Assembly (NCBI GenBank): GCA_017936685.1
Contig: JAGBFA010000015.1
Span: 207,466 to 271,465 of the forward strand
Length of the DNA: 64,000 bases
Direction of reading: 5' to 3'
Source: Alistipes sp.
GTDB lineage: Bacteria > Bacteroidota > Bacteroidia > Bacteroidales > Rikenellaceae
The translations under genes and the position numbers were made by a program. Below the pieces are notes generated by a model, which searched no databases, was not told where the DNA came from, and saw nothing but the letters and a program-made list of their open reading frames with translations. Every line of letters begins with the position of its first letter. The first letter of the stretch is position 1. Positions 1 through 64,000 of the stretch are shown here, one piece after another.

Positions 1-519
1 ACGCATGCCGCGCATGGCCTCCGCCACAGCATCGCCTGCCGTGTCGAAATCATAGCCCAAAGAGATGGCATGACGCATGAGTTTGGTGCGAAGATCGTAT
101 GGCGACGAATATTTCACCGTGCGCATCTTGCGCGCAAGACGCTCCGTCAGACGCCCGCGCATGGTCTCTGAGTCGAGCCGCGACAACGCAGCATCGATCG
201 TTGGCCGGTCTATGCCCTTGCGTTGCAGTGCCTGACGGATCTTGTAGGCTCCCCAGCCGCTCAGATTGATCTTCTCGCGCACGAAAGCCTCGGCGTAGCG
301 TTCGTCGTCGATGAAGCGTGCTGCCAAGAGACGTTGCAACACACCTGCGCGCTGCGACTCGTCGACACCCCACTGCCGCATCAGGCGCATGGCATCGCCC
401 GACGAACGTTCGGCGCGTGCGCACAGACGCATGAGCGACGCGCAGGCCTCGTCGGCCGTCTTTGTGCGACGCTCACGCACGGGGCGCGTCATCTCCCTGT
501 CGAAATCATCGTTGCGCAT
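1..519 (-). CDS. recX: RecX family regulatory protein, 3' end cut by window edge
   Basis: RecX proteins bind RecA filaments and limit recombination and SOS activity in the cytoplasm. The frame stays open for 173 codons from an ATG at 519 to the first base of the window, so the C-terminus is missing. Family features visible are the FIDDERYAEAFVREK segment followed by GAYKIRQALQRKGI, typical of the three-helix RecX repeats, and a second repeat with RKMRTVKYSSPYDLR. The gene overlaps the end of prmC by about 30 bases; a second ATG at 492-490 forms an ATGA overlap with the prmC stop and is an equally good start. It is the last visible gene of the lptB-aroA-aroC-prmC-recX run and is probably translationally coupled to prmC. 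Confidence 0.8.
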   Translation of the reverse strand, partial: MRNDDFDREMTRPVRERRTKTADEACASLMRLCARAERSSGDAMRLMRQWGVDESQRAGVLQRLLAARFIDDERYAEAFVREKINLSGWGAYKIRQALQRKGIDRPTIDAALSRLDSETMRGRLTERLARKMRTVKYSSPYDLRTKLMRHAISLGYDFDTAGDAVAEAMRGMR

Positions 520-1343
520 ACGATTCTCTGTTTTCCGCGGAAGTCGGTCTTCGCGCCGACCTCGGCATAGTTCATATCTGCAAGCATGCGGCACAACTCG
601 TCGGCCGCGTGCTCGTATATCTCGAAATACAATCGTCCCCCCTCGACGAGCAGCTGCCGCCCCCGCTGCGCTATCGAGCGATAGAACACCAGCGGATCGT
701 CATCGTCGACGAACAAGGCCGTGTGCGGTTCGTAGTGCGTGACGTTGGCACGCATCGAGCCGCAGTCGCTGCGCGGGATATAGGGCGGATTGGAGACAAT
801 GGCATCGAAGCGGCAGTCGAACAGCGACGCAAAGTCGCCCAGAGCATCGCCCTCGACAAGTCGCACGCACGGGGCATGGCGGCGGCAGTTCTCCGCGGCT
901 ACGGCCAACGCCTCGGCCGATATATCCAATCCCCACACCTCGGCCTCGGGCAGCATCGAAGCCAGTGCAACGGCTATGCAGCCGCTGCCCGTGCCCACAT
1001 CGAGCAGGCGCGCATCGGCACGCACCTCGCGGCGCACCAGATCGACCAGCTCTTCGGTCTCGGGGCGTGGGATAAGCACCCCCTCGCGCACGGCAATATC
1101 CAATCCGCAAAACTCCGCACTGCCTATGATATATTGCACCGGCCGCCATGCGGCAATGTCGGCCTCGATGCTGTCGATCCCCTCGATCTCCAACTCGCGC
1201 ATAGGCTCGGTCAGAAGCTCGCCGCGAGTGATGCCGCCCTTGGCGCAGACGATCATCTCGGCTATCTGGCGTGCCTCCTCCGCGCCGTAGAGCGGCGAGG
1301 CGGCGGCTGTCAGTCGATGCAGTATGTCGCGGCGTGAGGTCAT
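489..1343 (-). CDS. prmC: Peptide chain release factor N5-glutamine methyltransferase
   Basis: PrmC methylates the glutamine of the GGQ motif in release factors RF1 and RF2 using S-adenosylmethionine. The 284-residue product has a helical N-terminal substrate domain (about 1-95, with the IPRPETEELV link), the SAM-binding loop LLDVGTGSGCIAVAL at about 113-127 and the diagnostic NPPY motif at 185-188 that holds the target glutamine. Length is normal for the family. Its ATG overlaps the aroC stop by four bases (ATGA), and its own stop lies inside the start of recX, so the three genes are probably one transcript and coupled in translation. Confidence 0.93.
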   Translation of the reverse strand: MTSRRDILHRLTAAASPLYGAEEARQIAEMIVCAKGGITRGELLTEPMRELEIEGIDSIEADIAAWRPVQYIIGSAEFCGLDIAVREGVLIPRPETEELVDLVRREVRADARLLDVGTGSGCIAVALASMLPEAEVWGLDISAEALAVAAENCRRHAPCVRLVEGDALGDFASLFDCRFDAIVSNPPYIPRSDCGSMRANVTHYEPHTALFVDDDDPLVFYRSIAQRGRQLLVEGGRLYFEIYEHAADELCRMLADMNYAEVGAKTDFRGKQRIVCATMISTGR

Positions 1344-2323
1344 GATTTCATTGCGGTAAGGTACATATCGGCCACGGCCACGGCAGCCACAGCCTCGATG
1401 ACGACCATTGCCCGCCGAGCTATGCAGGCATCGTGTCGGCCGCCTATGACAAGCGGTTCCATGCGGCCGGTCGAGAAGTCGTAGGTGATCTGCTCACGCG
1501 AGATGCTCGCCGTGGGCTTCACGGCCACACGGAACACCACATCGTTGCCGTTGGTTATGCCGCCGTTGATGCCGCCCTCGTTGTTGGTGGCCGTGCGGCC
1601 GTCGGCCGAGACGATGGCATCGTTGCGCTCCGAACCGCGTTTGCGCGTGCCGTCGAACCCGTCGCCGAACTCGACAGCCTTGACTCCCGGCACCGAAAAG
1701 AGAAGGTGGCTTATCACGCTCTCGGCCGAGTCGAAAAATGGTTCGCCCAGCGACGGGCGCATGCCCGATATGCGGCACTCCACCACTCCGCCCACCGAAT
1801 CGCCCTCGGCGGCCACAGCCGATATCTCGTCGTCGAACAATGCCGGATCGCTCTGCCTGCCCACGCTCACCAGTCGCGTCGAGAAGCACGCCCACGGCAC
1901 TATGCGTTTGGCCACGACACCTGCCGCCACCAGAGCCACGGTCATGCGTCCCGAGGCCTGTCCGCCACCGCTTATATCGCACTGATCGCCATACTTGCGA
2001 CGCTGCGTCAGATCGGCATGCGACGGCCGCGGGCAGTCGGCAAAACGGGCGTAGTCGGCGCGGCGTATGTTTTCGTTGCGGAACACGATCTCCAACCCCT
2101 CGCCTGTCGTATGCCCGTCGCGCAGACCCGCGATATGCGGAAAATCCGACTCGCGGCGCGCTGTGGTGCCGGCCGTGCCCGGTCGACGGCGGTCGAGATC
2201 GGCCGCGAACATGCTCTCGTCCAAGGCTATGCCCTCAGGCACGCCCTCCATGACAATGGCGATCTCCGGAGCATGGGAGCCGCCGCGGATCGTAAGGCGC
2301 AGTTGTCGACCAAATGTATTCAT
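1340..2323 (-). CDS. aroC: Chorismate synthase, divergent
   Basis: Chorismate synthase makes chorismate from EPSP with reduced FMN, the last step of the shikimate pathway; the preceding step, AroA, is encoded 5 bases upstream. The start MNTFGRQLRL is the conserved family start. The 327 residues are somewhat short for the family. RPSHADLTQRRKYGD, GVKAVEFGDGF, NNEGGINGGI and GGRHDACIARRA match conserved blocks and keep the expected histidines. Two signatures are altered: the usual GESHG near residue 15 is GGSHAPE, and the usual GGRSSARET block reads GGGQASGRMT. The enzyme is probably functional but divergent. No second aroC is visible in the window. Confidence 0.88.
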   Translation of the reverse strand: MNTFGRQLRLTIRGGSHAPEIAIVMEGVPEGIALDESMFAADLDRRRPGTAGTTARRESDFPHIAGLRDGHTTGEGLEIVFRNENIRRADYARFADCPRPSHADLTQRRKYGDQCDISGGGQASGRMTVALVAAGVVAKRIVPWACFSTRLVSVGRQSDPALFDDEISAVAAEGDSVGGVVECRISGMRPSLGEPFFDSAESVISHLLFSVPGVKAVEFGDGFDGTRKRGSERNDAIVSADGRTATNNEGGINGGITNGNDVVFRVAVKPTASISREQITYDFSTGRMEPLVIGGRHDACIARRAMVVIEAVAAVAVADMYLTAMKS

Positions 2324-2328
2324 GGCAT

Positions 2329-3591
2329 CTACTGCTTGATTTTCAGAGAGTCGAGATCGTCGAAGAACGACGGGTAGCTCTTCATGACGCACTCGGCATG
2401 GCCAATGGCAACAGGCTCGGCCAGGCGCAGCGCAGTCACCGCCAGCGACATGGCTATACGGTGGTCGTCGTGACTGTCGACATCGGCCGCCGCAGGCGTT
2501 CCGCCCACCACACGCATAAGATCTTCATCGTAGTCCAGCTCTATCTCGATGCCCAACTTGGCATACTCCTCGCGCAGCACCTCGCCGCGGTCGCTCTCCT
2601 TGTGCGACAGACGCTTCAAGCCGCGTATGACGCTGACGCCGTCGGCCGCAGCGGCCAACGCCACCAATGCGGGAAACAGATCGGGCGAATTGGTGGCATC
2701 GAACTCGAACGCATGCAGCTCGCGGCTGGCGACAGTAATGCGGTCGTGTTCGATGATGAGCGAAGCACCGGCACGTTCCAGTGCGCGGCACACGGCTATA
2801 TCGGCCTGCTTGGAGAGCATCGATATGTTGCGCACGGTCACCTCGCCGGCAATGGCACCGGCCACCATCATCATGGCCGCCGCGCTCCAATCGCTCTCGA
2901 TGGTGTAGTCGGCCGGGGTGAAACGCTGGCTGCCCTCTATATAAAATTCGGTATAGTCGCCGCTCTGGTGCATGATCTCGACACCGAAGCGTTCTATCGT
3001 CGACACGGTCATCTCGATGTATGGTGTCGATACGGCACCCTCGACCACAACAGTCGTATCGTGCTCGGCGCGCGGCAGTGCAATGAGCAGTCCGGTGACG
3101 AACTGCGACGACATCGAGCCGTCGACCACGACACGGCCGCCGCGCAGAGGGCCGCACACCTCGATGGGCAGTCTGCCGCCGCCGTCGCGCACCTCCACTC
3201 CGAGCGCACGCAGCGGCGGAACCATCATCGACATGGGGCGGTGCAGCAGCGTGCCGACGCCCTCGATCGTAATGGGCGAAGAGTGAAGCGCGGCGATAGG
3301 CGTGAAAAGGCGCGCCGCCAGACCCGACTCGCCAACGCACAGACTCTCGGCGCGCGGACGGAAGCCGCCGTCGATCGTTATCGTATTATCGTCTATGATA
3401 TCAACCCTGGCACCCAACGTCTCGATACATGATATCGCGGCACGCGTATCCTGGCACAACTCTATGCCCCGGAGCGTCGTTCGGCCGTCGGCAAGCAGTG
3501 CGGCAGCCAGCGCGCGTTGGGCGTAGCTCTTGGAACATGGCGGAACTACCTCGCCTTTCAATCGATTCCCTAACGGGACGGAACTATCCAT
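2329..3591 (-). CDS. aroA: 3-phosphoshikimate 1-carboxyvinyltransferase (EPSP synthase)
   Basis: AroA joins phosphoenolpyruvate to shikimate-3-phosphate to give EPSP in the aromatic amino acid pathway. The 420-residue protein shows the inside-out alpha/beta barrel pattern with SKSYAQRALAAALLADG near the N-terminus, GESGLAARLFTP at about 87-98, DGSMSSQFVTGLLIALP in the middle and the late RLSHKESDR and SHDDHRIAMSLAV motifs that carry substrate-binding lysine, arginine and aspartate residues. The gene sits between lptB (5-base gap) and aroC (5-base gap), so the last two shikimate steps are made together. Confidence 0.95.
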   Translation of the reverse strand: MDSSVPLGNRLKGEVVPPCSKSYAQRALAAALLADGRTTLRGIELCQDTRAAISCIETLGARVDIIDDNTITIDGGFRPRAESLCVGESGLAARLFTPIAALHSSPITIEGVGTLLHRPMSMMVPPLRALGVEVRDGGGRLPIEVCGPLRGGRVVVDGSMSSQFVTGLLIALPRAEHDTTVVVEGAVSTPYIEMTVSTIERFGVEIMHQSGDYTEFYIEGSQRFTPADYTIESDWSAAAMMMVAGAIAGEVTVRNISMLSKQADIAVCRALERAGASLIIEHDRITVASRELHAFEFDATNSPDLFPALVALAAAADGVSVIRGLKRLSHKESDRGEVLREEYAKLGIEIELDYDEDLMRVVGGTPAAADVDSHDDHRIAMSLAVTALRLAEPVAIGHAECVMKSYPSFFDDLDSLKIKQ

Positions 3592-3596
3592 ATAGA

Positions 3597-4427
3597 TTAA
3601 CCTTTGGTTTGACTCTGCGGCGTTTCGGCGGCAGGCGTTTCATTGTCGGCCTGCTCCGAAACGGCTTTCTGGCGCGCCATCTGAGGCGAGGTGCGCAGCT
3701 CGAAATTCTTGCCCAGATAGACCTTTCGCACCATCTCGTCGTTGGCCAGATCCTCGGCAGTACCGGTTTTCAGGATCTTGCCCTCGTAGAGCAGATAGGT
3801 GCGGTCGGTGATGGCAAGGGTCTCATCGACGTTGTGGTCGGTGATGATCACACCGATATTCTTGTTTTTCAGAGTGCCGACGATGCTCTGTATATCCTCC
3901 ACGGCAATGGGATCGACGCCGGCGAAAGGCTCGTCCAGCAGAATGAACGCGGGATTGATCGCCACGGCACGGGCTATCTCCGTGCGGCGACGCTCGCCGC
4001 CCGAGAGCTGGTTACCGAAGCTCTTGCGCACCTTTTGCAGGCGGAACTCCTCTATGAGCGACTCGCAACGCTCGCGCTGGTATTGCTTCGAAAAATTGGT
4101 CATCTCCAACACCGCGCGTATGTTGTCCTCGACCGACAGACGGCGGAACACCGAAGCCTCCTGCGCCAGATAACCCACACCCATCTGCGCACGGCGATAC
4201 ACCGGCTCCTTTGTTATATCGGACACCTTGCCCTTGTCGTCTTCGAGAAATATGCGTCCCTCGTTGGGTTTGATCAGCCCCACGATCATATAGAACGTCG
4301 TGGTCTTGCCGGCTCCGTTGGGACCCAACAGACCCACGATCTCTCCCTGATTGACATCGATCGAGACATGGTTTACCACCGTTCGCGATTTATATGACTT
4401 GACCAGTTCGCTCGTAAAAAGTCGCAT
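3597..4427 (-). CDS. lptB: LPS export ABC transporter ATP-binding protein
   Basis: LptB powers extraction of lipopolysaccharide from the inner membrane by LptFG. The 276-residue protein has Walker [11 protein letters not shown] (about 35-44), a Q-loop [17 protein letters not shown], the signature [14 protein letters not shown], Walker [12 protein letters not shown] and the H-loop histidine in ITDHNVDE, all typical of LptB rather than of importer ATPases. A polar tail of about 35 residues (rich in Gln, Ala, Glu) extends past the usual C-terminus. The gene is first in a five-gene minus-strand run and has its own TAACTTTG promoter element 20 bases upstream. Confidence 0.93.
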
Positions 4428-4447
4428 AGAATCTTTATATTTTTTTA

Positions 4448-4455
4448 CAAAGTTA
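4448..4455 (-). promoter_or_regulatory. Promoter -7 element for the lptB operon
   Basis: Reads TAACTTTG on the minus strand, a match to the Bacteroidota -7 consensus TANNTTTG, about 20 bases from the lptB ATG. No good TTG was found at the expected distance. It faces away from the recQ promoter. Confidence 0.5.
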
Positions 4456-4478
4456 TTATTTTTTCACAAAAATAGTTT

Positions 4479-4486
4479 TATCTTTG
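4479..4486 (+). promoter_or_regulatory. Promoter -7 element for recQ
   Basis: TATCTTTG lies 28 bases upstream of the recQ ATG and matches TANNTTTG. The spacer between the two divergent promoters is very AT-rich, unlike the flanking genes. Confidence 0.55.
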
Positions 4487-4514
4487 GGTAAAATTTTGAC
4501 ATCGAAAACGAATT

Positions 4515-6704
4515 ATGGAGGTCCAAGTGGGGGATTTGCTGCACGATAAGTTGAAAGAGTATTTCGGATTCGCTTCATTCAAAGGGAATCAGGAGGCCGT
4601 CATACGCAACGTACTGGCGGGCAAGGACACTTTCGTACTGATGCCCACAGGCGGCGGCAAATCGCTTTGCTACCAGTTGCCGGCCTTGATCATGGACGGC
4701 GTGGCGATAGTCATATCGCCGCTGATAGCACTTATGAAGAATCAGGTAGATGCCATGCGCACCTTCTCTACCGAATCGGGAATAGCTCATTTTCTCAACT
4801 CGTCGCTCAACAAGTCGGCCATAGCACAGGTGCGGCAGGACGTGTTGGAGGGACGTACCAAACTGCTCTACTTCGCACCCGAATCGCTTACCAAGGAGGA
4901 CAACATCGCATTTCTGAGAAAGATAAAGATATCGTTCTATGCCATCGACGAGGCGCACTGCATCTCGGAGTGGGGACACGACTTCCGGCCGGAGTACCGC
5001 CGTATACGACCGATCATCAACGACATAGGAACCGCACCGCTCATCGCTCTTACGGCCACGGCAACGCCCAAAGTGCAGATGGACATACAGAAGAATCTGG
5101 GCATGACCGATGCCACGCTGTTCCGCTCGTCGTTCAACCGCCCGAATCTCTACTACGAGATACGCCCCAAGCACAACGTCGACCGCGACATCATACGGTT
5201 CATCAAGCAGCACGACGGCAAGAGCGGCATCATCTACTGTCTGAGCCGCAAGAAGGTGGAGGAGCTGGCCGAGCTGCTCGTGGCCAACGGCATAAAGGCT
5301 CTGGCCTACCACGCCGGCATGGACGCTCAGACGCGCGCCGACAATCAAGACGCATTCCTCATGGAGAGGGTCGACGTGATAGTGGCCACCATAGCCTTCG
5401 GCATGGGCATCGACAAGCCCGATGTGAGATATGTCATACACTACGACATACCCAAGTCGCTGGAAGGATACTATCAGGAGACGGGACGTGCAGGCCGCGA
5501 CGGCGGCGAGGGGCATTGTCTTACGTTTTACAACTACAAGGACATACAGAAGTTGGAGAAGTTCATGCAGGGCAAGCCCGTGGCCGAGCAGGAAATCGGC
5601 AAGCTGCTGCTGCTGGAAACGGTATCCTACGCCGAGAGTTCGATGTGCCGCCGCAAGACGCTGCTGCACTACTTCGGCGAGGAGTATACGGAGGAGAACT
5701 GCGGCAACTGCGACAACTGCTGCCACCCCAAGCCCAAGATCGAGGCTCGCGAGCAGATGCAGACGATGCTCTCGGCACTGCGCGACATAGGCGACAAGTT
5801 CAAGATGGACTATTTGGTATCGGTGCTCACGGGCAAGATGACGGCCATGATAAAGAGCTACGGCCACAACAAGAGCGAGTGGTTCGGAGCCGGAGCAGAC
5901 AAGGACGTGCGGTTCTGGAACGCCGTGATACGCCAGGGACTGATCATGGGGCTGATCGACAAAAACATCGAGAACTACGGTCTCATATCGATCAACTCTC
6001 GGGGCGAGGAGTTCATAGCTCACCCGAAGCCCGTAACGGTCACTCTCGACCACGACTACGACGAGGAGGAGCAGGAGGCCGAGCAGACGAGCAGCCGCGG
6101 CGGCGGAGCTGCCGACGAGGAGCTGTTCGCCATGCTCAAAGATCTGCGCCGCAAGGTGGCCAAGAAACACGACCTGCCGCCGTATGTCATCTTCCAGGAT
6201 CCGTCGCTGGAAGATATGTCGATGCAGTATCCCGTCACGCTCGAAGAGTTGCAGAGCATATCGGGCGTGGGAGCGGGCAAGGCGCAGAAGTTCGGCGCGG
6301 AGTTCGTCAAGCTCATCAAGGCCTACGTCGAGGAGAAGGAGATCGAGCGACCGCAGGACATCGTTGTCCGTGCCGTGGCCAACAAGTCGAGCAACAAGAT
6401 ATTCATCATACAGTCGATCGACCGCAAGATGGATTTCGAGGATATAGCCCGTGCGCGCAACCTCGACATGAACGAGCTGCTGACCGAGATCGAAGCCATC
6501 GTCAAGGCCGGCACGCGACTGGATATTCAATACTACCTCAATACGGTGATGGACGAAGACAAGGTCAACGACATATACCTATATTTTAAAGAAGATGCCG
6601 AGAGCGATTCGTTGGACGATGCCGTCGAGGAGCTGGGTGCCGACTACACCGACGAGGAGATACGATTAGTGCGCATAAAATTCATGTGCGAAGTGGCGAA
6701 CTGA
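4515..6704 (+). CDS. recQ: ATP-dependent DNA helicase RecQ
   Basis: RecQ is a 3'-5' superfamily 2 helicase for recombination and fork repair. Visible in order: Walker A MPTGGGKSLCYQLPAL (about 43-58), the DEAH box IDEAHCISEWGHDFRPEYR, motif VI YYQETGRAGRDG, the zinc-binding cysteines C...CGNCDNC at about 375-405, a winged-helix segment, and an HRDC domain at about 540-610 (SLEDMSMQYPVTLEELQSISGVG). A further helical C-terminal extension runs to residue 729, as in many Bacteroidota RecQ proteins. rsmA follows after 16 bases. Confidence 0.95.
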   Translation: MEVQVGDLLHDKLKEYFGFASFKGNQEAVIRNVLAGKDTFVLMPTGGGKSLCYQLPALIMDGVAIVISPLIALMKNQVDAMRTFSTESGIAHFLNSSLNKSAIAQVRQDVLEGRTKLLYFAPESLTKEDNIAFLRKIKISFYAIDEAHCISEWGHDFRPEYRRIRPIINDIGTAPLIALTATATPKVQMDIQKNLGMTDATLFRSSFNRPNLYYEIRPKHNVDRDIIRFIKQHDGKSGIIYCLSRKKVEELAELLVANGIKALAYHAGMDAQTRADNQDAFLMERVDVIVATIAFGMGIDKPDVRYVIHYDIPKSLEGYYQETGRAGRDGGEGHCLTFYNYKDIQKLEKFMQGKPVAEQEIGKLLLLETVSYAESSMCRRKTLLHYFGEEYTEENCGNCDNCCHPKPKIEAREQMQTMLSALRDIGDKFKMDYLVSVLTGKMTAMIKSYGHNKSEWFGAGADKDVRFWNAVIRQGLIMGLIDKNIENYGLISINSRGEEFIAHPKPVTVTLDHDYDEEEQEAEQTSSRGGGAADEELFAMLKDLRRKVAKKHDLPPYVIFQDPSLEDMSMQYPVTLEELQSISGVGAGKAQKFGAEFVKLIKAYVEEKEIERPQDIVVRAVANKSSNKIFIIQSIDRKMDFEDIARARNLDMNELLTEIEAIVKAGTRLDIQYYLNTVMDEDKVNDIYLYFKEDAESDSLDDAVEELGADYTDEEIRLVRIKFMCEVAN

Positions 6705-6720
6705 TTATAATCCGACAATT

Positions 6721-7506
6721 TTGACAGAGGTAAGAGCAAAAAAATCGCTCGGCCAGCACTTCCTGACCGACCTTAACATAGCGCGCAAGATCTGCGACTC
6801 GCTCTCGGGCGGTGAGGCCGATGCGCCCGACACCGTATTGGAGGTCGGCTGCGGCATGGGCGTGCTGACGCAGTTTCTGTTGCAGCGCAGCGACATTGTC
6901 ACCTACGGAGCCGAGATCGACAAGGAGTCGGTCGACTATCTGCACCGCCACTACCCCGCCTTCGCGCCGCGTCTTATCGAGGGTGATTTTCTTGCGATGG
7001 ACATACGCGGCACGCTGGGCGACAGGGTGAAGATCATCGGTAACTTCCCATACAACATATCGTCGCAGATATTCTTCAAGGTACTGGAAAACCGCGACAT
7101 AGTGCCCGAGTGCGTCGGCATGATACAGCGCGAGGTGGCCGTGCGGTTGGCCGAGCCTCCCGGATCGAAGGAGTACGGCATACTCAGTGTATTGTTGCAG
7201 GCATGGTACGACATAGAGTATCTGTTCACCGTCGGCGAAAAGGTATTCTCGCCGCCCCCGAAGGTCAAAAGTGCCGTGGTAAGACTGCGCCGCAACGATG
7301 TCGTGCGGCTCGATTGCGACGAGGCCTTGTTCATCAAGGTGGTGAAAGCCTCGTTCGGGCAGCGGCGCAAGATGTTGCGCAACTCGCTGCGCGCGGCATT
7401 CGGCGACTTCGGCGGGTGCGAACACCGCTTCTTCACCATGCGCGCCGAGCAGCTGTCGGTGGCCGACTTCGTCGAGCTTACGCAGTGGGTCTCAGAAAAC
7501 AAATAG
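6721..7506 (+). CDS. rsmA: 16S rRNA (A1518/A1519) dimethyltransferase, TTG start
   Basis: RsmA (KsgA) dimethylates two adenines in the 3' terminal helix of 16S rRNA during small-subunit assembly. The 261-residue product opens with VRAKKSLGQHFLTD, the conserved N-terminus, followed by the SAM loop LEVGCGMGVLTQFLL and the catalytic motif IGNFPYNISSQI. The start must be the TTG at 6721: no in-frame ATG lies between the recQ stop and the conserved first motif, and TTG gives the expected length. The gap to recQ is 16 bases, so the two are probably co-transcribed. Confidence 0.93.
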   Translation: MTEVRAKKSLGQHFLTDLNIARKICDSLSGGEADAPDTVLEVGCGMGVLTQFLLQRSDIVTYGAEIDKESVDYLHRHYPAFAPRLIEGDFLAMDIRGTLGDRVKIIGNFPYNISSQIFFKVLENRDIVPECVGMIQREVAVRLAEPPGSKEYGILSVLLQAWYDIEYLFTVGEKVFSPPPKVKSAVVRLRRNDVVRLDCDEALFIKVVKASFGQRRKMLRNSLRAAFGDFGGCEHRFFTMRAEQLSVADFVELTQWVSENK

Positions 7507-7517
7507 ATCTAACGGCC

Positions 7518-7967
7518 ATGAAATTACGTCATTTTATCTGCTGTGCAGTGCTGCTTACGGCAGCGTCGCTTCCGTTTCGGGCTGAAGCCTGCGGTTGCGG
7601 CTGCACTGCCCTCGCCGCCGAATGCGACGGTGCATCACGCATAAGATCGTTCTACGCCGAGTATATCGAAGCATGCCTGTGCAAAGGAGCCGATTCATCT
7701 TCTCGCAGACAGGCCGTCATCGAGCGTTACGTCGCCGCACCCCTTGTCGAAAGATTACGCGGCTCGGAGCTCGATTTCGATCCGTTCCTGCAAGCGCAGG
7801 ATTGCGACCGCAGCGTACTGGAGAAACTCACCGTCGAGCAGTGTACAGATCGTGACAACGCTTGCCGCATAGGTCTTTGGGACGGATTTAACGGACAATA
7901 CAACTTCGTCATTTTGGAGTTAGATTCCGATGGCATGATATCCGGCATCGGCGGCATGTTCAGATAG
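7518..7967 (+). CDS. Small secreted cysteine-containing protein, possible DUF3828-type
   Basis: The 149-residue product has an N-terminal signal peptide (about 1-24, ending RAEA) followed by CGCGC. The mature part has the pattern of DUF3828-like proteins: a helix with FYAEYIEACLC, the segment VIERYVAAPLVERLR, and FDPFLQAQDCD, then a beta-rich end NFVILELDSDGMISGIGGMF. Six further cysteines suggest disulfides in the periplasm. The family match is from pattern memory only. It starts 11 bases after rsmA, probably in the same transcript, and ends before a strong hairpin at 7990. Confidence 0.6.
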   Translation: MKLRHFICCAVLLTAASLPFRAEACGCGCTALAAECDGASRIRSFYAEYIEACLCKGADSSSRRQAVIERYVAAPLVERLRGSELDFDPFLQAQDCDRSVLEKLTVEQCTDRDNACRIGLWDGFNGQYNFVILELDSDGMISGIGGMFR

Positions 7968-7989
7968 ATAGCATCAAGAGATAAACAAC

Positions 7990-8022
7990 GATCCCCGTAT
8001 CGAAAGGCTCGATACGGGGATC
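7990..8022. terminator. Hairpin between convergent genes
   Basis: A perfect 13-bp stem (7990-8002 with 8010-8022) around a 7-base loop separates the plus-strand secreted-protein gene from the convergent hsp20 gene. There is no clear T-run, so factor-independent termination is uncertain. Confidence 0.5.
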
Positions 8023-8048
8023 ATTGTCATACAACGGCAGCAGCCGAA

Positions 8049-8642
8049 CTACTTGATCTCGATGCAGCGCGTCGAGGGAGTTGCGGCAGCCATGCTCTTT
8101 TTCGGGATCTCGATCTTCAACACGCCGTTCTCCATTTTGGCCGAGATCTTGTCGCGCTCGATCGACTCGGGCAGAGTGAATGTCTGGCGGAACGAGCTGT
8201 AAGAGAACTCGCGACGCAGATAGTGTCCCTTCTTTGCAGGCTTGTCGGTCATTGCGGCCGAGGTCGTTGCCGGAGCAGTGCTCTTTTCGGTCGTGGCAGT
8301 TGTTTCACGATTGTAGGCGTGCCGGTCGTGCTCGGGAGCCTTGCCCGTTTCGGCATCGTAGGCGGTCTTGTCGCCGTGAGCGGCAGCCGGCTCGGGCTGC
8401 TTGGTCTCGGTGCGTTTTTCGAGATTGATGATCAACTCGTTATCGGCCGTTACGTCGATATGGAAATCCTCTTTGGTCATACCCGGAGCCGCCACCTCGA
8501 CGGTGTAGTCGTGCTCGTTCTCTATGACATTTACCGCAGGTGTAGACATGCGTTTGTACTGCGGCATAGCCAGCCACTCGTCGCCGAAAAAGTCGTTGAA
8601 CAGACTCGGCAGCCAATTCTGATTTTTCATTGCAGGCATCAT
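8049..8642 (-). CDS. Hsp20 family small heat-shock protein with large loop insertion
   Basis: Small heat-shock proteins hold unfolding proteins in large oligomers. The start at 8642 is chosen because GGAGG (8651-8655) lies 8 bases before it; an upstream in-frame ATG at 8657 overlaps that site. The alpha-crystallin domain is present: PAVNVIENEHDYTVEVAAPG (about 35-54), ELIINLEKRTE, then KGHYLRREFSYSSFRQTFTLP and the end GVLKIEIPKK. About 60 polar, low-complexity residues (roughly 79-138, rich in Thr, Ala, Glu) interrupt the domain between two conserved strands, where relatives have only a short loop. The 197-residue total is therefore longer than usual. Confidence 0.88.
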   Translation of the reverse strand: MMPAMKNQNWLPSLFNDFFGDEWLAMPQYKRMSTPAVNVIENEHDYTVEVAAPGMTKEDFHIDVTADNELIINLEKRTETKQPEPAAAHGDKTAYDAETGKAPEHDRHAYNRETTATTEKSTAPATTSAAMTDKPAKKGHYLRREFSYSSFRQTFTLPESIERDKISAKMENGVLKIEIPKKSMAAATPSTRCIEIK

Positions 8643-8959
8643 AATTTTATCCTCCATTTTTATTTATTAGTTATACATTGTTCGTCAATCCGCCGCTCCA
8701 GCGGTTTCATGCCACATAGCGGCAAATTGCATACCAACATCAAATCGGCAACTGCAAGAGGGCAAAATGTCAATCCGTGACACAATGTCGCGACGCAATG
8801 ACCCTCCGTGCGACAAAATTTCCCTCCACGCATGACGATTTTTCATGACAATTACGCATCGGAATGTTTGGCAGTTCGAAATATTATCGCTAACTTTGCA
8901 CGCTTTAAACCCCGAACGGGTTATGCGTATATTATTAACCAATAAAAATTTTTAGCACA
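8643..8959. other. Intergenic region between hsp20 and rpsP
   Basis: About 317 bases without a gene, between divergent hsp20 and rpsP. It holds the hsp20 ribosome-binding site, GC-rich stretches with repeated TGTCG/TGACA words near 8770-8850, and the rpsP promoter at 8867-8898. No TANNTTTG element was found for hsp20; its promoter may use another sigma factor. Confidence 0.6.
8867..8898 (+). promoter_or_regulatory. rpsP-rimM promoter
   Basis: TTTG (8867-8870), 20 bases, then TAACTTTG (8891-8898): a full match to the Bacteroidota housekeeping promoter. The implied leader is about 55 bases. Confidence 0.75.
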
Positions 8960-9499
8960 ATGGCTGTTAAAATTCGTTTGGCTCGTCATGGTAAGAAGGG
9001 TTATGCCTTCTATCATATCGTTGCCGCAGATAGCAGAGCGCCACGTGATGGTAAATTCATCGAGAAGTTGGGCACCTACAACCCCAACACGAATCCTGCT
9101 ACGATCGATTTGAAGTTCGACAGAGCTTTGGATTGGTTACTCAAAGGCGCACAACCTACGGATACTTGTCGAGCAATCCTCTCGTACAAGGGCGTACTGT
9201 ATAAGAAACACCTTCTGGGCGGTGTAGCCAAGGGAGCATTCTCTGAGGCTGATGCCGAGGCCAAGTTCAACAAGTGGGCCGAGCAGAAAGAGGGTAAGAT
9301 CGCTGCCAAGACCAACAAGCTGTCGAGCGACGCAGCTGCTGCCAAGAAGGCACAGCTGGCCGCCGAGGTGAAGATCAAGGAGGATCGTGCCGCCGCTATC
9401 GCCGAGAAGAAAGCAGCCGAGGCTGCCGCAGCTGCTGCCGCTGAGGCAGAGGCCGCAGAAGCACCGGCCGAGGAGGCTACTGAGGCTGCTGCCGAGTAG
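8960..9499 (+). CDS. rpsP: 30S ribosomal protein S16 with Ala-rich tail
   Basis: S16 binds 16S rRNA in the body of the small subunit. The N-terminal 85 residues match the family ([47 protein letters not shown]). The rest, to residue 179, is a Lys/Ala/Glu-rich tail that ends in almost pure Ala and Glu; such extensions are usual for S16 in Bacteroidota. Codon use here is less GC-extreme than in neighbouring genes, as expected for a highly expressed gene. rimM follows after 17 bases. Confidence 0.97.
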
Positions 9500-9516
9500 T
9501 TTTTCCCGAAAGGATC

Positions 9517-10011
9517 ATGTTGACGGTAGGACGCATAAACAAGCTCTTCGGAGTGGAGGGCGGCGTGAATATCACGCTCTACCCCACGTTCCCCGACAAC
9601 TTCCGCACGACGGAACCGCTGTTTGTCGAGATCGACAAGTTGGCGGTTCCGCTTTTTTGTGCGTCGTTCGAACGGCGTGGGCAGACGGGCGCGATAGTGC
9701 AGTTCGACGACATAGACACACCGCGTCGCGCCGAGGAGTTGCTCGGTCGCGAGCTGATGATAGCCGATGCCGACGAGGAGTCTGCCGACGACGAATTTTA
9801 CATGGAGGATCTTATAGGATTCTCGGTCGCCATTGGCGACACACGGGGCGAGCTGACCGACTATATCGACAGCGAAGCCAATCCGCTGTTCGAGGTGACT
9901 ATCGGCTCACGTACGCATCTCATTCCGGCGGTCGAGGAGTTCATAGCACACATCGATTTCGAAGCGCGCGACATACGCTTCGTGCTGCCCGAAGGGCTGT
10001 TAGATCTGTAA
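9517..10011 (+). CDS. rimM: Ribosome maturation factor RimM
   Basis: RimM helps assemble the 30S head and binds S19. The 164-residue product has an N-terminal barrel beginning TVGRINKLFGVEGGVNITLYP and a C-terminal PRC-barrel with DLIGFSVAIGDTRGELTDYI and LIPAVEEFIAHIDFEARDI. The N-terminal motif is looser than the proteobacterial GKIGAPHGIKG but is in the right place. The rpsP-rimM order is the classic one, which supports the call. Confidence 0.9.
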   Translation: MLTVGRINKLFGVEGGVNITLYPTFPDNFRTTEPLFVEIDKLAVPLFCASFERRGQTGAIVQFDDIDTPRRAEELLGRELMIADADEESADDEFYMEDLIGFSVAIGDTRGELTDYIDSEANPLFEVTIGSRTHLIPAVEEFIAHIDFEARDIRFVLPEGLLDL

Positions 10012-10104
10012 TGCCCGCCGCGCAGTCGCGCCGCAAGCACAATCAGGCCGCAAGCACAATCAAAACACAAAAGAAGAATTACTGCCAGAGTGGCCGCGGC
10101 TACC

Positions 10105-11271
10105 CTATCGGCCTATCCACGTGGCACGATGCCACAGCTGCTCCAATACTCCGCGTTTGTGGTGCGAGAGCCACCAGCGGCAGAACGCCCACTGCAACAA
10201 TACCACCACAACACCCAACAGCAGGCTCGTGGTGTGTCCCGAGTAGCGATAGAGTCCGAATCCCCAGCCGTAGAAAATCATGCCGCCTATGACCGACTGT
10301 CCGATATAGTTGGTCAGCGACATCTTGCCGTATGGGGCTATGACCATCAGCGCACGGCGTGCGCGCGTCAGATAGAAGAGCAGCACTACGCCCGATACGA
10401 TGATAAACATCATCGCGAGATTGCGCCACATAGTCAACATCACACCGGCTGAGTGAGCCACGCATACGTTGTCTATCAGTCCGGGCAGGCGTTCGCTGAG
10501 CGGATACACAAGAGCGAATGCCGCAACCGAGGCGAACAATATCGTGCGCCACGTGCGCAGATTATAGCCTTCGTCGTAGAACAGGCGGCGGCGACCGATC
10601 AGTATGCCCATAACGAAGAGCAGCAGCGTCTGTGTCATGCGGCCGTGCTCGATGGCCCACAGGAAGTTGCACGGCAGGCCGTGTTCGATGCCGGCCACGG
10701 CGACATCTACGATCGAGCCGTCGATCTGCGCCGGCATGATGGCCGCGAAATGTGCACCCGAACCCAACGACAGCGGACGCATCGACTCGTCGAACAAACC
10801 CAGTATCATATATACCAACTCGACTGGTTGCAGCAGCAGCACCGCAGCGACCCATCGAAGCACGCGGCTGCTCAATCTCACCAAAGGCAGCACCAGAAGT
10901 CCGCACACGGCATACAGAAAGAGTATGTCGCCGTTATAGAAGCACAAGTCTATGAGTCCGAATCCCATCAGCAGCACCATGCGCCACACGAAACGCGGAC
11001 GGAAATCGACACCGCGCTGCGCCTGGTTGTCGTGCTGAATATAGAGGCTCAGACCGAACAGCAGCGCGAATATGGCATACATCTTTCCGGCAAGCAGGAA
11101 AAACACCGTATTCCATACGGCCGTATCCGTGGCCGACGGCTCGGGAAACATGTAGAAATTCATGTGCTCGACGAAATGGATCAATACGATGCCGCCTATG
11201 GCTATGCCGCGCAGGACATCGGCCACATCGATGCGGCTGTTGGGAAGGCATGAAGGTGAGTATCTGTACAT
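10105..11271 (-). CDS. DUF418 (YeiB-type) polytopic membrane protein
   Basis: The 388-residue protein has about ten hydrophobic helices and the DUF418 pattern: an N-terminal RIDVADVLRGIAIGGIVLIH, FFLLAGKMYAIFALLFGLS, and a C-terminal block with YGKMSLTNYIGQSVIGGMIFYGWG. Members are inner-membrane proteins distantly related to acyltransferase-3 proteins; their substrate is not established. The gene converges on rimM (93-base gap with no gene) and diverges from mnmA. Confidence 0.88.
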   Translation of the reverse strand: MYRYSPSCLPNSRIDVADVLRGIAIGGIVLIHFVEHMNFYMFPEPSATDTAVWNTVFFLLAGKMYAIFALLFGLSLYIQHDNQAQRGVDFRPRFVWRMVLLMGFGLIDLCFYNGDILFLYAVCGLLVLPLVRLSSRVLRWVAAVLLLQPVELVYMILGLFDESMRPLSLGSGAHFAAIMPAQIDGSIVDVAVAGIEHGLPCNFLWAIEHGRMTQTLLLFVMGILIGRRRLFYDEGYNLRTWRTILFASVAAFALVYPLSERLPGLIDNVCVAHSAGVMLTMWRNLAMMFIIVSGVVLLFYLTRARRALMVIAPYGKMSLTNYIGQSVIGGMIFYGWGFGLYRYSGHTTSLLLGVVVVLLQWAFCRWWLSHHKRGVLEQLWHRATWIGR

Positions 11272-11342
11272 GCGACGCTTGGATTAGGATATATAATTTT
11301 CGGCGAATATACGAAAAATTTACTCTCGGAGCAATATTTTGC

Positions 11343-11350
11343 TACCTTTG
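11343..11350 (+). promoter_or_regulatory. Promoter -7 element for mnmA
   Basis: TACCTTTG sits 20 bases upstream of the mnmA ATG and matches TANNTTTG. The surrounding sequence is AT-rich. Confidence 0.55.
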
Positions 11351-11369
11351 CAGAAAAATTAAGCGACAC

Positions 11370-12545
11370 ATGCGAATAGTTGTAGGTCTGTCGGGCGGCG
11401 TCGACTCGTCGGTGGCGGCATATATTCTCAAACAGCAGGGACACGAGGTGATAGGCCTGTTCATGCGCAACTGGCACGATACGACCGGTACGCTCGAAGG
11501 CGACTGTCCGTGGTACGACGATCAGATGTTCGCCGAGTTAGTGGCCAAGCGTCTCGACATACCGTTCCACTATGTCGATCTGTCGGCGGAGTACCGCTCG
11601 CGCGTGGTCGACTACATGTTCGCCGAGTATGAGCGCGGCCGCACGCCCAATCCCGACGTGCTGTGCAACCGCGAGATCAAGTTCGACGTATTTCTGAAAG
11701 AGGCTCTGAAACTCGGAGCCGAGGCCGTCGCCACGGGCCACTACTGCCGGCGCGGCGAGCGTATCGGCGACGACGGACGCACCGTATATTCGCTCTTGGC
11801 AGGCACCGACCCCAACAAGGATCAGAGCTACTTTCTCTGCCAGCTGTCGCAGGAGCAGCTGAGCTATGCCATGTTTCCCGTGGGCGACATGCTTAAACCC
11901 GAAGTGCGGCGCATAGCCGAAGAGCAACATCTGGCCACGGCCAAGCGCAAGGACTCGCAGGGAATATGCTTCGTGGGCAAGGTCGATCTGCCCGTGTTCC
12001 TGCAACAGAAGCTCGCCGCCAAGCAGGGCAACGTACACGAGATACTGCCGTCGTGCCGGCGTCTTGTGCGCGACATCTCGCCCGACGACTACAAGGCATT
12101 GAGCGAGCCATTCGCCTTCACCGTCCGCGACGGCAAGAAGATCGGCACGCACAACGGCGCGCACTTCTACACCATCGGTCAGCGCAAGGGCCTGGGCATC
12201 GGCGGCCGCAAGGAGTCGCTGTTCGTGGTGGCCACCGACATAGAACAGAACGTGATATACGTCGGCGAGGGCGACTTCCACCCGGCACTCTACCGCCGCG
12301 CATTGAAGATCCGCCCCGAGGAGGTGCACTGGATCGATCCGGCGGAGTCGATGCCGCAGGGCGAGCGGCGGCGTTACGCCGTGCGCATACGCTATCGCCA
12401 GCCGTTGCAGCAGGCCGAACTGATAGCCGATGCCGACGGACTGTACATACTCTTCGATGAGCCGCAGCGCGGCATCGCCGCAGGGCAGTTCGCCGCATGG
12501 TACGACGGCGACCGTCTTGCCGGAAGCGGCGTGATCGACAGATAA
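11370..12545 (+). CDS. mnmA: tRNA-specific 2-thiouridylase MnmA
   Basis: MnmA installs the 2-thio group on U34 of tRNA-Lys, Glu and Gln. The start at 11370 gives MRIVVGLSGGVDSSVAA, the PP-loop at the very N-terminus as in the family, and lies 20 bases after a promoter element. Both catalytic cysteines are recognisable, in NPDVLCNREIKFD and in KDSQGICFVG, together with TGHY and KDQSYFLCQLSQEQL. The 391 residues include the central and C-terminal beta-barrels. A downstream gene follows after 12 bases. Confidence 0.95.
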   Translation: MRIVVGLSGGVDSSVAAYILKQQGHEVIGLFMRNWHDTTGTLEGDCPWYDDQMFAELVAKRLDIPFHYVDLSAEYRSRVVDYMFAEYERGRTPNPDVLCNREIKFDVFLKEALKLGAEAVATGHYCRRGERIGDDGRTVYSLLAGTDPNKDQSYFLCQLSQEQLSYAMFPVGDMLKPEVRRIAEEQHLATAKRKDSQGICFVGKVDLPVFLQQKLAAKQGNVHEILPSCRRLVRDISPDDYKALSEPFAFTVRDGKKIGTHNGAHFYTIGQRKGLGIGGRKESLFVVATDIEQNVIYVGEGDFHPALYRRALKIRPEEVHWIDPAESMPQGERRRYAVRIRYRQPLQQAELIADADGLYILFDEPQRGIAAGQFAAWYDGDRLAGSGVIDR

Positions 12546-12557
12546 CACCCTGAGCAG

Positions 12558-13367
12558 ATGCACATAGCACGATCGTTTGCCATTGTCATATATGCCGTCG
12601 TCGCAGCGACAGGCATTGCCGCACGACAACCCGCGGGCATCGCCTACTACGATGTCGACCGGCTTTACGACACGCTGCCGTCGCACTTCTACGACGACAG
12701 AGCCTACACTCCGCAAGGTTCGCTCAGATGGGACGGCGACCGCTATCGCCGCAAGGTGGAGGGCATAGCGGCCGTCATCGACTCCATGTCGCTGCCCGTA
12801 GTGGCTCTCTACGGCGTGGAGAACGAGCAGGTGGTGCGCGACATTGCCGAACGCTGCGGCGAGGATTATTCTTACGTCCACCGCACGCTTTCGACGCGCA
12901 ACGGTTTGGATTTTGCACTGCTCTACTGGGGCGACAGGCTGTTCATCGACAAGGTGGAGAGCGGATTCGACTACATGGCCGTCGACGGCAGTCTCGACGG
13001 GCGGCGCATAATGCTGATACTTAGCCGCTACTCATCGGCAGCCGAACGCATAGCCGCTGCTGCCGCCGCTGCCGGCGACCGGAGGGTGATAGTCATGGGA
13101 CGCACCGATAATTTCGAGACGAAAGCAGGCCTGTTTCGCGACGCTACCGCCGAAGCCGAAGCCGCAGGCATGGGCAATGCCCTGTTTTGGCGAGGCTGGA
13201 CGATGGCCGACCGTGTGGTGACCGACCGCAGCTGCGATGCCGATGCCTCGGTGTATGCCCGGCAATGGCTGCTCGACCGAAAAGGAGGTCCGGCGGCGAC
13301 GTTTCGGGGCAGGCGATACACGGGCGGGAGATCGGGAAGACTGCCCATATATATCTATATACGATAA
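12558..13367 (+). CDS. Exported EEP-fold (endonuclease/exonuclease/phosphatase-like) protein, active site degenerate
   Basis: The 269-residue product has a signal peptide (about 1-23) and a layout like secreted EEP phosphatases: YYDVDRLYDT, then FYDDRAYTPQGSLRW, a helix KVEGIAAVIDSM and the strand PVVALYGVENEQVV. In active members the last motif reads E-V-E-N, with the first glutamate binding metal; here it is G-V-E-N. The usual late GDFN motif is replaced by MGRTDNF. The fold is therefore likely but catalysis is doubtful. It follows mnmA by 12 bases, probably in one transcript. Confidence 0.6.
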   Translation: MHIARSFAIVIYAVVAATGIAARQPAGIAYYDVDRLYDTLPSHFYDDRAYTPQGSLRWDGDRYRRKVEGIAAVIDSMSLPVVALYGVENEQVVRDIAERCGEDYSYVHRTLSTRNGLDFALLYWGDRLFIDKVESGFDYMAVDGSLDGRRIMLILSRYSSAAERIAAAAAAAGDRRVIVMGRTDNFETKAGLFRDATAEAEAAGMGNALFWRGWTMADRVVTDRSCDADASVYARQWLLDRKGGPAATFRGRRYTGGRSGRLPIYIYIR

Positions 13368-13370
13368 AAC

Positions 13371-13401
13371 TTTGGGATTTTACAAAAAAATGTTATCTTT
13401 G
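13371..13401 (+). promoter_or_regulatory. ppdK promoter
   Basis: TTTG (13371-13374), 19 bases, TATCTTTG (13394-13401): a near-consensus Bacteroidota promoter. The leader to the ppdK ATG is about 65 bases. Confidence 0.75.
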
Positions 13402-13473
13402 TAGTTCGAAAAAACGCAAACAGTAGACTTGAAATAATAATTTATCTTTCAAATAACTAAAAACTAAACAACT

Positions 13474-16206
<2,733 letters not shown>

Positions 16207-16227
16207 TTCCGCAAGGAGATATTTCAA

Positions 16228-16259
16228 ACAGTCCGGACGACAGTTCGGACTGTTTTTTT
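16228..16259 (+). terminator. Intrinsic terminator after ppdK
   Basis: A 10-bp stem with one G-T pair (16228-16237 with 16244-16253) and a 6-base loop is followed by seven Ts. Confidence 0.85.
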
Positions 16260-16270
16260 ATTCTCCGCCG

Positions 16271-16301
16271 TTGCGGCATCGGCATAGTTTTGATAACTTT
16301 G
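16271..16301 (+). promoter_or_regulatory. Promoter of the small outer-membrane protein gene
   Basis: TTG (16271-16273), 20 bases, TAACTTTG (16294-16301), 28 bases before the ATG at 16330. Confidence 0.6.
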
Positions 16302-16329
16302 TCCACATAATCCGAATAACTCCGAGTAT

Positions 16330-16818
16330 ATGAAACGCTATATTGCGGCGATACTGGCCGCACTGATATGCACGGTCGCCATCTGCGACACTGCCGCCGC
16401 CCAAGACAAGGGACGGTTCAGTCTGGGCGTGCGCATGGCCGGATACACGCGTGCCAAGGCCTTCGCTATGGGCATATACGGTAACTACGGTCTCACGCGC
16501 TGGCTCGACATCGAACCCGGCATCGACATCATCTGCAAGGAGTTAAGCTCGGTCGACATCTACTGCGACCTGCATGTCATTCTGGAACTGACGGCCAAGA
16601 GCTACATCTACCCTATCGTCGGCGTAAGCGTAAACCAGATAGGATCCAAGAGCCGCAACAGCGAGGGGTGGTCGTTCGCCGGGGCACTCGGCGCAGGTTT
16701 CAATTATCGGATCAACCATCGCTGGACCTCCTCTGCACAGTGCAAATGGCTGGCACAGACGGCAGTAAACCACCGCAATCCGGTGGTGCTGTCGCTCGGC
16801 ATTGAGTACAAATTTTAG
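16330..16818 (+). CDS. Small outer-membrane beta-barrel protein
   Basis: The 162-residue product has a signal peptide (about 1-24, ending AAAQ) and alternating hydrophobic/polar strands such as RFSLGVRMAGYT, FAMGIYGNYGLTRWLDIEPGID and SFAGALGAGFNYRI, ending in VVLSLGIEYKF with the terminal Phe typical of outer-membrane barrels. It looks like an eight-stranded porin-like protein of the outer-membrane beta-barrel superfamily. The family cannot be resolved further. It has its own promoter and is followed by repeats. A similar small barrel gene lies at 39307-39786. Confidence 0.7.
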   Translation: MKRYIAAILAALICTVAICDTAAAQDKGRFSLGVRMAGYTRAKAFAMGIYGNYGLTRWLDIEPGIDIICKELSSVDIYCDLHVILELTAKSYIYPIVGVSVNQIGSKSRNSEGWSFAGALGAGFNYRINHRWTSSAQCKWLAQTAVNHRNPVVLSLGIEYKF

Positions 16819-16901
16819 GAGTATCACGCTCCGAGACGCAATGCCCGCGTCGCAATATGACAATTCCGACATGCCTCGCACCAATTTCTGACCACTTATG
16901 C

Positions 16902-17162
16902 TGTCATTCTGAACGGAGCCGCGCGGAGTGAAGAATCTGGTTGGGAAAGACAAAAACGTCAACTGTCACTCCGAGGAGCCGCAGGCGACGCGGGAGTCTC
17001 GCCGTCGGGAGCGCGACTGTCAAGCGGGAACGTGTCGTCCGAAACAGAGATTCTCACGTCGCGGCCTATGACCGCTCCTCAGAATGACAGAGCGGGCATA
17101 TCGTCCTCGCACATAGTCCCCAACCGGATTCTTCACTCCGCACGGCTCCGTTCAGAATGACA
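16902..17162. repeat. Family A nested inverted repeat, block 1
   Basis: Two inverted repeats are nested. The outer arms are 16902-16945 (TGTCATTCTGAA...GGTTGGG) and 17118-17162 (CCCAACC...TTCAGAATGACA). The inner arms are about 16964-17002 (TGTCACTCCGAGGAGC...) and 17046-17089 (GAGATTCTCACGTCGCG...CTCAGAATGACA). The same units recur in four other intergenic regions. No coding potential is seen. Confidence 0.8.
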
Positions 17163-17198
17163 GACGGGTGGAAAAGTCTCCCAAGAACTATGCGCCAC

Positions 17199-17319
17199 TT
17201 TTTCGTCAAAATGCCGCAGATGCAACTCTCCGACAGAGCGAAGCGATGGGACGTACTTGACGTACTTCCCATTGCTGAGCGACAAGGAGAGGAAGCAGAT
17301 GCGGTGTTTTCACGAAAAA
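17199..17319 (+). repeat. Family B hairpin element, copy 1
   Basis: About 120 bp, bounded by TTTTTCGTCAAAA (left) and TTTTCACGAAAAA (right). The centre is a hairpin: GCGATGGGA pairs with TCCCATTGC (one G-T pair) around CGTACT-TGA-CGTACT. It runs directly into the dusB promoter. Block A1 ends 37 bases upstream, joined by a linker (GTCTCCCAAGAA) also seen at other A-B junctions. Confidence 0.8.
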
Positions 17320-17324
17320 GTATG

Positions 17325-17332
17325 TATCTTTG
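17325..17332 (+). promoter_or_regulatory. dusB promoter -7 element
   Basis: TATCTTTG begins 5 bases after the right end of B copy 1 and 31 bases before the dusB start codon, so any -33 contact lies inside the repeat. Confidence 0.6.
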
Positions 17333-17355
17333 CAGGAAAAACATAAAATGACCGC

Positions 17356-18378
17356 ATGAAAATCGGAGATATAGATTTGGGCGATAAGCCGCTGTTTCTG
17401 GCACCAATGGAAGATGTGACGGACCCGTCGTTCAGATATATGTGCAAACGGTTCGGCGCAGATGTGGTTTACACGGAGTTCATATCGTCGGACGGACTGA
17501 TAAGAGACGCATGGAAATCGCGTGCGAAGCTGTCGATATGCGACGCGGAGCGTCCGGTGGGAATACAGATCTACGGCCACTTGATAGAGCCGATGGTGGA
17601 GGCGGCACGCATAGCCGCTGCGGCCGATCCGGATATAGTGGATATAAACTTCGGCTGTCCGGTAAAGAAGATCGCGGCGCGCGGTGCCGGCTCGGGCATG
17701 ATGCGCGACGTGGATCTGATGGTGGAGATGACGCGGCGCATAGTCGAGGCCGTAGACAAGCCCGTTACGGTAAAAACGCGTCTGGGGTGGAGCGACGAGT
17801 GCAAGAACATAGAGGAGATAGCCCTGCGTCTGCAAGATGTGGGCATAGCCGCTCTGACGATACACGGCCGCACACGTTCGCAGATGTATCGCGGCCAGGC
17901 CGACTGGACGCTGATAGGCAAGGTGAAGAACAACCCTGCGATACACATACCCATCATCGGCAACGGCGACGTCGACTCGGCCGAGCGCGCCAAGGAGATG
18001 TTCGACCGCTACGGAGTGGACGGCGTGATGATAGGTCGTGCCACATACGGCCGCCCGTGGATATTCCGCGAGTGCCGCCACTATCTCGAAACGGGCGAGC
18101 TGCTGCCGCAGCCTGACGTGAGAGAGCGTGTGGCCATAGCCAAGGAGCACCTTGCGAAGTCGGTCGAGATCAAGGGCGACCGCGTGGGCATTCTCGAAAT
18201 GCGCCGCCACCTGTCGAACTATTTCAAGGGGCTGCCCGACTTCAAGCAGACACGCCTGCGGCTGGTCACCTCGTTCGATATGGAGGAGATCAACTCCACG
18301 CTCGACTACATTGCCGAGCGTTGGGGCGATTTCGACATGCACGACATAACGCCCGCACCGCTGTCGCACGAGATCTGA
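17356..18378 (+). CDS. dusB: tRNA-dihydrouridine synthase B
   Basis: Dus enzymes reduce uridines in the tRNA D-loop with FMN and NADPH. The 340-residue protein starts MKIGDIDLG with the conserved FLAPMEDVTDPSFR (FMN-binding strand), then NFGCPVKKIAARGAGSGMM with the catalytic cysteine (about 99), TVKTRLGW, TIHGRTRSQMYRG and the FMN-phosphate site IGRATYGRPWIF. It is expressed alone from a promoter abutting a family B repeat and ends at a strong terminator. Confidence 0.95.
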   Translation: MKIGDIDLGDKPLFLAPMEDVTDPSFRYMCKRFGADVVYTEFISSDGLIRDAWKSRAKLSICDAERPVGIQIYGHLIEPMVEAARIAAAADPDIVDINFGCPVKKIAARGAGSGMMRDVDLMVEMTRRIVEAVDKPVTVKTRLGWSDECKNIEEIALRLQDVGIAALTIHGRTRSQMYRGQADWTLIGKVKNNPAIHIPIIGNGDVDSAERAKEMFDRYGVDGVMIGRATYGRPWIFRECRHYLETGELLPQPDVRERVAIAKEHLAKSVEIKGDRVGILEMRRHLSNYFKGLPDFKQTRLRLVTSFDMEEINSTLDYIAERWGDFDMHDITPAPLSHEI

Positions 18379-18399
18379 CAGATGCCCAAAACAGATATG

Positions 18400-18437
18400 A
18401 AAAGGCCGGTACGTGAATCAGCGTACCGGCCTTTTTT
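18400..18437. terminator. Bidirectional intrinsic terminator
   Basis: A perfect 14-bp stem (18400-18413 with 18422-18435) around an 8-base loop is followed by a T-run on the plus strand and has As on the other side. It serves dusB and the convergent DUF5606 gene. Confidence 0.9.
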
Positions 18438-18458
18438 ATCGGCAGAATTTCTATAAGA

Positions 18459-18881
18459 CTACGCCTCAGCCTCGGCAGCCTGCTCCTCACCGGGGAGCTT
18501 GAACTCCGTGAAACCGGCCTTGACGAGCGTGTTGTACCACGCGAAGCACTTCTTCATGTCCGACACATGCACGCGGTCGCGATCGTAGTCGGGCAGCACC
18601 TCGGCGAAGAACGCCTTGATCTTCTCGGGCGACTCCTTGTGAGAGATAGCCTCCTTGCCGCCGGTATATTTATAGATGTTGGTGAACACCTCGGCCAGTG
18701 CGATGTCGTCGCCCTCGGTGAACATAGAGATCTCGGTCAGTGCACTCACGCGCGAGGTGGCCGACGCATTCATTCGGCGACCGTCCAAAAGCGACTCGAC
18801 GATCACACCGTGAGTCGATTGCGCCACATACTTGAAGAGTCCGGGTTGACCCGAGATAGCCAGAATATCTTTCAGTTCCAT
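18459..18881 (-). CDS. DUF5606 family protein
   Basis: The 140-residue product MELKDILAISGQPGLFKYVAQ with the central RMNASATSRVSALTEISMFTE matches the Bacteroidota family DUF5606, whose function is unknown. The C-terminus is acidic (GEEQAAEAEA). The start is the ATG at 18881, two bases after the mscS stop; a TTG two codons earlier would overlap mscS. No signal peptide or membrane segment is seen. Co-transcription with mscS is likely. Confidence 0.8.
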   Translation of the reverse strand: MELKDILAISGQPGLFKYVAQSTHGVIVESLLDGRRMNASATSRVSALTEISMFTEGDDIALAEVFTNIYKYTGGKEAISHKESPEKIKAFFAEVLPDYDRDRVHVSDMKKCFAWYNTLVKAGFTEFKLPGEEQAAEAEA

Positions 18882-18883
18882 AA

Positions 18884-19867
18884 TCAATTATTATTGTTTT
18901 TAATGGTTACGTCGAGTTGCGGGAACGGGAAAGCAATGCCCTCCCGAGGCAATGTCTTATAGATCTTTTCGTTGATCTCGAAAAATGTATCCCAGTAATC
19001 GGCATTGCGCACCCATGCGCGGGCCGAAAACCTTATCGAGCTGTCCTCCATAGCCGCCAGATAGACCACCGGCCGGGCAGGCTCCGACAGCACGCGCCCA
19101 TCGGCATGCAGCAGGCCGATGATGATCTCGCGCACGCGGTCGGCATCGGTGCCGTACTCCACCGACACGCTCCACTCCACGCGCCGGAACTCGGCCTGCG
19201 AGAAGTTGTCGATGATCGATGTGGAGATCGAGTTGTTGGGTATGTATATCGTCTGATGATCCGTCGTAAGGATCTGCGTCGAGAATATGCGTATGTCGGT
19301 CACCGTACCCGTCTGCCCCTGCGCCGAGATGTAATCACCCACCTTGTAGGGTTTGAACAGCAGGATCATCACACCGCCGGCGAAGTTCTGCAACGTACCG
19401 CTCAATGCCATACCCACGGCCAGACCGGCCGAGGCCAGCAGTGCCACGATGGAGGTGGTGTTGATGCCGAGCACCTGGATTATGGTCAGCACCAGAATGA
19501 CATAGGCCACGGCCTTCACGACTCCCGTGAGGAACGAGCGAAGCGACAGATCGACATTACGCCGATCGTATATATGGTTCAGGAACGACAGCAGACGACG
19601 TATGATCCACCGCCCTAAGTAGTAGAGTACGATGGCCAGAATGATCTTCAAGACCACCCACACGGCATCGGACGCAAGGTTCATGAAAAATGTCTGATAG
19701 TCGAAACCGGTGACTTTATCGAACGTCTGTTCGATTGCCCTTATACCCGTTGCCACCGAGTCGGGAGCCTCAATGACGGAAGACAGCGTGTCGGCACTCT
19801 GCTGCGCGGCCGGCACGATCTCCGAGACATCTATCGACGACATGTATTTCGGCATAATTGCATTCAT
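18884..19867 (-). CDS. MscS family mechanosensitive channel
   Basis: MscS channels open under membrane tension to release solutes. The 327-residue protein has a periplasmic N-terminal segment of about 60 residues, three hydrophobic helices (about 68-88, 110-130 and 137-165) with the pore helix GLAVGMALSGTLQNFAGGVMILL, and the cytoplasmic beta domain starting FKPYKVGDYISAQGQTGTV and IPNNSISTSIIDNFS. The gene diverges from serB and is followed by the DUF5606 gene after two bases. Confidence 0.93.
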   Translation of the reverse strand: MNAIMPKYMSSIDVSEIVPAAQQSADTLSSVIEAPDSVATGIRAIEQTFDKVTGFDYQTFFMNLASDAVWVVLKIILAIVLYYLGRWIIRRLLSFLNHIYDRRNVDLSLRSFLTGVVKAVAYVILVLTIIQVLGINTTSIVALLASAGLAVGMALSGTLQNFAGGVMILLFKPYKVGDYISAQGQTGTVTDIRIFSTQILTTDHQTIYIPNNSISTSIIDNFSQAEFRRVEWSVSVEYGTDADRVREIIIGLLHADGRVLSEPARPVVYLAAMEDSSIRFSARAWVRNADYWDTFFEINEKIYKTLPREGIAFPFPQLDVTIKNNNN

Positions 19868-19898
19868 TGTAAATACTGCGGCATGATTCTTTGCGTGG

Positions 19899-19906
19899 CA
19901 AAGTTA
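19899..19906 (-). promoter_or_regulatory. Promoter -7 element for mscS
   Basis: TAACTTTG on the minus strand, 31 bases from the mscS ATG, in the divergent region shared with serB. Confidence 0.55.
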
Positions 19907-19929
19907 GTTAATTTTTACAAAAAATATGC

Positions 19930-19937
19930 TATATTTG
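19930..19937 (+). promoter_or_regulatory. Promoter -7 element for serB
   Basis: TATATTTG lies 24 bases before the serB ATG and matches TANNTTTG. Confidence 0.5.
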
Positions 19938-19961
19938 TGATCGCATTAAAATTTCACGTAT

Positions 19962-21191
19962 ATGGACAAGAACAACGTGGAGATAATCCAGATAAATATT
20001 TCGGGCGAAGACAAGCCGGGCATGACCTCGTCGCTTACCGAGATTCTCGCCCGCTACGATGCCTTCATACTCGACATAGGCCAGGCCAACATACACCGTT
20101 CGCTGACACTCGGCATACTCTTCAAGACCACTTCCGACAAGTCGGGCTTCATAATGAAAGACCTGCTGTTCAAGGCCTCGGAGATGGATATCAACATCAG
20201 ATTCACCCCCATCTCGGAAGAGGAGTACAACGACTGGGTGCAGCGTCAGGGCAAGAACCGCTATATCATCACGCTACTCGGCCGCCAGGTGACGGCCAAG
20301 CACATAGCCCACGTCACACGCGCCATAACCGAGCAGGGGCTCAACATCGACGCGATAAACCGTCTTACGGGCCGCGTGCCCTTGCAGGAGGACGAGCGTG
20401 CGCCCAAGTCGTGCATAGAGTTCTCGGTCAGAGGAACTCTGGCCGACCGCAGCCAGATGCAGAACGCCTTTCTCGAACTCACGAACACGGGCGAGATCGA
20501 CATATCGTTCCAGAAGGACGGCATATTCCGCCGCTCGCGCCGACTGATATGCTTCGACATGGATTCGACGCTGATCGAGACCGAAGTGATCGACGAGCTG
20601 GCCGAGCGTGCAGGTGTGGGCGACAAGGTGCGCGAGATCACCGAGCGTGCCATGCGCGGCGAGATCGATTTCCGCGAGAGCTTCAAGGAGCGTGTGGCTC
20701 TGCTCAAAGGACTCGACGAATCGGTCATGGCCGACATTGCGCAGAACCTGCCCATCACCGAGGGTGTCGACCGCATGATGACGATACTCAAACGCGTGGG
20801 TTACAAGACGGCCATTCTCTCGGGCGGCTTCACCTACTTCGGCAACTACCTCAAACAGCGTTTCGGCTTCGATTACGTCTATGCCAACGAGTTGGAGATC
20901 GAAGACGGCAAGCTGACGGGACGCTACCGCGGCGAGATCGTCGACGGCCGCCGCAAGGCCGAACTGCTTAGGCTGTTGTGCCAGTTCGAGAACATCGACA
21001 TACAGCAGGCCATTGCCGTCGGCGACGGTGCCAACGACCTGCCGATGCTCAATCTGGCCGGTTTGGGCATAGCGTTCCACGCCAAACCCAAAGTTAAGGC
21101 CACGGCGCAGCAGTCCATCTCGACAATAGGACTGGACGGCATACTCTACTTCCTCGGTCTGAAAGACTCATGGATCGAAAAGAAAAAATAA
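19962..21191 (+). CDS. serB: Phosphoserine phosphatase with N-terminal ACT domains
   Basis: SerB hydrolyses phosphoserine to serine, the last step of serine synthesis. Residues about 1-180 contain two ACT-like regulatory segments (IIQINISGEDKPGMTSSLTE and YIITLLGRQVTAKHIAHV), which commonly bind an amino acid. The HAD domain follows with the nucleophile motif CFDMDSTLIE (about 198-207), SGGFTYFG, and VGDGANDLPML. Length 409 fits this two-part architecture. The end overlaps the following lipoprotein gene by 22 bases. Confidence 0.95.
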   Translation: MDKNNVEIIQINISGEDKPGMTSSLTEILARYDAFILDIGQANIHRSLTLGILFKTTSDKSGFIMKDLLFKASEMDINIRFTPISEEEYNDWVQRQGKNRYIITLLGRQVTAKHIAHVTRAITEQGLNIDAINRLTGRVPLQEDERAPKSCIEFSVRGTLADRSQMQNAFLELTNTGEIDISFQKDGIFRRSRRLICFDMDSTLIETEVIDELAERAGVGDKVREITERAMRGEIDFRESFKERVALLKGLDESVMADIAQNLPITEGVDRMMTILKRVGYKTAILSGGFTYFGNYLKQRFGFDYVYANELEIEDGKLTGRYRGEIVDGRRKAELLRLLCQFENIDIQQAIAVGDGANDLPMLNLAGLGIAFHAKPKVKATAQQSISTIGLDGILYFLGLKDSWIEKKK

Positions 21192-21970
21192 ACCTCACAG
21201 TCGCGACCCTTGCGGTCGCGATGTTGTCTGCGGCATGCTACGACTCGCACACCGCACCCGACAACTATGTATCGCCTCCCGCCGCCAACTGCACCATAGC
21301 CGCACTGCGCGATCTGTACGACGGATCGACGCGGAAGATCGATGCCGACATCATCATCTCGGGACGGGTGACCACCTCCGACAGCGACGGCAATTTCTAC
21401 AAGAGTCTGGTAATAGAGGACAGCAGCGGAGCGGTGGAGATCATGGCCGGCATGACCGACCTTGCGACGACCTACCCCACCGGTGTCGCACTGACCGTAT
21501 CGCTCGAAGGCTGCGCCTTGGGCGAGAGCTACGGCGTGATGCAGATAGGCCGCTACCCCGCTTCGTTCAGCGGTTACGCCACCGACTACTTCTCGTCGAG
21601 GGTACTGTTGGACAAGCACATAACGCGCGGCGGCGACATATCTCCCGTCGAGGCGCAGCCGATGGTCATAGCCGAGCTGCGGCGCGAGATGTGCGGCCGG
21701 ATAGTGCGCATAGATTCGCTGCGCATGCGGACTGAGGTATCCGACGAAGGTTATATCGTCCCAACGCCGTGGAGCGGTTACATCACGTTTTTCGATCCCG
21801 CGGGCGACTCCGTGGTGGTCTACACGCGCCGCTACGCCGACTATGCCGACCGCGCGGTGCCCGACGCGCGCGTCGCACTCACCGGCATACTGCAATACGG
21901 CAGGAGCGGCGGCAGCAAAGAGTGCTTCCAGTTGAAGATGCGACATGAGACCGACTGCCGCACATATTAG
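21170..21970 (+). CDS. DUF5689 lipoprotein 1
   Basis: The 266-residue product has a lipoprotein signal (LSAAC near residue 23) and the DUF5689 layout: ALRDLYDGSTRKIDADIIISGRVTTSDSDGNFYKSLVIEDSSGAVEI is OB-fold-like and found in surface lipoproteins of Bacteroidota, often beside TonB-linked receptors and secreted EEP phosphatases. The molecular role is unknown. It overlaps serB by 22 bases and the next DUF5689 gene by 26 bases, so expression is coupled to serB. Confidence 0.75.
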   Translation: MDRKEKINLTVATLAVAMLSAACYDSHTAPDNYVSPPAANCTIAALRDLYDGSTRKIDADIIISGRVTTSDSDGNFYKSLVIEDSSGAVEIMAGMTDLATTYPTGVALTVSLEGCALGESYGVMQIGRYPASFSGYATDYFSSRVLLDKHITRGGDISPVEAQPMVIAELRREMCGRIVRIDSLRMRTEVSDEGYIVPTPWSGYITFFDPAGDSVVVYTRRYADYADRAVPDARVALTGILQYGRSGGSKECFQLKMRHETDCRTY

Positions 21971-22718
21971 TATCGCCCTGCTGTCGCTGCTGTGCGCATG
22001 CAGCGCGTCGACCCCACCCGACAAATACGACGACTACCCCTCGGAGGTATCCGTCGCCTATCTCAAATCGTTGTGCAAAGGGGCTTCGACGGTGATTCGC
22101 CGCGATGTGACCGTCACCGGACGCGTGGTGGCTACCGACAAACTCTCGGAGTTCAGCCGCACGGTAGTGGTGGCCGACGACAGCGGCGGCATAGAACTGG
22201 CGATAGACTCCGACCGCACCGATGTCATGATGCCGCTCTACTCTCGGGTGACCATACACTGCCAGATGCTGGCTTTGGGCGACTACGCCGGCAAGATCGT
22301 CCTCGGGGCGCAGCCCACATCGCAATATGTAGTCGACCGCATAGCCGAGACCGATCTGCCGCACTACATCGAAGTGCTCTCCGTGGCCGATGCTCCGCCC
22401 GATGCCCACCCCGCGACTATCGGCAGCATATCGCCGGCCGACATATCGCGCTACGTGGTGATCGACGGGGTGAGATTCGCCGACGAAGAGGCCGGTCTGA
22501 CATGGTGCGACATCGATCCCGAGACTTCGCGCCTGGTCGACACCTATCGCCACATAGTCGATGCCGAGGGCGATACCCTCGCCGTATTCACCCGTGCCGC
22601 GTGCGTCTACGCCTCAGAGCGCGTACCGTCTGCCACATGCCGCATCTACGGCATCATCGACTGCTTCAACGGCCAATACTCGCTCACACCCTCGAATCAT
22701 AGGATCATCACGGAATAA
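21945..22718 (+). CDS. DUF5689 lipoprotein 2
   Basis: A 257-residue paralogue of the preceding protein. It has a short lipoprotein signal (LLSLLCACS, lipid-attached Cys about 18) and the same core: VAYLKSLCKGAS, VTVTGRVVATDKLSEFSRTVVVADDSGGIEL. Identity with the first copy is limited mostly to this core, so the duplication is old. Its stop codon lies inside a 9-bp inverted repeat shared with the convergent MORN gene, which ends 9 bases away. Confidence 0.72.
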   Translation: MRPTAAHISIALLSLLCACSASTPPDKYDDYPSEVSVAYLKSLCKGASTVIRRDVTVTGRVVATDKLSEFSRTVVVADDSGGIELAIDSDRTDVMMPLYSRVTIHCQMLALGDYAGKIVLGAQPTSQYVVDRIAETDLPHYIEVLSVADAPPDAHPATIGSISPADISRYVVIDGVRFADEEAGLTWCDIDPETSRLVDTYRHIVDAEGDTLAVFTRAACVYASERVPSATCRIYGIIDCFNGQYSLTPSNHRIITE

Positions 22719-22733
22719 TAGATACTATTATTC
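22713..22733. terminator. AT-rich inverted repeat covering two convergent stop codons
   Basis: GAATAATAG and CTATTATTC form a perfect 9-bp stem with a 3-base loop. It covers the stop codons of both the DUF5689 gene (plus) and the MORN gene (minus). Termination is possible but the stem is weak. Confidence 0.35.
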
Positions 22734-23936
22734 ATTGACATAGTCATATAGTCGCGGCATTACTATATTGTACGATACATTATACTGAAATGGGTACGAC
22801 ACGCCGTCAATATCAATATAGAGATCTATAAGTTCAATCGATGACGGTTTACGATCAATCAAGAAAAAACCGAATAAAATATCGCCAGGTGCCAAAACTT
22901 GATTTTTAACATAATCTGCTTCTAATTGATTTGCTTCCGACTCCATCGATGAACTCGTCATTTGCAGTTTGTTATAATCTGTTGTTGTCGTCGTAGACTG
23001 TACTACGCCATAAGGTGTATATGAAGTCGTATATGAAGTTTTATTGAAAGCTCCTAAGGACGATAGCAAAGCCATATTCCACGATTGGCGATTATGCACT
23101 TTCCTAACATATTCGTCAGATGTATATATATGCGGTATAATACTCTTCATATTCTTCTGCATATTGTTCTTTACAAACAAAACATCTATATTTGAGATAT
23201 CAAAATTCAAATTTTTCAATGACTTATTTTTAAGATATATATCAACTTTATAATATTTACCATATTGGTTTACGCTCGAAATATGCAACGTAAGCAGCAG
23301 CCCATTCATATCATACCCCGACCATATTTCATCATTCAAATCAGAATGAATACAATCATTATATTCAGGTTTGATATAATCATCGATAAACTCATTTGTA
23401 AATGAATTGAATTTACCAAATAAACCACTTTTTGTTGTTAATGTATAATAATCATATTTAGGCAGACCATTTTCATACTCTATACATTTACACGTTTCAC
23501 CGTCCTCGCTATACGACAGCCATACACCGTTCACCAAACCATTATCATATATCGCATCGTCTTTGATATTTCCGTTTTCATAATAAGATGTGCATTGCCC
23601 ATCACGTTTACCATTAAACCAAAACTCTTGACGTTTTACTTTGCCTGATCTGTAATATTCGATATATTTTTTATTGAATGTAGAGTTCTCATCATTGGCT
23701 TTATCTATTTCCCAATAGTCTCCTTCCGCTCGTAATTGCCCTGACAAATAGAAGTCCCGAAACGGGTGGCGATCAGCGTCGTCATCATAATGGGCAACCA
23801 CCCTAATATACTCGGCAAATGCCTTATAATCAACACAGTGTCCATATTGATCGTAATATAACGTATCTATACGAGACTGAGCTATGGCTGGAATAACGAT
23901 AACCGTCAGAAGTATTTGAAGCAAAAACGATCTCAT
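22728..23936 (-). CDS. Secreted MORN-repeat protein, AT-rich
   Basis: The 402-residue product has a signal peptide (about 1-20, ending AIAQ). Residues about 65-185 hold MORN-variant repeats: PFRDFYLSGQLRAEGDYW, KKYIEYYRSGKVKRQEFWFNGKRDG, YYENGNIKDDAIYDNGLVNGVW. The remaining 220 residues are unassigned and mostly beta and polar, with a Thr-rich stretch (VQSTTTTTDY). The coding sequence is much richer in A and T than any neighbour, which suggests recent acquisition. The promoter is a full TTG-N20-TATCTTTA just upstream. Confidence 0.75.
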   Translation of the reverse strand: MRSFLLQILLTVIVIPAIAQSRIDTLYYDQYGHCVDYKAFAEYIRVVAHYDDDADRHPFRDFYLSGQLRAEGDYWEIDKANDENSTFNKKYIEYYRSGKVKRQEFWFNGKRDGQCTSYYENGNIKDDAIYDNGLVNGVWLSYSEDGETCKCIEYENGLPKYDYYTLTTKSGLFGKFNSFTNEFIDDYIKPEYNDCIHSDLNDEIWSGYDMNGLLLTLHISSVNQYGKYYKVDIYLKNKSLKNLNFDISNIDVLFVKNNMQKNMKSIIPHIYTSDEYVRKVHNRQSWNMALLSSLGAFNKTSYTTSYTPYGVVQSTTTTTDYNKLQMTSSSMESEANQLEADYVKNQVLAPGDILFGFFLIDRKPSSIELIDLYIDIDGVSYPFQYNVSYNIVMPRLYDYVNE

Positions 23937-23953
23937 AATAAATATATTTTATG

Positions 23954-23984
23954 TAAAGATACAATAATTACTCACATAAAACAA
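23954..23984 (-). promoter_or_regulatory. Promoter of the MORN gene
   Basis: On the minus strand: TTG (23984-23982), 20 bases, TATCTTTA (23961-23954). It partly overlaps the hairpin after obgE. Confidence 0.55.
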
Positions 23985-24013
23985 TGCGGCTCCGTCATAA
24001 AATGAAGCCGCAT
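23984..24013 (-). terminator. Probable obgE terminator
   Basis: An 8-bp stem (23984-23991 with 24006-24013) lies about 20 bases after the obgE stop, followed on the minus strand by a T-rich run. Confidence 0.45.
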
Positions 24014-24032
24014 TAAATATTTAAAGTGCAAC

Positions 24033-25025
24033 CTATCGCTGCAAGGCAGCCCAGAGCATATCTTTCAGGCGCGAGATGTTGAGACCCGTGACCGACGAGA
24101 TGAACACCGACTCGATGCCCTCGGGCAGGTGGGCGCGCATCTGCTCGATAAGATCGTCGTCGAGCATGTCGCACTTGGTGACGGCCAGCAGACGCTGCTT
24201 GTCCAATAGCTCGGGATTGTATTGCGTCAGCTCGCCCAACAACACGCGATAGTCGGCCGCAATGTCGTCGCTGTCGGCCGGTATCATGAACAGCAGCACC
24301 GAGTTGCGCTCTATATGGCGCAGGAATCGCGTACCCAGACCGCGCCCCTCGTGCGCACCCTCGATGATACCGGGTATATCGGCCATGACGAACGAGTGGT
24401 CGTCGTGAACCGACACGATGCCCAGATTGGGTTCGAGCGTGGTGAAAGCGTAGTTGGCTATCTTGGGCTTGGCCGCCGAGACAACCGACAGCAGCGTGCT
24501 CTTGCCGGCATTGGGGAACCCGACAAGTCCCACGTCGGCCAGCACCTTCAATTCGAGAATGAAAGCACCCTCGGCACCCTCCTCGCCGGGCTGGGCATAG
24601 CGCGGAGCCTGATTCGTGGCCGTCTTGAAGTGCCAGTTGCCCTGACCGCCGCGGCCGCCTTTCAGCAGCACCAGCCGCTCGCCGTGCTCGGTCACCTCGC
24701 CGACGATCTCGCCCGTCTCGGCATTGCGCGCAACAGTACCCAGAGGCACAGGCAGTATGATATCCTTGGCATCGGCTCCCGTCGAACGCGCACCCGATCC
24801 GTTGCCGCCGTCCTCGGCGAACTGGTGTCGTTTGTATTTGAGGTGTATGAGCGTCCAGTACTGGCTGTCGCCCTGCAATATGATGCTGCCGCCGCGGCCG
24901 CCGTCGCCGCCGTCGGGACCGCCGAAAGCCACGAACTTCTCGCGGCGGAAGTGAGCCGATCCTGCGCCGCCGTGACCCGAGCGGGCGAATATCTTTACGT
25001 AATCAACGAAATTCGATCCTGCCAT
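24033..25025 (-). CDS. obgE: Obg family GTPase
   Basis: ObgE is an essential GTPase that binds the 50S subunit and links ribosome assembly with growth state. The 330-residue protein has the glycine-rich Obg domain (1-155, [28 protein letters not shown]) followed by the G domain with G1 [11 protein letters not shown], the switch I region [12 protein letters not shown]3 DIPGIIEGA and G4 TKCD. No C-terminal OCT extension is present, as usual in Bacteroidota. It is transcribed from a promoter that overlaps the 3' end of the upstream receptor gene. Confidence 0.95.
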
Positions 25026-25056
25026 AATATATAGTACATGTTAGTTCCGAGCGGTG

Positions 25057-25087
25057 CAAAGATAATCAATTTCCTCAAAACGACCAA
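25057..25087 (-). promoter_or_regulatory. obgE promoter
   Basis: Minus strand TTG (25087-25085), 20 bases, TATCTTTG (25064-25057). It overlaps the last codons of the upstream barrel gene. Confidence 0.65.
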
Positions 25088-27510
25088 CTCACCGCGAGAT
25101 AGTAGGTGCGGGGATAGGCGTAGGTCAGCATATTGTCGAACGGACGGCACAGCGACCGGTCGCCTACGGTGTAGCGGCGCACACGGTTCGACTCGTAACC
25201 GCCATACACGATGCCCGACGACGAGAGCAGGTTGCGCACCGACAGCATCACTCTCATCTGCGAGCCGCCCACACGAAAGCTCTTGGCGGCCATGGCATCG
25301 AGTGTCACGGCATCGCCGAGCCGCTGCTGCCGGGCGAAAGCCGCACGCTGCTCGTCGGAGTCGGCGTAGGTTATCACGCGCTCGGTGCGCCTTGCCGGCG
25401 ACGGCTCGACATAACGCAAGCCGGCATACTGCGCCGACAGACGCAGCGACCACCCTTTGGCCGACCACCACGCAAGATCGGCGTATGCCGTAAGCTCGGG
25501 TGCTCCGGCATGGCAGCCGCCCATGTAGCTGCGCGACTGCGACACCACCGTATTGTCGGCATCGGAGTAGACCTTGACCGTCGGATCGCCGGAAAAGCGG
25601 TACGAGCCGGTCGCGAGAGCAAAGGTCGACACCAACCTGCGCGAGTATCTGAGCGTCGCGGCGGCCTCGATACCGGCATGCAGACGGCCGATGTCGCTCA
25701 CGACGATGTCGGCATAGACTCCCGACAGATCGTCGTAGGCGTGCATCACACGACTCTCGCGCACACCGTGCATCAGATATGCCGCAGCTTCGAGATCGAG
25801 CACGGGCGAGTGGAACCTGTAAACGACCTCCGCGCCACACCTCACACCCATGCGCGGACGATCGACCGGACGGTTGTTATACTGCGTTTGCAGGAAGAGA
25901 TCGGCAGTCTCCGGCACATAACCCTCGACGGCCAGATCGACCGACAGCGAGTGACGCGGCGCAGGAGCGTAACTCCACGCGACCTTCGCCACGTAGGGCG
26001 TAAACGTCAGTGTCTTAGAGCGACCATACGACGCCGCACCCGCGAAAAGCTCCTTTTCGTAGTATCCGCGCCTCCGCACACGACAGTCGGACAACTCCAA
26101 TGCCACGACGATCTGCGAGCGGCCGCATCGCCAATCAGCCCTTGCCATTGCTCCCACGCGGCTCTCGGTCAGCGCATAGTCGTAGCCGAAACGGTCGCCG
26201 CGGCGGACAGTGCGATCGGGGTGGCGCATATCGTTCTGCAACATGTTGCCGTAGGTGTCGTCGTCGAGCAGGAAATAGTCGCGGTCGACGATCATGCCGG
26301 CACCCAACAAATCGCGCATGCGCTTGAACGAGCGGCGGCGGTCGTAACCGGCCGTGATGCCGTATCGAAGCGTAAGACGCTCGCCCGCGAGGGTCTCGAA
26401 ACGCACCGCCGCAGAGACCTCCGCAGTGCGGTCGACACGATCCTCGACAGCGTATGCCGCACTGCCGTCGGTGCGCAGCGCGTTGACGGCATACAGCTCC
26501 TGCCAGTCGATCTGCGTATATCGCTCGTCGCCGCTGCGCCACGCATCGGCCACGGCGGCGGCCACAGCCTCGTCGTCGAAATAACTCGGCAGCGAGCGGT
26601 AGTTGTCGGGCTGCGGAGTGCGGGCATCGAACCATGCCGGAGCGGAATAGCTGCTCCACCCCACGGCCGCACGCAGCGAGGCGGTCATGACCGTCGACGG
26701 AGAGAGCGAATGCGTCACGGCTGCTACCGCCTGCGGCATGGCCTGCCGTCTGATGCGGGCATTGCGCACCTTGCCCGACTGCATGCCCCACGACGGATTG
26801 TAGAGATTGTCACCCGTGAGCACGAAAGCCTCCTCGGTGGAGGCCGAGCGAAGGCCGCGCATCGAGAGCGGTGCCAGCAGTGCCAGCGACCACATATCGC
26901 CGCCAGAGGTATATTTGGCAGCACGGAGTGCAATATCCGCCCGATTGGTGAAAACGCCGTCGATATATGCATCGCGCCCCATGCGGGCGGCGACATACGA
27001 CGAGAGCGTCCAGCCGTGCGGCATGTTGCGAGTCGAATGGTAACGCAATCCGCCCAGATAGCCGCAGCCCGACACTTCGGCCGTCAGACGGTGTTCGTCC
27101 AAAGGCACATCGTCGACTAAAGAATACTCCTCGGCCGAGGCCATGCCGCCCGCACCCGAGTATGACGCGGCCATGCCGGCAGCATAACGCGGCTCGATGC
27201 GCAGCGAACGCAGCAGAGCGGCCGCACGCGAGTCGATAGCAAGCCCGTCGAGGGTCGTGCGCTGCCAGCGATAATCCGCACCGCGGCGGTCGTTTGCCAC
27301 AAACGACAACGCATACTCCGCCCGGCGCGCCCAGATGTCGTCGACCCACACCACAGGCCGCAGAAAGATCGAGGTGTCGGCCGCAAGCTCAGGGCGGTAC
27401 TCCTCCTCTTCGCGCCCGATCTTGTAGGCACGGCTATCCTCCGCAGGAGGCTGCGGACGCGCGGGCAGCCATGCGGCGACAAGCAATGCAAGCACAAGGA
27501 TTCTTCTCAC
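25075..27510 (-). CDS. Large outer-membrane beta-barrel, TonB-receptor-like
   Basis: The 811-residue product has a signal peptide (about 1-19) and many amphipathic strands with aromatic belts, for example GWTLSSYVAARMGRDAYIDG, HSLSVDLAVEGYVPETADLF and a final RTYYLAVSWSF ending in Phe. Late sequence such as VMLSVRNLLSSSGIVYGGYESNRV is typical of TonB-dependent receptor C-termini. The N-terminal region is shorter than usual and lacks an obvious carboxypeptidase-like domain. The substrate is unknown. DUF5689 genes and an EEP-like gene, its usual partners, occur elsewhere in the window rather than adjacent. Confidence 0.75.
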   Translation of the reverse strand: MRRILVLALLVAAWLPARPQPPAEDSRAYKIGREEEEYRPELAADTSIFLRPVVWVDDIWARRAEYALSFVANDRRGADYRWQRTTLDGLAIDSRAAALLRSLRIEPRYAAGMAASYSGAGGMASAEEYSLVDDVPLDEHRLTAEVSGCGYLGGLRYHSTRNMPHGWTLSSYVAARMGRDAYIDGVFTNRADIALRAAKYTSGGDMWSLALLAPLSMRGLRSASTEEAFVLTGDNLYNPSWGMQSGKVRNARIRRQAMPQAVAAVTHSLSPSTVMTASLRAAVGWSSYSAPAWFDARTPQPDNYRSLPSYFDDEAVAAAVADAWRSGDERYTQIDWQELYAVNALRTDGSAAYAVEDRVDRTAEVSAAVRFETLAGERLTLRYGITAGYDRRRSFKRMRDLLGAGMIVDRDYFLLDDDTYGNMLQNDMRHPDRTVRRGDRFGYDYALTESRVGAMARADWRCGRSQIVVALELSDCRVRRRGYYEKELFAGAASYGRSKTLTFTPYVAKVAWSYAPAPRHSLSVDLAVEGYVPETADLFLQTQYNNRPVDRPRMGVRCGAEVVYRFHSPVLDLEAAAYLMHGVRESRVMHAYDDLSGVYADIVVSDIGRLHAGIEAAATLRYSRRLVSTFALATGSYRFSGDPTVKVYSDADNTVVSQSRSYMGGCHAGAPELTAYADLAWWSAKGWSLRLSAQYAGLRYVEPSPARRTERVITYADSDEQRAAFARQQRLGDAVTLDAMAAKSFRVGGSQMRVMLSVRNLLSSSGIVYGGYESNRVRRYTVGDRSLCRPFDNMLTYAYPRTYYLAVSWSF

Positions 27511-27551
27511 TCGGGTATCTGTTTACGGTGCAATATCAATGCGAATATACG

Positions 27552-27578
27552 AAAAAGGGCCGGAAAAATATCCGACCC
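27552..27578 (-). terminator. Probable pepD terminator
   Basis: On the minus strand an 8-bp stem (27578-27571 with 27564-27557, one G-T pair) is followed by TTTTT. It lies between the pepD stop and the barrel gene start. Confidence 0.6.
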
Positions 27579-27656
27579 ATGTAAAATATTTTATTTGCGG
27601 CACTACTCCGCCGCCGACACCCGCGCATCACGCCCGGCGGTGCGGTCTGCGCCGCA

Positions 27657-29105
27657 CTACAAGTTTGCGAGCAGATCGACCAGCAGACGCCAGAACTTGT
27701 CGACCGTCGAGATCTCCAAACGCTCGTCGGGCGAGTGCACGCCGCGCAGCGTCGGACCGAACGACACCATCTCCAACTCGGGATATTTTTCGAGGAACAG
27801 ACCGCACTCCAAACCCGCGTGTATGGCACGCACCTTAGGCTCCGCACCGAACAGACGGCGATAGCTCTCCACGGTGATCTCCAACAGCTTCGAATCGGGA
27901 TTGGGCGTCCAGCCCGGATAACCGTCGGAGTGAACCACCTCGGCGCCGGCCAGCGTGAAGACGGCCTCGACGGTCTGCATGGCATAGAGCTTGGCACTCT
28001 CGACAGACGAACGCTGCGAGGTGGTGATGACGATGCGATTGTCGCTCTCGAACTTGACCGAAGCCAGATTGGTCGATGTCTCCACCAGACCCTCGACGGC
28101 AAACGACATGGCCAGTACGCCGTTGGGCACACCCACCAAGGCACCCAACAGTGCGCGCTGCGACGACAAGTCGATGACGCTATCCACCGTCGGCATCTCG
28201 TTCAGCGAGACGGACATACGCGGCTCGGTGAAGTGATATTCGGCCTTCACCTCCTCGGCGAACTGCTCGTAGCGGCGGCGGAAATCGGCAGCCGCCTCGG
28301 TCGGGACACCGAATATGGCGTATGCCTCGCGCGGAATGGCGTTGCGCAGATTGCCGCCCGAGAAGTAGCTCAGGCGCGCATCGAAACGCTCGGCAGCCTC
28401 CCACAGCAGGCGTGCCACGATCTTGTTGGAGTTGGCGCGACCCTTGTCGATGTCGTCGCCCGAGTGACCGCCCAGCAGATCGGCCACATCGACACGGAAA
28501 TAGGTGAACGTCGCCGGTGCAGGCTCGGTCGTGTAGTGCAGCGTGGCCAGCGTGTCGACACCGCCCGCGCAGCCGATGAACAGCTCGCCCTCGTCCTCAG
28601 AGTCGAGATTGACGAGATATTTGCCCGTGAGCATGCCCTCGCCCAACTCGAAGGCTCCGGTAAGACCGGTCTCCTCGTCGACCGTGAACAACGCCTCGAC
28701 GGCTCCGTGACGCAGCTTGTTGTCGATCATCACGGCCAGTGCGGCGGCCATGCCGATGCCGCAGTCGGCACCGAGCGTCGTACCCTCGGCACGCACCCAC
28801 TCGCCGTCGACACGCGTACGAATGGCATCATGCTCGAAATCGAACTCCACATCGGAGTTCTTCTCGCAGACCATATCCATGTGCGACTGCAAAATGACGG
28901 TCGGGTGCTGCTCCATACCCGGCGTGGCGGGCTTGCGCATCACCACATTGCCGATCTTGTCGCGCTTGCACTCTATGCCGTGCTTCTCGGCGAATGCCAT
29001 AAGCCACTCTATGATCTTTCCCTCCTTCTTCGACGGACGAGGCACCTTGGTGATATCATCGAATATCTCCCACACGCTCTGCGGCTGCAAATCTCTTATT
29101 GTCAT
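27657..29105 (-). CDS. pepD: Aminoacyl-histidine dipeptidase (PepD, M20 family)
   Basis: PepD cleaves Xaa-His and other dipeptides with two metal ions. The ATG at 29105 gives the family start MTIRDLQPQSVWEIFDDITKV; the open frame extends further but without conserved sequence. Metal ligands are visible in TVILQSHMDMVCEK (His), GTTLGADCGIGMA (Asp) and LFTVDEETGLTGAF (catalytic and metal Glu), plus NLDSEDEG. The 482 residues are typical. It stands alone with its own promoter and terminator. Confidence 0.95.
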   Translation of the reverse strand: MTIRDLQPQSVWEIFDDITKVPRPSKKEGKIIEWLMAFAEKHGIECKRDKIGNVVMRKPATPGMEQHPTVILQSHMDMVCEKNSDVEFDFEHDAIRTRVDGEWVRAEGTTLGADCGIGMAAALAVMIDNKLRHGAVEALFTVDEETGLTGAFELGEGMLTGKYLVNLDSEDEGELFIGCAGGVDTLATLHYTTEPAPATFTYFRVDVADLLGGHSGDDIDKGRANSNKIVARLLWEAAERFDARLSYFSGGNLRNAIPREAYAIFGVPTEAAADFRRRYEQFAEEVKAEYHFTEPRMSVSLNEMPTVDSVIDLSSQRALLGALVGVPNGVLAMSFAVEGLVETSTNLASVKFESDNRIVITTSQRSSVESAKLYAMQTVEAVFTLAGAEVVHSDGYPGWTPNPDSKLLEITVESYRRLFGAEPKVRAIHAGLECGLFLEKYPELEMVSFGPTLRGVHSPDERLEISTVDKFWRLLVDLLANL

Positions 29106-29214
29106 AATTCTTCGTTTAAAATAGTTGACCGCGGCACCGGTTGCCCGCCCTCTGCCCGCCGAAAGGCGGAAAAATCCGGCGAAAAAATCCGATGCCCCGA
29201 AATGTTTTACTCTA

Positions 29215-29222
29215 CAAATATA
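29215..29222 (-). promoter_or_regulatory. Promoter -7 element for pepD
   Basis: TATATTTG on the minus strand, about 110 bases before the pepD ATG. The divergent promoter at 29277-29308 lies nearby. Confidence 0.4.
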
Positions 29223-29276
29223 CATTTTTTATACAAAGTATAAATCATCGCGGTTTGAAAAATTTTCGCGAAAACA

Positions 29277-29308
29277 TTTGGTTTATTTTATAAACTACTT
29301 TATATTTG
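29277..29308 (+). promoter_or_regulatory. Promoter of the DUF2141-receptor operon
   Basis: TTTG (29277-29280), 20 bases, TATATTTG (29301-29308): close to consensus, 38 bases before the ATG. Confidence 0.7.
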
Positions 29309-29346
29309 CAACAGGTAATCGAAAACAACTCTAAAATTTACGCATC

Positions 29347-29712
29347 ATGAAACGAATCCCGACATTGGTCTGCATGCTGGCACTCACAGTGCTGACGGCA
29401 TCGGCCGCGGAGGTTACACTGACCGTCAAGGGCATACGCAGCCGCAGCGGCCAGATACTCGTAATGGTCAGCTCCGAGTCGCTCGACGAGCCGATATATG
29501 CTGCCGCCGCAGCATGCGGCGAGCGCGCAGAGATTAGGCTCGATCTGCCCGACGACAAGCCCTCGGACATAAGAGTATTTCACGACCACGACGGCGATTT
29601 CAAGATGCGCACCGGCTCCAACGGCGCACCTTTGGACGGAGTGGCCGTCACGCGCTACAATCCCGCAAAGGGCAAGACCTGCATATCCGTTTCGTTATAC
29701 TACGCCGAATAA
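29347..29712 (+). CDS. DUF2141 secreted protein
   Basis: The 121-residue product has a signal peptide (about 1-20) and the DUF2141 pattern: TLTVKGIRSRSGQILVMVSS near the start, a central strand pair, then IRVFHDHDGDFKMRTGSNGAPLDGVAVT. The acidic HDHDGDFKMRT loop is the most conserved part of the family, whose role is unknown; members are periplasmic or surface beta-sandwich proteins. It leads a four-gene operon; the receptor gene starts two bases after its stop. Confidence 0.85.
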   Translation: MKRIPTLVCMLALTVLTASAAEVTLTVKGIRSRSGQILVMVSSESLDEPIYAAAAACGERAEIRLDLPDDKPSDIRVFHDHDGDFKMRTGSNGAPLDGVAVTRYNPAKGKTCISVSLYYAE

Positions 29713-29714
29713 AC

Positions 29715-32120
29715 ATGAAACTATCGACAGCCATGACAATCGCTGCGGTGCTCTGCACGGCAGGAGCAGTGTCGGCAGCGCAGAAGCGTCTTAGCGGCCG
29801 CACGGTCGGCAGCGACGGGGAGGCGATCGGCTATGCCACCATTGTCGCCATGCAATCCGAACGGCAGGCGGCCGGGACTGCGGCCGACAGCGGCGGGCAC
29901 TTCTCGATGCGGCTCGCCGACGGCGATTATACCCTGCTCGTGCGCTTCGTAGGCTTCGACGAGCGCATCATGCAGGTGCGTGTGGCGGGCAGTGACCTCG
30001 ACGTGGGAGAGATCGTGCTCACGCCGAAGACGCAGAGCGTAGGCGAGGTGGTCGTGACGGCAGACCGCATACGCCGCCAAGGCGACCGGTTCGTCATGGA
30101 GGTGGGAGCCGCCGACACGGGCAAAGATGCCGCCGAGGTCGTGGCGCAGGCACCGGGCGTATGGCTCTCCGACGACGGGCTGTCGATCAACGGTGCCGCC
30201 GCGGCGCAGCTCTATGTCGACGGACGGCGCGTCAGGCTCTCGGGCGAGGAGCTGACGGCATATCTGCGTCGCATGCGCAGCGAGGATATAGCCCGCATAG
30301 AGGTCGTCCCGACGGCCGCGGCCGACCTGCCGGCCGATGCTGCGGGCGGCATAGTAGCCATAACGCGGCGGCGCAGGCGCGACGGCGGAGTGAGCGGCTC
30401 GGCAAGCTACACGGCACTGCTGTCCGCGATGCTGACAAGTCATCGTCCGGCGGCCGCAATCGATGCCGGCATCGGGCACTGGACCCTCACGGCAGCCGCC
30501 TCAGCCTCCGCCACACCGCGCATGAAGGTGCAGACAGAGGAGCTGCGCACGCTGCCGTCGGCCGATACGCCATACTACGTCAGCCAGTCCGATTCGCCGC
30601 AGAGCGACAACGAATATACGGCACGCATAGGGGCATTCGCCGACATTGGCGGCAGACACTCTCTCGGCTTGGAAGCGGAGTACGCCTCCACACGCCACAC
30701 CGCACCGTCGCTGATCGAGACCTCTACCGACAGCGATATGCTCCCCGCATCGGTCACAGGGCAATACGACTGTCTCTCGACGGGCGACATGCTCTCGGCG
30801 GCAGCCAACTACGCCCTGCAGCTCGACACGCTCGGCTCGGCACTGCGTATAATCGCCGACTACACCCTGCGCCGCAGCGACTCGGACAACCTCTACGCAG
30901 CAAGCACGACAACGGAGATGCAAATCCGCGACACGCTCTACAACAACACGGCGCATACGCGTTACGACATATTATCGGCCGATGCCTCGATCGAAAAATG
31001 TCTCCGCCACGGCATGCGGCTCAAAACAGGAGTACGCTATACGCGCACCTTGCTGGACGAGCGTTCGCAATGGTCGGGCTTAGCCGACGAATCGTGGCTG
31101 CCGCACAGGGCATACGATGTCGACAATGACTACGACGAAGATATTGCGGCCGTCTATGCCGCAATATCGGGCAGCGCAGGCCGGCTGTCGATGTCAGCAG
31201 GTGTGCGCGGCGAATATACCTCGACACGCAAACGCGGCGCGTTCGACCGCAGATACTTCGATCTGTTTCCCAATGTCGGCATGACGCTCGGCTTCGACAA
31301 TGCACGGCGGTGGATATTGGCCGTCAACTATTCGCGCAACATCGAGCGGCCGACATTCTCGCGGCTCGACCCCACACGCATACAACTCTCCGAATACAGC
31401 TATATGCAGGGCAATCCCGATCTGCGGCCTACATACATTCACCGCATCAACGCCACGCTGATCTACCGCTACCGCTTCACGCTCACCGTCGGCGGCAACC
31501 TGCACCGCGACTTGATACGTGAGCTGTGCATAATACCCGAAGAGAATCACTCGACGAGCTGCATCATGCCCGTCAACCACTACTCGGAGAACCACTGGTT
31601 CGCAGCCGTCACCCTGCCGCTGCGCATAGGCCGCATCATCAATCTCACGGTCAATGCCGTGGCCGTGAACCAACGCATACGCACGCTCGAAACGTCAGCC
31701 GCGGCATCGCACAACCTTTTGTTCGCCAACGCCACGCTACAACTGACCCTACCGACAGACTTTCGCATAGAGGCATCATGGAGCGGTCACACCCGTCTCT
31801 ATTCGGGCAACAGCGAGGTGGCGGCGTTCGACGAGTGGAACCTCTCGATACGAAAGCAGATGTTCCGGCAGCGGCTGACCCTGCATGCCGGCATATACAA
31901 CATCTTCGACCGCCGAGTCGGTTACGCGACGCACCCGACGGCATACGACGGAAGCAGCACGATACGCTCGGGCTTCGCCGCACGCCGCGTGAGCATAGGC
32001 ATATCATACTCGTTCACAAGCGGAAAGAGTGTCGATACCCGACGCGTAAAACGCAGCGACGAAGAGACGCTTCGCAGATTGGGCGGCAAAAACGATGGCA
32101 CAACAATAAAAAATCAATAA
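29715..32120 (+). CDS. Outer-membrane beta-barrel receptor with N-terminal carboxypeptidase-like domain
   Basis: The 801-residue product carries a signal peptide (about 1-21), a CarboxypepD_reg-like beta-sandwich (about 22-105: RLSGRTVGSDGEAIGYATIV, DGDYTLLVRFVGF), a reduced plug (VGEVVVTADRIRRQGDRFVM, DIARIEVVPTAAADLPADAAGGIVAIT) and a barrel ending in SIGISYSFTSGK. This is the outer-membrane-beta-barrel (OMP_b-brl_3) type of TonB-linked receptor. It has a hydrophilic tail of about 35 residues after the barrel. The neighbours, a membrane protein and a winged-helix regulator, suggest a regulated envelope function; the substrate is not evident. Confidence 0.85.
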   Translation: MKLSTAMTIAAVLCTAGAVSAAQKRLSGRTVGSDGEAIGYATIVAMQSERQAAGTAADSGGHFSMRLADGDYTLLVRFVGFDERIMQVRVAGSDLDVGEIVLTPKTQSVGEVVVTADRIRRQGDRFVMEVGAADTGKDAAEVVAQAPGVWLSDDGLSINGAAAAQLYVDGRRVRLSGEELTAYLRRMRSEDIARIEVVPTAAADLPADAAGGIVAITRRRRRDGGVSGSASYTALLSAMLTSHRPAAAIDAGIGHWTLTAAASASATPRMKVQTEELRTLPSADTPYYVSQSDSPQSDNEYTARIGAFADIGGRHSLGLEAEYASTRHTAPSLIETSTDSDMLPASVTGQYDCLSTGDMLSAAANYALQLDTLGSALRIIADYTLRRSDSDNLYAASTTTEMQIRDTLYNNTAHTRYDILSADASIEKCLRHGMRLKTGVRYTRTLLDERSQWSGLADESWLPHRAYDVDNDYDEDIAAVYAAISGSAGRLSMSAGVRGEYTSTRKRGAFDRRYFDLFPNVGMTLGFDNARRWILAVNYSRNIERPTFSRLDPTRIQLSEYSYMQGNPDLRPTYIHRINATLIYRYRFTLTVGGNLHRDLIRELCIIPEENHSTSCIMPVNHYSENHWFAAVTLPLRIGRIINLTVNAVAVNQRIRTLETSAAASHNLLFANATLQLTLPTDFRIEASWSGHTRLYSGNSEVAAFDEWNLSIRKQMFRQRLTLHAGIYNIFDRRVGYATHPTAYDGSSTIRSGFAARRVSIGISYSFTSGKSVDTRRVKRSDEETLRRLGGKNDGTTIKNQ

Positions 32121-32146
32121 CTTTACACTCTAAAAACATTCCGACA

Positions 32147-32731
32147 ATGGAACAGAATCAACTCACGGCCCGACAGAGCATCGATCTGATCGCACGCACG
32201 ATCAACAACACACGCCGACACATCGAGCAAGGCGTGTACAAGCACTTCCTGATATGGGGCTATCTTACCACAGTCATATCGCTGACAATATGGGCATTGG
32301 CAAGATCTACGGGGAACATGGCCGTCATGTGGCTGTGGTTCGCGCTGCCCGTGACAGGCGGAGGCTTGGTATTGCTGACCTGCCGCACGCCGCGCGATCA
32401 CGGATACGTGCGCACCGACATCGACCGCGCCATATCGCACGTATGGCTCGTGCTGAGCATGGCATGCCTTGTTGCCAGCGTATCATCTTATTTCATCGGC
32501 CTGCCCATACTCTTCATTGTCATACTGCTCATGTTCTCGGGCACAGCCATCACGGGACTCATTATCCGCTCGCGCATACTCTCGACGGCCGGATTCACAG
32601 GACTGGCTCTCTCGGTGCAGCTCTTCTTCGTGCACGGCATAGATCAATGTCTGGTGTTCGCAGCAATATTCCTGCTCGCAATGGTCGTCCCGGGACACAT
32701 GCTCCGACACCGCGCAAACAAAAACCGATAG
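32147..32731 (+). CDS. Four- to six-helix integral membrane protein
   Basis: The 194-residue product has a soluble N-terminal helix (LTARQSIDLIARTINNTRRHIEQG) and then about six hydrophobic segments in pairs, ending in a basic tail (RHRANKNR). This resembles small Bacteroidota membrane proteins that are regularly encoded with a PadR- or MarR-like winged-helix gene, as here (3-base gap). No enzymatic motif is seen. It starts 26 bases after the receptor and is probably in the same operon. Confidence 0.75.
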   Translation: MEQNQLTARQSIDLIARTINNTRRHIEQGVYKHFLIWGYLTTVISLTIWALARSTGNMAVMWLWFALPVTGGGLVLLTCRTPRDHGYVRTDIDRAISHVWLVLSMACLVASVSSYFIGLPILFIVILLMFSGTAITGLIIRSRILSTAGFTGLALSVQLFFVHGIDQCLVFAAIFLLAMVVPGHMLRHRANKNR

Positions 32732-32734
32732 ACG

Positions 32735-33019
32735 ATGTTCAAGGAACTCAATCCACTGCTGCACTCCGAGCTGCGACTTGCCGTGATGTCGATACTCATC
32801 GGCGTCGAGGAGGCCGACTTCGTCTACCTGCGCGAACAGACACATGCAACGGCCGGCAACCTGAGCGTACAGATCGACAAGTTGCAGAAGGCAGGATATA
32901 TAAGCGTCGAAAAGGGTTTCAAGGGACGCATGCCGCGCACCGTATGCCGCATCACCGACTGCGGCCGCGACGCCTTCACCGAGTATGTCGACGCCCTCAG
33001 CGGCTATATCGGCCGATAA
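32735..33019 (+). CDS. Winged-helix DNA-binding regulator (MarR/HTH_34-like)
   Basis: The 94-residue protein is a single winged-helix domain: LHSELRLAVMSILIG, a helix-turn-helix with FVYLREQTHATAGNLSVQIDKLQKAGYISVEK, and a wing FKGRMPRTVCRITDCGRDAF. It lacks any ligand-binding domain. Such stand-alone domains are usually autoregulatory repressors of the membrane protein gene beside them. The start codon follows the preceding stop by 3 bases. Confidence 0.88.
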   Translation: MFKELNPLLHSELRLAVMSILIGVEEADFVYLREQTHATAGNLSVQIDKLQKAGYISVEKGFKGRMPRTVCRITDCGRDAFTEYVDALSGYIGR

Positions 33020-33106
33020 CACGGGCATAGAGGTTGTTTCGCCGGCGGGTGCACGGTTGCCGGTATGCGGGAGTTTGTCGACATGCGGGAGTTTGCCGAC
33101 CGAAAA

Positions 33107-33251
33107 GAGATTCTCACGTAGCGGTCTATGACCGCTCCTCAGAATGACATGGTGGGAATAGCCTCACACAGATTTCTCGCTCGCGCTCGAAATGACAGGA
33201 CGAGCGGTTTTATCGTCCACAACCAGATTCTTCACTTCGTTCAGAATGACA
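33107..33251. repeat. Family A repeat, block 2 (right arms only)
   Basis: Three right-hand arms lie in tandem, each ending in GAATGACA or AAATGACA: 33107-33149, about 33168-33197 and about 33221-33251. No matching left arms are present, unlike block 1. B copies follow after the same linker (AGTCTCCAAAGAA). Confidence 0.7.
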
Positions 33252-33288
33252 AAGTAGTGGAAATAGTCTCCAAAGAATTATGCGCCAC

Positions 33289-33553
33289 TTTTTCGTCAAA
33301 AGGCGTTAGTTGCAACGCAAACGATGTGAGGACGGATAGGCTGTACTCGACGTACTGCCTATTCGGACGAACGAGCGCGCGGAAGCAAATGATGCCTTTT
33401 CACGGGAAACCTCCAAAGAACCACCAACCATCTTTTTCGTCAAAAGCGGTATTATACCACGCAAACGAAAAGTGCCCGGACAGGTTGTACTTAGCGTACT
33501 ACCTGTTCGGGCAATTGAGTGCGCGGCAGTAGAATGCCGCTTTTGACGAAAAA
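33289..33553 (+). repeat. Family B hairpin elements, copies 2 and 3
   Basis: Copy 2 is 33289-33409 and copy 3 is 33433-33553. Copy 3 has perfect 17-bp terminal inverted repeats (TTTTTCGTCAAAAGCGG). The central stems differ between copies: CGGATAGGC/GCCTATTCG in copy 2 and GCCCGGACAGGT/ACCTGTTCGGGC in copy 3. The loop form YGTACT-NNN-YGTACT is kept. They fill the gap between two convergent genes; with block A2 this explains nearly all of 33020-33567. Confidence 0.82.
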
Positions 33554-33567
33554 GTCACGAAAAAGAG

Positions 33568-36504
33568 TTAGTAACCGAAGATGTCGGAAGTAGTAACCAA
33601 CTCCACCTCGGCAATGCTGCGCAGGAAATCCATGTCGATATCGTCTGGATCACCGAGAATGAGATAGGTGTAGGTGCTGCCGGCGACATGGGACTTCTGG
33701 TAAGCTATGATATCGTCGATGGTAAGATCGGGCAGAGCCTTGTAGAGAGCTATGTTGCGATCTTCGGAGAGTCCCTTGCGGCGATTGTCGATATACTTGT
33801 TGATGACACCCATGCCGGTGGTGCGGGCAGCCTGCAACTGCTGCAACAGAGACTGTTTGGCAAGATCGAATGCGGGCTGAGATACGGGCATGTCGTTGAT
33901 GATCTCGTCAAAGGCCTCCATAGCCTGGCGCATCTTGTCGTTCTGGGTGGCGATGAAGGCAACATAGTAGTAGGGATCGTCGGCATAGGCTCCCTCGGAG
34001 AGATATGCCGAGGCCGAGTAGGCAAGGCCGCGAGCCTCGCGCATCTCCTGGAATACAATGGCGTTCATGTTGCCCGAGAAATACTCGTTGTAGAGGTCGA
34101 TGACGGCATCGTTGTCGGTCGAGAAGCGTTCGCCGCGGTTGGCATACTGGCGATAGTAGATCTGCTTGGCATCGTAGGGAGCCACTATCACGCGGTTGAC
34201 GGGCGTGAGGGAGTATGCGTAGCGCACTTCGAGCGGCTTGACGGCAATGGGATCGGCAGGCATCTTATGGTGCTTGGCGATGATGGCCTCGACCTGCTGC
34301 TGCGACGCGGGACCGTAATATACGACCTCGTGCTCGTAGTCGAACATGCGGCGTATGCGGCCGACCAGATCGTCCGAGGTCATGGCTGCGATCTGCTCGT
34401 CGCTCAGCGTCATGCGGCGCACGGCATCGGCACCGTACATGGCGTATGTCATCAGAGCGTTGAAGTTGGCTCGCTGGTTGAGTTTTGCGTTGGCGCGCGT
34501 CTTGAACAGATCCTGCTTATACTCGGCCAGAATCTCGTCGTCGCCTTTGAGGGTGCGTACATACTCCTCGGCCAGAGCCAGAGCCTCGTCCATGTGCTCC
34601 TGCAAACCGCCGACATACACATACATCGACGTGCCCGTAGCACCGACCGATATGGTGCATGCCATGTTGTAGAGGCGGCTCTGTATCTCGGCCAGCGACT
34701 TATTGTCGGTGCCCAGCAGACGCATGTACTCCGTGGCGGGCTATATGAAGGGATCGTAGCGCGTGCCCAGATCGATGCGATACTGCATCTGGAACAGGTC
34801 GTTGATCTCGTTGCGTTTGTAGAGCATCTGCACGCCCTCGGCAAGCGGCACAACGGCCATGTCGCGGTCGAAATCGACGAACTGCGGTTCGAGCGGCTCG
34901 ACCTCGGACGACTGCACGTCCGCAAGGAACTGCGAAGCGGCATCGCGATTGGTCTCGATGGGCGTTATCTGCGGCTTGTCGATCTTCTTCTGCGAGGTAT
35001 CCTCGCCCTGCAACTTGTAGATCACGGCATAACCGTCGGCAGGCATCTTGCGGCCGACCCATGCCACGATGTCGTCTTTGGTTATCTTGGCCATGCGGTC
35101 GAGCGACTCCACCTCTGTCTGCCAGTCCGTACCGGCTATAAACGAGTTCTTGAAGAGCATGGCGCGCATACGGTTGCTCTCGTAATAACTCATGTAGGCG
35201 CGCTTGTAGTTGGCTATGGTAGCCTCGATGAGCGAGGCATCGAACTCGCCGCGGCGCAGCTTGTCGACCTCCGCGAGCAGCAGGCTGCGCACCTCGTCGA
35301 GCGACTGTCCCTCCTTTGGATATCCGTAGAGTGCCATGGCACCGTAGTCGACATTGGTATCATCGTAGGCCTCGGCATCGAGCATCTTCTGCTTCTGCAT
35401 TATATCGACGTCTAACAGGCCGCACTTGCCGTTGCTGAGAATCGAAGCCGCAAGCGAAGCCATGTCAGAATCCTCGATCGACGACGATCCGTCGATAGGC
35501 CATGCTATCGACAGAAACTCGGCATCGTTGCCGTAGACGGTAGCCTCACGAGGCGAGAGGATAGGCTCCTCGCGCGGGAAGCTGAGAGCGGGGATCTCGG
35601 CGGCGGGTTTCATGTCGCCGAAATAACGGTCGATGACGCGGATCATTTCGTCGGGATCGAAGTCGCCCGAGAGACAGATAGCCATATTGTTGGGAACGTA
35701 ATACGAGCGGTAGTAGTTGATCACGTTGGTGATAGAGGGATTTTTCAGATGCTCCGGACGGCCGAGCACGGTGTGCATGCCATAGGGGTGATGCGGGTAG
35801 AGCATCTCCAACATCTTATAGTATACCTTGTTGCCGTCCTTTGTAAGCGACATGTTGTACTCCTCGTAGATGGTCTCCAACTCGGTGTGGAAGCCGCGGA
35901 CGACGGCGTGTTTGAAACGGTCGGATTGTATCTTGGCCCAGTTCTCGATCTGATTCGAGGGGATATCCTCCGTGTATACCGTTTCGTCTTGCGACGTCCA
36001 CGCGTTGGTGCCCGAGGCCCCGATGACGGCCATGAGCTTGTCGTACTCGTTGGGTATGGCTATCTTCGAGGCGATGTTCGAGAGGCTGTCGATCTGGCGG
36101 TATATCGCCTTGCGCTCGGCATCGTCGTCGGTGCGGCGGTACTGCTCGAAGAGCTGTTCGATACTGTCGAGCAGCGGTTTCTCGGCAGCGTAGTCAGAGG
36201 TGCCGAACTGCTCCGAGCCCTTGAACATGAGATGCTCGAAATAGTGCGCCATGCCGGTGGTCTCCAACGGGTCGTTCTTGGCTCCGACACGCACGGCAAT
36301 GTAGGTCTGAATACGAGGTTTCTCACGATAGACGGTCATGTAGACCGTCAATCCGTTGTCGAGAGTATAGATGCGCGACTGCATCGGATCGCCCTCGACG
36401 CTGCGATAGGTGTATTGCTTGCCTTTGGATTTGGCCGGACGGGCGGTCACGGCTGCGGGCAGTGCCACACATAGCGCGAGCATCAGAATAAGTAGTCGTT
36501 TCAT
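33568..36504 (-). pseudogene. M16 family metallopeptidase interrupted by one in-frame amber codon
   Basis: One continuous frame of about 979 codons encodes a two-lobe M16 peptidase (signal peptide, zinc motif HYFEH at about 87-91, second lobe with GLAYSASAYLSEGAY). It is split only by TAG at 34743-34741, after GTRYDPFI and before PATEYMRLLG. Both sides are in the same frame and conserved, so this is a nonsense change, not a frameshift. The first part (587 residues, 34741-36504) keeps the catalytic lobe; a reinitiated second part would begin at 34725 and lose the first strands of the second lobe. It may be a real pseudogene, a readthrough site or a sequencing error. Confidence 0.8.
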
Positions 36505-36526
36505 ATCTTAGAATTTAAGTACGCCA

Positions 36527-36534
36527 TAAAGTTA
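36527..36534 (-). promoter_or_regulatory. Promoter -7 element for the M16 gene
   Basis: TAACTTTA on the minus strand, 22 bases from the ATG; one mismatch to TANNTTTG and no clear upstream TTG. Confidence 0.35.
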
Positions 36535-36568
36535 GGCAATTAATCGCGAACGCAGTCACTCGACGCAC

Positions 36569-36605
36569 AAAAAAAAGAGGATCGTTCCGCAAAAAAACGA
36601 TCCTC
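36569..36605 (-). terminator. gadB intrinsic terminator
   Basis: On the minus strand a 10-bp stem (36605-36596 with 36586-36577) is followed by eight Ts (36576-36569), about 40 bases after the gadB stop. Confidence 0.85.
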
Positions 36606-36646
36606 CCGCACCTGGCCGCACTGCGGCGGGCGCACTGAGAGCAATA

Positions 36647-38062
36647 TCAATGGGTGAATACCCTGCCCTTCTGGCGTATCTTCTTCTCGTAGGCTATGCG
36701 CGACTGGGTGGGATACTGCAACTTGTCGAACTCGGCCACGGCATTCTCGATGTCTTTGAGCAGCATGTCGGCCATGTCGCGCGACATGCCCTGACGCACG
36801 ACTATACGCATGACGATGATGTTGTCGATATCCTTGGGCAACGTATAGGCCGGCACCATCCAGCCGCTCTGCTGCAATGTCGCTTGCAGATCGAAGAGCG
36901 TCCAGCGCGCGGTCTTGTCGTATTCGGTGTCCATGTGCCAGACGAAGAGCGGGTTGACCACCTCGTCGGAGTAGTTCTCGAAGCACTTCATCTTGCCGAT
37001 GCGCTCATGACAGTGACAGGCTATCTCCATGGAGTTGGTGTGCACCTCCTTGTAGCCCTCGAAGCCCAGACGAATGAAGTTGTAATACTGGCCGAGCACC
37101 TGTGCCGCCGGACGCGAGAAGTTGAGTCCCACCTGCGTGATGTTGGAGCCGAGATAGTTGACGCTGAACGACATCTCCTCGGGCAGATACTTCTTGTCGC
37201 GCCATACGACCCAGCCCAAACCCGGATACACAAGACCGAACTTATGTCCCGATGTCGATATGGAGTAGACCCACTTCAAGCGGAAGTCCCACTTCAAGTC
37301 GGGGTTCAGGAACGGCAGAATGAAACCGCCCGAGGCGGCATCGACGTGCATCGATATTTCATATCCGGTACGGCGGTTGTATGCGTCCAGCTCCTTGTCG
37401 AGGGCTGCCACGTCGTCGTTAAGGCCGGTCCATGTGACACCCACGATGGGGACTATGCAGATGGTGTTCTCGTCGCACATGGCCACGGCCTGCTTGGCAT
37501 CGAGCGTCTTGTGCTCTTTCGACAGGGGCACCTGCCGCAACTCGATCTGCCACAGCTGGCAGAACTTCTCCCACACCACCTGCAAGCCCGAGCTGGTCAC
37601 GAGATTGGGCTTGTCGAAAGGTTTACCCTCCTTGCGGCGGCGCGCACGCCAGCGCAGCCATGCCGCCACACCGCCGAGCATGCAGGCCTCCGACGATCCT
37701 ATGCCGAGGGCTCCGCACTTGGAAGCATTCTTCTCGGACGAGTGCCACAGATTAGCCAGAATGTTGATGCAACGCCCCGACATCACGGCTATGTGGGGAT
37801 ACTCCGTCTCGTCGATGAAGTTGACATTGATGGCCTCGTTCATCAGACGCGTGGCATATTCGTCCATGTAGGTGGTGACGAACGTGGCCAGATTCAGCGG
37901 CGGCTGAGTCTGCGGATAGGTCTCGTCCTTGACCATCTGATAGGCGATCTCGGGCGTGGTCTTGCTCTGCGGAATTTTGTCTGTCGGAGCAGGCGACGCC
38001 ATCTCTTTGGAGCCGTACACGGCCGTCTCGGCGTTGGCTCGATACTTTTCACTCTTTTCCAT
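36647..38062 (-). CDS. gadB: Glutamate decarboxylase
   Basis: GadB converts glutamate to GABA and CO2, consuming a proton, and supports acid resistance. The 471-residue protein starts MEKSEKYRANAETAVYGS (ATG at 38062; the longer open frame upstream is not conserved). PLP-site features are HVDAASGGFILPF (Asp) and STSGHKFGLVYPG with the Schiff-base lysine. The C-terminal region ends in RVFTH, close to the pH-sensing His-Thr end of E. coli GadB. No antiporter gadC or glutaminase gene lies beside it. Confidence 0.95.
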   Translation of the reverse strand: MEKSEKYRANAETAVYGSKEMASPAPTDKIPQSKTTPEIAYQMVKDETYPQTQPPLNLATFVTTYMDEYATRLMNEAINVNFIDETEYPHIAVMSGRCINILANLWHSSEKNASKCGALGIGSSEACMLGGVAAWLRWRARRRKEGKPFDKPNLVTSSGLQVVWEKFCQLWQIELRQVPLSKEHKTLDAKQAVAMCDENTICIVPIVGVTWTGLNDDVAALDKELDAYNRRTGYEISMHVDAASGGFILPFLNPDLKWDFRLKWVYSISTSGHKFGLVYPGLGWVVWRDKKYLPEEMSFSVNYLGSNITQVGLNFSRPAAQVLGQYYNFIRLGFEGYKEVHTNSMEIACHCHERIGKMKCFENYSDEVVNPLFVWHMDTEYDKTARWTLFDLQATLQQSGWMVPAYTLPKDIDNIIVMRIVVRQGMSRDMADMLLKDIENAVAEFDKLQYPTQSRIAYEKKIRQKGRVFTH

Positions 38063-38202
38063 ATGTTGAACTTTAAGGTTACTTGGCGGGCAAATCCCAC
38101 TAATTATGCCATACAGTGCTGCCGGTGCCCTACACCGCCATGCCGCCGGCACTGCACGTATCGGATATTTACGCTCTTGCATCAGGAAAAAGTGCGAAAA
38201 AC

Positions 38203-38233
38203 TTTGCAGTTTCAAAAAAACCTCTTATATTTG
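38203..38233 (+). promoter_or_regulatory. tRNA-Pro promoter
   Basis: TTTG (38203-38206), 19 bases, TATATTTG (38226-38233), about 54 bases before the first tRNA. Confidence 0.7.
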
Positions 38234-38286
38234 CACCTCGAATTCGCGAGGATTCCCCATCGGTTGCACCGCGGCCGTGGGACCTA

Positions 38287-38361
38287 CGGGATGTAGCGCA
38301 GTCCGGTTAGCGCACCTGCTTTGGGAGCAGGGGGTCACAGGTTCGAATCCTGTTATCCCGA
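38287..38361 (+). tRNA. tRNA-Pro (anticodon TGG)
   Basis: The cloverleaf folds fully: acceptor CGGGATG with TATCCCG, D-arm GCGCAGTCCGGTTAGCGC, anticodon arm CCTGC-TTTGGGA-GCAGG (anticodon TGG) and T-arm ACAGG-TTCGAAT-CCTGT. The 3' CCA is not encoded. Confidence 0.95.
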
Positions 38362-38454
38362 CAATACGGCTCTCATGCAGACGACCGCCTCGGCTCAGGC
38401 CGGGCAGGGAGGGGGCGACAGCAGCGTAAAGCCGTAGGTTTGAAAATATTTGTT

Positions 38455-38529
38455 CGGGATGTAGCGCAGTCCGGTTAGCGCGCCAGCTTCGGGAGTTGGA
38501 GGTCCCGGGTTCGAATCCCGGTATCCCGA
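38455..38529 (+). tRNA. tRNA-Pro (anticodon CGG)
   Basis: Same first 27 bases as the preceding tRNA; the anticodon arm is CCAGC-TTCGGGA-GTTGG (anticodon CGG) and the T-arm CCGGG-TTCGAAT-CCCGG. CCA is not encoded. It follows the first tRNA by 93 bases and is probably co-transcribed. Confidence 0.95.
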
Positions 38530-38534
38530 CAGAG

Positions 38535-38567
38535 AAAGAGATGATGAAAATCATCTCTTTTCTTTTT
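38535..38567 (+). terminator. Terminator after the tRNA-Pro pair
   Basis: An 11-bp perfect stem (38535-38545 with 38550-38560) with a 4-base loop is followed by a T-rich run. Confidence 0.8.
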
Positions 38568-38628
38568 ATGCAGATTATCGCCATTGGGGGAGGATACGAA
38601 TTGTACTGTTCTGTACGAAACAAAAGTC

Positions 38629-38872
38629 TGTCACTCCGAGGAGCCGCAGACGACGTGGGAGTCTCGCGGGCAGGGGTGCGGTTCTGCATACTGGAACTTG
38701 ACGACCAAAACAGAGATTCTCACGTCGCGATTTTCAATCGCTCCTCAGAATGACAGGACACGATATGTCATGTTGAGCGGAGCGAAACATCTGGTTGGGG
38801 TAGATATTTATCAACCACGCACATCGTCCCCAACCAGATTCTTCGTTCCATTTCATTCCACTCAGAATGACA
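38629..38872. repeat. Family A repeat, block 3
   Basis: Two adjacent inverted pairs: about 38629-38671 with 38712-38755 (TGTCACTCCGAGG... and ...CTCAGAATGACA), then 38766-38800 with 38828-38872 (TGTCATGTTGAGCGG... and ...CTCAGAATGACA). Here they are side by side, not nested as in block 1. No gene is seen between 38568 and 39306. Confidence 0.75.
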
Positions 38873-38909
38873 CGACACAGGGAATAGTCTCCAAAGAACC
38901 ACTACCCCA

Positions 38910-39303
38910 TTTTTCGTCAAAATGCCGGATATGCGACGCGACGACAGAGTGAGACGATGGGCTGTACTGACTGTACTGCCCATTGGCGAACGACAAGGAG
39001 CGGAAGCAGATGCGGTGTTTTCACGGAAAAGAAACGATTTTTCGTCAAAAGCGGTATTATACAACGCAAACGAAAAATGCCCGGACAGGTTGTACTGATC
39101 GTACTACCTGTTCGGGCAGTTGAGTGCGCGGCAGTAGAATGCCGCTTTTCACGGAAAACCTCCAAAGAAACACAACCCCCTTTTTCGTCAAAAGGCGTTA
39201 GTAGCGGTGCCGACATGAAATTGGCGCGGATAGGCTGTACTCACCGTACTGCCTATTCGCGCCAATGATTGAGGTGACGCTAATGACGCCTTTTCACGAA
39301 AAA
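38910..39303 (+). repeat. Family B hairpin elements, copies 4, 5 and 6
   Basis: Copies at 38910-39030, 39038-39158 and 39181-39303. Central stems: CGATGGGC/GCCCATTG, GCCCGGACAGGT/ACCTGTTCGGGC and GGCGCGGATAGGC/GCCTATTCGCGCC, each with one G-T pair at the same place. Copy 6 ends 3 bases before the stop codon of the convergent small barrel gene. Confidence 0.82.
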
Positions 39304-39306
39304 GGG

Positions 39307-39786
39307 CTAAAAGTGGTATGCAACAGACAAACCAAAGTTCCAAAATCCGGGAGTGAAGAAACCGCTCTTACCGCCACCGGCAACTACACCTACGACAGGA
39401 CGATAGTCGACATCGATAGAGATGGGGGTGTTGTTGAACAAGCAGCCGAACGAACAAGAACCGACAGCTCCGATCAAGAAGCCCGCATCGCCGAAATGAT
39501 AGGCACCTACGGTTGCACCCACACCGGCATTGAGATGCCACGAGCATGTACGGGGAGTCCAGTCCCACTCGCAGCAACGCCAGTTGTATATACCTGTAAG
39601 CGAAATACCGTCATAGTTGGGAACGGCAACCGTGAACTGCAAATAGTTCTCCGAGCTGAGATTGTAGTCGAACAGCAACTCCACACTGCCGCCGAAACGG
39701 AGTCCTACGGCATACTTGGTATCTTGTGCCTTGGCGGCCGTAGCTACGGCGAAGCACATCACAACAGCAACAATAAACTTTTTCAT
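39307..39786 (-). CDS. Small outer-membrane beta-barrel protein
   Basis: The 159-residue product has a signal peptide (about 1-21, ending AKAQ) and a barrel pattern: YAVGLRFGGSVELLFDYNLS, LQFTVAVPNYDGISLTGIYNW, GYxxxFGDAGFLIGAVGSC-type strands and a final NFGLSVAYHF with terminal Phe. Four cysteines (RCCEWDW, TCSW) may pair. It resembles small porin-like proteins of Bacteroidota and the protein at 16330-16818 in size and style, though not closely in sequence. Function unknown. Confidence 0.7.
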   Translation of the reverse strand: MKKFIVAVVMCFAVATAAKAQDTKYAVGLRFGGSVELLFDYNLSSENYLQFTVAVPNYDGISLTGIYNWRCCEWDWTPRTCSWHLNAGVGATVGAYHFGDAGFLIGAVGSCSFGCLFNNTPISIDVDYRPVVGVVAGGGKSGFFTPGFWNFGLSVAYHF

Positions 39787-39810
39787 AAGTCGTATTTTAA
39801 TATGATACTA

Positions 39811-39818
39811 CAAAATTA
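39811..39818 (-). promoter_or_regulatory. Promoter -7 element for the small barrel gene
   Basis: TAATTTTG on the minus strand, 25 bases before the ATG at 39786. Confidence 0.45.
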
Positions 39819-39937
39819 ATATAATTAGTTACAAAGCAACCCTTTCCGTCGGACAAATCAACCAATGGGCGGATTATTATAACGAAACTGGCTCCGAGCA
39901 TGATCCCCTCAGACAAGATTCATGCAAAACAAGAACG

Positions 39938-40486
39938 TCAACGCTTGGTCTTATATGTGCAGCGGTAACTGCCCTTGGCGAGTTTATAGAGTTTGTTTTT
40001 TATAAGATTGCGGCGCAGCGGCGACAGGTGATCGGTAAACACCTTGCCCTCGATATGATCGTACTCGTGCTGAATGACACGCGCGGGACGGCCGTCGAAC
40101 TCCTCGTCGTGCTCGACGAAGTGTTCGTCGAGATAACGCATGCGGATCTTCACCGGACGGCGCACGTTCTCGTGCAGCCCCGGCAGAGACAAACAGCCCT
40201 CCTCGAAGAGATCGGTCTGCTCGGAGTGTTCGTAGATGACGGGGTTGACGAAGACGCGGCGATAGTCGGCAAGCGAGGGATCCTCCTCGCCCCACGGCGT
40301 GCAGTCGACGATGAACATGCGAATGTTCTTGCCTATCTGCGGGGCGGCCAGACCGACACCCTCGGCCTCGTCCAATGTCAGAAACATATCCTCGACGAGC
40401 TTGTCGAACTCGGGATAATCCTTGTCTATTTCGACCGACTCGTTGCGCAAAGTCTGCGAACCGTAAATCACTATCGGATAAATCAT
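39938..40486 (-). CDS. def: Peptide deformylase
   Basis: Deformylase removes the formyl group from nascent proteins using Fe2+ or Zn2+. All three motifs are present in the 182 residues: GVGLAAPQIGKN (about 45-56), EGCLSLPG with the metal cysteine (about 104-111), and QHEYDHIEGKVF with the two metal histidines. A basic C-terminal tail follows. The gene is downstream of ruvX by 23 bases, so def probably shares the glyS-ruvX transcript. Confidence 0.95.
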   Translation of the reverse strand: MIYPIVIYGSQTLRNESVEIDKDYPEFDKLVEDMFLTLDEAEGVGLAAPQIGKNIRMFIVDCTPWGEEDPSLADYRRVFVNPVIYEHSEQTDLFEEGCLSLPGLHENVRRPVKIRMRYLDEHFVEHDEEFDGRPARVIQHEYDHIEGKVFTDHLSPLRRNLIKNKLYKLAKGSYRCTYKTKR

Positions 40487-40509
40487 AATTCAGTTATTTA
40501 ATACGTATG

Positions 40510-40923
40510 TCAATGTCGGCAGGCCATATAGTCCTGCAAAATAATCGCGGCCGAGACCTTGTCGACCAGAGCCTTGTCGCGGCGTGCCATCTTGCCTATG
40601 CCGCTCTGACGTATGGCGCGCTGTGCCAGCACCGACGTGAAACGCTCGTCGTAACCGACAACGCGCTTATCGGGGTAGGCATGACGCAGACGGCCCATGA
40701 GAGGCTCGACGTAACGCATCGTCTCCGACGGCGAGCCGTCCATCTGCCGTGGATAGCCGACAACAATCGTATCGACCTCCTCGCGCGAGAAGTAGTCGGC
40801 CAAAAACCGTTCCAGCGACCTCGTCTCGACGGTCTCCAACGCCGTGGCGATAATCCTCAGCGGATCGCTCACGGCGATGCCCGTGCGTCGCGTACCGTAG
40901 TCTATGGCAAGAATGCGGGCCAC
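40510..40923 (-). CDS. ruvX: YqgF/RuvX family pre-16S rRNA nuclease
   Basis: This RNase-H-fold protein matures the 5' end of 16S rRNA. The 137-residue product opens with ARILAIDYGTRRTGIAVSD (catalytic Asp near residue 8), has IVVGYPRQMDGSPSE and ends its core with YDERFTSVLAQRAI, matching the family. It lies 12 bases after glyS and 23 before def, in one run. Confidence 0.93.
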   Translation of the reverse strand: MARILAIDYGTRRTGIAVSDPLRIIATALETVETRSLERFLADYFSREEVDTIVVGYPRQMDGSPSETMRYVEPLMGRLRHAYPDKRVVGYDERFTSVLAQRAIRQSGIGKMARRDKALVDKVSAAIILQDYMACRH

Positions 40924-40935
40924 GTGTCGGGTATG

Positions 40936-42480
40936 TTATGCCTTGACTTTCGAGAGCAGCGAACGGAACGACACCTCGGCCTCGACCAATGCGGGCAGTG
41001 CATCGATTGCCACACGCTCCTGTGCCATGCTGTCGCGGTGACGCACCGTAACGGTGTTGTCCTCCAAGGTCTGGTGATCGACCGTCACGCACAACGGCGT
41101 ACCGACTGCGTCTTGACGACGATAGCGTTTGCCGATGGAGTCCTTCTCGTCGTAGGCAACGTTATGGTCGAATTTGAGCATGTCGATGATGCGCTGCGCC
41201 ACCTCGGGCAGGCCGTCCTTCTTGACAAGAGGCATGACAGCCACCTTCGTAGGTGCCAGAGGTGCGGGGATACGCAGCACGACGCGCTCCTCGCCGCCTT
41301 CGAGCTTCTCCTCGGTGTAGGCTGCCGACATGATTTGCAGGAACATGCGGTCGACGCCGATAGATGTCTCGACGACATAGGGGACATAGCTCTGTCCCAG
41401 CTCCGGATCGAAATACTGTATCTTCTTGCCCGAATACTCCTGATGACGGCCCAGATCGTAGTCGGTGCGCGAGTGGATACCCTCGACCTCCTTGAAGCCG
41501 AACGGGAAGTTATACTCGATGTCGGTTGCGGCGTTGGCGTAGTGAGCCAGCTTGTCGTGGTCGTGGAAACGATAGTTGTCGTCGCCGAAGCCCAATGCAC
41601 GGTGCCATGCCATACGGGTCTCTTTCCACTGCTGCCACCAGCGCATCTCCTCGCCCGGGCGCACGAAGAACTGCATCTCCATCTGCTCGAACTCGCGCAT
41701 GCGGAATATGAACTGACGCGCCACGATCTCGTTGCGGAACGCCTTGCCGATCTGAGCTATACCGAACGGCAACTTCATGCGGCCGGTCTTCTGCACATTC
41801 AGAAAGTTGACGAATATGCCCTGCGCCGTCTCGGGACGCAGATATATCGTCGACGCACCGTCGGCCGTCGATCCCATCTGCGTGGAGAACATCAGATTGA
41901 ACTGGCGCACCTCGGTCCAGTTGCGCGTGCCCGATATGGGGCATACGATCTCACAGTCGATAATGATCTGGCGCAGCTCGGCCAGATCGTTGGCGTTCAA
42001 CGCCTCGGCGAAGCGGGTGTGTACGGCGTCGCGCTTGGCGGCCGTCTCGGCAACACGCGGCGACGTGGCACGGTATTTCTCCTCGTCGAACGAATCGCCG
42101 AAACGCTTGCGCGCCTTCTCCACCTCCTTCTCGATCTTCTCGTCCTGCTTGGCGAGCCAATCCTCTATGAGCACGTCGGCACGATAACGCTTCTTCGAGT
42201 CGCGGTTGTCGATCAGCGGATCGTTGAACGCACCGACATGACCCGATGCCTCCCACGTGCGCGGGTGCATGAAGATGGCGGCATCGAGGCCCACAATATT
42301 CTCGTGCAGCTTGACCATCGAATCCCACCAATAGCGTTTGATGTTGTTTTTCAACTCCACACCGTTCTGACCGTAGTCATACACGGCACCCAGACCGTCG
42401 TAGATCTCGCTCGACGGAAATATGAAACCGTACTCCTTGCAGTGAGCCACCAGCTTCTTGAAGAGTTCCTCCTGTGTCAT
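40936..42480 (-). CDS. glyS: Glycine--tRNA ligase, homodimeric type
   Basis: Charges tRNA-Gly. The 514-residue class II synthetase has the start EELFKKLVAHCKEYGFIFPSSEIYDGLGAVYDYG, motif 2 AQIGKAFRNEI and FIFRMREFEQMEMQFF, motif 3 SIGVDRMFL and a C-terminal anticodon-binding domain (VAVMPLVKKDGLPEVAQ). The GlyRS1 (alpha2) type is normal for Bacteroidota. It is first in the glyS-ruvX-def run. Confidence 0.96.
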   Translation of the reverse strand: MTQEELFKKLVAHCKEYGFIFPSSEIYDGLGAVYDYGQNGVELKNNIKRYWWDSMVKLHENIVGLDAAIFMHPRTWEASGHVGAFNDPLIDNRDSKKRYRADVLIEDWLAKQDEKIEKEVEKARKRFGDSFDEEKYRATSPRVAETAAKRDAVHTRFAEALNANDLAELRQIIIDCEIVCPISGTRNWTEVRQFNLMFSTQMGSTADGASTIYLRPETAQGIFVNFLNVQKTGRMKLPFGIAQIGKAFRNEIVARQFIFRMREFEQMEMQFFVRPGEEMRWWQQWKETRMAWHRALGFGDDNYRFHDHDKLAHYANAATDIEYNFPFGFKEVEGIHSRTDYDLGRHQEYSGKKIQYFDPELGQSYVPYVVETSIGVDRMFLQIMSAAYTEEKLEGGEERVVLRIPAPLAPTKVAVMPLVKKDGLPEVAQRIIDMLKFDHNVAYDEKDSIGKRYRRQDAVGTPLCVTVDHQTLEDNTVTVRHRDSMAQERVAIDALPALVEAEVSFRSLLSKVKA

Positions 42481-42520
42481 CGTTATTTGTATTGAGTTAT
42501 TTTCACACTTGTTTTATCTG

Positions 42521-42552
42521 CAAAGGTAGCATAAAAAAATCAAAATAGACAA
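42521..42552 (-). promoter_or_regulatory. glyS promoter
   Basis: Minus strand TTG (42552-42550), 21 bases, TACCTTTG (42528-42521), 40 bases before the glyS ATG. Confidence 0.6.
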
Positions 42553-42615
42553 TCATAGCGGCGAAATGTCTGACAAAACGCCGCACTTGCAGATGGTGCA
42601 TTGCAACCCCGCGCA

Positions 42616-43266
42616 TCAGAGCAGCGAGTGTGAACGGAAACTGTAAGAGTCGTTGTTGCGGGCGATGATGATATGATCGAGCAGCGTGATGTCGAACAGG
42701 CGGCAGGCCTCGGCCGCACGCTGCGTAAGCTGTCGGTCCTGCGCACTCGGCTCGGCCGCACCCGACGGGTGGTTGTGCACCAATATGACCTGCGTGGCAA
42801 GCAGTTCCAGAGCACGCTTGACGATAAGCCGATGATCGACCACCGTGGCCTGCACACCGCCCTGGCTCACGCGCATGCGCTCGATGACGCGGTTCGACGA
42901 GGTGAGATACAACGCCCAGCACTCCTCGTAGGGCAGCGCATCGACCAACGGCCGCATCAACCGCTCCACGTCGTCGCTCGACGATATCTCCACTACCTCG
43001 CTACTGCGCTCGGCAGCCACGCGCCGGCCTATCTCGGCCGCCACCTTCAACTGCCGCGCACGACGCAGTCCCATGCCCGAAATCATACGCAGCCGCGACA
43101 CGTCACGGGCGACGACACCGGCCAGCGTACCGCCGCACTCGTCGAGCAGGCGCGCAACCATCTCCTTCTCCGAATCGTCGCCTTCACCGAGCAGCAGGCA
43201 CAGCAACTCCTCGTCGGTCATGGCACCGACACCGCGCGATAACATTTTTTCGGTCAATATACGCAT
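42616..43266 (-). CDS. radC: RadC family JAB-domain protein
   Basis: The 216-residue product has the helix-hairpin-helix N-terminal part (GAMTDEELLCLLLG, ISGMGLRRARQLKVAAEIGRR) and the JAB/MPN domain with ILVHNHPSGAAEPSAQD, which supplies the metal-binding His-x-His and Asp. The family was once thought to repair DNA; its real role is unsettled. The start at 43266 omits the usual upstream DWPEEDRPREKL segment, so the N-terminus is a short version. It follows rnc by 74 bases, with a hairpin in the gap. Confidence 0.92.
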   Translation of the reverse strand: MRILTEKMLSRGVGAMTDEELLCLLLGEGDDSEKEMVARLLDECGGTLAGVVARDVSRLRMISGMGLRRARQLKVAAEIGRRVAAERSSEVVEISSSDDVERLMRPLVDALPYEECWALYLTSSNRVIERMRVSQGGVQATVVDHRLIVKRALELLATQVILVHNHPSGAAEPSAQDRQLTQRAAEACRLFDITLLDHIIIARNNDSYSFRSHSLL

Positions 43267-43274
43267 ATAAGACA

Positions 43275-43299
43275 AAATTCGCAGATGCACTGCGAATTT
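43275..43299. repeat. 10-bp inverted repeat between rnc and radC
   Basis: AAATTCGCAG (43275-43284) and CTGCGAATTT (43290-43299) form a perfect stem around 5 bases, just upstream of radC. It could be an attenuator, an operator or the end of rnc; no T-run follows on the minus strand. Confidence 0.5.
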
Positions 43300-43340
43300 A
43301 CGCATTTTTGCGCGATAAAATATTGTATTGTACGATTTTT

Positions 43341-44129
43341 TTACGCTCTTTTCTTCATGCGGTCTACGCTGTCGAGCAGCTGCGCGCTCTGCTCGTCGCT
43401 TATCGTCGTGCAACTCTGCGACACGGAGAACGATGCACTCTGCTCGGCCTCCTTCTTCGATTCGCCTGCACCGTGGCCTACGACTATGCCGTCGACATAT
43501 ATCGTCGACGAGAATACCGGACGACTCGACGAATAGCCCTTGTCGTGATCGGTATGGAACTCTATGGCGTGGTGGTTCTTCTGGCACCACTCTATCAAAC
43601 GGCTCTTGAAATCGGTCTCCGACATGAGCATATCCTCCATGCTGAGATAACGACCGTAGATGTCGTTGATCAGCAGACGGTTGACGAAATCGTAGCCCTG
43701 ATCGAGATAGATCGCGCCCATCATGGCCTCGAACGCATCGCCATAGATGTGTTTCTGAGTGAAGTTACCGCCCGAATTGGATATCAGATAGGTGTCGAGT
43801 CCGAGACTCTTGGCGATGCCGTTGAGCGACTGCCGAGAGACGATCTTCGAGCGCAGCTGGGTCATGAAGCCCTCGTCGCGATCGGGGAACTCGATGAAGA
43901 GATAGTCCGACGTTACGCTCTCGATGACCGCATCGCCCAGAAACTCCAATCGCTCGTTGTTGATCTGCTGACCGTTGTCGAGCGTGACCGAGGCCGACTT
44001 GTGGATCAAGGCCAATTTGTAGAGTTCTATGTTGTGTGGAATGAATCCGAACATGTCGTCGACGGCGGCATAGTAGTACTTGTCACTGCCGAAACGGCGG
44101 CGTATGGGGCGCAGCAGAAAATCGAACAT
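43341..44129 (-). CDS. rnc: Ribonuclease III
   Basis: RNase III cuts double-stranded RNA in rRNA and mRNA processing. The 262-residue protein has the signature NERLEFLGDAVIESVTSDYL (about 58-77), the second catalytic block GDAFEAMMGAIYLDQGYD, and a C-terminal double-stranded RNA-binding domain (about 165-235, with STIYVDGIVVGHGAGESKKEAEQSAS). Length is normal. It follows fabF by 20 bases in an acpP-fabF-rnc run, a common bacterial order. Confidence 0.95.
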   Translation of the reverse strand: MFDFLLRPIRRRFGSDKYYYAAVDDMFGFIPHNIELYKLALIHKSASVTLDNGQQINNERLEFLGDAVIESVTSDYLFIEFPDRDEGFMTQLRSKIVSRQSLNGIAKSLGLDTYLISNSGGNFTQKHIYGDAFEAMMGAIYLDQGYDFVNRLLINDIYGRYLSMEDMLMSETDFKSRLIEWCQKNHHAIEFHTDHDKGYSSSRPVFSSTIYVDGIVVGHGAGESKKEAEQSASFSVSQSCTTISDEQSAQLLDSVDRMKKRA

Positions 44130-44149
44130 AACTCAGTGAAGATTGACTG

Positions 44150-45403
44150 TTAGACGGATAATTTGCGGAATATGACGGTGGAGTTATGACCTCCGAAACC
44201 GAATGTGTTGCTCAATGCACAGCCTACCTCGCGCGTCTGAGCCGTGCCCAACGTAAGATTGAGCCGCGGATCGATCTGAGAGTCGAGGCTTTCGACATTG
44301 ATCGTCGGCGGTATGACCCCGCGCGTCAATGCCATGGCACATGCCAAGGCCTCTATCGCGGCGGCGGCACCCAACAGGTGACCCGTCATGGATTTGGTCG
44401 ACGAGATGTTGATCTGGGGCAGACGCTCGCCGAACAGGATTTCGAGTGCCTTCAACTCGGCGATATCGCCGAGCGGAGTCGACGTACCGTGCACGTTTAT
44501 ATAGTCGATATCATCGACCGTTGCCGCAGCATCGTCCAATGCCGCCTGCATGGAGCACACCGCACCTAATCCCTCGGGGTGAGGAGCGGTCATGTGATAT
44601 GCGTCGGCCGACATTCCGCCGCCGGCCAGCTCGCAATAGATCTTCGCACCTCGCGCCACGGCATGCCCGTACTCCTCCAACACCAATGCACCGGCACCCT
44701 CGCCGATGACAAAACCGTCGCGGTCGGCATCGAACGGACGCGACGCATGGGCGGGATCGTCGTTGCGCGTCGACAACGCCTGCATCGAACTGAAGCCTCC
44801 CACGCCCGCAACGTTGACGGCAGCCTCCGAACCACCCGTGACGATGATGTCGACCTTGCCCAGACGTATCAGATTGAGAGCGTCGATCATGGCATGATTC
44901 GACGATGCACAGGCCGATGTCACGCTGTAATTGGGCCCCATGAAACCGTATTTCATGGCGATATGGCCGGCAGCGAGATCGGCTATCATGCGAGGAACGA
45001 AGAATGGACTAAACCGAGGGATCTCTCCTCCCTTGGCATAGTCCATACATTCGTTGAAAAAGGTCTCGATTCCTCCGACACCCGAACTCCATATCACACC
45101 GCAACGCCTACGGTCGACAGAATCGTCACCTATGCCGGCATCGCCCACGGCCTCAGCGGCCGCGATAAGCGCGTATTGAACGAACGGATCGTACTTACGT
45201 ACCTCCTTGCGGTCGAAGTAGCGAGTCCAATCGTAATTTTTGATCTCACATGCGAATCTCACCTTGAAGCGGCTTGCATCGAAACGCGTGATCGGGGCGG
45301 CTCCGCTGACTCCCTGTTGCAGATTGAGGAAATACTCCTCGACATTTGCTCCCAAAGGATTGATCGTACCCAAGCCCGTGACAACGACTCTGCGCAAATC
45401 CAT
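44150..45403 (-). CDS. fabF: 3-oxoacyl-ACP synthase II
   Basis: FabF elongates acyl-ACP by condensation with malonyl-ACP. The 417-residue thiolase-fold protein has the active-site cysteine in TSACASSNHAMIDA, the two catalytic histidines in NVHGTSTPLGD and SMTGHLLGAAAAIE, and the C-terminal SNTFGFGGHNSTVIF. It is encoded 129 bases after acpP. Confidence 0.96.
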   Translation of the reverse strand: MDLRRVVVTGLGTINPLGANVEEYFLNLQQGVSGAAPITRFDASRFKVRFACEIKNYDWTRYFDRKEVRKYDPFVQYALIAAAEAVGDAGIGDDSVDRRRCGVIWSSGVGGIETFFNECMDYAKGGEIPRFSPFFVPRMIADLAAGHIAMKYGFMGPNYSVTSACASSNHAMIDALNLIRLGKVDIIVTGGSEAAVNVAGVGGFSSMQALSTRNDDPAHASRPFDADRDGFVIGEGAGALVLEEYGHAVARGAKIYCELAGGGMSADAYHMTAPHPEGLGAVCSMQAALDDAAATVDDIDYINVHGTSTPLGDIAELKALEILFGERLPQINISSTKSMTGHLLGAAAAIEALACAMALTRGVIPPTINVESLDSQIDPRLNLTLGTAQTREVGCALSNTFGFGGHNSTVIFRKLSV

Positions 45404-45532
45404 CTCCCGAATTTAAGACTCTTCCTTATCCGCTTTTTCCGTCCCGCAGCACAATCCCAACAGATCCGGTTATGCCCCAAGGCCTAATAAAAAAATGCGA
45501 CGGCGTGTGAGATTATATCCCGATTACGATAA

Positions 45533-45769
45533 TTATTTCTTGTGCTCCTCGATGTAGTTGATAGCGTCGCCTACGGTAGCGATCTTCTCAGCGTCCTCAT
45601 CGGGAATCTGAATATCGAAAGCCTTCTCGAACTCCATGATCAACTCAACAGTGTCGAGCGAATCAGCACCCAGATGTGCAGTGAAACTTGCTTCGGGTAC
45701 GACCTCAGACTCTTTAACACCCAATTTGTCTACGATGATCTCGACAACTTTTGACTGAATTTCTGACAT
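45533..45769 (-). CDS. acpP: Acyl carrier protein
   Basis: ACP carries growing acyl chains on a phosphopantetheine arm. The 78-residue acidic protein has the attachment serine in [19 protein letters not shown] (Ser about 37) and the usual four-helix pattern from [17 protein letters not shown] to INYIEEHKK. It leads the acpP-fabF-rnc run. Confidence 0.97.
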
Positions 45770-45842
45770 AATTAATAAGTTTTAGTTAAACATTATATAA
45801 ACACTTTCCGTATATTCCCACTTATTTATTCATGAGTCGGCA

Positions 45843-45850
45843 CAAAAATA
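45843..45850 (-). promoter_or_regulatory. Promoter -7 element for acpP
   Basis: TATTTTTG on the minus strand, about 74 bases before the acpP ATG; the upstream TTG spacing is not ideal. Confidence 0.4.
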
Positions 45851-45863
45851 ACACTTTTTTTAT

Positions 45864-45871
45864 TATCTTTG
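45864..45871 (+). promoter_or_regulatory. Promoter -7 element for pepE
   Basis: TATCTTTG, 71 bases before the pepE ATG, in the AT-rich divergent region shared with acpP. Confidence 0.5.
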
Positions 45872-45942
45872 ACAATATAACTAAAATTTTTTACTGGCAG
45901 ACAAGCCTATAACCGTGCAAACAAACTAAGTAACAGCAGATT

Positions 45943-46644
45943 ATGAACTTATTATTAATTTCCAATTCTACCAATGCCGGTGAGGAGTATCTCAAATATC
46001 CCATAGCCGAGATCGGACGCTTCCTTGCCGGTGTCAAGGAGATCGTGTTCATACCCTACGCCGCCGTGACATTCTCCTATTTGGAGTACGAACGCAAGGT
46101 GCAGGCACGCTTCGACGAGATAGGCATACGCGTGCGCTCGGTACACCGCTCGCCCGATCCGCGGAAGATGATACGCCATGCCGAAGCCATCTGCGTCGGC
46201 GGCGGCAACACCTTCGCACTGGCCAAGAAGATGCAGGAGCAGCGTCTGATGGGTGCCATTCTCAGCCGCATCAAGGCCGGCATACCCTACGTCGGCTGGT
46301 CGGCCGGCAGCAACGTGGCTTGCCCGACGATATGCACCACCAACGACATGCCCATCGTCGAGCCGCAGTCGTTCGCAGCCATAGGAGCCGTCAAGTTCCA
46401 GATCAACCCCCACTATCTCGACGCCAATCCCGCAGGTCACGCCGGCGAGACGCGCGAGCAGCGCATAGCCGAATACATCGAGGCCAACTCGCGCCGCTAC
46501 GTGGTGGGTCTGCGCGAGGGCTGCATGCTGTACTGCCACGACGGGCGCATCGATCTGATCGGCAGCCGTCCGATGCGCATATTCAAGAAGGGAATCGAGC
46601 CTTTCGAGGTCAAGGCAGGCGACGATCTCAGCTTCCTCAAATAG
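45943..46644 (+). CDS. pepE: Dipeptidase E (S51 family)
   Basis: PepE hydrolyses Asp-X dipeptides. The 233-residue protein has the nucleophile elbow GWSAGSNVA (Ser about 123), AICVGGGNTFALAKKMQ and the late INPHYLDANPAGHAGETREQRI block with the conserved histidines. Length and start MNLLLISNSTNAGEEYLKY fit the family. The YraN-family gene follows after 11 bases. Confidence 0.94.
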   Translation: MNLLLISNSTNAGEEYLKYPIAEIGRFLAGVKEIVFIPYAAVTFSYLEYERKVQARFDEIGIRVRSVHRSPDPRKMIRHAEAICVGGGNTFALAKKMQEQRLMGAILSRIKAGIPYVGWSAGSNVACPTICTTNDMPIVEPQSFAAIGAVKFQINPHYLDANPAGHAGETREQRIAEYIEANSRRYVVGLREGCMLYCHDGRIDLIGSRPMRIFKKGIEPFEVKAGDDLSFLK

Positions 46645-46655
46645 CCTCGCCGTCG

Positions 46656-47015
46656 ATGAGCGGCACAGGCACACTGATAGGCACGGCCGGTGAAGATGCG
46701 GCCGTCGATTGGTTGCGCGCAGAGGGGTACTACATCTGCGAGCGCAACTGGCGTGCCGGCCGCTACGAGATCGACATCATCGCCCAGAGGTGGGACGAGG
46801 TGCATTTCGTCGAGGTGAAGACGCGTCGCAGCCAAGGTTGGATCGCACCCGAGCAGGCCGTCGATGCCACTAAGATCCGCGCATTACGCCGTGCCGCCAC
46901 GGCCTACGCCGCACGTCACCGCCTGTCGCGCTACCAGCTTCGATTCGACCTGATCGCCGTTGAAACGCTCCCCGACGGGCAGCGCGAGCTGAGATTTGTG
47001 CCCGATATAATATAA
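46656..47015 (+). CDS. YraN family (UPF0102) nuclease-like protein
   Basis: The 119-residue product has the endonuclease-like core of UPF0102: GTAGEDAAVDWLRAEGYYICERNWR, EIDIIAQRWDEVHFVEVKTRR (the D...ExK catalytic pattern) and LSRYQLRFDLIAVE. The family resembles Holliday-junction resolvases but has no settled role. It starts 11 bases after pepE; repeats begin soon after its stop. Confidence 0.92.
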   Translation: MSGTGTLIGTAGEDAAVDWLRAEGYYICERNWRAGRYEIDIIAQRWDEVHFVEVKTRRSQGWIAPEQAVDATKIRALRRAATAYAARHRLSRYQLRFDLIAVETLPDGQRELRFVPDII

Positions 47016-47067
47016 GGTGGGTTACACATTATCTGTTTCCTGACCGTTGATCCGATTTTACACTGCT

Positions 47068-47328
47068 TTCACTCCGAGGGAGGGCATTGCCCGACCGTGG
47101 GAGTCTCGCCGTCGGGAATTGTCACTCCGAGGAGCAACGCAGTTGCGACGTGGGAGTCTCGCACTCGGGAGCATGATTGTCCGTCCGACGGTGCATACAC
47201 AGACCAAAGAGAGATTCTCACGTCGCGTTCCGCAGAACGCTCCTCAGAATGACAGGACGGGTATGTCAACCACGTACATCGTCCCCAGCCAGATTCTTCA
47301 CTCCACTACGTTACGTTCAGAATGACAG
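47068..47328. repeat. Family A repeat, block 4
   Basis: Two left arms (about 47068-47110 and 47119-47161, ending GTGGGAGTCTCGC) are followed by right arms 47211-47254 and 47281-47328, each ending CAGAATGACAG. The first left arm carries an 11-base variant (GAGGGCATTGC) also seen in block 5. No gene is seen in 47016-47861. Confidence 0.75.
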
Positions 47329-47366
47329 CGTGATGGGAATAAGTCTCCGAAGCACCACTACCCTAT

Positions 47367-47826
47367 TTTTTTGTCAAAAGGCATTAGTTGCAACTTTTTC
47401 GTTAAGCCGGACGAGCAAAGCGAAGTTTACTTCGACTTTGCCGCGGCGAGAAAAAGTGCATGAAATGAAGCCGCACGTGAAAAGGACGCAGATGGGCTGT
47501 ACTTAGCGTACTGCTCATTTGCGGACTTAAACGAGGCGAAGCAAATGACGCCTTTTCACGAAAAAGAAACGATTTTTTTGTCAAAAGTGGTATTATGCCA
47601 CGCGACGACAGAGTGAGACGATGGGCCGTACTGAGTGTACTGCCCATTGTCGAGCGACGAGAAGCGGCAGCAGATGCGGTATTTTCACAGAAAAGAAACT
47701 ATTTTTTTGTCAAAAGGCATTAGTTGCAAGCCGCACGTGAAAAGGACGCAGATGGGCTGTACTTAGCGTACTGCCCATTTGCGGACTTAAACGAGGCGAA
47801 GTAAATGATGTCTTTTCACAAAAAAA
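47367..47826 (+). repeat. Family B hairpin elements, copies 7, 8 and 9
   Basis: Copies at 47367-47566, 47574-47694 and 47702-47826. Copy 7 carries about 75 extra bases between its left end and the hairpin. Stems are GCAGATGGGC/GCTCATTTGC, GACGATGGGC/GCCCATTGTC and GCAGATGGGC/GCCCATTTGC, all with the same G-T pair. Copy 9 ends 4 bases before the waaA -7 element. Confidence 0.82.
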
Positions 47827-47830
47827 TTAT

Positions 47831-47838
47831 TATCTTTG
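47831..47838 (+). promoter_or_regulatory. waaA promoter -7 element
   Basis: TATCTTTG starts immediately after family B copy 9, 23 bases before the waaA ATG, the same arrangement as at dusB. Confidence 0.6.
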
Positions 47839-47861
47839 CGTCGTTTTAAACAAAGATAGTC

Positions 47862-49094
47862 ATGGGGTTATATAATATAGGCATAGCCTTATACGATTTT
47901 GCCATAGGCATAGCCGCCCGCCGCAACCCGAAAGCCCGACAGTGGAAAGAGGGTCGACGCGGCATATTCGACAAGATGCAGCGCGCCATCGCGCCCGACG
48001 ACAGAGTGATATGGGTGCACTCGGCCTCGCTCGGCGAGTTCGAACAGGGGCGGCCGATCATAGAAAAGATCAAGGAGCAGTACCCCGGCTACAAGATACT
48101 GCTCACGTTCTTCTCTCCGTCGGGATACGAGATCCGCAAGAACTACCCCAAGGCCGACTATATCTTCTATCTGCCGTCGGACAAGCCAGCCAACGTGCGC
48201 CGTTTCTTAGACATAGCCCACCCCGAGGCTGCAATATTCATCAAATACGAGTTCTGGCTCAACTACCTCGGCGAGCTTCGCAAACGCAAGATACCTACAT
48301 ACATAGTATCGGCCATCTTCCGCCGCCGCTCGGTCTTCTTCCGCTTCTACGGCGGAGCATGGCGCAAGGCTCTGGGAACGTTCTCCACGCTCTTCGTGCA
48401 GAACGAAGAGTCGAAGCAGCTGCTCGCATCGATCGGCCGCAACAACGTGGTGGTGGCAGGCGATACGCGTTTCGACCGCGTGGCAGCCATAGCGCGCGCC
48501 GCCAAGCGCATTCCGCTGATCGAGGCCTTCAAGGGCGAATCGCGGCTGTTCGTGGCCGGCTCGACATGGGGTCCCGACGAGGAGCTGTTGCAGCGGCTGA
48601 TCAACGACAACCCCGGCATACGCTTCGTCGTCGCACCGCACGAGATGGACGAGCAGCGCATACGCCGCATAATAGACAACACCACTGGCGGTGCCGTCCG
48701 CTATACGCAATGCGACGAGACGACCGACTTTACCGATGTGCAGGTGCTCATACTCGACACCGTCGGCATATTGTCGTCGGTCTACGGCTACGCCTCGTGG
48801 AGCTATATCGGCGGAGGATTCGGCGTGGGCATACACAACACGCTCGAAGCCGCAACGTTCGGCCTGCCCATGGCATTCGGTCCCAACTACGCCAAGTTCA
48901 AGGAGGCACGCGACATGATCGCTCTCGGTGCCGCCCGCAGCATCTCGTCGGCCGACGAGCTGGAAGCATGGTTCGCTCCGCTGCGCGACGACGAGACGAA
49001 GCGTCTGCGCGTCAGCCGTCTTGCCGCCGACTACACCCTGAGTAACTGCGGTGCCACCGACATGATCGTCGAAGCCGTCTTCAAAGACAAATAA
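47862..49094 (+). CDS. waaA: 3-deoxy-D-manno-octulosonic acid (Kdo) transferase
   Basis: WaaA (KdtA) adds Kdo to lipid A precursor on the inner face of the inner membrane. The 410-residue GT30-type protein has an N-terminal membrane-anchoring segment (LYNIGIALYDFAIGIA), the acceptor motif VIWVHSASLGEFEQGRPIIEKI with its conserved glutamate, FFSPSGYE, FIKYEFWLNYL and the donor-domain WSYIGGGFGVGIHNTLEAATFGLPMAFGPN. It stands alone between repeat blocks and is expressed from a promoter abutting a family B element. Confidence 0.95.
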   Translation: MGLYNIGIALYDFAIGIAARRNPKARQWKEGRRGIFDKMQRAIAPDDRVIWVHSASLGEFEQGRPIIEKIKEQYPGYKILLTFFSPSGYEIRKNYPKADYIFYLPSDKPANVRRFLDIAHPEAAIFIKYEFWLNYLGELRKRKIPTYIVSAIFRRRSVFFRFYGGAWRKALGTFSTLFVQNEESKQLLASIGRNNVVVAGDTRFDRVAAIARAAKRIPLIEAFKGESRLFVAGSTWGPDEELLQRLINDNPGIRFVVAPHEMDEQRIRRIIDNTTGGAVRYTQCDETTDFTDVQVLILDTVGILSSVYGYASWSYIGGGFGVGIHNTLEAATFGLPMAFGPNYAKFKEARDMIALGAARSISSADELEAWFAPLRDDETKRLRVSRLAADYTLSNCGATDMIVEAVFKDK

Positions 49095-49101
49095 ACGCGC
49101 A

Positions 49102-49472
49102 CAGATTCTTCGCTCACGCTCAGAATGACCAAACCAACGTGTCATGCTGAACGCCAGTGAAGCATCTGGTTGGGAAGGGGTAGGCATTGCCACGCTGTCA
49201 CTCCGAGGGAGGGCATTGCCCGACCGTGGGAGTCTCACCAACCAAACTGTCACTCCGAGGAGCCGCAGGCGACGTGGGAGTCTCGCCGCCGGGAGTGCCC
49301 ATGTCGTCCCAAACAGAGATTCTCACGTCGCGATTTACAATCGCTCCTCAGAATGACCAATGTGTCATGTTGAGCGGAGCGAAATATCTGGTTGGGGTAG
49401 ACAAGGCATATCGTCCTCGCATATCGTCCACAACCGGATTCTTCACTACGCGCTGCTCCGTTCAGAATGACA
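49102..49472. repeat. Family A repeat, block 5
   Basis: Right arm at 49102-49129, a left arm TGTCATGCTGAACGCC... near 49141, two left arms of the TGTCACTCCGAGG type near 49197 and 49248, right arms near 49316-49357 and 49430-49472. It fills most of the gap between waaA and the kinase operon. There is no family B copy here. Confidence 0.7.
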
Positions 49473-49505
49473 CGTCAAAACAAATCGGCAGACCATATAA
49501 TAGAT

Positions 49506-49541
49506 AAGCGGCAACAGACCATCAAAAATCTGTTGCCGCTT
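49506..49541 (-). terminator. Terminator of the kinase-caspase operon
   Basis: A 13-bp perfect stem (49506-49518 with 49529-49541) lies about 30 bases after the last kinase gene. Confidence 0.7.
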
Positions 49542-49572
49542 CCAAATTTACAGGCTATCGTTCGCTTCGCTA

Positions 49573-51924
49573 CTAATTTGAGACAGGGCGGACACTTTGC
49601 CCAAAGGAACGAAAACTATAATCAACAACATCGTAACCGACGTCACAGAAGAAGAGATAGCACGCACGCTGCGAATCGCCCCCGGAGGGCGTGGAACTCC
49701 AATAGTCACCGTACACCCCGACATCAAGCAGTGACGACCCATCTTTTATACCCGCAGCCGGCAAAAATATAGAGTTGCCATTAGTTTTGCTTGTTACCTT
49801 GTAGCCGTTATGACCGCCTTGACTTGTCCATGTCCATGTACATTTATTGACAAGTTCCTGCATCTCCGCTTTCGTCGGCATACGCCACGATCCGCCCCAA
49901 TTAACACGGGCTGCATCATAACTATAATCACCTGAAATATCGCGCATATTCCGTTCCCACGTTTTACAATTTTCATCAAAAAACTCCGACTTAGTATTTG
50001 TTTCGCCCCACGCATAGTAATTGCCGTAAGCAGAGGGTGTCGACGCGCCCACATTGCATGTTGCCCACTTGACACTCAGGCCTAAGTCGACCCACTCATG
50101 CCCCGCGATAGTGCCGGTCAGGGCTTTTTGGTTAGTTGTAGTCACCTGCTGCTGAGTCGGAGACGAGGTTTGTGCAGGCTTCGATGCCGGCTGCTTCGGA
50201 GTAGAATCGACAGCACTTTGCACAGGAGCCTTTGACGATGCTGTCGTATTATCTTTCGCATTGGGATCAAAGACAGGACGGATATATTGGTCACAATCAC
50301 GCATATCATAGTCCACAAGGTAACTATTGAAAAAATAAAAACCATAAGCACAACTCGTATCGCTCTCATGCGGAGTGGAGCTCCAATAGTATCCATCTCC
50401 ATCGTCCAAATGATCGCGATGCGAGGTGAGGAATATGGAGTTGCCATTTATCTTGCTCGTAAACTTTAACCCTCTATAATAACCATCTACAATCACAAAC
50501 TCCCAAGTAGAGTTATCACGAAGTTCCTCCATCTCAGCTTTCGTTGGCATACGCCACTGACCGCCCCAGTTGGCACGGGCAGCATCGTATTTGGGATTGC
50601 CCGCAATGTCACCAATGCTTTTATTATTGGTCTTGCTATTCTCCTCAGTGTACTCCGACTTAGTGGTCGTTTCACCCCATGCGAAGTAGTCGCCGAAGTC
50701 CGAAGGTGACGTAGCACCCACGTTGTATGTAGCCCACATAACACTTAGTCCCATATCGACATAATCGTGTCCGTCGATACTGCCCGTGGCAGGAGACACC
50801 GATATCAGTTCGTGTGTATCGTTCGAGCTTATTACGCGGAGCATGACAAAACCTATGACGGCAAAGATTGCAATGCAGGCCGCAGCTGTCAGCCACTTGT
50901 GGCGGCCGAAGAACGAACGTTTCGGTTCGGACGGCAAGACCGATTTATAGGTCTTGGCAGCAGGCTGCGGTTTGGGTTGCGGAGTCGATTGATGCGGAGC
51001 TTGCTGCGAGGCCGTGACAACGGTCGCATCGTCGTCGAAGACTGTTTCGTCAGATGCGGCCGCAGTTGACGCATCAAGAAGCGCAAGGAAGGCATCGATG
51101 GTCTGAGGACGGTCGTTCTTCCTAATTTGCATGGCGGCCGAGATCGCACGGCGGGTAGGCTCCGAGATTGTCTCCGGCAGCGGATCGAGCTCCTCGCCGC
51201 TGGCAAGCACATTTGCGCTAAGGGGCGTGATCCCCGTAAGCAGTTTATATAGCGTAGCACCAAGCGCGTAGATATCAGTGGCGGGCAGGAACTTGACAAC
51301 GTCGTTGCCCATCTGCTCCAACGGGGCGTAGCCCGGGGTCTTGCCCATAAGCGTAGAGGTGTTCTCGCCAGCCTCCTCGTCGTATTGTTTCGAGGCTCCG
51401 AAGTCGATCAAGATGGCATTGTCGTCCGAATCAATCATGATATTGCCGGGCTTGATGTCAAGGTGCAGGCGGTTGTGGTCGTGCACGTAGCGCAGTGCTT
51501 CGGCAACCTGACGGATATAGCGCACGGCACGCGCCTCAGGCATGGCCCCGTCACGCTTGACAATCTCGCCGAGCGAGAGGCCGTCGACGTAGTCCATAAC
51601 GTAGTAGGCAGTGCCGTTCTCCTCGAAGACGTCCGACACGCGGACGATACCCGGGTGTTTGAGTTTGTAGAGGGCACGTGCCTCGTCGGCGAACTTACGG
51701 CGCAGTTTGTCGACCAAAGCACGTTTGCCGACGGTGCCGACGGTGATATGTGCCGTGGTCTCGTCGCGATTGCAGAAGTCCTTGACAAAGAACTCCTTGA
51801 TAGCCACGCGCTCCTCCATATTGACATGGATAGCTTCGTAGGTGCAGCCGAAGCCGCCGCTGCTGATAAAACGTACTATTCTATATTTCCCTCCTTGAAG
51901 GAGGGTATCTACCGGTAGGGTCAT
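49573..51924 (-). CDS. Membrane Ser/Thr kinase with two FISUMP domains (kinase 1)
   Basis: The 783-residue protein has a Hanks-type kinase domain (about 13-285): glycine loop SSGGFGCTY, Lys43 in VAIKEFF, catalytic HLDIKPGN (154-161), DFG at 174-176 and APLEQ at 200-204. HLD in place of HRD marks it as a non-RD kinase. A polar linker, a basic patch (KRSFFGRHK) and one membrane helix (about 343-363) follow, then two FISUMP (Fib_succ_major) domains (about 381-550 and 605-783), each with GHDYVDLGLSV-type start, WRMPTKAEM and a variable WSS...RPV end. The basic patch predicts kinase inside and FISUMP outside. It is last in a six-gene operon; kinase 2 ends 48 bases upstream. Confidence 0.88.
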   Translation of the reverse strand: MTLPVDTLLQGGKYRIVRFISSGGFGCTYEAIHVNMEERVAIKEFFVKDFCNRDETTAHITVGTVGKRALVDKLRRKFADEARALYKLKHPGIVRVSDVFEENGTAYYVMDYVDGLSLGEIVKRDGAMPEARAVRYIRQVAEALRYVHDHNRLHLDIKPGNIMIDSDDNAILIDFGASKQYDEEAGENTSTLMGKTPGYAPLEQMGNDVVKFLPATDIYALGATLYKLLTGITPLSANVLASGEELDPLPETISEPTRRAISAAMQIRKNDRPQTIDAFLALLDASTAAASDETVFDDDATVVTASQQAPHQSTPQPKPQPAAKTYKSVLPSEPKRSFFGRHKWLTAAACIAIFAVIGFVMLRVISSNDTHELISVSPATGSIDGHDYVDMGLSVMWATYNVGATSPSDFGDYFAWGETTTKSEYTEENSKTNNKSIGDIAGNPKYDAARANWGGQWRMPTKAEMEELRDNSTWEFVIVDGYYRGLKFTSKINGNSIFLTSHRDHLDDGDGYYWSSTPHESDTSCAYGFYFFNSYLVDYDMRDCDQYIRPVFDPNAKDNTTASSKAPVQSAVDSTPKQPASKPAQTSSPTQQQVTTTNQKALTGTIAGHEWVDLGLSVKWATCNVGASTPSAYGNYYAWGETNTKSEFFDENCKTWERNMRDISGDYSYDAARVNWGGSWRMPTKAEMQELVNKCTWTWTSQGGHNGYKVTSKTNGNSIFLPAAGIKDGSSLLDVGVYGDYWSSTPSGGDSQRACYLFFCDVGYDVVDYSFRSFGQSVRPVSN

Positions 51925-51972
51925 AGTAATTTATAATTATATTTTAATTTTCCGATCGGATATGCTCCGCTG

Positions 51973-53448
51973 CTATTCCGAAACAGGCCGGACACTTTGC
52001 CCATAGTAGCGATAGCTCCAACTCACATAGTGAATACCGCTATGGAAACTAAGGTAACATGAACTCTGAATAGATTTCTCGTAAGGCATAGAACACCAAT
52101 AATAGCCACACTTTCCAGAAACATTGAGCGAGGATCCGTATTTATAGCCCGCAGCCGGAATAAAGATAGAGTTACAATTGATTTTACTTGTAACCCGGTA
52201 ACCATTACGACCCTCTTGACTCGTCCATATCCATGTGCATTTGTCTATAAGCTCCTGCATTTCCGCTTTTGTGGGCATACGCCATGACCCGCCCCAGTTG
52301 GCTCGGGCGGCATCGTATTTGGGATTGCCCGCAATATCGCCGATAGTTTGATTATAGGCAGTACTGTTCTCATCATTATATTTCAACTTGACCGCCATCT
52401 CGCCCCATGCGTAGTAATTACCGTAGTCCGACGGTGACGACGCGCCTACATTGCATGTCGCCCACTTGACGCTCAGGCCTAAATCGACATAATCATGGCC
52501 ATTGTACATTCTTTGCGACATAAAACTATCCGCCAACACAGTCACCTCGTCATTTATAACAGTCTTATCCAACTCTACGGCAGATGTAGCTGATGTATCG
52601 AGAAGCGAAAGGAAAGCATCGATGGTCTGCGGACGGTCGTTCTTCCTGATTTGCATGGCAGCCGAGATCGCACGGCGGGTAGGCTCCGAGATTGTCTCCG
52701 GCAGAGGATCAAGCTCCTCGCCGCTGGCAAGCAGATTAGCCTCCGGCGGCGTGACACCCGTAAGCAGCTTGTAGAGCGTAGCTCCGAGGGCGTAAATATC
52801 GGTAGCAGGCATGAACTTCATCACATTATTGCCCATCTGCTCCAACGGGGCGTAGCCCGGGGTTTTGCCCATAAGCGTAGAGGTGTTCTCACCGGCCTCC
52901 TCGTCGTATTGTTTCGAAGCTCCGAAATCGATCAAGACGGCATTGTCGTCCGCATCGACCATGATGTTGCCGGGCTTGATGTCAAGGTGCAGACGGTTAT
53001 GGTTGTGCACATAGCGCAGTGCTTCGGCAACCTGACGGATATAGCGCACGGCACGCACCTCGGGCATAGCCCCGTCGCGCTTGACAATCTCTCCTAATGA
53101 AAGGCCGTCGACATAGTCCATAACGTAGTAGGCCGTGCCATTCTCCTCGAAGACGTCCGACACGCGGACGATGCCCGGGTGTTTGAGTTTGTAGAGGGCA
53201 CGTGCCTCGTCGGCGAACTTACGGCGCAGCTTGTCGACCAAAGCGCGTTTGCCGACAGTGCCCACGGTAATATGTGCCGTGGTCTCGTCGCGATTGCAGA
53301 AGTCCTTGACAAAGAACTCTTTGATAGCCACACGCTCCTCCATATTGACATGGATAGCTTCGTAGGTGCAGCCGAAACCGCCGCTGCTGATAAAGCGGAC
53401 TATTCTGTATTTCCCTCCTTGAAGAAGGGTGTCTACCGGTAGGGTCAT
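51973..53448 (-). CDS. Ser/Thr kinase with one FISUMP domain and no membrane helix (kinase 2)
   Basis: The 491-residue protein has a kinase domain nearly identical to kinase 1 (Lys43, HLDIKPGN, DFGASKQY, APLEQ), but after about residue 285 a short linker leads straight into a single FISUMP domain (about 319-491: NGHDYVDLGLSVKWATCN, WRMPTKAEM, GQSVRPVSE). No hydrophobic helix is present, so both domains should be cytoplasmic unless exported by another route. The FISUMP tail (SIQSSCYLSFHSGIHYVSWS) differs from all other copies. It follows the PP2C gene by 26 bases. Confidence 0.86.
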   Translation of the reverse strand: MTLPVDTLLQGGKYRIVRFISSGGFGCTYEAIHVNMEERVAIKEFFVKDFCNRDETTAHITVGTVGKRALVDKLRRKFADEARALYKLKHPGIVRVSDVFEENGTAYYVMDYVDGLSLGEIVKRDGAMPEVRAVRYIRQVAEALRYVHNHNRLHLDIKPGNIMVDADDNAVLIDFGASKQYDEEAGENTSTLMGKTPGYAPLEQMGNNVMKFMPATDIYALGATLYKLLTGVTPPEANLLASGEELDPLPETISEPTRRAISAAMQIRKNDRPQTIDAFLSLLDTSATSAVELDKTVINDEVTVLADSFMSQRMYNGHDYVDLGLSVKWATCNVGASSPSDYGNYYAWGEMAVKLKYNDENSTAYNQTIGDIAGNPKYDAARANWGGSWRMPTKAEMQELIDKCTWIWTSQEGRNGYRVTSKINCNSIFIPAAGYKYGSSLNVSGKCGYYWCSMPYEKSIQSSCYLSFHSGIHYVSWSYRYYGQSVRPVSE

Positions 53449-53474
53449 AATGTTTGGATTAGCAGGCGTTACAG

Positions 53475-54950
53475 TTATTTTTTCGTAATATTTTCATGCA
53501 ATCTCTGGCTGTCGCTGTCGACAACATCGCTGCCGTCATCGTCGGAGCTTCGCTGTGATTGCACCACCTCCTCGGCCGCGGCCCTTTGCGAGTCGTTAAG
53601 CACTACGCCCGATTGCGCCGGCTGCTGCACGGCAGGGGTTTGAGCGGTCTGCGACTGCGGTTCCGGCTGCGACTGCGGCTCGGAGTCAGAATCGTGCTCC
53701 TGAGTCGTTGCTGACGGCGTCTCATTGTCCTGCGCAGGCTGTGTCTCTTGTGCAGGGGCAGGTTGTCCGGCGGCAGGCGGTGTTTGCCCTGCGGCAGGAC
53801 TGGCCGGAGCGGAGCCATGACGTACAGAGCCGGGATCCGTCTTAGGCGACGGGGGCGTGGCAGGAGTCTGCCCGGCCTCGGTCTTCGCGGTCGCAGCTGA
53901 TTCGCCGGGACGTATGTAGAGATAATATCCGACCGACACTATCGCAGCAACCGCAACGGCTACCAGCATCGGCACCAACAGACGACGAGAGCTCTTGCGC
54001 CGCAAATCGTCCGAACCGCCGGCAGCAGAGCCTGACTGGCGTTGTCCGATGTTGCGCGCACGGTCATCGGCACGAACACTGCGGACGCTGCCCGTACCCT
54101 CCTCTACCTGTGCCATAAGAGGCTCCACGGCAGCAGCCCGTCGTCCGGCCGAAGCAGGGACATCGACCGGCAGCGGATCGACGACATCGGTGATATACAC
54201 CAGTATGGCCGAGTGATTATCGTGATTCTCGCGAGTGACCTTGATAAGCATATCGACCTTGTTGGCCGCATCGCCGCCCTTGGCCGAAAAGATATACTTC
54301 AAGTTGTCGTCCTCCATCTGCTCCAATATACCGTCGGAGCAGAGCATGAAGTAATCGCCCGGACGAATATCATGCGTATGATATATGTCGGCCTTGGGGC
54401 GACGCTCCATACCGGGCTGCATGGCGCGTGTGATGATGTTTTTCTGCTTGGATACCTTGGCCTCCTCGCGCGTAAGCTCCCCCACTCTGACCAGATCGTT
54501 GACCAGCGAGTGATCCTCGGTCTGGAACAGGATAGCGGTATCGTCGACACCACGCCCCGGACGGATATGATAGACGCGGCTGTCGCCGATATGCGCTATC
54601 GTCGCGCCGCGGTCGTGCAGTTTGAGGAATGTCAGCGTCGTACCCATCTTCTTGGCCGCGCCGTTGTCGTGCTCGTCCAGAGCATCGAACGCATCGGCAA
54701 GCCCTGCGCGGAAGTCATCGTCGGTGAAGCCGCCCTCGACCGAAGTGCAGCGCGACAATATCGATGCACCCATAGCCTCGCACACCGTCCGGCTCGCCAC
54801 CTCGCCGGCGGAGTGTCCGCCCATGCCGTCGCAAAGGATAAAGAGACGGTCCTCGGCCGCAGCCTTGCCATAAGCGGGAAACATCGAGTCCTCCTGCTTC
54901 TCGCGAGGTCCCTGCTCCCAAATGCCATATACATTCAACTTATATTTCAT
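53475..54950 (-). CDS. PP2C-type Ser/Thr phosphatase with membrane anchor
   Basis: PP2C phosphatases reverse Hanks-kinase phosphorylation using two Mn or Mg ions. Residues about 1-257 contain QEDS (20-22 region), LCDGMGGHSAGE (40-50), AHIGDSRVY (119-127), LCSDGILEQ and the last metal site ENHDNHSAILV. A polar linker with a basic stretch (RRKSSRRLL) precedes one membrane helix (about 325-347). The C-terminal 140 residues are low-complexity Pro, Gln, Ala, Glu and Ser, predicted to lie outside the membrane. Placed between the FHA gene and kinases 2 and 1, it is the obvious antagonist of these kinases. Confidence 0.92.
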   Translation of the reverse strand: MKYKLNVYGIWEQGPREKQEDSMFPAYGKAAAEDRLFILCDGMGGHSAGEVASRTVCEAMGASILSRCTSVEGGFTDDDFRAGLADAFDALDEHDNGAAKKMGTTLTFLKLHDRGATIAHIGDSRVYHIRPGRGVDDTAILFQTEDHSLVNDLVRVGELTREEAKVSKQKNIITRAMQPGMERRPKADIYHTHDIRPGDYFMLCSDGILEQMEDDNLKYIFSAKGGDAANKVDMLIKVTRENHDNHSAILVYITDVVDPLPVDVPASAGRRAAAVEPLMAQVEEGTGSVRSVRADDRARNIGQRQSGSAAGGSDDLRRKSSRRLLVPMLVAVAVAAIVSVGYYLYIRPGESAATAKTEAGQTPATPPSPKTDPGSVRHGSAPASPAAGQTPPAAGQPAPAQETQPAQDNETPSATTQEHDSDSEPQSQPEPQSQTAQTPAVQQPAQSGVVLNDSQRAAAEEVVQSQRSSDDDGSDVVDSDSQRLHENITKK

Positions 54951-54970
54951 AGGTCATGATTTTTATTACA

Positions 54971-55579
54971 TCACATTGTATATTCACTCTCGTCGTATTT
55001 TCTCTCCCCGTCGTCGGGGATCTCGAACCGCAGCACCGCATCGGGCAGACGCAGAGTGTCGCCGTCGTGCAGCACCACACAATCGCCGTATTCCATGCGT
55101 TCGCCGTTGATGCGGGTGTCGTTGACGCGCGGCTTGTAGAGCGACGCATAGTGCACCATGCCCTTGCCCGGCACCTTTTTAACCTCGATCACCAGATGCT
55201 CGCGGCTCATGCGATTGCTCTCGGGCGTGGGTATGCGGAAATCGGCCGACGATGCCGACGACGCACGCCCTATGACATTCCTGCCGGTTTTCAGGCGAAA
55301 CGCAGGGACACTCGCCGACATCACACGCAACACGCCCGGTACAAGATTGGGACGGTCGCCCAAATCGGTCTCTTCGTCTGAATGATGACGAGTCTTTTCC
55401 TTGTCGGGATATTTCGTATGTTCGTGTGCCACGTCGACCACCTGCCGATAAGCCGCAAAAGCCGACGACTCCTTGCAAACGGGACAGGTGATGTTTTTAT
55501 TCTCTATACCCGGCTGCCGCTTAACCGCGAGAATCGCGCCGCAGCACGGACACTTTATCTTTATTGTTGTCTGTTCCAT
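54971..55579 (-). CDS. Zinc-ribbon/FHA domain protein
   Basis: FHA domains bind phosphothreonine. The start MEQTTIKIKCPCCG (ATG at 55579) gives a 202-residue protein with an N-terminal four-cysteine zinc ribbon (Cys10, 13, 32, 35) of the type with zinc-finger/thioredoxin-like cysteines, a polar linker rich in Lys, His and Asp, and an FHA domain from about 100: TGRNVIGRASS, SNRMSREHLVIEV, NDTRINGERMEYGD and LHDGDTLRLPDAVLRFEI. Key Gly-Arg, Ser-Arg-x-His and Asn-x-Thr-x-x-Asn residues are kept. It lies 20 bases before PP2C and 11 after the caspase, so it is the likely reader of the operon's kinases. Confidence 0.92.
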   Translation of the reverse strand: MEQTTIKIKCPCCGAILAVKRQPGIENKNITCPVCKESSAFAAYRQVVDVAHEHTKYPDKEKTRHHSDEETDLGDRPNLVPGVLRVMSASVPAFRLKTGRNVIGRASSASSADFRIPTPESNRMSREHLVIEVKKVPGKGMVHYASLYKPRVNDTRINGERMEYGDCVVLHDGDTLRLPDAVLRFEIPDDGERKYDESEYTM

Positions 55580-55590
55580 ATCGACTGTAT

Positions 55591-56331
55591 CTATTTTTTC
55601 CACTTCATCACCGGCATATTGTCGGAGAACTTGCCCCACATGACGGGGTGTTGTGCGCCGCCGGAGAGTTCGACCACATTGCGATGCACATAATCGAACA
55701 ACTCGCGCGCAGTGATTATGCGATCCTTGTTTTTGTCGGCTCCGCCGCGCAAGCCCTTTTGCAGGTAGGTCGTAAAGAAGCCGTTGGCCATGCCGGGACT
55801 CTCGATCGAACATTCGTTGCTGCGCGACGAGAGGAACAGCATGACGTTGGCCTTTCGCGCCGCCGACTGCTCCGACTGCGAGTTCATCGACGAGACATCG
55901 GTGCGCATCTTGCCCGCATAGCAGGCATCGGCGAAGATCATTTTGTTCTTGCAGCGGCTGCGCGCCATGGCCTTGCGTATATCCGTGTAGCTCAAATCGC
56001 CGTCATAGGCACAAAAGCCGCCCGGGTAGCCGTGACCGCTGTAAAAGAATACCACGATGTCGTCGGCCCCGGCCGCAGAGAACACGCGGTTCATGGCCGA
56101 CTTGATATGCGCCACTGTGGCATTGCTGTCGAGCAGCATGCAATATTGCAGGCCGGAGTTCTTGGAGTAGACCCACGTTATCGTCCGCGCATCTTTGGCG
56201 GGCAATGCCAGATCGCTGTCCGTGCCGGGATAGTCGGTGATGCCCACCGACACCAAATATACCTTAGCCGCGGCCGACAGCGATACCAACAGCATCGCTG
56301 CCGCCGCGAGAGCTGCTCTAAGCCAGGTCAT
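55591..56331 (-). CDS. Exported caspase-like (C14) peptidase
   Basis: The 246-residue product has a signal peptide or anchor (about 1-22, LAAAAMLLVSLSAAA) and a caspase fold: KVYLVSVGITDYPGTDSDLALPAKDAR, the catalytic histidine in VVFFYSGHGYPGG (His100) and the catalytic cysteine in KNKMIFADACYAGK (Cys137). The small-subunit region continues with VMLFLSSRSNECSIESPGMANGFFTTYLQKGL. The cleavage preference is not known; the S1 pocket cannot be judged from sequence alone. The ATG at 56331 overlaps the end of the upstream acidic-protein gene by 14 bases, suggesting coupling. Location is predicted to be periplasmic. Confidence 0.9.
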   Translation of the reverse strand: MTWLRAALAAAAMLLVSLSAAAKVYLVSVGITDYPGTDSDLALPAKDARTITWVYSKNSGLQYCMLLDSNATVAHIKSAMNRVFSAAGADDIVVFFYSGHGYPGGFCAYDGDLSYTDIRKAMARSRCKNKMIFADACYAGKMRTDVSSMNSQSEQSAARKANVMLFLSSRSNECSIESPGMANGFFTTYLQKGLRGGADKNKDRIITARELFDYVHRNVVELSGGAQHPVMWGKFSDNMPVMKWKK

Positions 56332-57334
56332 AGCCGTCGTTGATATAATCCGTCTCCGAGTCGTTCGAGGCATACATGTCGCCGCCGCCCGCTGCGGCAT
56401 TGGCGAACTCCTCGACCGAAATGCCCTGATCGGCTATGTCGAACACCTCGTTATCCGAAATCTCGCCGTTACCGTCGGCATCGACCATCATGTAGTCGAA
56501 ATGACCGCTGTCGGTGACATCGACCAGCACCACGTCCTGGCCGTCGACAGTCATGCCGCCGATGTTGACTCCCAAATCATCGTCATAAGTCACGCCTAAG
56601 ATCTCCACCTCGGGATCGGAATCGACCACAGCCACCTCGACATCGTCCGTGCCGGCGGTATCACCGCCCGACAGATCGGCAGTCTCCCCGACGGCAGAGT
56701 CGAGCTCGTCGACGCTGACCGCCTCGACATCATCGTCCGCCCCGGCGTTCTGCGCATAATCGTCTCCTTCGCCCGTGTCGGTCGACGCAACCTCCGGCTC
56801 CGCGGCCGACGCACCCGATGAGGTTGTCGTGTGATTGCTCCAACTGAAATGATCGTTATACTCGGCGCGCTCCTCGGCCGACATTGCGTTCCACTCGTCA
56901 GCCGTATATGTGCCGTAGACTCCGCCGTGCCACTCGAAAGCTCCGCCCGGGCCTACCTCGGCACGCGCTGCGGCAAAGGCCTCGGAGAACGACATGTCGT
57001 CGTTGACGCTCGTGGCCACCGACACCTCGTCGTCGGCCCACGCGGGCTGTGCCGAGTCGTTCGCGTCCTCGAATACCGAATCCTGCTCCGAAGGCACCTT
57101 CTCGTCGGCTATGGCCTTGTTGGTGGCAAACGATGCCACCGTGCCCAGCAGCATGCCCGTTCCCGCGCCGACCGAAGCCGCCTTCCATGCCGAGCCCTTT
57201 TTGGGCGCAGGTGCCGCAGCCTCATTCTCGGCCGCACGCTCCTCGGTTGCACCGGCCGCAGCCGCGCTCTCATTCACTCGCGTATCGTCGTAAACGGTGT
57301 TTTCATTGTCGTAAATAGTCTCTTCGTTTTTCAT
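56318..57334 (-). CDS. Acidic protein with glycine-rich hydrophobic segment and calcium-type loop (copy 1)
   Basis: I do not recognise a named family. The 338-residue product has a polar start, a glycine/alanine-rich hydrophobic segment at about 49-76 (ASVGAGTGMLLGTVASFATN), a long acidic and disordered stretch, then a compact end (about 245-320): TVDGQDVVLVDVTDSGHFDYM, the EF-hand-like loop DADGNGEISDNE, DIADQGISVEEF and the tail DYINDGYDLA. No classic signal peptide is present. A paralogue at 61442-62185 has the same order of parts. It is first in the operon that continues with the caspase, behind a promoter shared in sequence with that paralogue. Confidence 0.75.
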   Translation of the reverse strand: MKNEETIYDNENTVYDDTRVNESAAAAGATEERAAENEAAAPAPKKGSAWKAASVGAGTGMLLGTVASFATNKAIADEKVPSEQDSVFEDANDSAQPAWADDEVSVATSVNDDMSFSEAFAAARAEVGPGGAFEWHGGVYGTYTADEWNAMSAEERAEYNDHFSWSNHTTTSSGASAAEPEVASTDTGEGDDYAQNAGADDDVEAVSVDELDSAVGETADLSGGDTAGTDDVEVAVVDSDPEVEILGVTYDDDLGVNIGGMTVDGQDVVLVDVTDSGHFDYMMVDADGNGEISDNEVFDIADQGISVEEFANAAAGGGDMYASNDSETDYINDGYDLA

Positions 57335-57375
57335 AATCTTATAAATTTTAATTGTTTATCAATCTTCTTTCTACA

Positions 57376-57406
57376 CAAAAATATAATCGCGCGCCGCCCC
57401 TTGCAA
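57376..57406 (-). promoter_or_regulatory. Promoter of the caspase-kinase operon
   Basis: Minus strand TTG (57406-57404), 20 bases, TATTTTTG (57383-57376), 42 bases before the ATG at 57334. The same arrangement is found at 62220-62250. Confidence 0.75.
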
Positions 57407-57454
57407 GCATTTCCGGCCATAGTGTACCAAATGGCGGGATTATTACACAAAATC
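57405..57454 (-). promoter_or_regulatory. Shared upstream element, copy 1
   Basis: About 50 bases immediately upstream of the -33 region, nearly the same as 62248-62298 (GCATTTCCG, CATAGTGTAC and GGGATTA-TACAC-AAATCG on the plus strand). It contains facing half-sites TAGTGTA and TACACAA separated by about 17 bases, as for a dimeric activator or repressor. The regulator is unknown. Confidence 0.65.
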
Positions 57455-57490
57455 GTGTAAACGACCTATGCCCAACTGCCGAATGCGCTG

Positions 57491-59944
57491 CTATTCTGAG
57501 ACAGGCCGGACACTTTGCCCGTCGTAGCGGTAGTACCAGTCCGTGCCGCAATAGCCGCTGTCGAAGTCGGGGCCGTACGCGCGCTGCGTACTGCTCTCGT
57601 AGGGCGAGGAACTCCAATAGTACCCGCGCTCTCCGGCGTAGTAGAGCGACAACCTGCCGCGCCAACCGGCAGCAGGGAGGAAGATAGAGTTGCCATTGGT
57701 TTTACTGGTCACCTTGTAGCCGTTATGACCGCCCTGACTCGTCCATGTCCAGGTGCACTTATTGATCAATTCTTTCATCTCTGCTTTTGTCGGCATGCGC
57801 CACGATCCGCCCCAGTTGGCACGAGCGGCATCGTAAGCGGGATTACCAGCAATGTCACCGATGCTTTTCTCCCATGTTTTGCAATTAGCAGACGTGTACT
57901 CCGACTTAGTAGTCGTCTCACCCCATGCGTAGTAATTGCCGTAGGCTGACGGCGACGAGGCTCCAACATTGCATGTAGCCCACTTGACGCTCAACCCCAA
58001 GTCGACATAGTCATGACCCGCGATTGTACCAGTCGTAGGCTTGGGTTCGGGGGCGGCTGTCGAAGCAGTATTATTCACCGGATCGACTCCAAATACAGGC
58101 CGGACGCTTTGCCCGACGTGGCGGCCGCACCAAGCTATGCCGTAGCCGACACTGTGGAATCGGAAATCGTGCGCGTCCCGCATATCACTCCCGTTGGGCG
58201 TAGAACTCCAATATTCGGCTTCAATTCCGGCGGAATAGAGCGACGACCTGTTACGAAAACCGGCAGCCGGAAGGAAGATAGAATTGCCATTGGTCTTGCT
58301 TGTCACCTTGTAGCCATTATGACCGCCCTGTGTAGTCCATGTCCAGGTGCATTTATTGACAAGCTCCTGCATCTCCGCTTCTGTTGGCATACGCCATGAT
58401 CCGCCCCAGTTGGCACGGGCAGCATCGTAAGATGGATTACCCGCAATGTCACCGATGTCCTTACCGTCGGTTTTGCTATCCACATAGGTGGATTTCGTTG
58501 TAGTCTCACCCCACGCATAGTAATTACCATAGGCAGACGGCGACGAGGCTCCAACATTGCATGTCGCCCACTTGACGCTCAACCCCAAGTCGACATAGTC
58601 GTGCCCGTAATGCGTACCTGTCGGTTTAAAGTCGGCAGCTTGCTGTGCGGCGGCCTCCTCTTCGCGCTGCTTTTGCGCAGTTTCCTCGCGTTTGCGCTTC
58701 TCCTCAGCCCCACACCGCTGCTGAGCGGCAAGCTCCGTTTCATGCAGCTGCTGTTCCGGCGGCATACTATCCGGCATATAAGCAACCGCCAATGTATCGT
58801 TCGAAACCTTATCGGCAAACTCTGTCGCAACAGACGGCCGTTTTCCGCTGCCGCCGCCCATAGTGCGAAACATTATAAAACCGGCGACAACAAATACAGC
58901 AACGCATACGGCTATGATCAACCCTCTATGGCGACTCCGAAACGACTTGCGCTGCGTAGGCTTCGTCCCAGCATTCTGCGGCTTGTTCGGCCAGCCAGCG
59001 GATTGAGCAGATATGGCTGTCGCAATCCGATCATGATCGAAAGCCGTCTTTTCCGGATCGACAGCCGGTACAACGGCGGCCTCTTGCGGCGCAGCATCAA
59101 GCAGCGCAAGAAAAGCATCAATGGTCTGAGGACGGCGACTCTTGATATCCATCGCAGCGGCTATGGCGTTACGTGTCGCAGCCGAGACTGTCTCCGGAAG
59201 CGGTGCGAGTTGCTCACCGTTGGCCAGCAGATTGGCACTTGGCGGCGTGATCCCCGTAAGCAGTTTATAGAGCGTAGCACCGAGAGCATAAATATCCGTG
59301 GCAGGCAGGAACTTGACAACGTCGTTGCCCATCTGCTCCAACGGCGCATAACCCGGGGTCTTGCCCATAAGAGTAGAGGTGTTCTCGCCAGCCTCTTCGT
59401 CGTACTGCTTCGAGGCCCCGAAGTCGATCAAGATGGCATTGTCGTCCGAATCAATCATGATATTGCCGGGCTTGATGTCAAGGTGCAGGCGGTTGTGGTC
59501 GTGCACATAGCGCAGTGCTTCGGCCACCTGACGGATATAGCGCACGGCGCGCGCCTCGGGCATGGCTCCGCCGCGATTGACCATCTCGCCGAGCGAAAGG
59601 CCGTCGACGTAGTCCATAACGTAGTAGGCCGTGCCGTTCTCCTCGAATACGTCCGACACGCGGACTATGCCCGGGTGTTTGAGTTTGCACAAGGCTTTGG
59701 CCTCGTCGGCAAACTTGCAGCGCAACTTGTCGACTAAGGCGCGTTTGCTGACGGTGCCCACGGAGACATGCGACGTGGTCTGGTCGCGATTGCAAAAGTC
59801 CTTGACGAAGAACTCCTTGATGGCCACACGTTTTTCAAGCATCACATGCTCGGCTTCGTAGGTGCAGCCGAAACCGCCGCTACTGATAAATCGGACTATT
59901 CTGTATTTCCCTCCTTGAAGGAGAGTATCTACCGGTAGGGTCAT
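57491..59944 (-). CDS. Membrane Ser/Thr kinase with coiled-coil and two FISUMP domains (kinase 3)
   Basis: The 817-residue protein has the same kinase core (Lys43 in VAIKEFF, HLDIKPGN, LIDFGASKQY, APLEQ), a linker, one membrane helix (about 342-363, GLIIAVCVAVFVVAGFIMF), a charged predicted coiled-coil (about 395-435, EEKRKREETAQKQREEEAAA) and two FISUMP domains (about 442-615 and 640-817) ending GQSVRPVFG and GQSVRPVSE. Its kinase domain is the most diverged of the four (for example EHVMLEKRV and MVNRGGAMPE). It is the last gene of the second transcription unit, 33 bases after the 59978 gene. Confidence 0.87.
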   Translation of the reverse strand: MTLPVDTLLQGGKYRIVRFISSGGFGCTYEAEHVMLEKRVAIKEFFVKDFCNRDQTTSHVSVGTVSKRALVDKLRCKFADEAKALCKLKHPGIVRVSDVFEENGTAYYVMDYVDGLSLGEMVNRGGAMPEARAVRYIRQVAEALRYVHDHNRLHLDIKPGNIMIDSDDNAILIDFGASKQYDEEAGENTSTLMGKTPGYAPLEQMGNDVVKFLPATDIYALGATLYKLLTGITPPSANLLANGEQLAPLPETVSAATRNAIAAAMDIKSRRPQTIDAFLALLDAAPQEAAVVPAVDPEKTAFDHDRIATAISAQSAGWPNKPQNAGTKPTQRKSFRSRHRGLIIAVCVAVFVVAGFIMFRTMGGGSGKRPSVATEFADKVSNDTLAVAYMPDSMPPEQQLHETELAAQQRCGAEEKRKREETAQKQREEEAAAQQAADFKPTGTHYGHDYVDLGLSVKWATCNVGASSPSAYGNYYAWGETTTKSTYVDSKTDGKDIGDIAGNPSYDAARANWGGSWRMPTEAEMQELVNKCTWTWTTQGGHNGYKVTSKTNGNSIFLPAAGFRNRSSLYSAGIEAEYWSSTPNGSDMRDAHDFRFHSVGYGIAWCGRHVGQSVRPVFGVDPVNNTASTAAPEPKPTTGTIAGHDYVDLGLSVKWATCNVGASSPSAYGNYYAWGETTTKSEYTSANCKTWEKSIGDIAGNPAYDAARANWGGSWRMPTKAEMKELINKCTWTWTSQGGHNGYKVTSKTNGNSIFLPAAGWRGRLSLYYAGERGYYWSSSPYESSTQRAYGPDFDSGYCGTDWYYRYDGQSVRPVSE

Positions 59945-59977
59945 AACTTGTGAGGGTTAGCAGGTACGAATAATAAT

Positions 59978-60352
59978 TTACAACTGCCGGCCGATCTGTC
60001 CTACCCTATCAACGATGGCCGGACGCGAATCGTCGGCCGACAGCTCGCGCAGCTCCAGCTCCACATCGACCAACTGCGAGCGCAGAGCCAGGCACAGCGA
60101 GTCCTGCCTGTCGTCGGCAGCCTCCTGCACCTGCACCGACACGCCGTCGATATGGCGGTTGCGCTTGGCGTCCTCGGTCTCGATACGCTTTTGCAGCGAC
60201 TCGCGGCGCAGATTCAGTTCTTTGAGCTTCACGGCATCGACAGTAGCCTGTCCGAGCACCTGCGTATTGGCAACGCCCTCGGGATTCTGCGCCAAGGCAG
60301 GGATAAATGCCGCCATAAGGCCTGCGGCAACGGCCACGTTACGTATTTTCAT
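59978..60352 (-). CDS. Small exported helical protein
   Basis: The 124-residue product has a signal peptide (about 1-22, ending ALAQ) and a mature part that is almost all charged helix: DAVKLKELNLRRESLQKRIETE, then a second helix LALRSQLVDVELELRELSADD. It looks like a periplasmic coiled-coil. No known family is recognised. It sits between the leucine-rich-repeat gene (13 bases) and kinase 3 (33 bases). Confidence 0.72.
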   Translation of the reverse strand: MKIRNVAVAAGLMAAFIPALAQNPEGVANTQVLGQATVDAVKLKELNLRRESLQKRIETEDAKRNRHIDGVSVQVQEAADDRQDSLCLALRSQLVDVELELRELSADDSRPAIVDRVGQIGRQL

Positions 60353-60365
60353 GATCGCAATCGTT

Positions 60366-61424
60366 TTATTCGTATACTTTAAAACTCTTCACTCCGACGA
60401 TGTTTTTCACATCGGGCATCTGGCTGCGCTCGACATGGAAAGGAAGCGTGCCGCCCGGTTCGGTATAGTCGCCCGTCTGCTGTGCCAAGGCTGCTTTAAA
60501 GGCCTTGACGGCAGCTTTATTCACGACAATCTTCACATCGGCGGCAGCCACCTGCAACAGCAGCACCTGCCGGCCGTCGCACGATGCCGTCATTACAGGC
60601 ACTGAGCCGCGGAACACGACGGTTTGCAGGCCGTTCATGCGGCAGAACTCGCGAAACGGCAACGCTTCGAGCGTCTGCGGCAGGTCGACGAGCGTAAGCT
60701 GCCGGCAGTCGATCAATGCTCCCGCGGTAATGCGGCGCGTGCCCTCGGCAACACGTATCGCGCCGCTGCGGCCTCGCGGACAGCCGTACAGCACCTCGCC
60801 GCTCTTGTTGTAGAGCAGACCGTCGGCGGTCGAAAAACGATCGTTGTTGACATCGACGTGTATCGACTCCAAATGCTTCAACGACTTCATATTGCGTATC
60901 TGCCCGATCTTGGCCGGCACGGTAACGACTCTCAGGCTGTCGCTCCAACGGAATATTTTGAGGTCGACCTCGCGCCAGTCGCTGCCCAGCGACACGTCGC
61001 GTATCTTGTCGCACTTGAAGAACACTCCCTGGCCGAACTTCACGACATTGCCCGGAAAGATGATCTTCGAAAGCGACGAGCACCCCTCGAAGGCAAAGTC
61101 GCCTATCGACTTTATGCCGGCCGGCATTGTGATGCCCGTCAGACGCTCGGCACCGCTGAAAGCCTTTGCCCCGATGCCCGTCACGGTGTACACCTTGTTG
61201 TCGTGGCGCACCTTGGCCGGAATGTTAAGCTCGCCCTCGAAGTCGGTCGGACGATGATCGGCTATGCGGCCGTTGTAGGTCACCTCGGCCGTGCATGCGC
61301 GTGGGTCGGTGATATTGAAATAGACCTTCTGCCCGTCGAGGGTCACCACGAAATCGTGTGCCTGCGCAGAGCCGGCAGCGGCCAGCAGCAGAGCCGATAT
61401 CAAAAGTTTTTTCATAGTCTTCAT
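60366..61424 (-). CDS. Exported BspA-type leucine-rich repeat protein
   Basis: The 352-residue product has a signal peptide (about 1-23, ending AQA) and BspA-like (LRR_5) repeats from about 75: VTGIGAKAFSGAERLTGITMP, IKSIGDFAFEGCSSLSKIIFP, VVKFGQGVFFKCDKIRDVSL. Later parts are less regular, with GLLYNKSGEVLYGCPRG and a domain from about 280 (VPVMTASCDGRQVLLLQVAA). Such repeats bind proteins at the cell surface or in the periplasm. It is second in the operon led by acidic protein copy 2, in the position held by the caspase in the other operon. Confidence 0.85.
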   Translation of the reverse strand: MKTMKKLLISALLLAAAGSAQAHDFVVTLDGQKVYFNITDPRACTAEVTYNGRIADHRPTDFEGELNIPAKVRHDNKVYTVTGIGAKAFSGAERLTGITMPAGIKSIGDFAFEGCSSLSKIIFPGNVVKFGQGVFFKCDKIRDVSLGSDWREVDLKIFRWSDSLRVVTVPAKIGQIRNMKSLKHLESIHVDVNNDRFSTADGLLYNKSGEVLYGCPRGRSGAIRVAEGTRRITAGALIDCRQLTLVDLPQTLEALPFREFCRMNGLQTVVFRGSVPVMTASCDGRQVLLLQVAAADVKIVVNKAAVKAFKAALAQQTGDYTEPGGTLPFHVERSQMPDVKNIVGVKSFKVYE

Positions 61425-61441
61425 ACTGTTTTAATCGCACA

Positions 61442-62185
61442 TTAAGCCATATAATCCGTCACATCGGCATCGTTGACATAGTCGCCGTTTTGGGCAAGCA
61501 GAGGATCGTCGGACGCAAGCGTCGGATCGGGTTCGGCGGCAACAGCAGGGTCGGGCTGGAACGATGCCATCATTATGCCCTCGCCCGTGACATCGAGTGC
61601 CTCGCCGTTGTCGAGCATGCCGTTGTTGTTGAGATCGGCCGCCACCACATCGGCCATGCCGTCCATGTCGACATCGGCAACGATCGTCTCCTGCCCGCCG
61701 ATGCTCAGCACGGCCACATCGGCCATGTTGCCCATCTCGTCGGTCACGACATCATGATCGAGCACCACAACTTCGGGTTCTGTAACAGCAACAGATTCGG
61801 ATTCCGGCTCGAAAATGATTTCCGACTCGAGTTCGGAATCAGGATCGACGACCGGTTCGGGATCGTCCGTAGGTTCTGGTTCGGGTTCCGTGTCAGGAGC
61901 GGGCTGCGGTTCCGGCTCGGGAATAGGATCGGGAGCAGGCTCGGCGGCAGGTTCAGCACCTGCCGCTGGCTGCGTATGTGCCGATGTATGGGCTGCCGGC
62001 TGTTGCGCATTATTACGCTCTTCATCTGCGGCCTGCTCCTCCGCGACGATATCCTCCTCCGTCTCTGCGGCATTCGCTTCGTTGGCCAGCGCACTGCCGG
62101 CGACGATACCTGCGGTCGCACCCAAAGCCGAGCTTACGCCCGTCACGACACCCGATTTCACATTTGCTTCGTTCTCCTTTTTCAT
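61442..62185 (-). CDS. Acidic protein with glycine-rich hydrophobic segment and calcium-type loop (copy 2)
   Basis: A 247-residue paralogue of the protein at 56318-57334. It has a hydrophobic glycine/alanine segment at about 12-35 (VVTGVSSALGATAGIVAGSA), a Pro/Glu/Asp low-complexity middle, then VLSIGGQETIVADVDMDGMAD, the loop DLNNNGMLDNGE, DVTGEGIMMASF and the tail DYVNDADVTDYMA. The order matches copy 1, but the middle is unrelated low-complexity sequence. Function unknown. It opens the transcription unit that ends with kinase 3 and is separated from the upstream kinase 4 stop by 156 bases, exactly as copy 1 is from kinase 3. Confidence 0.75.
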   Translation of the reverse strand: MKKENEANVKSGVVTGVSSALGATAGIVAGSALANEANAAETEEDIVAEEQAADEERNNAQQPAAHTSAHTQPAAGAEPAAEPAPDPIPEPEPQPAPDTEPEPEPTDDPEPVVDPDSELESEIIFEPESESVAVTEPEVVVLDHDVVTDEMGNMADVAVLSIGGQETIVADVDMDGMADVVAADLNNNGMLDNGEALDVTGEGIMMASFQPDPAVAAEPDPTLASDDPLLAQNGDYVNDADVTDYMA

Positions 62186-62219
62186 AGTTATAAGTGTTTT
62201 AATTTGTTATTAACCAATA

Positions 62220-62250
62220 CAAAAATATATTCGATCTCCTCGCTCAGCAA
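62220..62250 (-). promoter_or_regulatory. Promoter of the LRR-kinase 3 operon
   Basis: Minus strand TTG (62250-62248), 20 bases, TATTTTTG (62227-62220), 35 bases before the ATG at 62185. Confidence 0.75.
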
Positions 62251-62298
62251 GCATTTCCGCTCATAGTGTACGAACCCTCGGGATTACTACACGAAATC
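62248..62298 (-). promoter_or_regulatory. Shared upstream element, copy 2
   Basis: Matches 57405-57454 at most positions over about 50 bases, including the facing TAGTGTA and TACAC half-sites, in the same position relative to the promoter. Confidence 0.65.
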
Positions 62299-62341
62299 GC
62301 AAAATCGGCATATAATCACGCCCGCCGAATGCGCTGCACAG

Positions 62342-64000
62342 CTATCTCGAAACAGGGCGGACGCTCTGTCCAATACTGCGATAGCTTTCATGCACGATGT
62401 GGCTGCCGCTATCGAAGTAGATGTAGTATGCGTCCTGCGTATTGTTCTTGTAAGGCGAAGAGCACCAATAGATACCGTAATCCTCGGCATCGCTGAGCGA
62501 CGATCCGGTACGCCAGCCGGCGGCAGGGAGGAAGATAGAGTTACCGTTGGTTCTGCTTGTCACCATATAGCCGTTATGGCCGCCCTGTGTAGTCCATGTC
62601 CACGTACATTTATTGACAAGTTCCTGCATTTCGGCTTGCGACGGCATGCGCCACGACCCGCCCCAGTTGGCACGGGCGGCATCGTAAGAGGCGTTGCCGG
62701 ATATATCGCCGAGATTCTTATCGTAGGCCGCACTGCTTCCCTCGGTATACTCCGCTTTGGGAGCAGTCTCGCCCCACGCGTAATAATTGCCGTAAGCCGA
62801 CGGGGACGACGCTCCGACATTGCATGTCGCCCACTTGACACTCAGGCCTAAATCCACCCAGTCGTGACCGGCGATAGTGCCGGTTGTCGATTTGGCGGCC
62901 TCCTCCTGTAGTCTCCGCTTCGCATACTCTGCGGCCGTAGCTTCTCCAGCCAAACGCGATTCGGCAGCTGTTTCCAACGGTGGAGGCGGAGTTCGTGACA
63001 CTTGATCCGATTCCGATGACGCAGCCACCGGCGACGAAACGACAGTCGGTTCGGGTTGGGGTGTTTCAACGACAGACTCACAGCAAGGAGACTCTTCGCA
63101 GGCCCCGTAACACTCCTCGTCGGCAGCAGATTCACAGCAAGACGACTCTTCTATACTTGCTCCGTTGCGTTGCTCGTCACTACCTGCAACTACTATCTCG
63201 TCATAAGCACGTTTTTTTGCGCCGTCACCGTTCATACTGCGTACCATCACAAAACCTATGACGGCAAAGACAGCAATGCAGGCCGTAGCTGTCAGCCACT
63301 TGTGGCGGCCGAAGAACGACCGTTTCGGTTCGGGCTGTAAGACCGATTTATAGGACTGGGCAGCAGCCTGCGGTGCGGGTTGCGGAGTCGATTTATGCGG
63401 AGCTTGCTGCGAGGCCGTGACAACGGTTGCATCGTCGTCGAAGACTGTTTCATCAGATGCGGCGGCAGACGCGGCTGCACCCGACGGCGCAGCATCGAGC
63501 AGCAAGAGAAAGGCATCGATGGTCTGCGGACGGTCGTTCTTCCTGATCTGCATAGCGGCCGAGATCGCACGGCGGGTAGGCTCCGAGATTGTCTCCGGCA
63601 GCGGATCGAGCTCCTCGCCGCTGGCAAGCACATTTGCGCTAAGGGGCGTGACACCCGTAAGCAGTTTGTAGAGCGTGGCTCCGAGGGCGTAAATATCGGT
63701 AGCAGGCATGAACTTCATCACATTATTGCCCATCTGCTCCAACGGGGCGTAGCCCGGGGTCTTGCCCATAAGAGTAGAGGTGTTCTCGCCGGCCTCCTCG
63801 TCGTATTGTTTCGAGGCTCCGAAGTCGATCAAGATGGCATTGTCGTCCGAATCGACCATGATGTTGCCGGGCTTGATGTCAAGGTGCAGGCGGTTGTGGT
63901 CGTGCACATAGCGCAGTGCTTCGGCAACCTGACGGATATAGCGCACGGCACGCACCTCGGGCATAGCCCCGTCGCGCTTGACAATCTCTCCTAATGAAAG
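62342..64000 (-). CDS. Membrane Ser/Thr kinase with Cys-rich linker and one FISUMP domain (kinase 4), 5' end cut
   Basis: The frame is open to the right edge; 552 residues are present and the N-terminal 116 or so are missing (by comparison with kinase 2). Visible parts are the HLDIKPGN catalytic loop, LIDFGASKQY, APLEQ, a membrane helix (RHKWLTATACIAVFAVIGFVM), then a linker with cysteine pairs (SSCCES, EECYGACEES, PCCES), a Pro/Glu/Ala-rich stretch and one FISUMP domain ending GQSVRPVSR. The DNA of the kinase part alternates between kinase-1-like and kinase-2-like stretches. No gene upstream can be seen. Confidence 0.87.
   Translation of the reverse strand, partial: LSLGEIVKRDGAMPEVRAVRYIRQVAEALRYVHDHNRLHLDIKPGNIMVDSDDNAILIDFGASKQYDEEAGENTSTLMGKTPGYAPLEQMGNNVMKFMPATDIYALGATLYKLLTGVTPLSANVLASGEELDPLPETISEPTRRAISAAMQIRKNDRPQTIDAFLLLLDAAPSGAAASAAASDETVFDDDATVVTASQQAPHKSTPQPAPQAAAQSYKSVLQPEPKRSFFGRHKWLTATACIAVFAVIGFVMVRSMNGDGAKKRAYDEIVVAGSDEQRNGASIEESSCCESAADEECYGACEESPCCESVVETPQPEPTVVSSPVAASSESDQVSRTPPPPLETAAESRLAGEATAAEYAKRRLQEEAAKSTTGTIAGHDWVDLGLSVKWATCNVGASSPSAYGNYYAWGETAPKAEYTEGSSAAYDKNLGDISGNASYDAARANWGGSWRMPSQAEMQELVNKCTWTWTTQGGHNGYMVTSRTNGNSIFLPAAGWRTGSSLSDAEDYGIYWCSSPYKNNTQDAYYIYFDSGSHIVHESYRSIGQSVRPVSR

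Follow-up and report, generated by a model that had tools for sequence, protein, structure and literature searches.

The gene cluster that closes the window (the whole 64-kb stretch of Alistipes DNA analysed here) gives the appearance of a bacterial signalling system that has not been described and whose receptors can be changed. The first-pass annotation had recognised four Hanks kinases, a PP2C phosphatase, an FHA protein and a caspase on one strand. All are present on the minus strand, with domains detected by Pfam and NCBIfam; the fourth kinase is cut by the window end, where contig C10 also stops. C10 shares 12,253 bp with contig C16, with one mismatch and the overlap reaching both contig ends, and C16 completes the cluster as 16 genes in 21.6 kb on a single strand, as follows: a LytTR regulator, seven Hanks-type kinases, a membrane FHA protein, two acidic proteins, an LRR protein, a coiled-coil protein, an orthocaspase, a zinc-ribbon FHA protein and the PP2C phosphatase. 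C16 supplies the kinases that bring the total to seven, the LytTR gene and the second (membrane) FHA gene, the last two lying outside the window. The features within the window are listed in Table 1.

Table 1. Features of the cluster within the window; positions are counted from its first base.
Feature	Position	Strand	Remarks
Kinase K783, last gene of cluster	49573..51924	-	TM 347-365; two FISUMP/Lcl_C domains; variable parts about 49579-49782, 50269-50448
Kinase K491	51973..53448	-	no TM found; one FISUMP domain, variable part about 51979-52179
PP2C phosphatase	53475..54950	-	one TM 324-342
Zinc-ribbon + FHA protein, 202 aa	54971..55579	-	corrected start
Orthocaspase Peptidase_C14, 246 aa, probably exported	55591..56331	-	
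Acidic protein 2, 338 aa	56318..57334	-	
Promoter-like TTG-N20-TATTTTTG, acidic gene 2 side	57376..57406	-	
Second perfect direct repeat, upstream of acidic gene 2	57423..57452	-	
Kinase K817	57491..59944	-	TM 341-359; two FISUMP/Lcl_C domains; variable parts about 57497-57697, 58091-58291
Small coiled-coil-like protein, 124 aa	59978..60352	-	N-terminal hydrophobic segment
BspA-type LRR_5 protein, 352 aa	60366..61424	-	N-terminus signal-like by eye
Acidic protein 1, 247 aa	61442..62185	-	
Bacteroidota-type promoter-like TTG-N20-TATTTTTG, acidic gene 1 side	62220..62250	-	
Perfect direct repeat NTTNRTRYA-N12-NTTNRTRYA, upstream of acidic gene 1	62267..62296	-	putative LytTR-type operator
Kinase K667, 3' part	62342..64000	-	667 aa with contig C16; TM; one FISUMP/Lcl_C domain, variable part about 62348-62548

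The short gaps and overlaps described earlier stand in part. Intergenic distances range from -14 to 48 bases, except for two gaps of 156 bases, each preceding an acidic gene, and the annotated FHA/caspase overlap is most likely false. For the FHA gene the most likely start is 55579 (ATG, 202 aa) and not 55813; its orthologue in genome G088 begins at the equivalent position. With this start there is therefore no FHA/caspase overlap. For the caspase, 56331 is the probable start (246 aa), which makes it overlap the acidic gene by 14 bases.

The Lys, HxD and DFG motifs are intact in six of the seven kinases; K489 lacks the catalytic Asp, HLN replacing HLD. The sensor domains had been named FISUMP, a name that holds only loosely. 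Lcl_C (PF07603) exceeds its cut-off in K783, K817 and K849 but falls below it in K491, K667 and K489, and the FISUMP models score under their curated cut-offs (PF09603, 13.4 of 33.9 bits in K489; TIGR02145, 23.7 of 41.65 bits in K817), neither being listed for the other cluster kinases in the Pfam/NCBIfam scan. K527 lacks FISUMP altogether and has a DUF805 membrane domain. We keep "FISUMP" as a loose label for the kinase tips. The modelled C-terminal domain of K817 matches solved C-type lectin domains in fold, and the sensor tips are predicted to be C-type-lectin-like. This lectin nature and the retroelement link described below are additional to the first-pass annotation. In K491 and K489, no hydrophobic segment was found between kinase and FISUMP, so that their FISUMP domain need not be extracellular.

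The caspase matches PF00656 (Peptidase_C14; E 2e-22), and the His-Cys dyad of its p20-like domain, H123 and C160, is invariant in 82 of 82 aligned sequences. In the FHA protein, R105 and S125 are kept in 76/76 aligned sequences and H128 and N153 in 74/76; we take these conserved Arg, Ser, His and Asn residues to be the phosphopeptide site. The PP2C residues D41, D206 and D244, presumably the metal-binding aspartates, are kept in all 69 aligned sequences. Orthocaspase proteolysis has been described as following basic residues (PMC6426788).

The acidic-protein tails and the kinase linkers have a motif in common, E-x-T-x-[YF]-D, and this Thr motif is enriched. The N-terminal tail of acidic protein 2 carries TIYD and TVYD; it has low confidence in the model and is probably disordered. 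A SFSEAF domain follows, and then a C-terminal beta domain with an EF-hand-like stretch and DYIND at the C-terminus. Both acidic genes are preceded by perfect direct repeats, which are predicted as possible LytTR operators. Each of the 156-base gaps also contains a promoter-like sequence, TTG-N20-TATTTTTG, which resembles the Bacteroidota promoter consensus.

The genes and their order, the catalytic and phosphopeptide-binding residues, the Thr-motif enrichment, the repeats, the lectin-like fold and the retroelement signature in two relatives are all read in sequence or model; we infer every biochemical step, the topology of the acidic protein and the direction of control. Our proposal, which we regard as evenly poised between right and wrong, is a conserved Bacteroidota phospho-signalling module in which kinases with variable sensors would govern phosphothreonine docking on an acidic protein of the envelope, and that protein would in turn gate or feed the exported caspase. 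The steps would be as follows. Hanks kinases with a common catalytic domain and divergent C-terminal tips (here FISUMP/Lcl_C) would sense ligands, mostly across the inner membrane. They would phosphorylate the Thr of E-x-T-x-[YF]-D both in the linkers of the kinases themselves and in the N-terminal tail of the acidic protein that adjoins the caspase. Both FHA proteins, the soluble zinc-ribbon one and the membrane FHA/zinc-ribbon one, would dock on those phosphothreonines, and the PP2C phosphatase would erase them. The acidic protein probably has its other end outside, and docking on it would free or feed the exported orthocaspase; the co-encoded LytTR protein would raise expression of the acidic/caspase units by binding the direct repeats of 21-bp period.

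That the genes act as one system, as first supposed, is well supported by the conserved neighbourhood, a PP2C-caspase fusion, the intact catalytic residues, the Thr motif and the repeated regulatory site. The suggestion that the circuit ends in extracytoplasmic proteolysis fares less evenly. The caspase N-terminus is signal-peptide-like in most of 20 aligned sequences (by eye), and action of the caspase in extracytoplasmic proteolysis is plausible; but caspase-free versions of the module exist, and the caspase is therefore an output that can be absent.

An alternative, possible if somewhat improbable, is envelope homeostasis, in which the kinases would sense the state of the envelope and the caspase would mature envelope proteins, such as the acidic or LRR ones, without causing death. 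The exported-looking caspase, the LRR protein and the small coiled-coil protein within one cluster fit such a role, as do the kinase domain, whose best NCBIfam match is a PASTA-kinase-like core, and the kinase tips of many relatives, which are not always FISUMP but FGE-sulfatase, Sel1, MORN, PEGA and others, those with PEGA, MORN, Sel1 or TPR not being lectin-like. However, housekeeping hardly explains variable lectin tips and retroelement capture, nor is the module, which is patchy, core in the genus.

The retroelements lie in two islands of relatives, L088 and L138, each with RVT_1 matches and a reverse transcriptase (RT) adjoining a template repeat; in RT, template and variable repeat both are diversity-generating retroelements. 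In L088, where the target is a kinase tip, 24 of 25 mismatches over 189 bp fall at template adenines. In L138, one kinase has 24 of its 28 mismatches over 207 bp at template adenines, and the second kinase has all of its differences there apart from a 3-bp indel and one base. A candidate accessory protein in L088 matches bAvd below the cut-off (E 1e-7; 32.9 bits of 40), and the one small L138 protein scanned for Avd gave only a weak MutS_I match. Retroelement capture is not the rule: among 93 loci (L051-L143), an RT with a matching repeat pair occurs only in these two. In L142 the adenine-biased repeat scan picked up a palindrome, a false positive. Related RTs occur at 24 other places in 344 Bacteroidales genomes; among the 20 fetched, a repeat pair was detected in 13, never in a kinase and once (L144) in a caspase-FISUMP protein.

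For the source genome, an active retroelement is rejected in the current assembly (88.8% completeness), which has no matching RT or template repeat. One variable end, compared with its own genome (BLAST, E up to 1), gave 25 matches, which are island genes, coding FISUMP genes or a 23-bp match on contig C4. The assembly has two RT genes; only that on contig C1, the sole match of the L138 RT (E 2e-17), has an adenine-biased repeat pair, and its target is FGE-type. When 17 copies are compared with the L138 template, amino-acid diversity is 0.85 at template-Asn codons versus 0.30 at codons without A, and nucleotide diversity at codon positions 1-2 is 0.55 at template A versus 0.19-0.27, a result as large being reached in 0 of 10,000 permutations; for third base C/T the values are 0.78 versus 0.66. 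This pattern fits past retroelement action and also plain selection on a binding face, and synonymous sites of conserved codons vary as well, so that it does not prove the first.

It is tempting to propose, though only tentatively, a receptor system in which hypervariable lectin-tip kinases, rewritten by a retroelement in some genomes, would feed a shared phosphothreonine/FHA circuit that switches the exported caspase; in genomes like the source genome, tandem kinase duplication would substitute for the retroelement.

Rather unlikely, in our estimate, is a conflict or defence system whose lectin-type sensors would detect phage or competitors and whose caspase would execute growth arrest or death. 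Its sensors are of the kind diversified by retroelements, two islands hold such an element, and there are precedents (PMC7159879, PMC7517822 and PMC10907252), such a role having been proposed for the retroelement-linked caspase/kinase systems of cyanobacteria and purple sulfur bacteria. Distribution is patchy; a plasmid search gave six records, and that from Runella is a plasmid-borne copy adjoined by a vWA protein. Yet exported-looking caspase N-termini are odd for a cytosolic executioner, and Pfam detects no MoxR, vWA or STAND among the 16 genes (scanned at E 0.001, 1 or 0.01). PADLOC, run on 10 of the 16 proteins, matched general kinase/caspase domains and gave one weak match in the PP2C linker, and the caspase has no match among 50,697 phage records at E 1e-10.

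The first-pass reading turned on whether these genes are neighbours in related genomes, and they are. In 80 loci chosen by a caspase anchor, same-strand partners within 8 kb of the caspase are FHA in 75, acidic protein in 74, PP2C in 71 and kinase in 62; caspase, FHA and PP2C are adjacent in 61. Relatives of the LRR protein occur in 25 of the 80 and of the small coiled-coil protein in 23, and among neighbours without a label the most frequent families are LytTR, LRR and coiled coil. Since the gene order recurs in dozens of genomes, the cluster is not due to chance. That it is a loose gathering of phospho-signalling genes that share no function, the counts reflecting the choice of loci, is very improbable: the loci are indeed caspase-anchored, order is rearranged in L128, L138 and L139, FHA, PP2C or kinase is absent from 9 of 43 loci with long flanks, and L136 has LytTR and membrane FHA only, but a membrane-FHA anchor fetched seven caspase-free loci (L131-L137) of which four have FHA, PP2C and kinase and two more reach a contig end with a kinase, and against it also stand the 61/80 adjacency and the fusion.

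The module is not restricted to Bacteroidales, being present in some other Bacteroidota. In the order sample, the caspase profile matches 54 of 344 genomes at 1e-20, 11 of them at 1e-50; one such locus (L050 of genome G100) shows no module by eye. In the phylum sample, the caspase matched in 8 of 395 genomes at E 1e-45, the source genome included. Nine caspase loci were fetched from that sample: L176, L179 and L180 have the module, and the other six have no labelled partners nearby, except LytTR-type genes in two. The PP2C-caspase fusion belongs to one non-Bacteroidales version.

Parts of the module recall known systems. The type VI Thr phosphorylation pathway (PpkA, PppA, Fha) likewise joins a Hanks kinase, a PP2C-type phosphatase and an FHA reader, the last binding a phosphothreonine of the membrane protein TssL (Agrobacterium tumefaciens), in its cytoplasmic N-terminal domain (PMC3953482). 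Here, in contrast, the apparent output is an exported caspase with an acidic protein, the kinases are multiplied and lectin-tipped, and LytTR is included. Retroelement-diversified kinases and orthocaspases of cyanobacteria and Thiohalocapsa have a kinase or caspase domain with a C-terminal lectin target (PMC7517822 and PMC10907252); there, enzyme and lectin are fused, whereas this Bacteroidota cluster has a separate caspase beside a kinase/PP2C/FHA circuit, and its assembly contains no retroelement that matches. Ternary (vWA-MoxR) conflict systems and GAP1-N2 GTPase systems with a kinase-PP2C pair repeatedly use caspase, kinase, FHA, FGS and PP2C domains (PMC7159879 and PMC8195603), but our cluster has no vWA, MoxR or STAND/GTPase; a vWA protein adjoins the Runella version. 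Finally, the kinase and phosphatase domains are closest to the PknB/Stk1 and Stp1 models (NCBIfam), as in PASTA kinase-Stp pairs; however, no PASTA domain was found, and with 168 of 450 and 160 of 230 bits the scores fall short of the equivalog cut-offs. Among open-licence PubMed Central papers, a scope that makes this weak evidence, none with the kinase-PP2C-FHA-caspase combination was found.

Matches include Bacteroides caecigallinarum, Leyella stercorea DSM 18206, Odoribacter lunatus DSM 112344 and Bacteroides bouchesdurhonensis, and because such named strains occur, the module is open to bench testing. A list of annotated domains becomes one testable gut-commensal circuit for which there are candidates for the substrate motif, the reader, the eraser, the regulator site and the protease, and retroelement-diversified sensors are tied to kinase signalling. 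If true, the receptor system would represent, as multi-gene signalling, a counterpart to receptor-repertoire immunity or kin recognition.

The first-pass annotation placed four kinases, a PP2C phosphatase, an FHA protein and a caspase-like gene together on one strand, and gene and domain scans find all of them there, on the minus strand; two acidic proteins, an LRR_5 protein and a small coiled-coil-like protein accompany them. The end of the window is also the end of its contig, C10, and the window's terminal segment matches contig C16 of the same genome on the opposite strand, with one mismatch in 12,253 bp and reaching both contig ends. We read the matching ends as an unmerged assembly overlap, so that genome-wide searches count the region twice. 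Joined, the contigs give 16 genes on a single strand in 21,635 bp. Intergenic gaps run from -14 to 48 bases, except for two 156-base gaps, one before each acidic gene.

Genes of the joined cluster in order (kinases named by length in residues), and other features
Feature	Location	Details
LytTR	gene 1	126 aa
Kinase K849	gene 2	
Kinase K527	gene 3	DUF805 membrane domain
FHA/two-TM/zinc-ribbon protein (membrane FHA)	gene 4	255 aa
Kinase K489	gene 5; L016:1704-3173	
Kinase K667	gene 6	
Acidic protein	gene 7	247 aa
LRR protein	gene 8	352 aa
Small coiled-coil-like protein	gene 9	124 aa
Kinase K817	gene 10	
Acidic protein	gene 11	338 aa
Caspase	gene 12	246 aa
FHA	gene 13	202 aa
PP2C	gene 14	491 aa
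Kinases K491, K783	genes 15, 16	
Cluster part in window	49573-64000	minus strand
Contig overlap	window 51748-64000; C16:52562-64814 (L016)	
Tandem caspase genes	L138:6427-8166	retroelement-bearing island
Separate retroelement	L023:6918-8730	C1, same genome
Retroelement with its variable repeat in a caspase protein	L144:9292-10355	outside kinase islands
Kinase-less FISUMP proteins	L043:701-2488 (C4); L041, L042, L044, L045, L046	
Short dispersed intergenic repeats	window 47069-49507; L041-L046	near many genes; readable as CHSEE- or RDSHVA-type ORFs; one pair 117 bp, 82% identity
Tandem tRNA-Pro genes	window 38287-38530	anticodons TGG and CGG
Runella plasmid module flank	L185:1044-1457 and 19441-20922	vWA-domain protein; annotated Ser/Thr kinase

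Caspase H123 and C160 are present in 82/82 aligned sequences, the PP2C Asp residues in 69/69, and R105 and S125 of the FHA protein in 76/76 (H128 and N153 in 74/76). Six of the seven kinases retain Lys, HxD and DFG. In K489, HLN replaces the catalytic HLD of the other kinases, so that the catalytic Asp is missing and the protein is probably a pseudokinase; its sensor domain is intact. The 255-aa protein scores above the Pfam FHA cut-off (22.6 vs 20.7 bits), its orthologue in G088, a genome of the same genus, below it (17.7); SR and H residues and zinc-ribbon cysteines are conserved in an alignment of 20. Elsewhere in the genome there are six more FISUMP proteins lacking a kinase domain, with N-termini mostly signal-like by eye; one carries three tandem FISUMP domains.

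In related genomes, the check that the first-pass annotation proposed, these genes are often neighbours. A caspase search of GTDB genome contigs kept 80 of 124 relatives, assigned to Bacteroidales groups or, for a few, just to Bacteroidia; ORFs were labelled with HMMs built here from the window's proteins, and most loci are caspase-anchored. Within 8 kb on the caspase strand, FHA is found in 75/80, acidic protein in 74, PP2C in 71, membrane FHA in 66 and kinase in 62, many loci ending early at contig ends. Caspase, FHA and PP2C are adjacent, in that order, in 61 of the 80. LytTR lies anywhere in the locus in 65; the LRR protein is found in 25 and the coiled coil in 23. Where at least 6 kb flank each side (n = 43), 34 loci carry all three of FHA, PP2C and kinase, while the other nine are missing at least one of them. 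The G088 island keeps the six core genes in the order seen here (membrane FHA, acidic, caspase, FHA, PP2C, kinase), without the kinase expansion.

The module is patchy: of 150 relatives, just two, G088 and the genome of the window itself, have a caspase at E <1e-100, and 10 pass 1e-10. A membrane-FHA-anchored search matched 13 of 344 Bacteroidales genomes, the window's among them. Seven loci fetched by it (L131-L137) have no caspase in the stretch: four (L132, L134, L135, L137) carry FHA, PP2C and kinase, two (L131, L133) run into a contig end with a kinase present, and in L136 no parts other than LytTR and membrane FHA are seen.

Outside Bacteroidales, all module parts are present in L176, L179 and L180, and a Runella plasmid carries membrane FHA, acidic, FHA, PP2C and caspase consecutively, with a kinase 12.7 kb from the caspase; a vWA-domain protein adjoins that module. 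In L176, PP2C and caspase are fused in a single 521-aa ORF, and the signal-anchor-like stretch separating them suggests a cytosolic phosphatase and a protease outside.

A threonine motif links acidic proteins and kinases. The acidic N-terminal tails are rich in E-[ED]-T-[IVQ]-[YFL]-D (76 sequences, the window's included), and in a structure model of the acidic protein two domains are modelled with confidence, the tail with low confidence. The pattern T-x-[YFLIVM]-[DEN], picked after the sequences were seen and defined on the data it describes, occurs 79 times in 45/70 acidic tails preceding a hydrophobic stretch (shuffles: mean 16.5, maximum 28) and 62 times in 50/95 kinase linkers (mean 24.1, maximum 37). 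One or more such motifs are found in each of the kinases here, e.g., DETVFDDD, and Ser in these tails and linkers shows no comparable motif context. FHA domains prefer Thr with Asp at +3.

Both 156-bp gaps contain TTG-N20-TATTTTTG, which we take to be a Bacteroidota-type promoter; the pattern occurs in 19/68 upstream regions vs 0.4 in shuffles. Both also contain a perfect repeat, NTTNRTRYA-N12-NTTNRTRYA. In 81 loci, the same data on which this repeat was defined, perfect sites number 38 at spacer 12 vs 0-6 at each other spacer between 8 and 16; in 33 loci, sites with no more than one mismatch are found upstream of an acidic gene. Since AgrA, a LytTR protein, binds direct repeats upstream of its promoters, according to the available text of PMC4227749, the co-encoded LytTR protein is a natural candidate for binding them.

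Among worked-out systems, the type VI phosphorylation pathway comes nearest in its logic: there, in the part of PMC3953482 available, Fha binds TssL, an inner-membrane protein, at a phosphothreonine of its cytoplasmic N-terminal domain and activates secretion; this is a likeness of working, not membership. In cyanobacteria and Thiohalocapsa, retroelement-diversified kinases and orthocaspases appear, in the available text of the accounts, as fusions and not as a circuit like the module's. Two further retroelements were seen. One, on C1, has an RT, an HRDC protein and a target of FGE type, and in its repeat pair 14 of 15 mismatches fall at coding-strand adenines. The other has its variable repeat inside a caspase protein whose C-terminal domain is FISUMP-like. 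We infer the module's function; conserved and open to experiment, it would couple variable sensors to a kinase-reader-protease circuit, and is thus of high interest.
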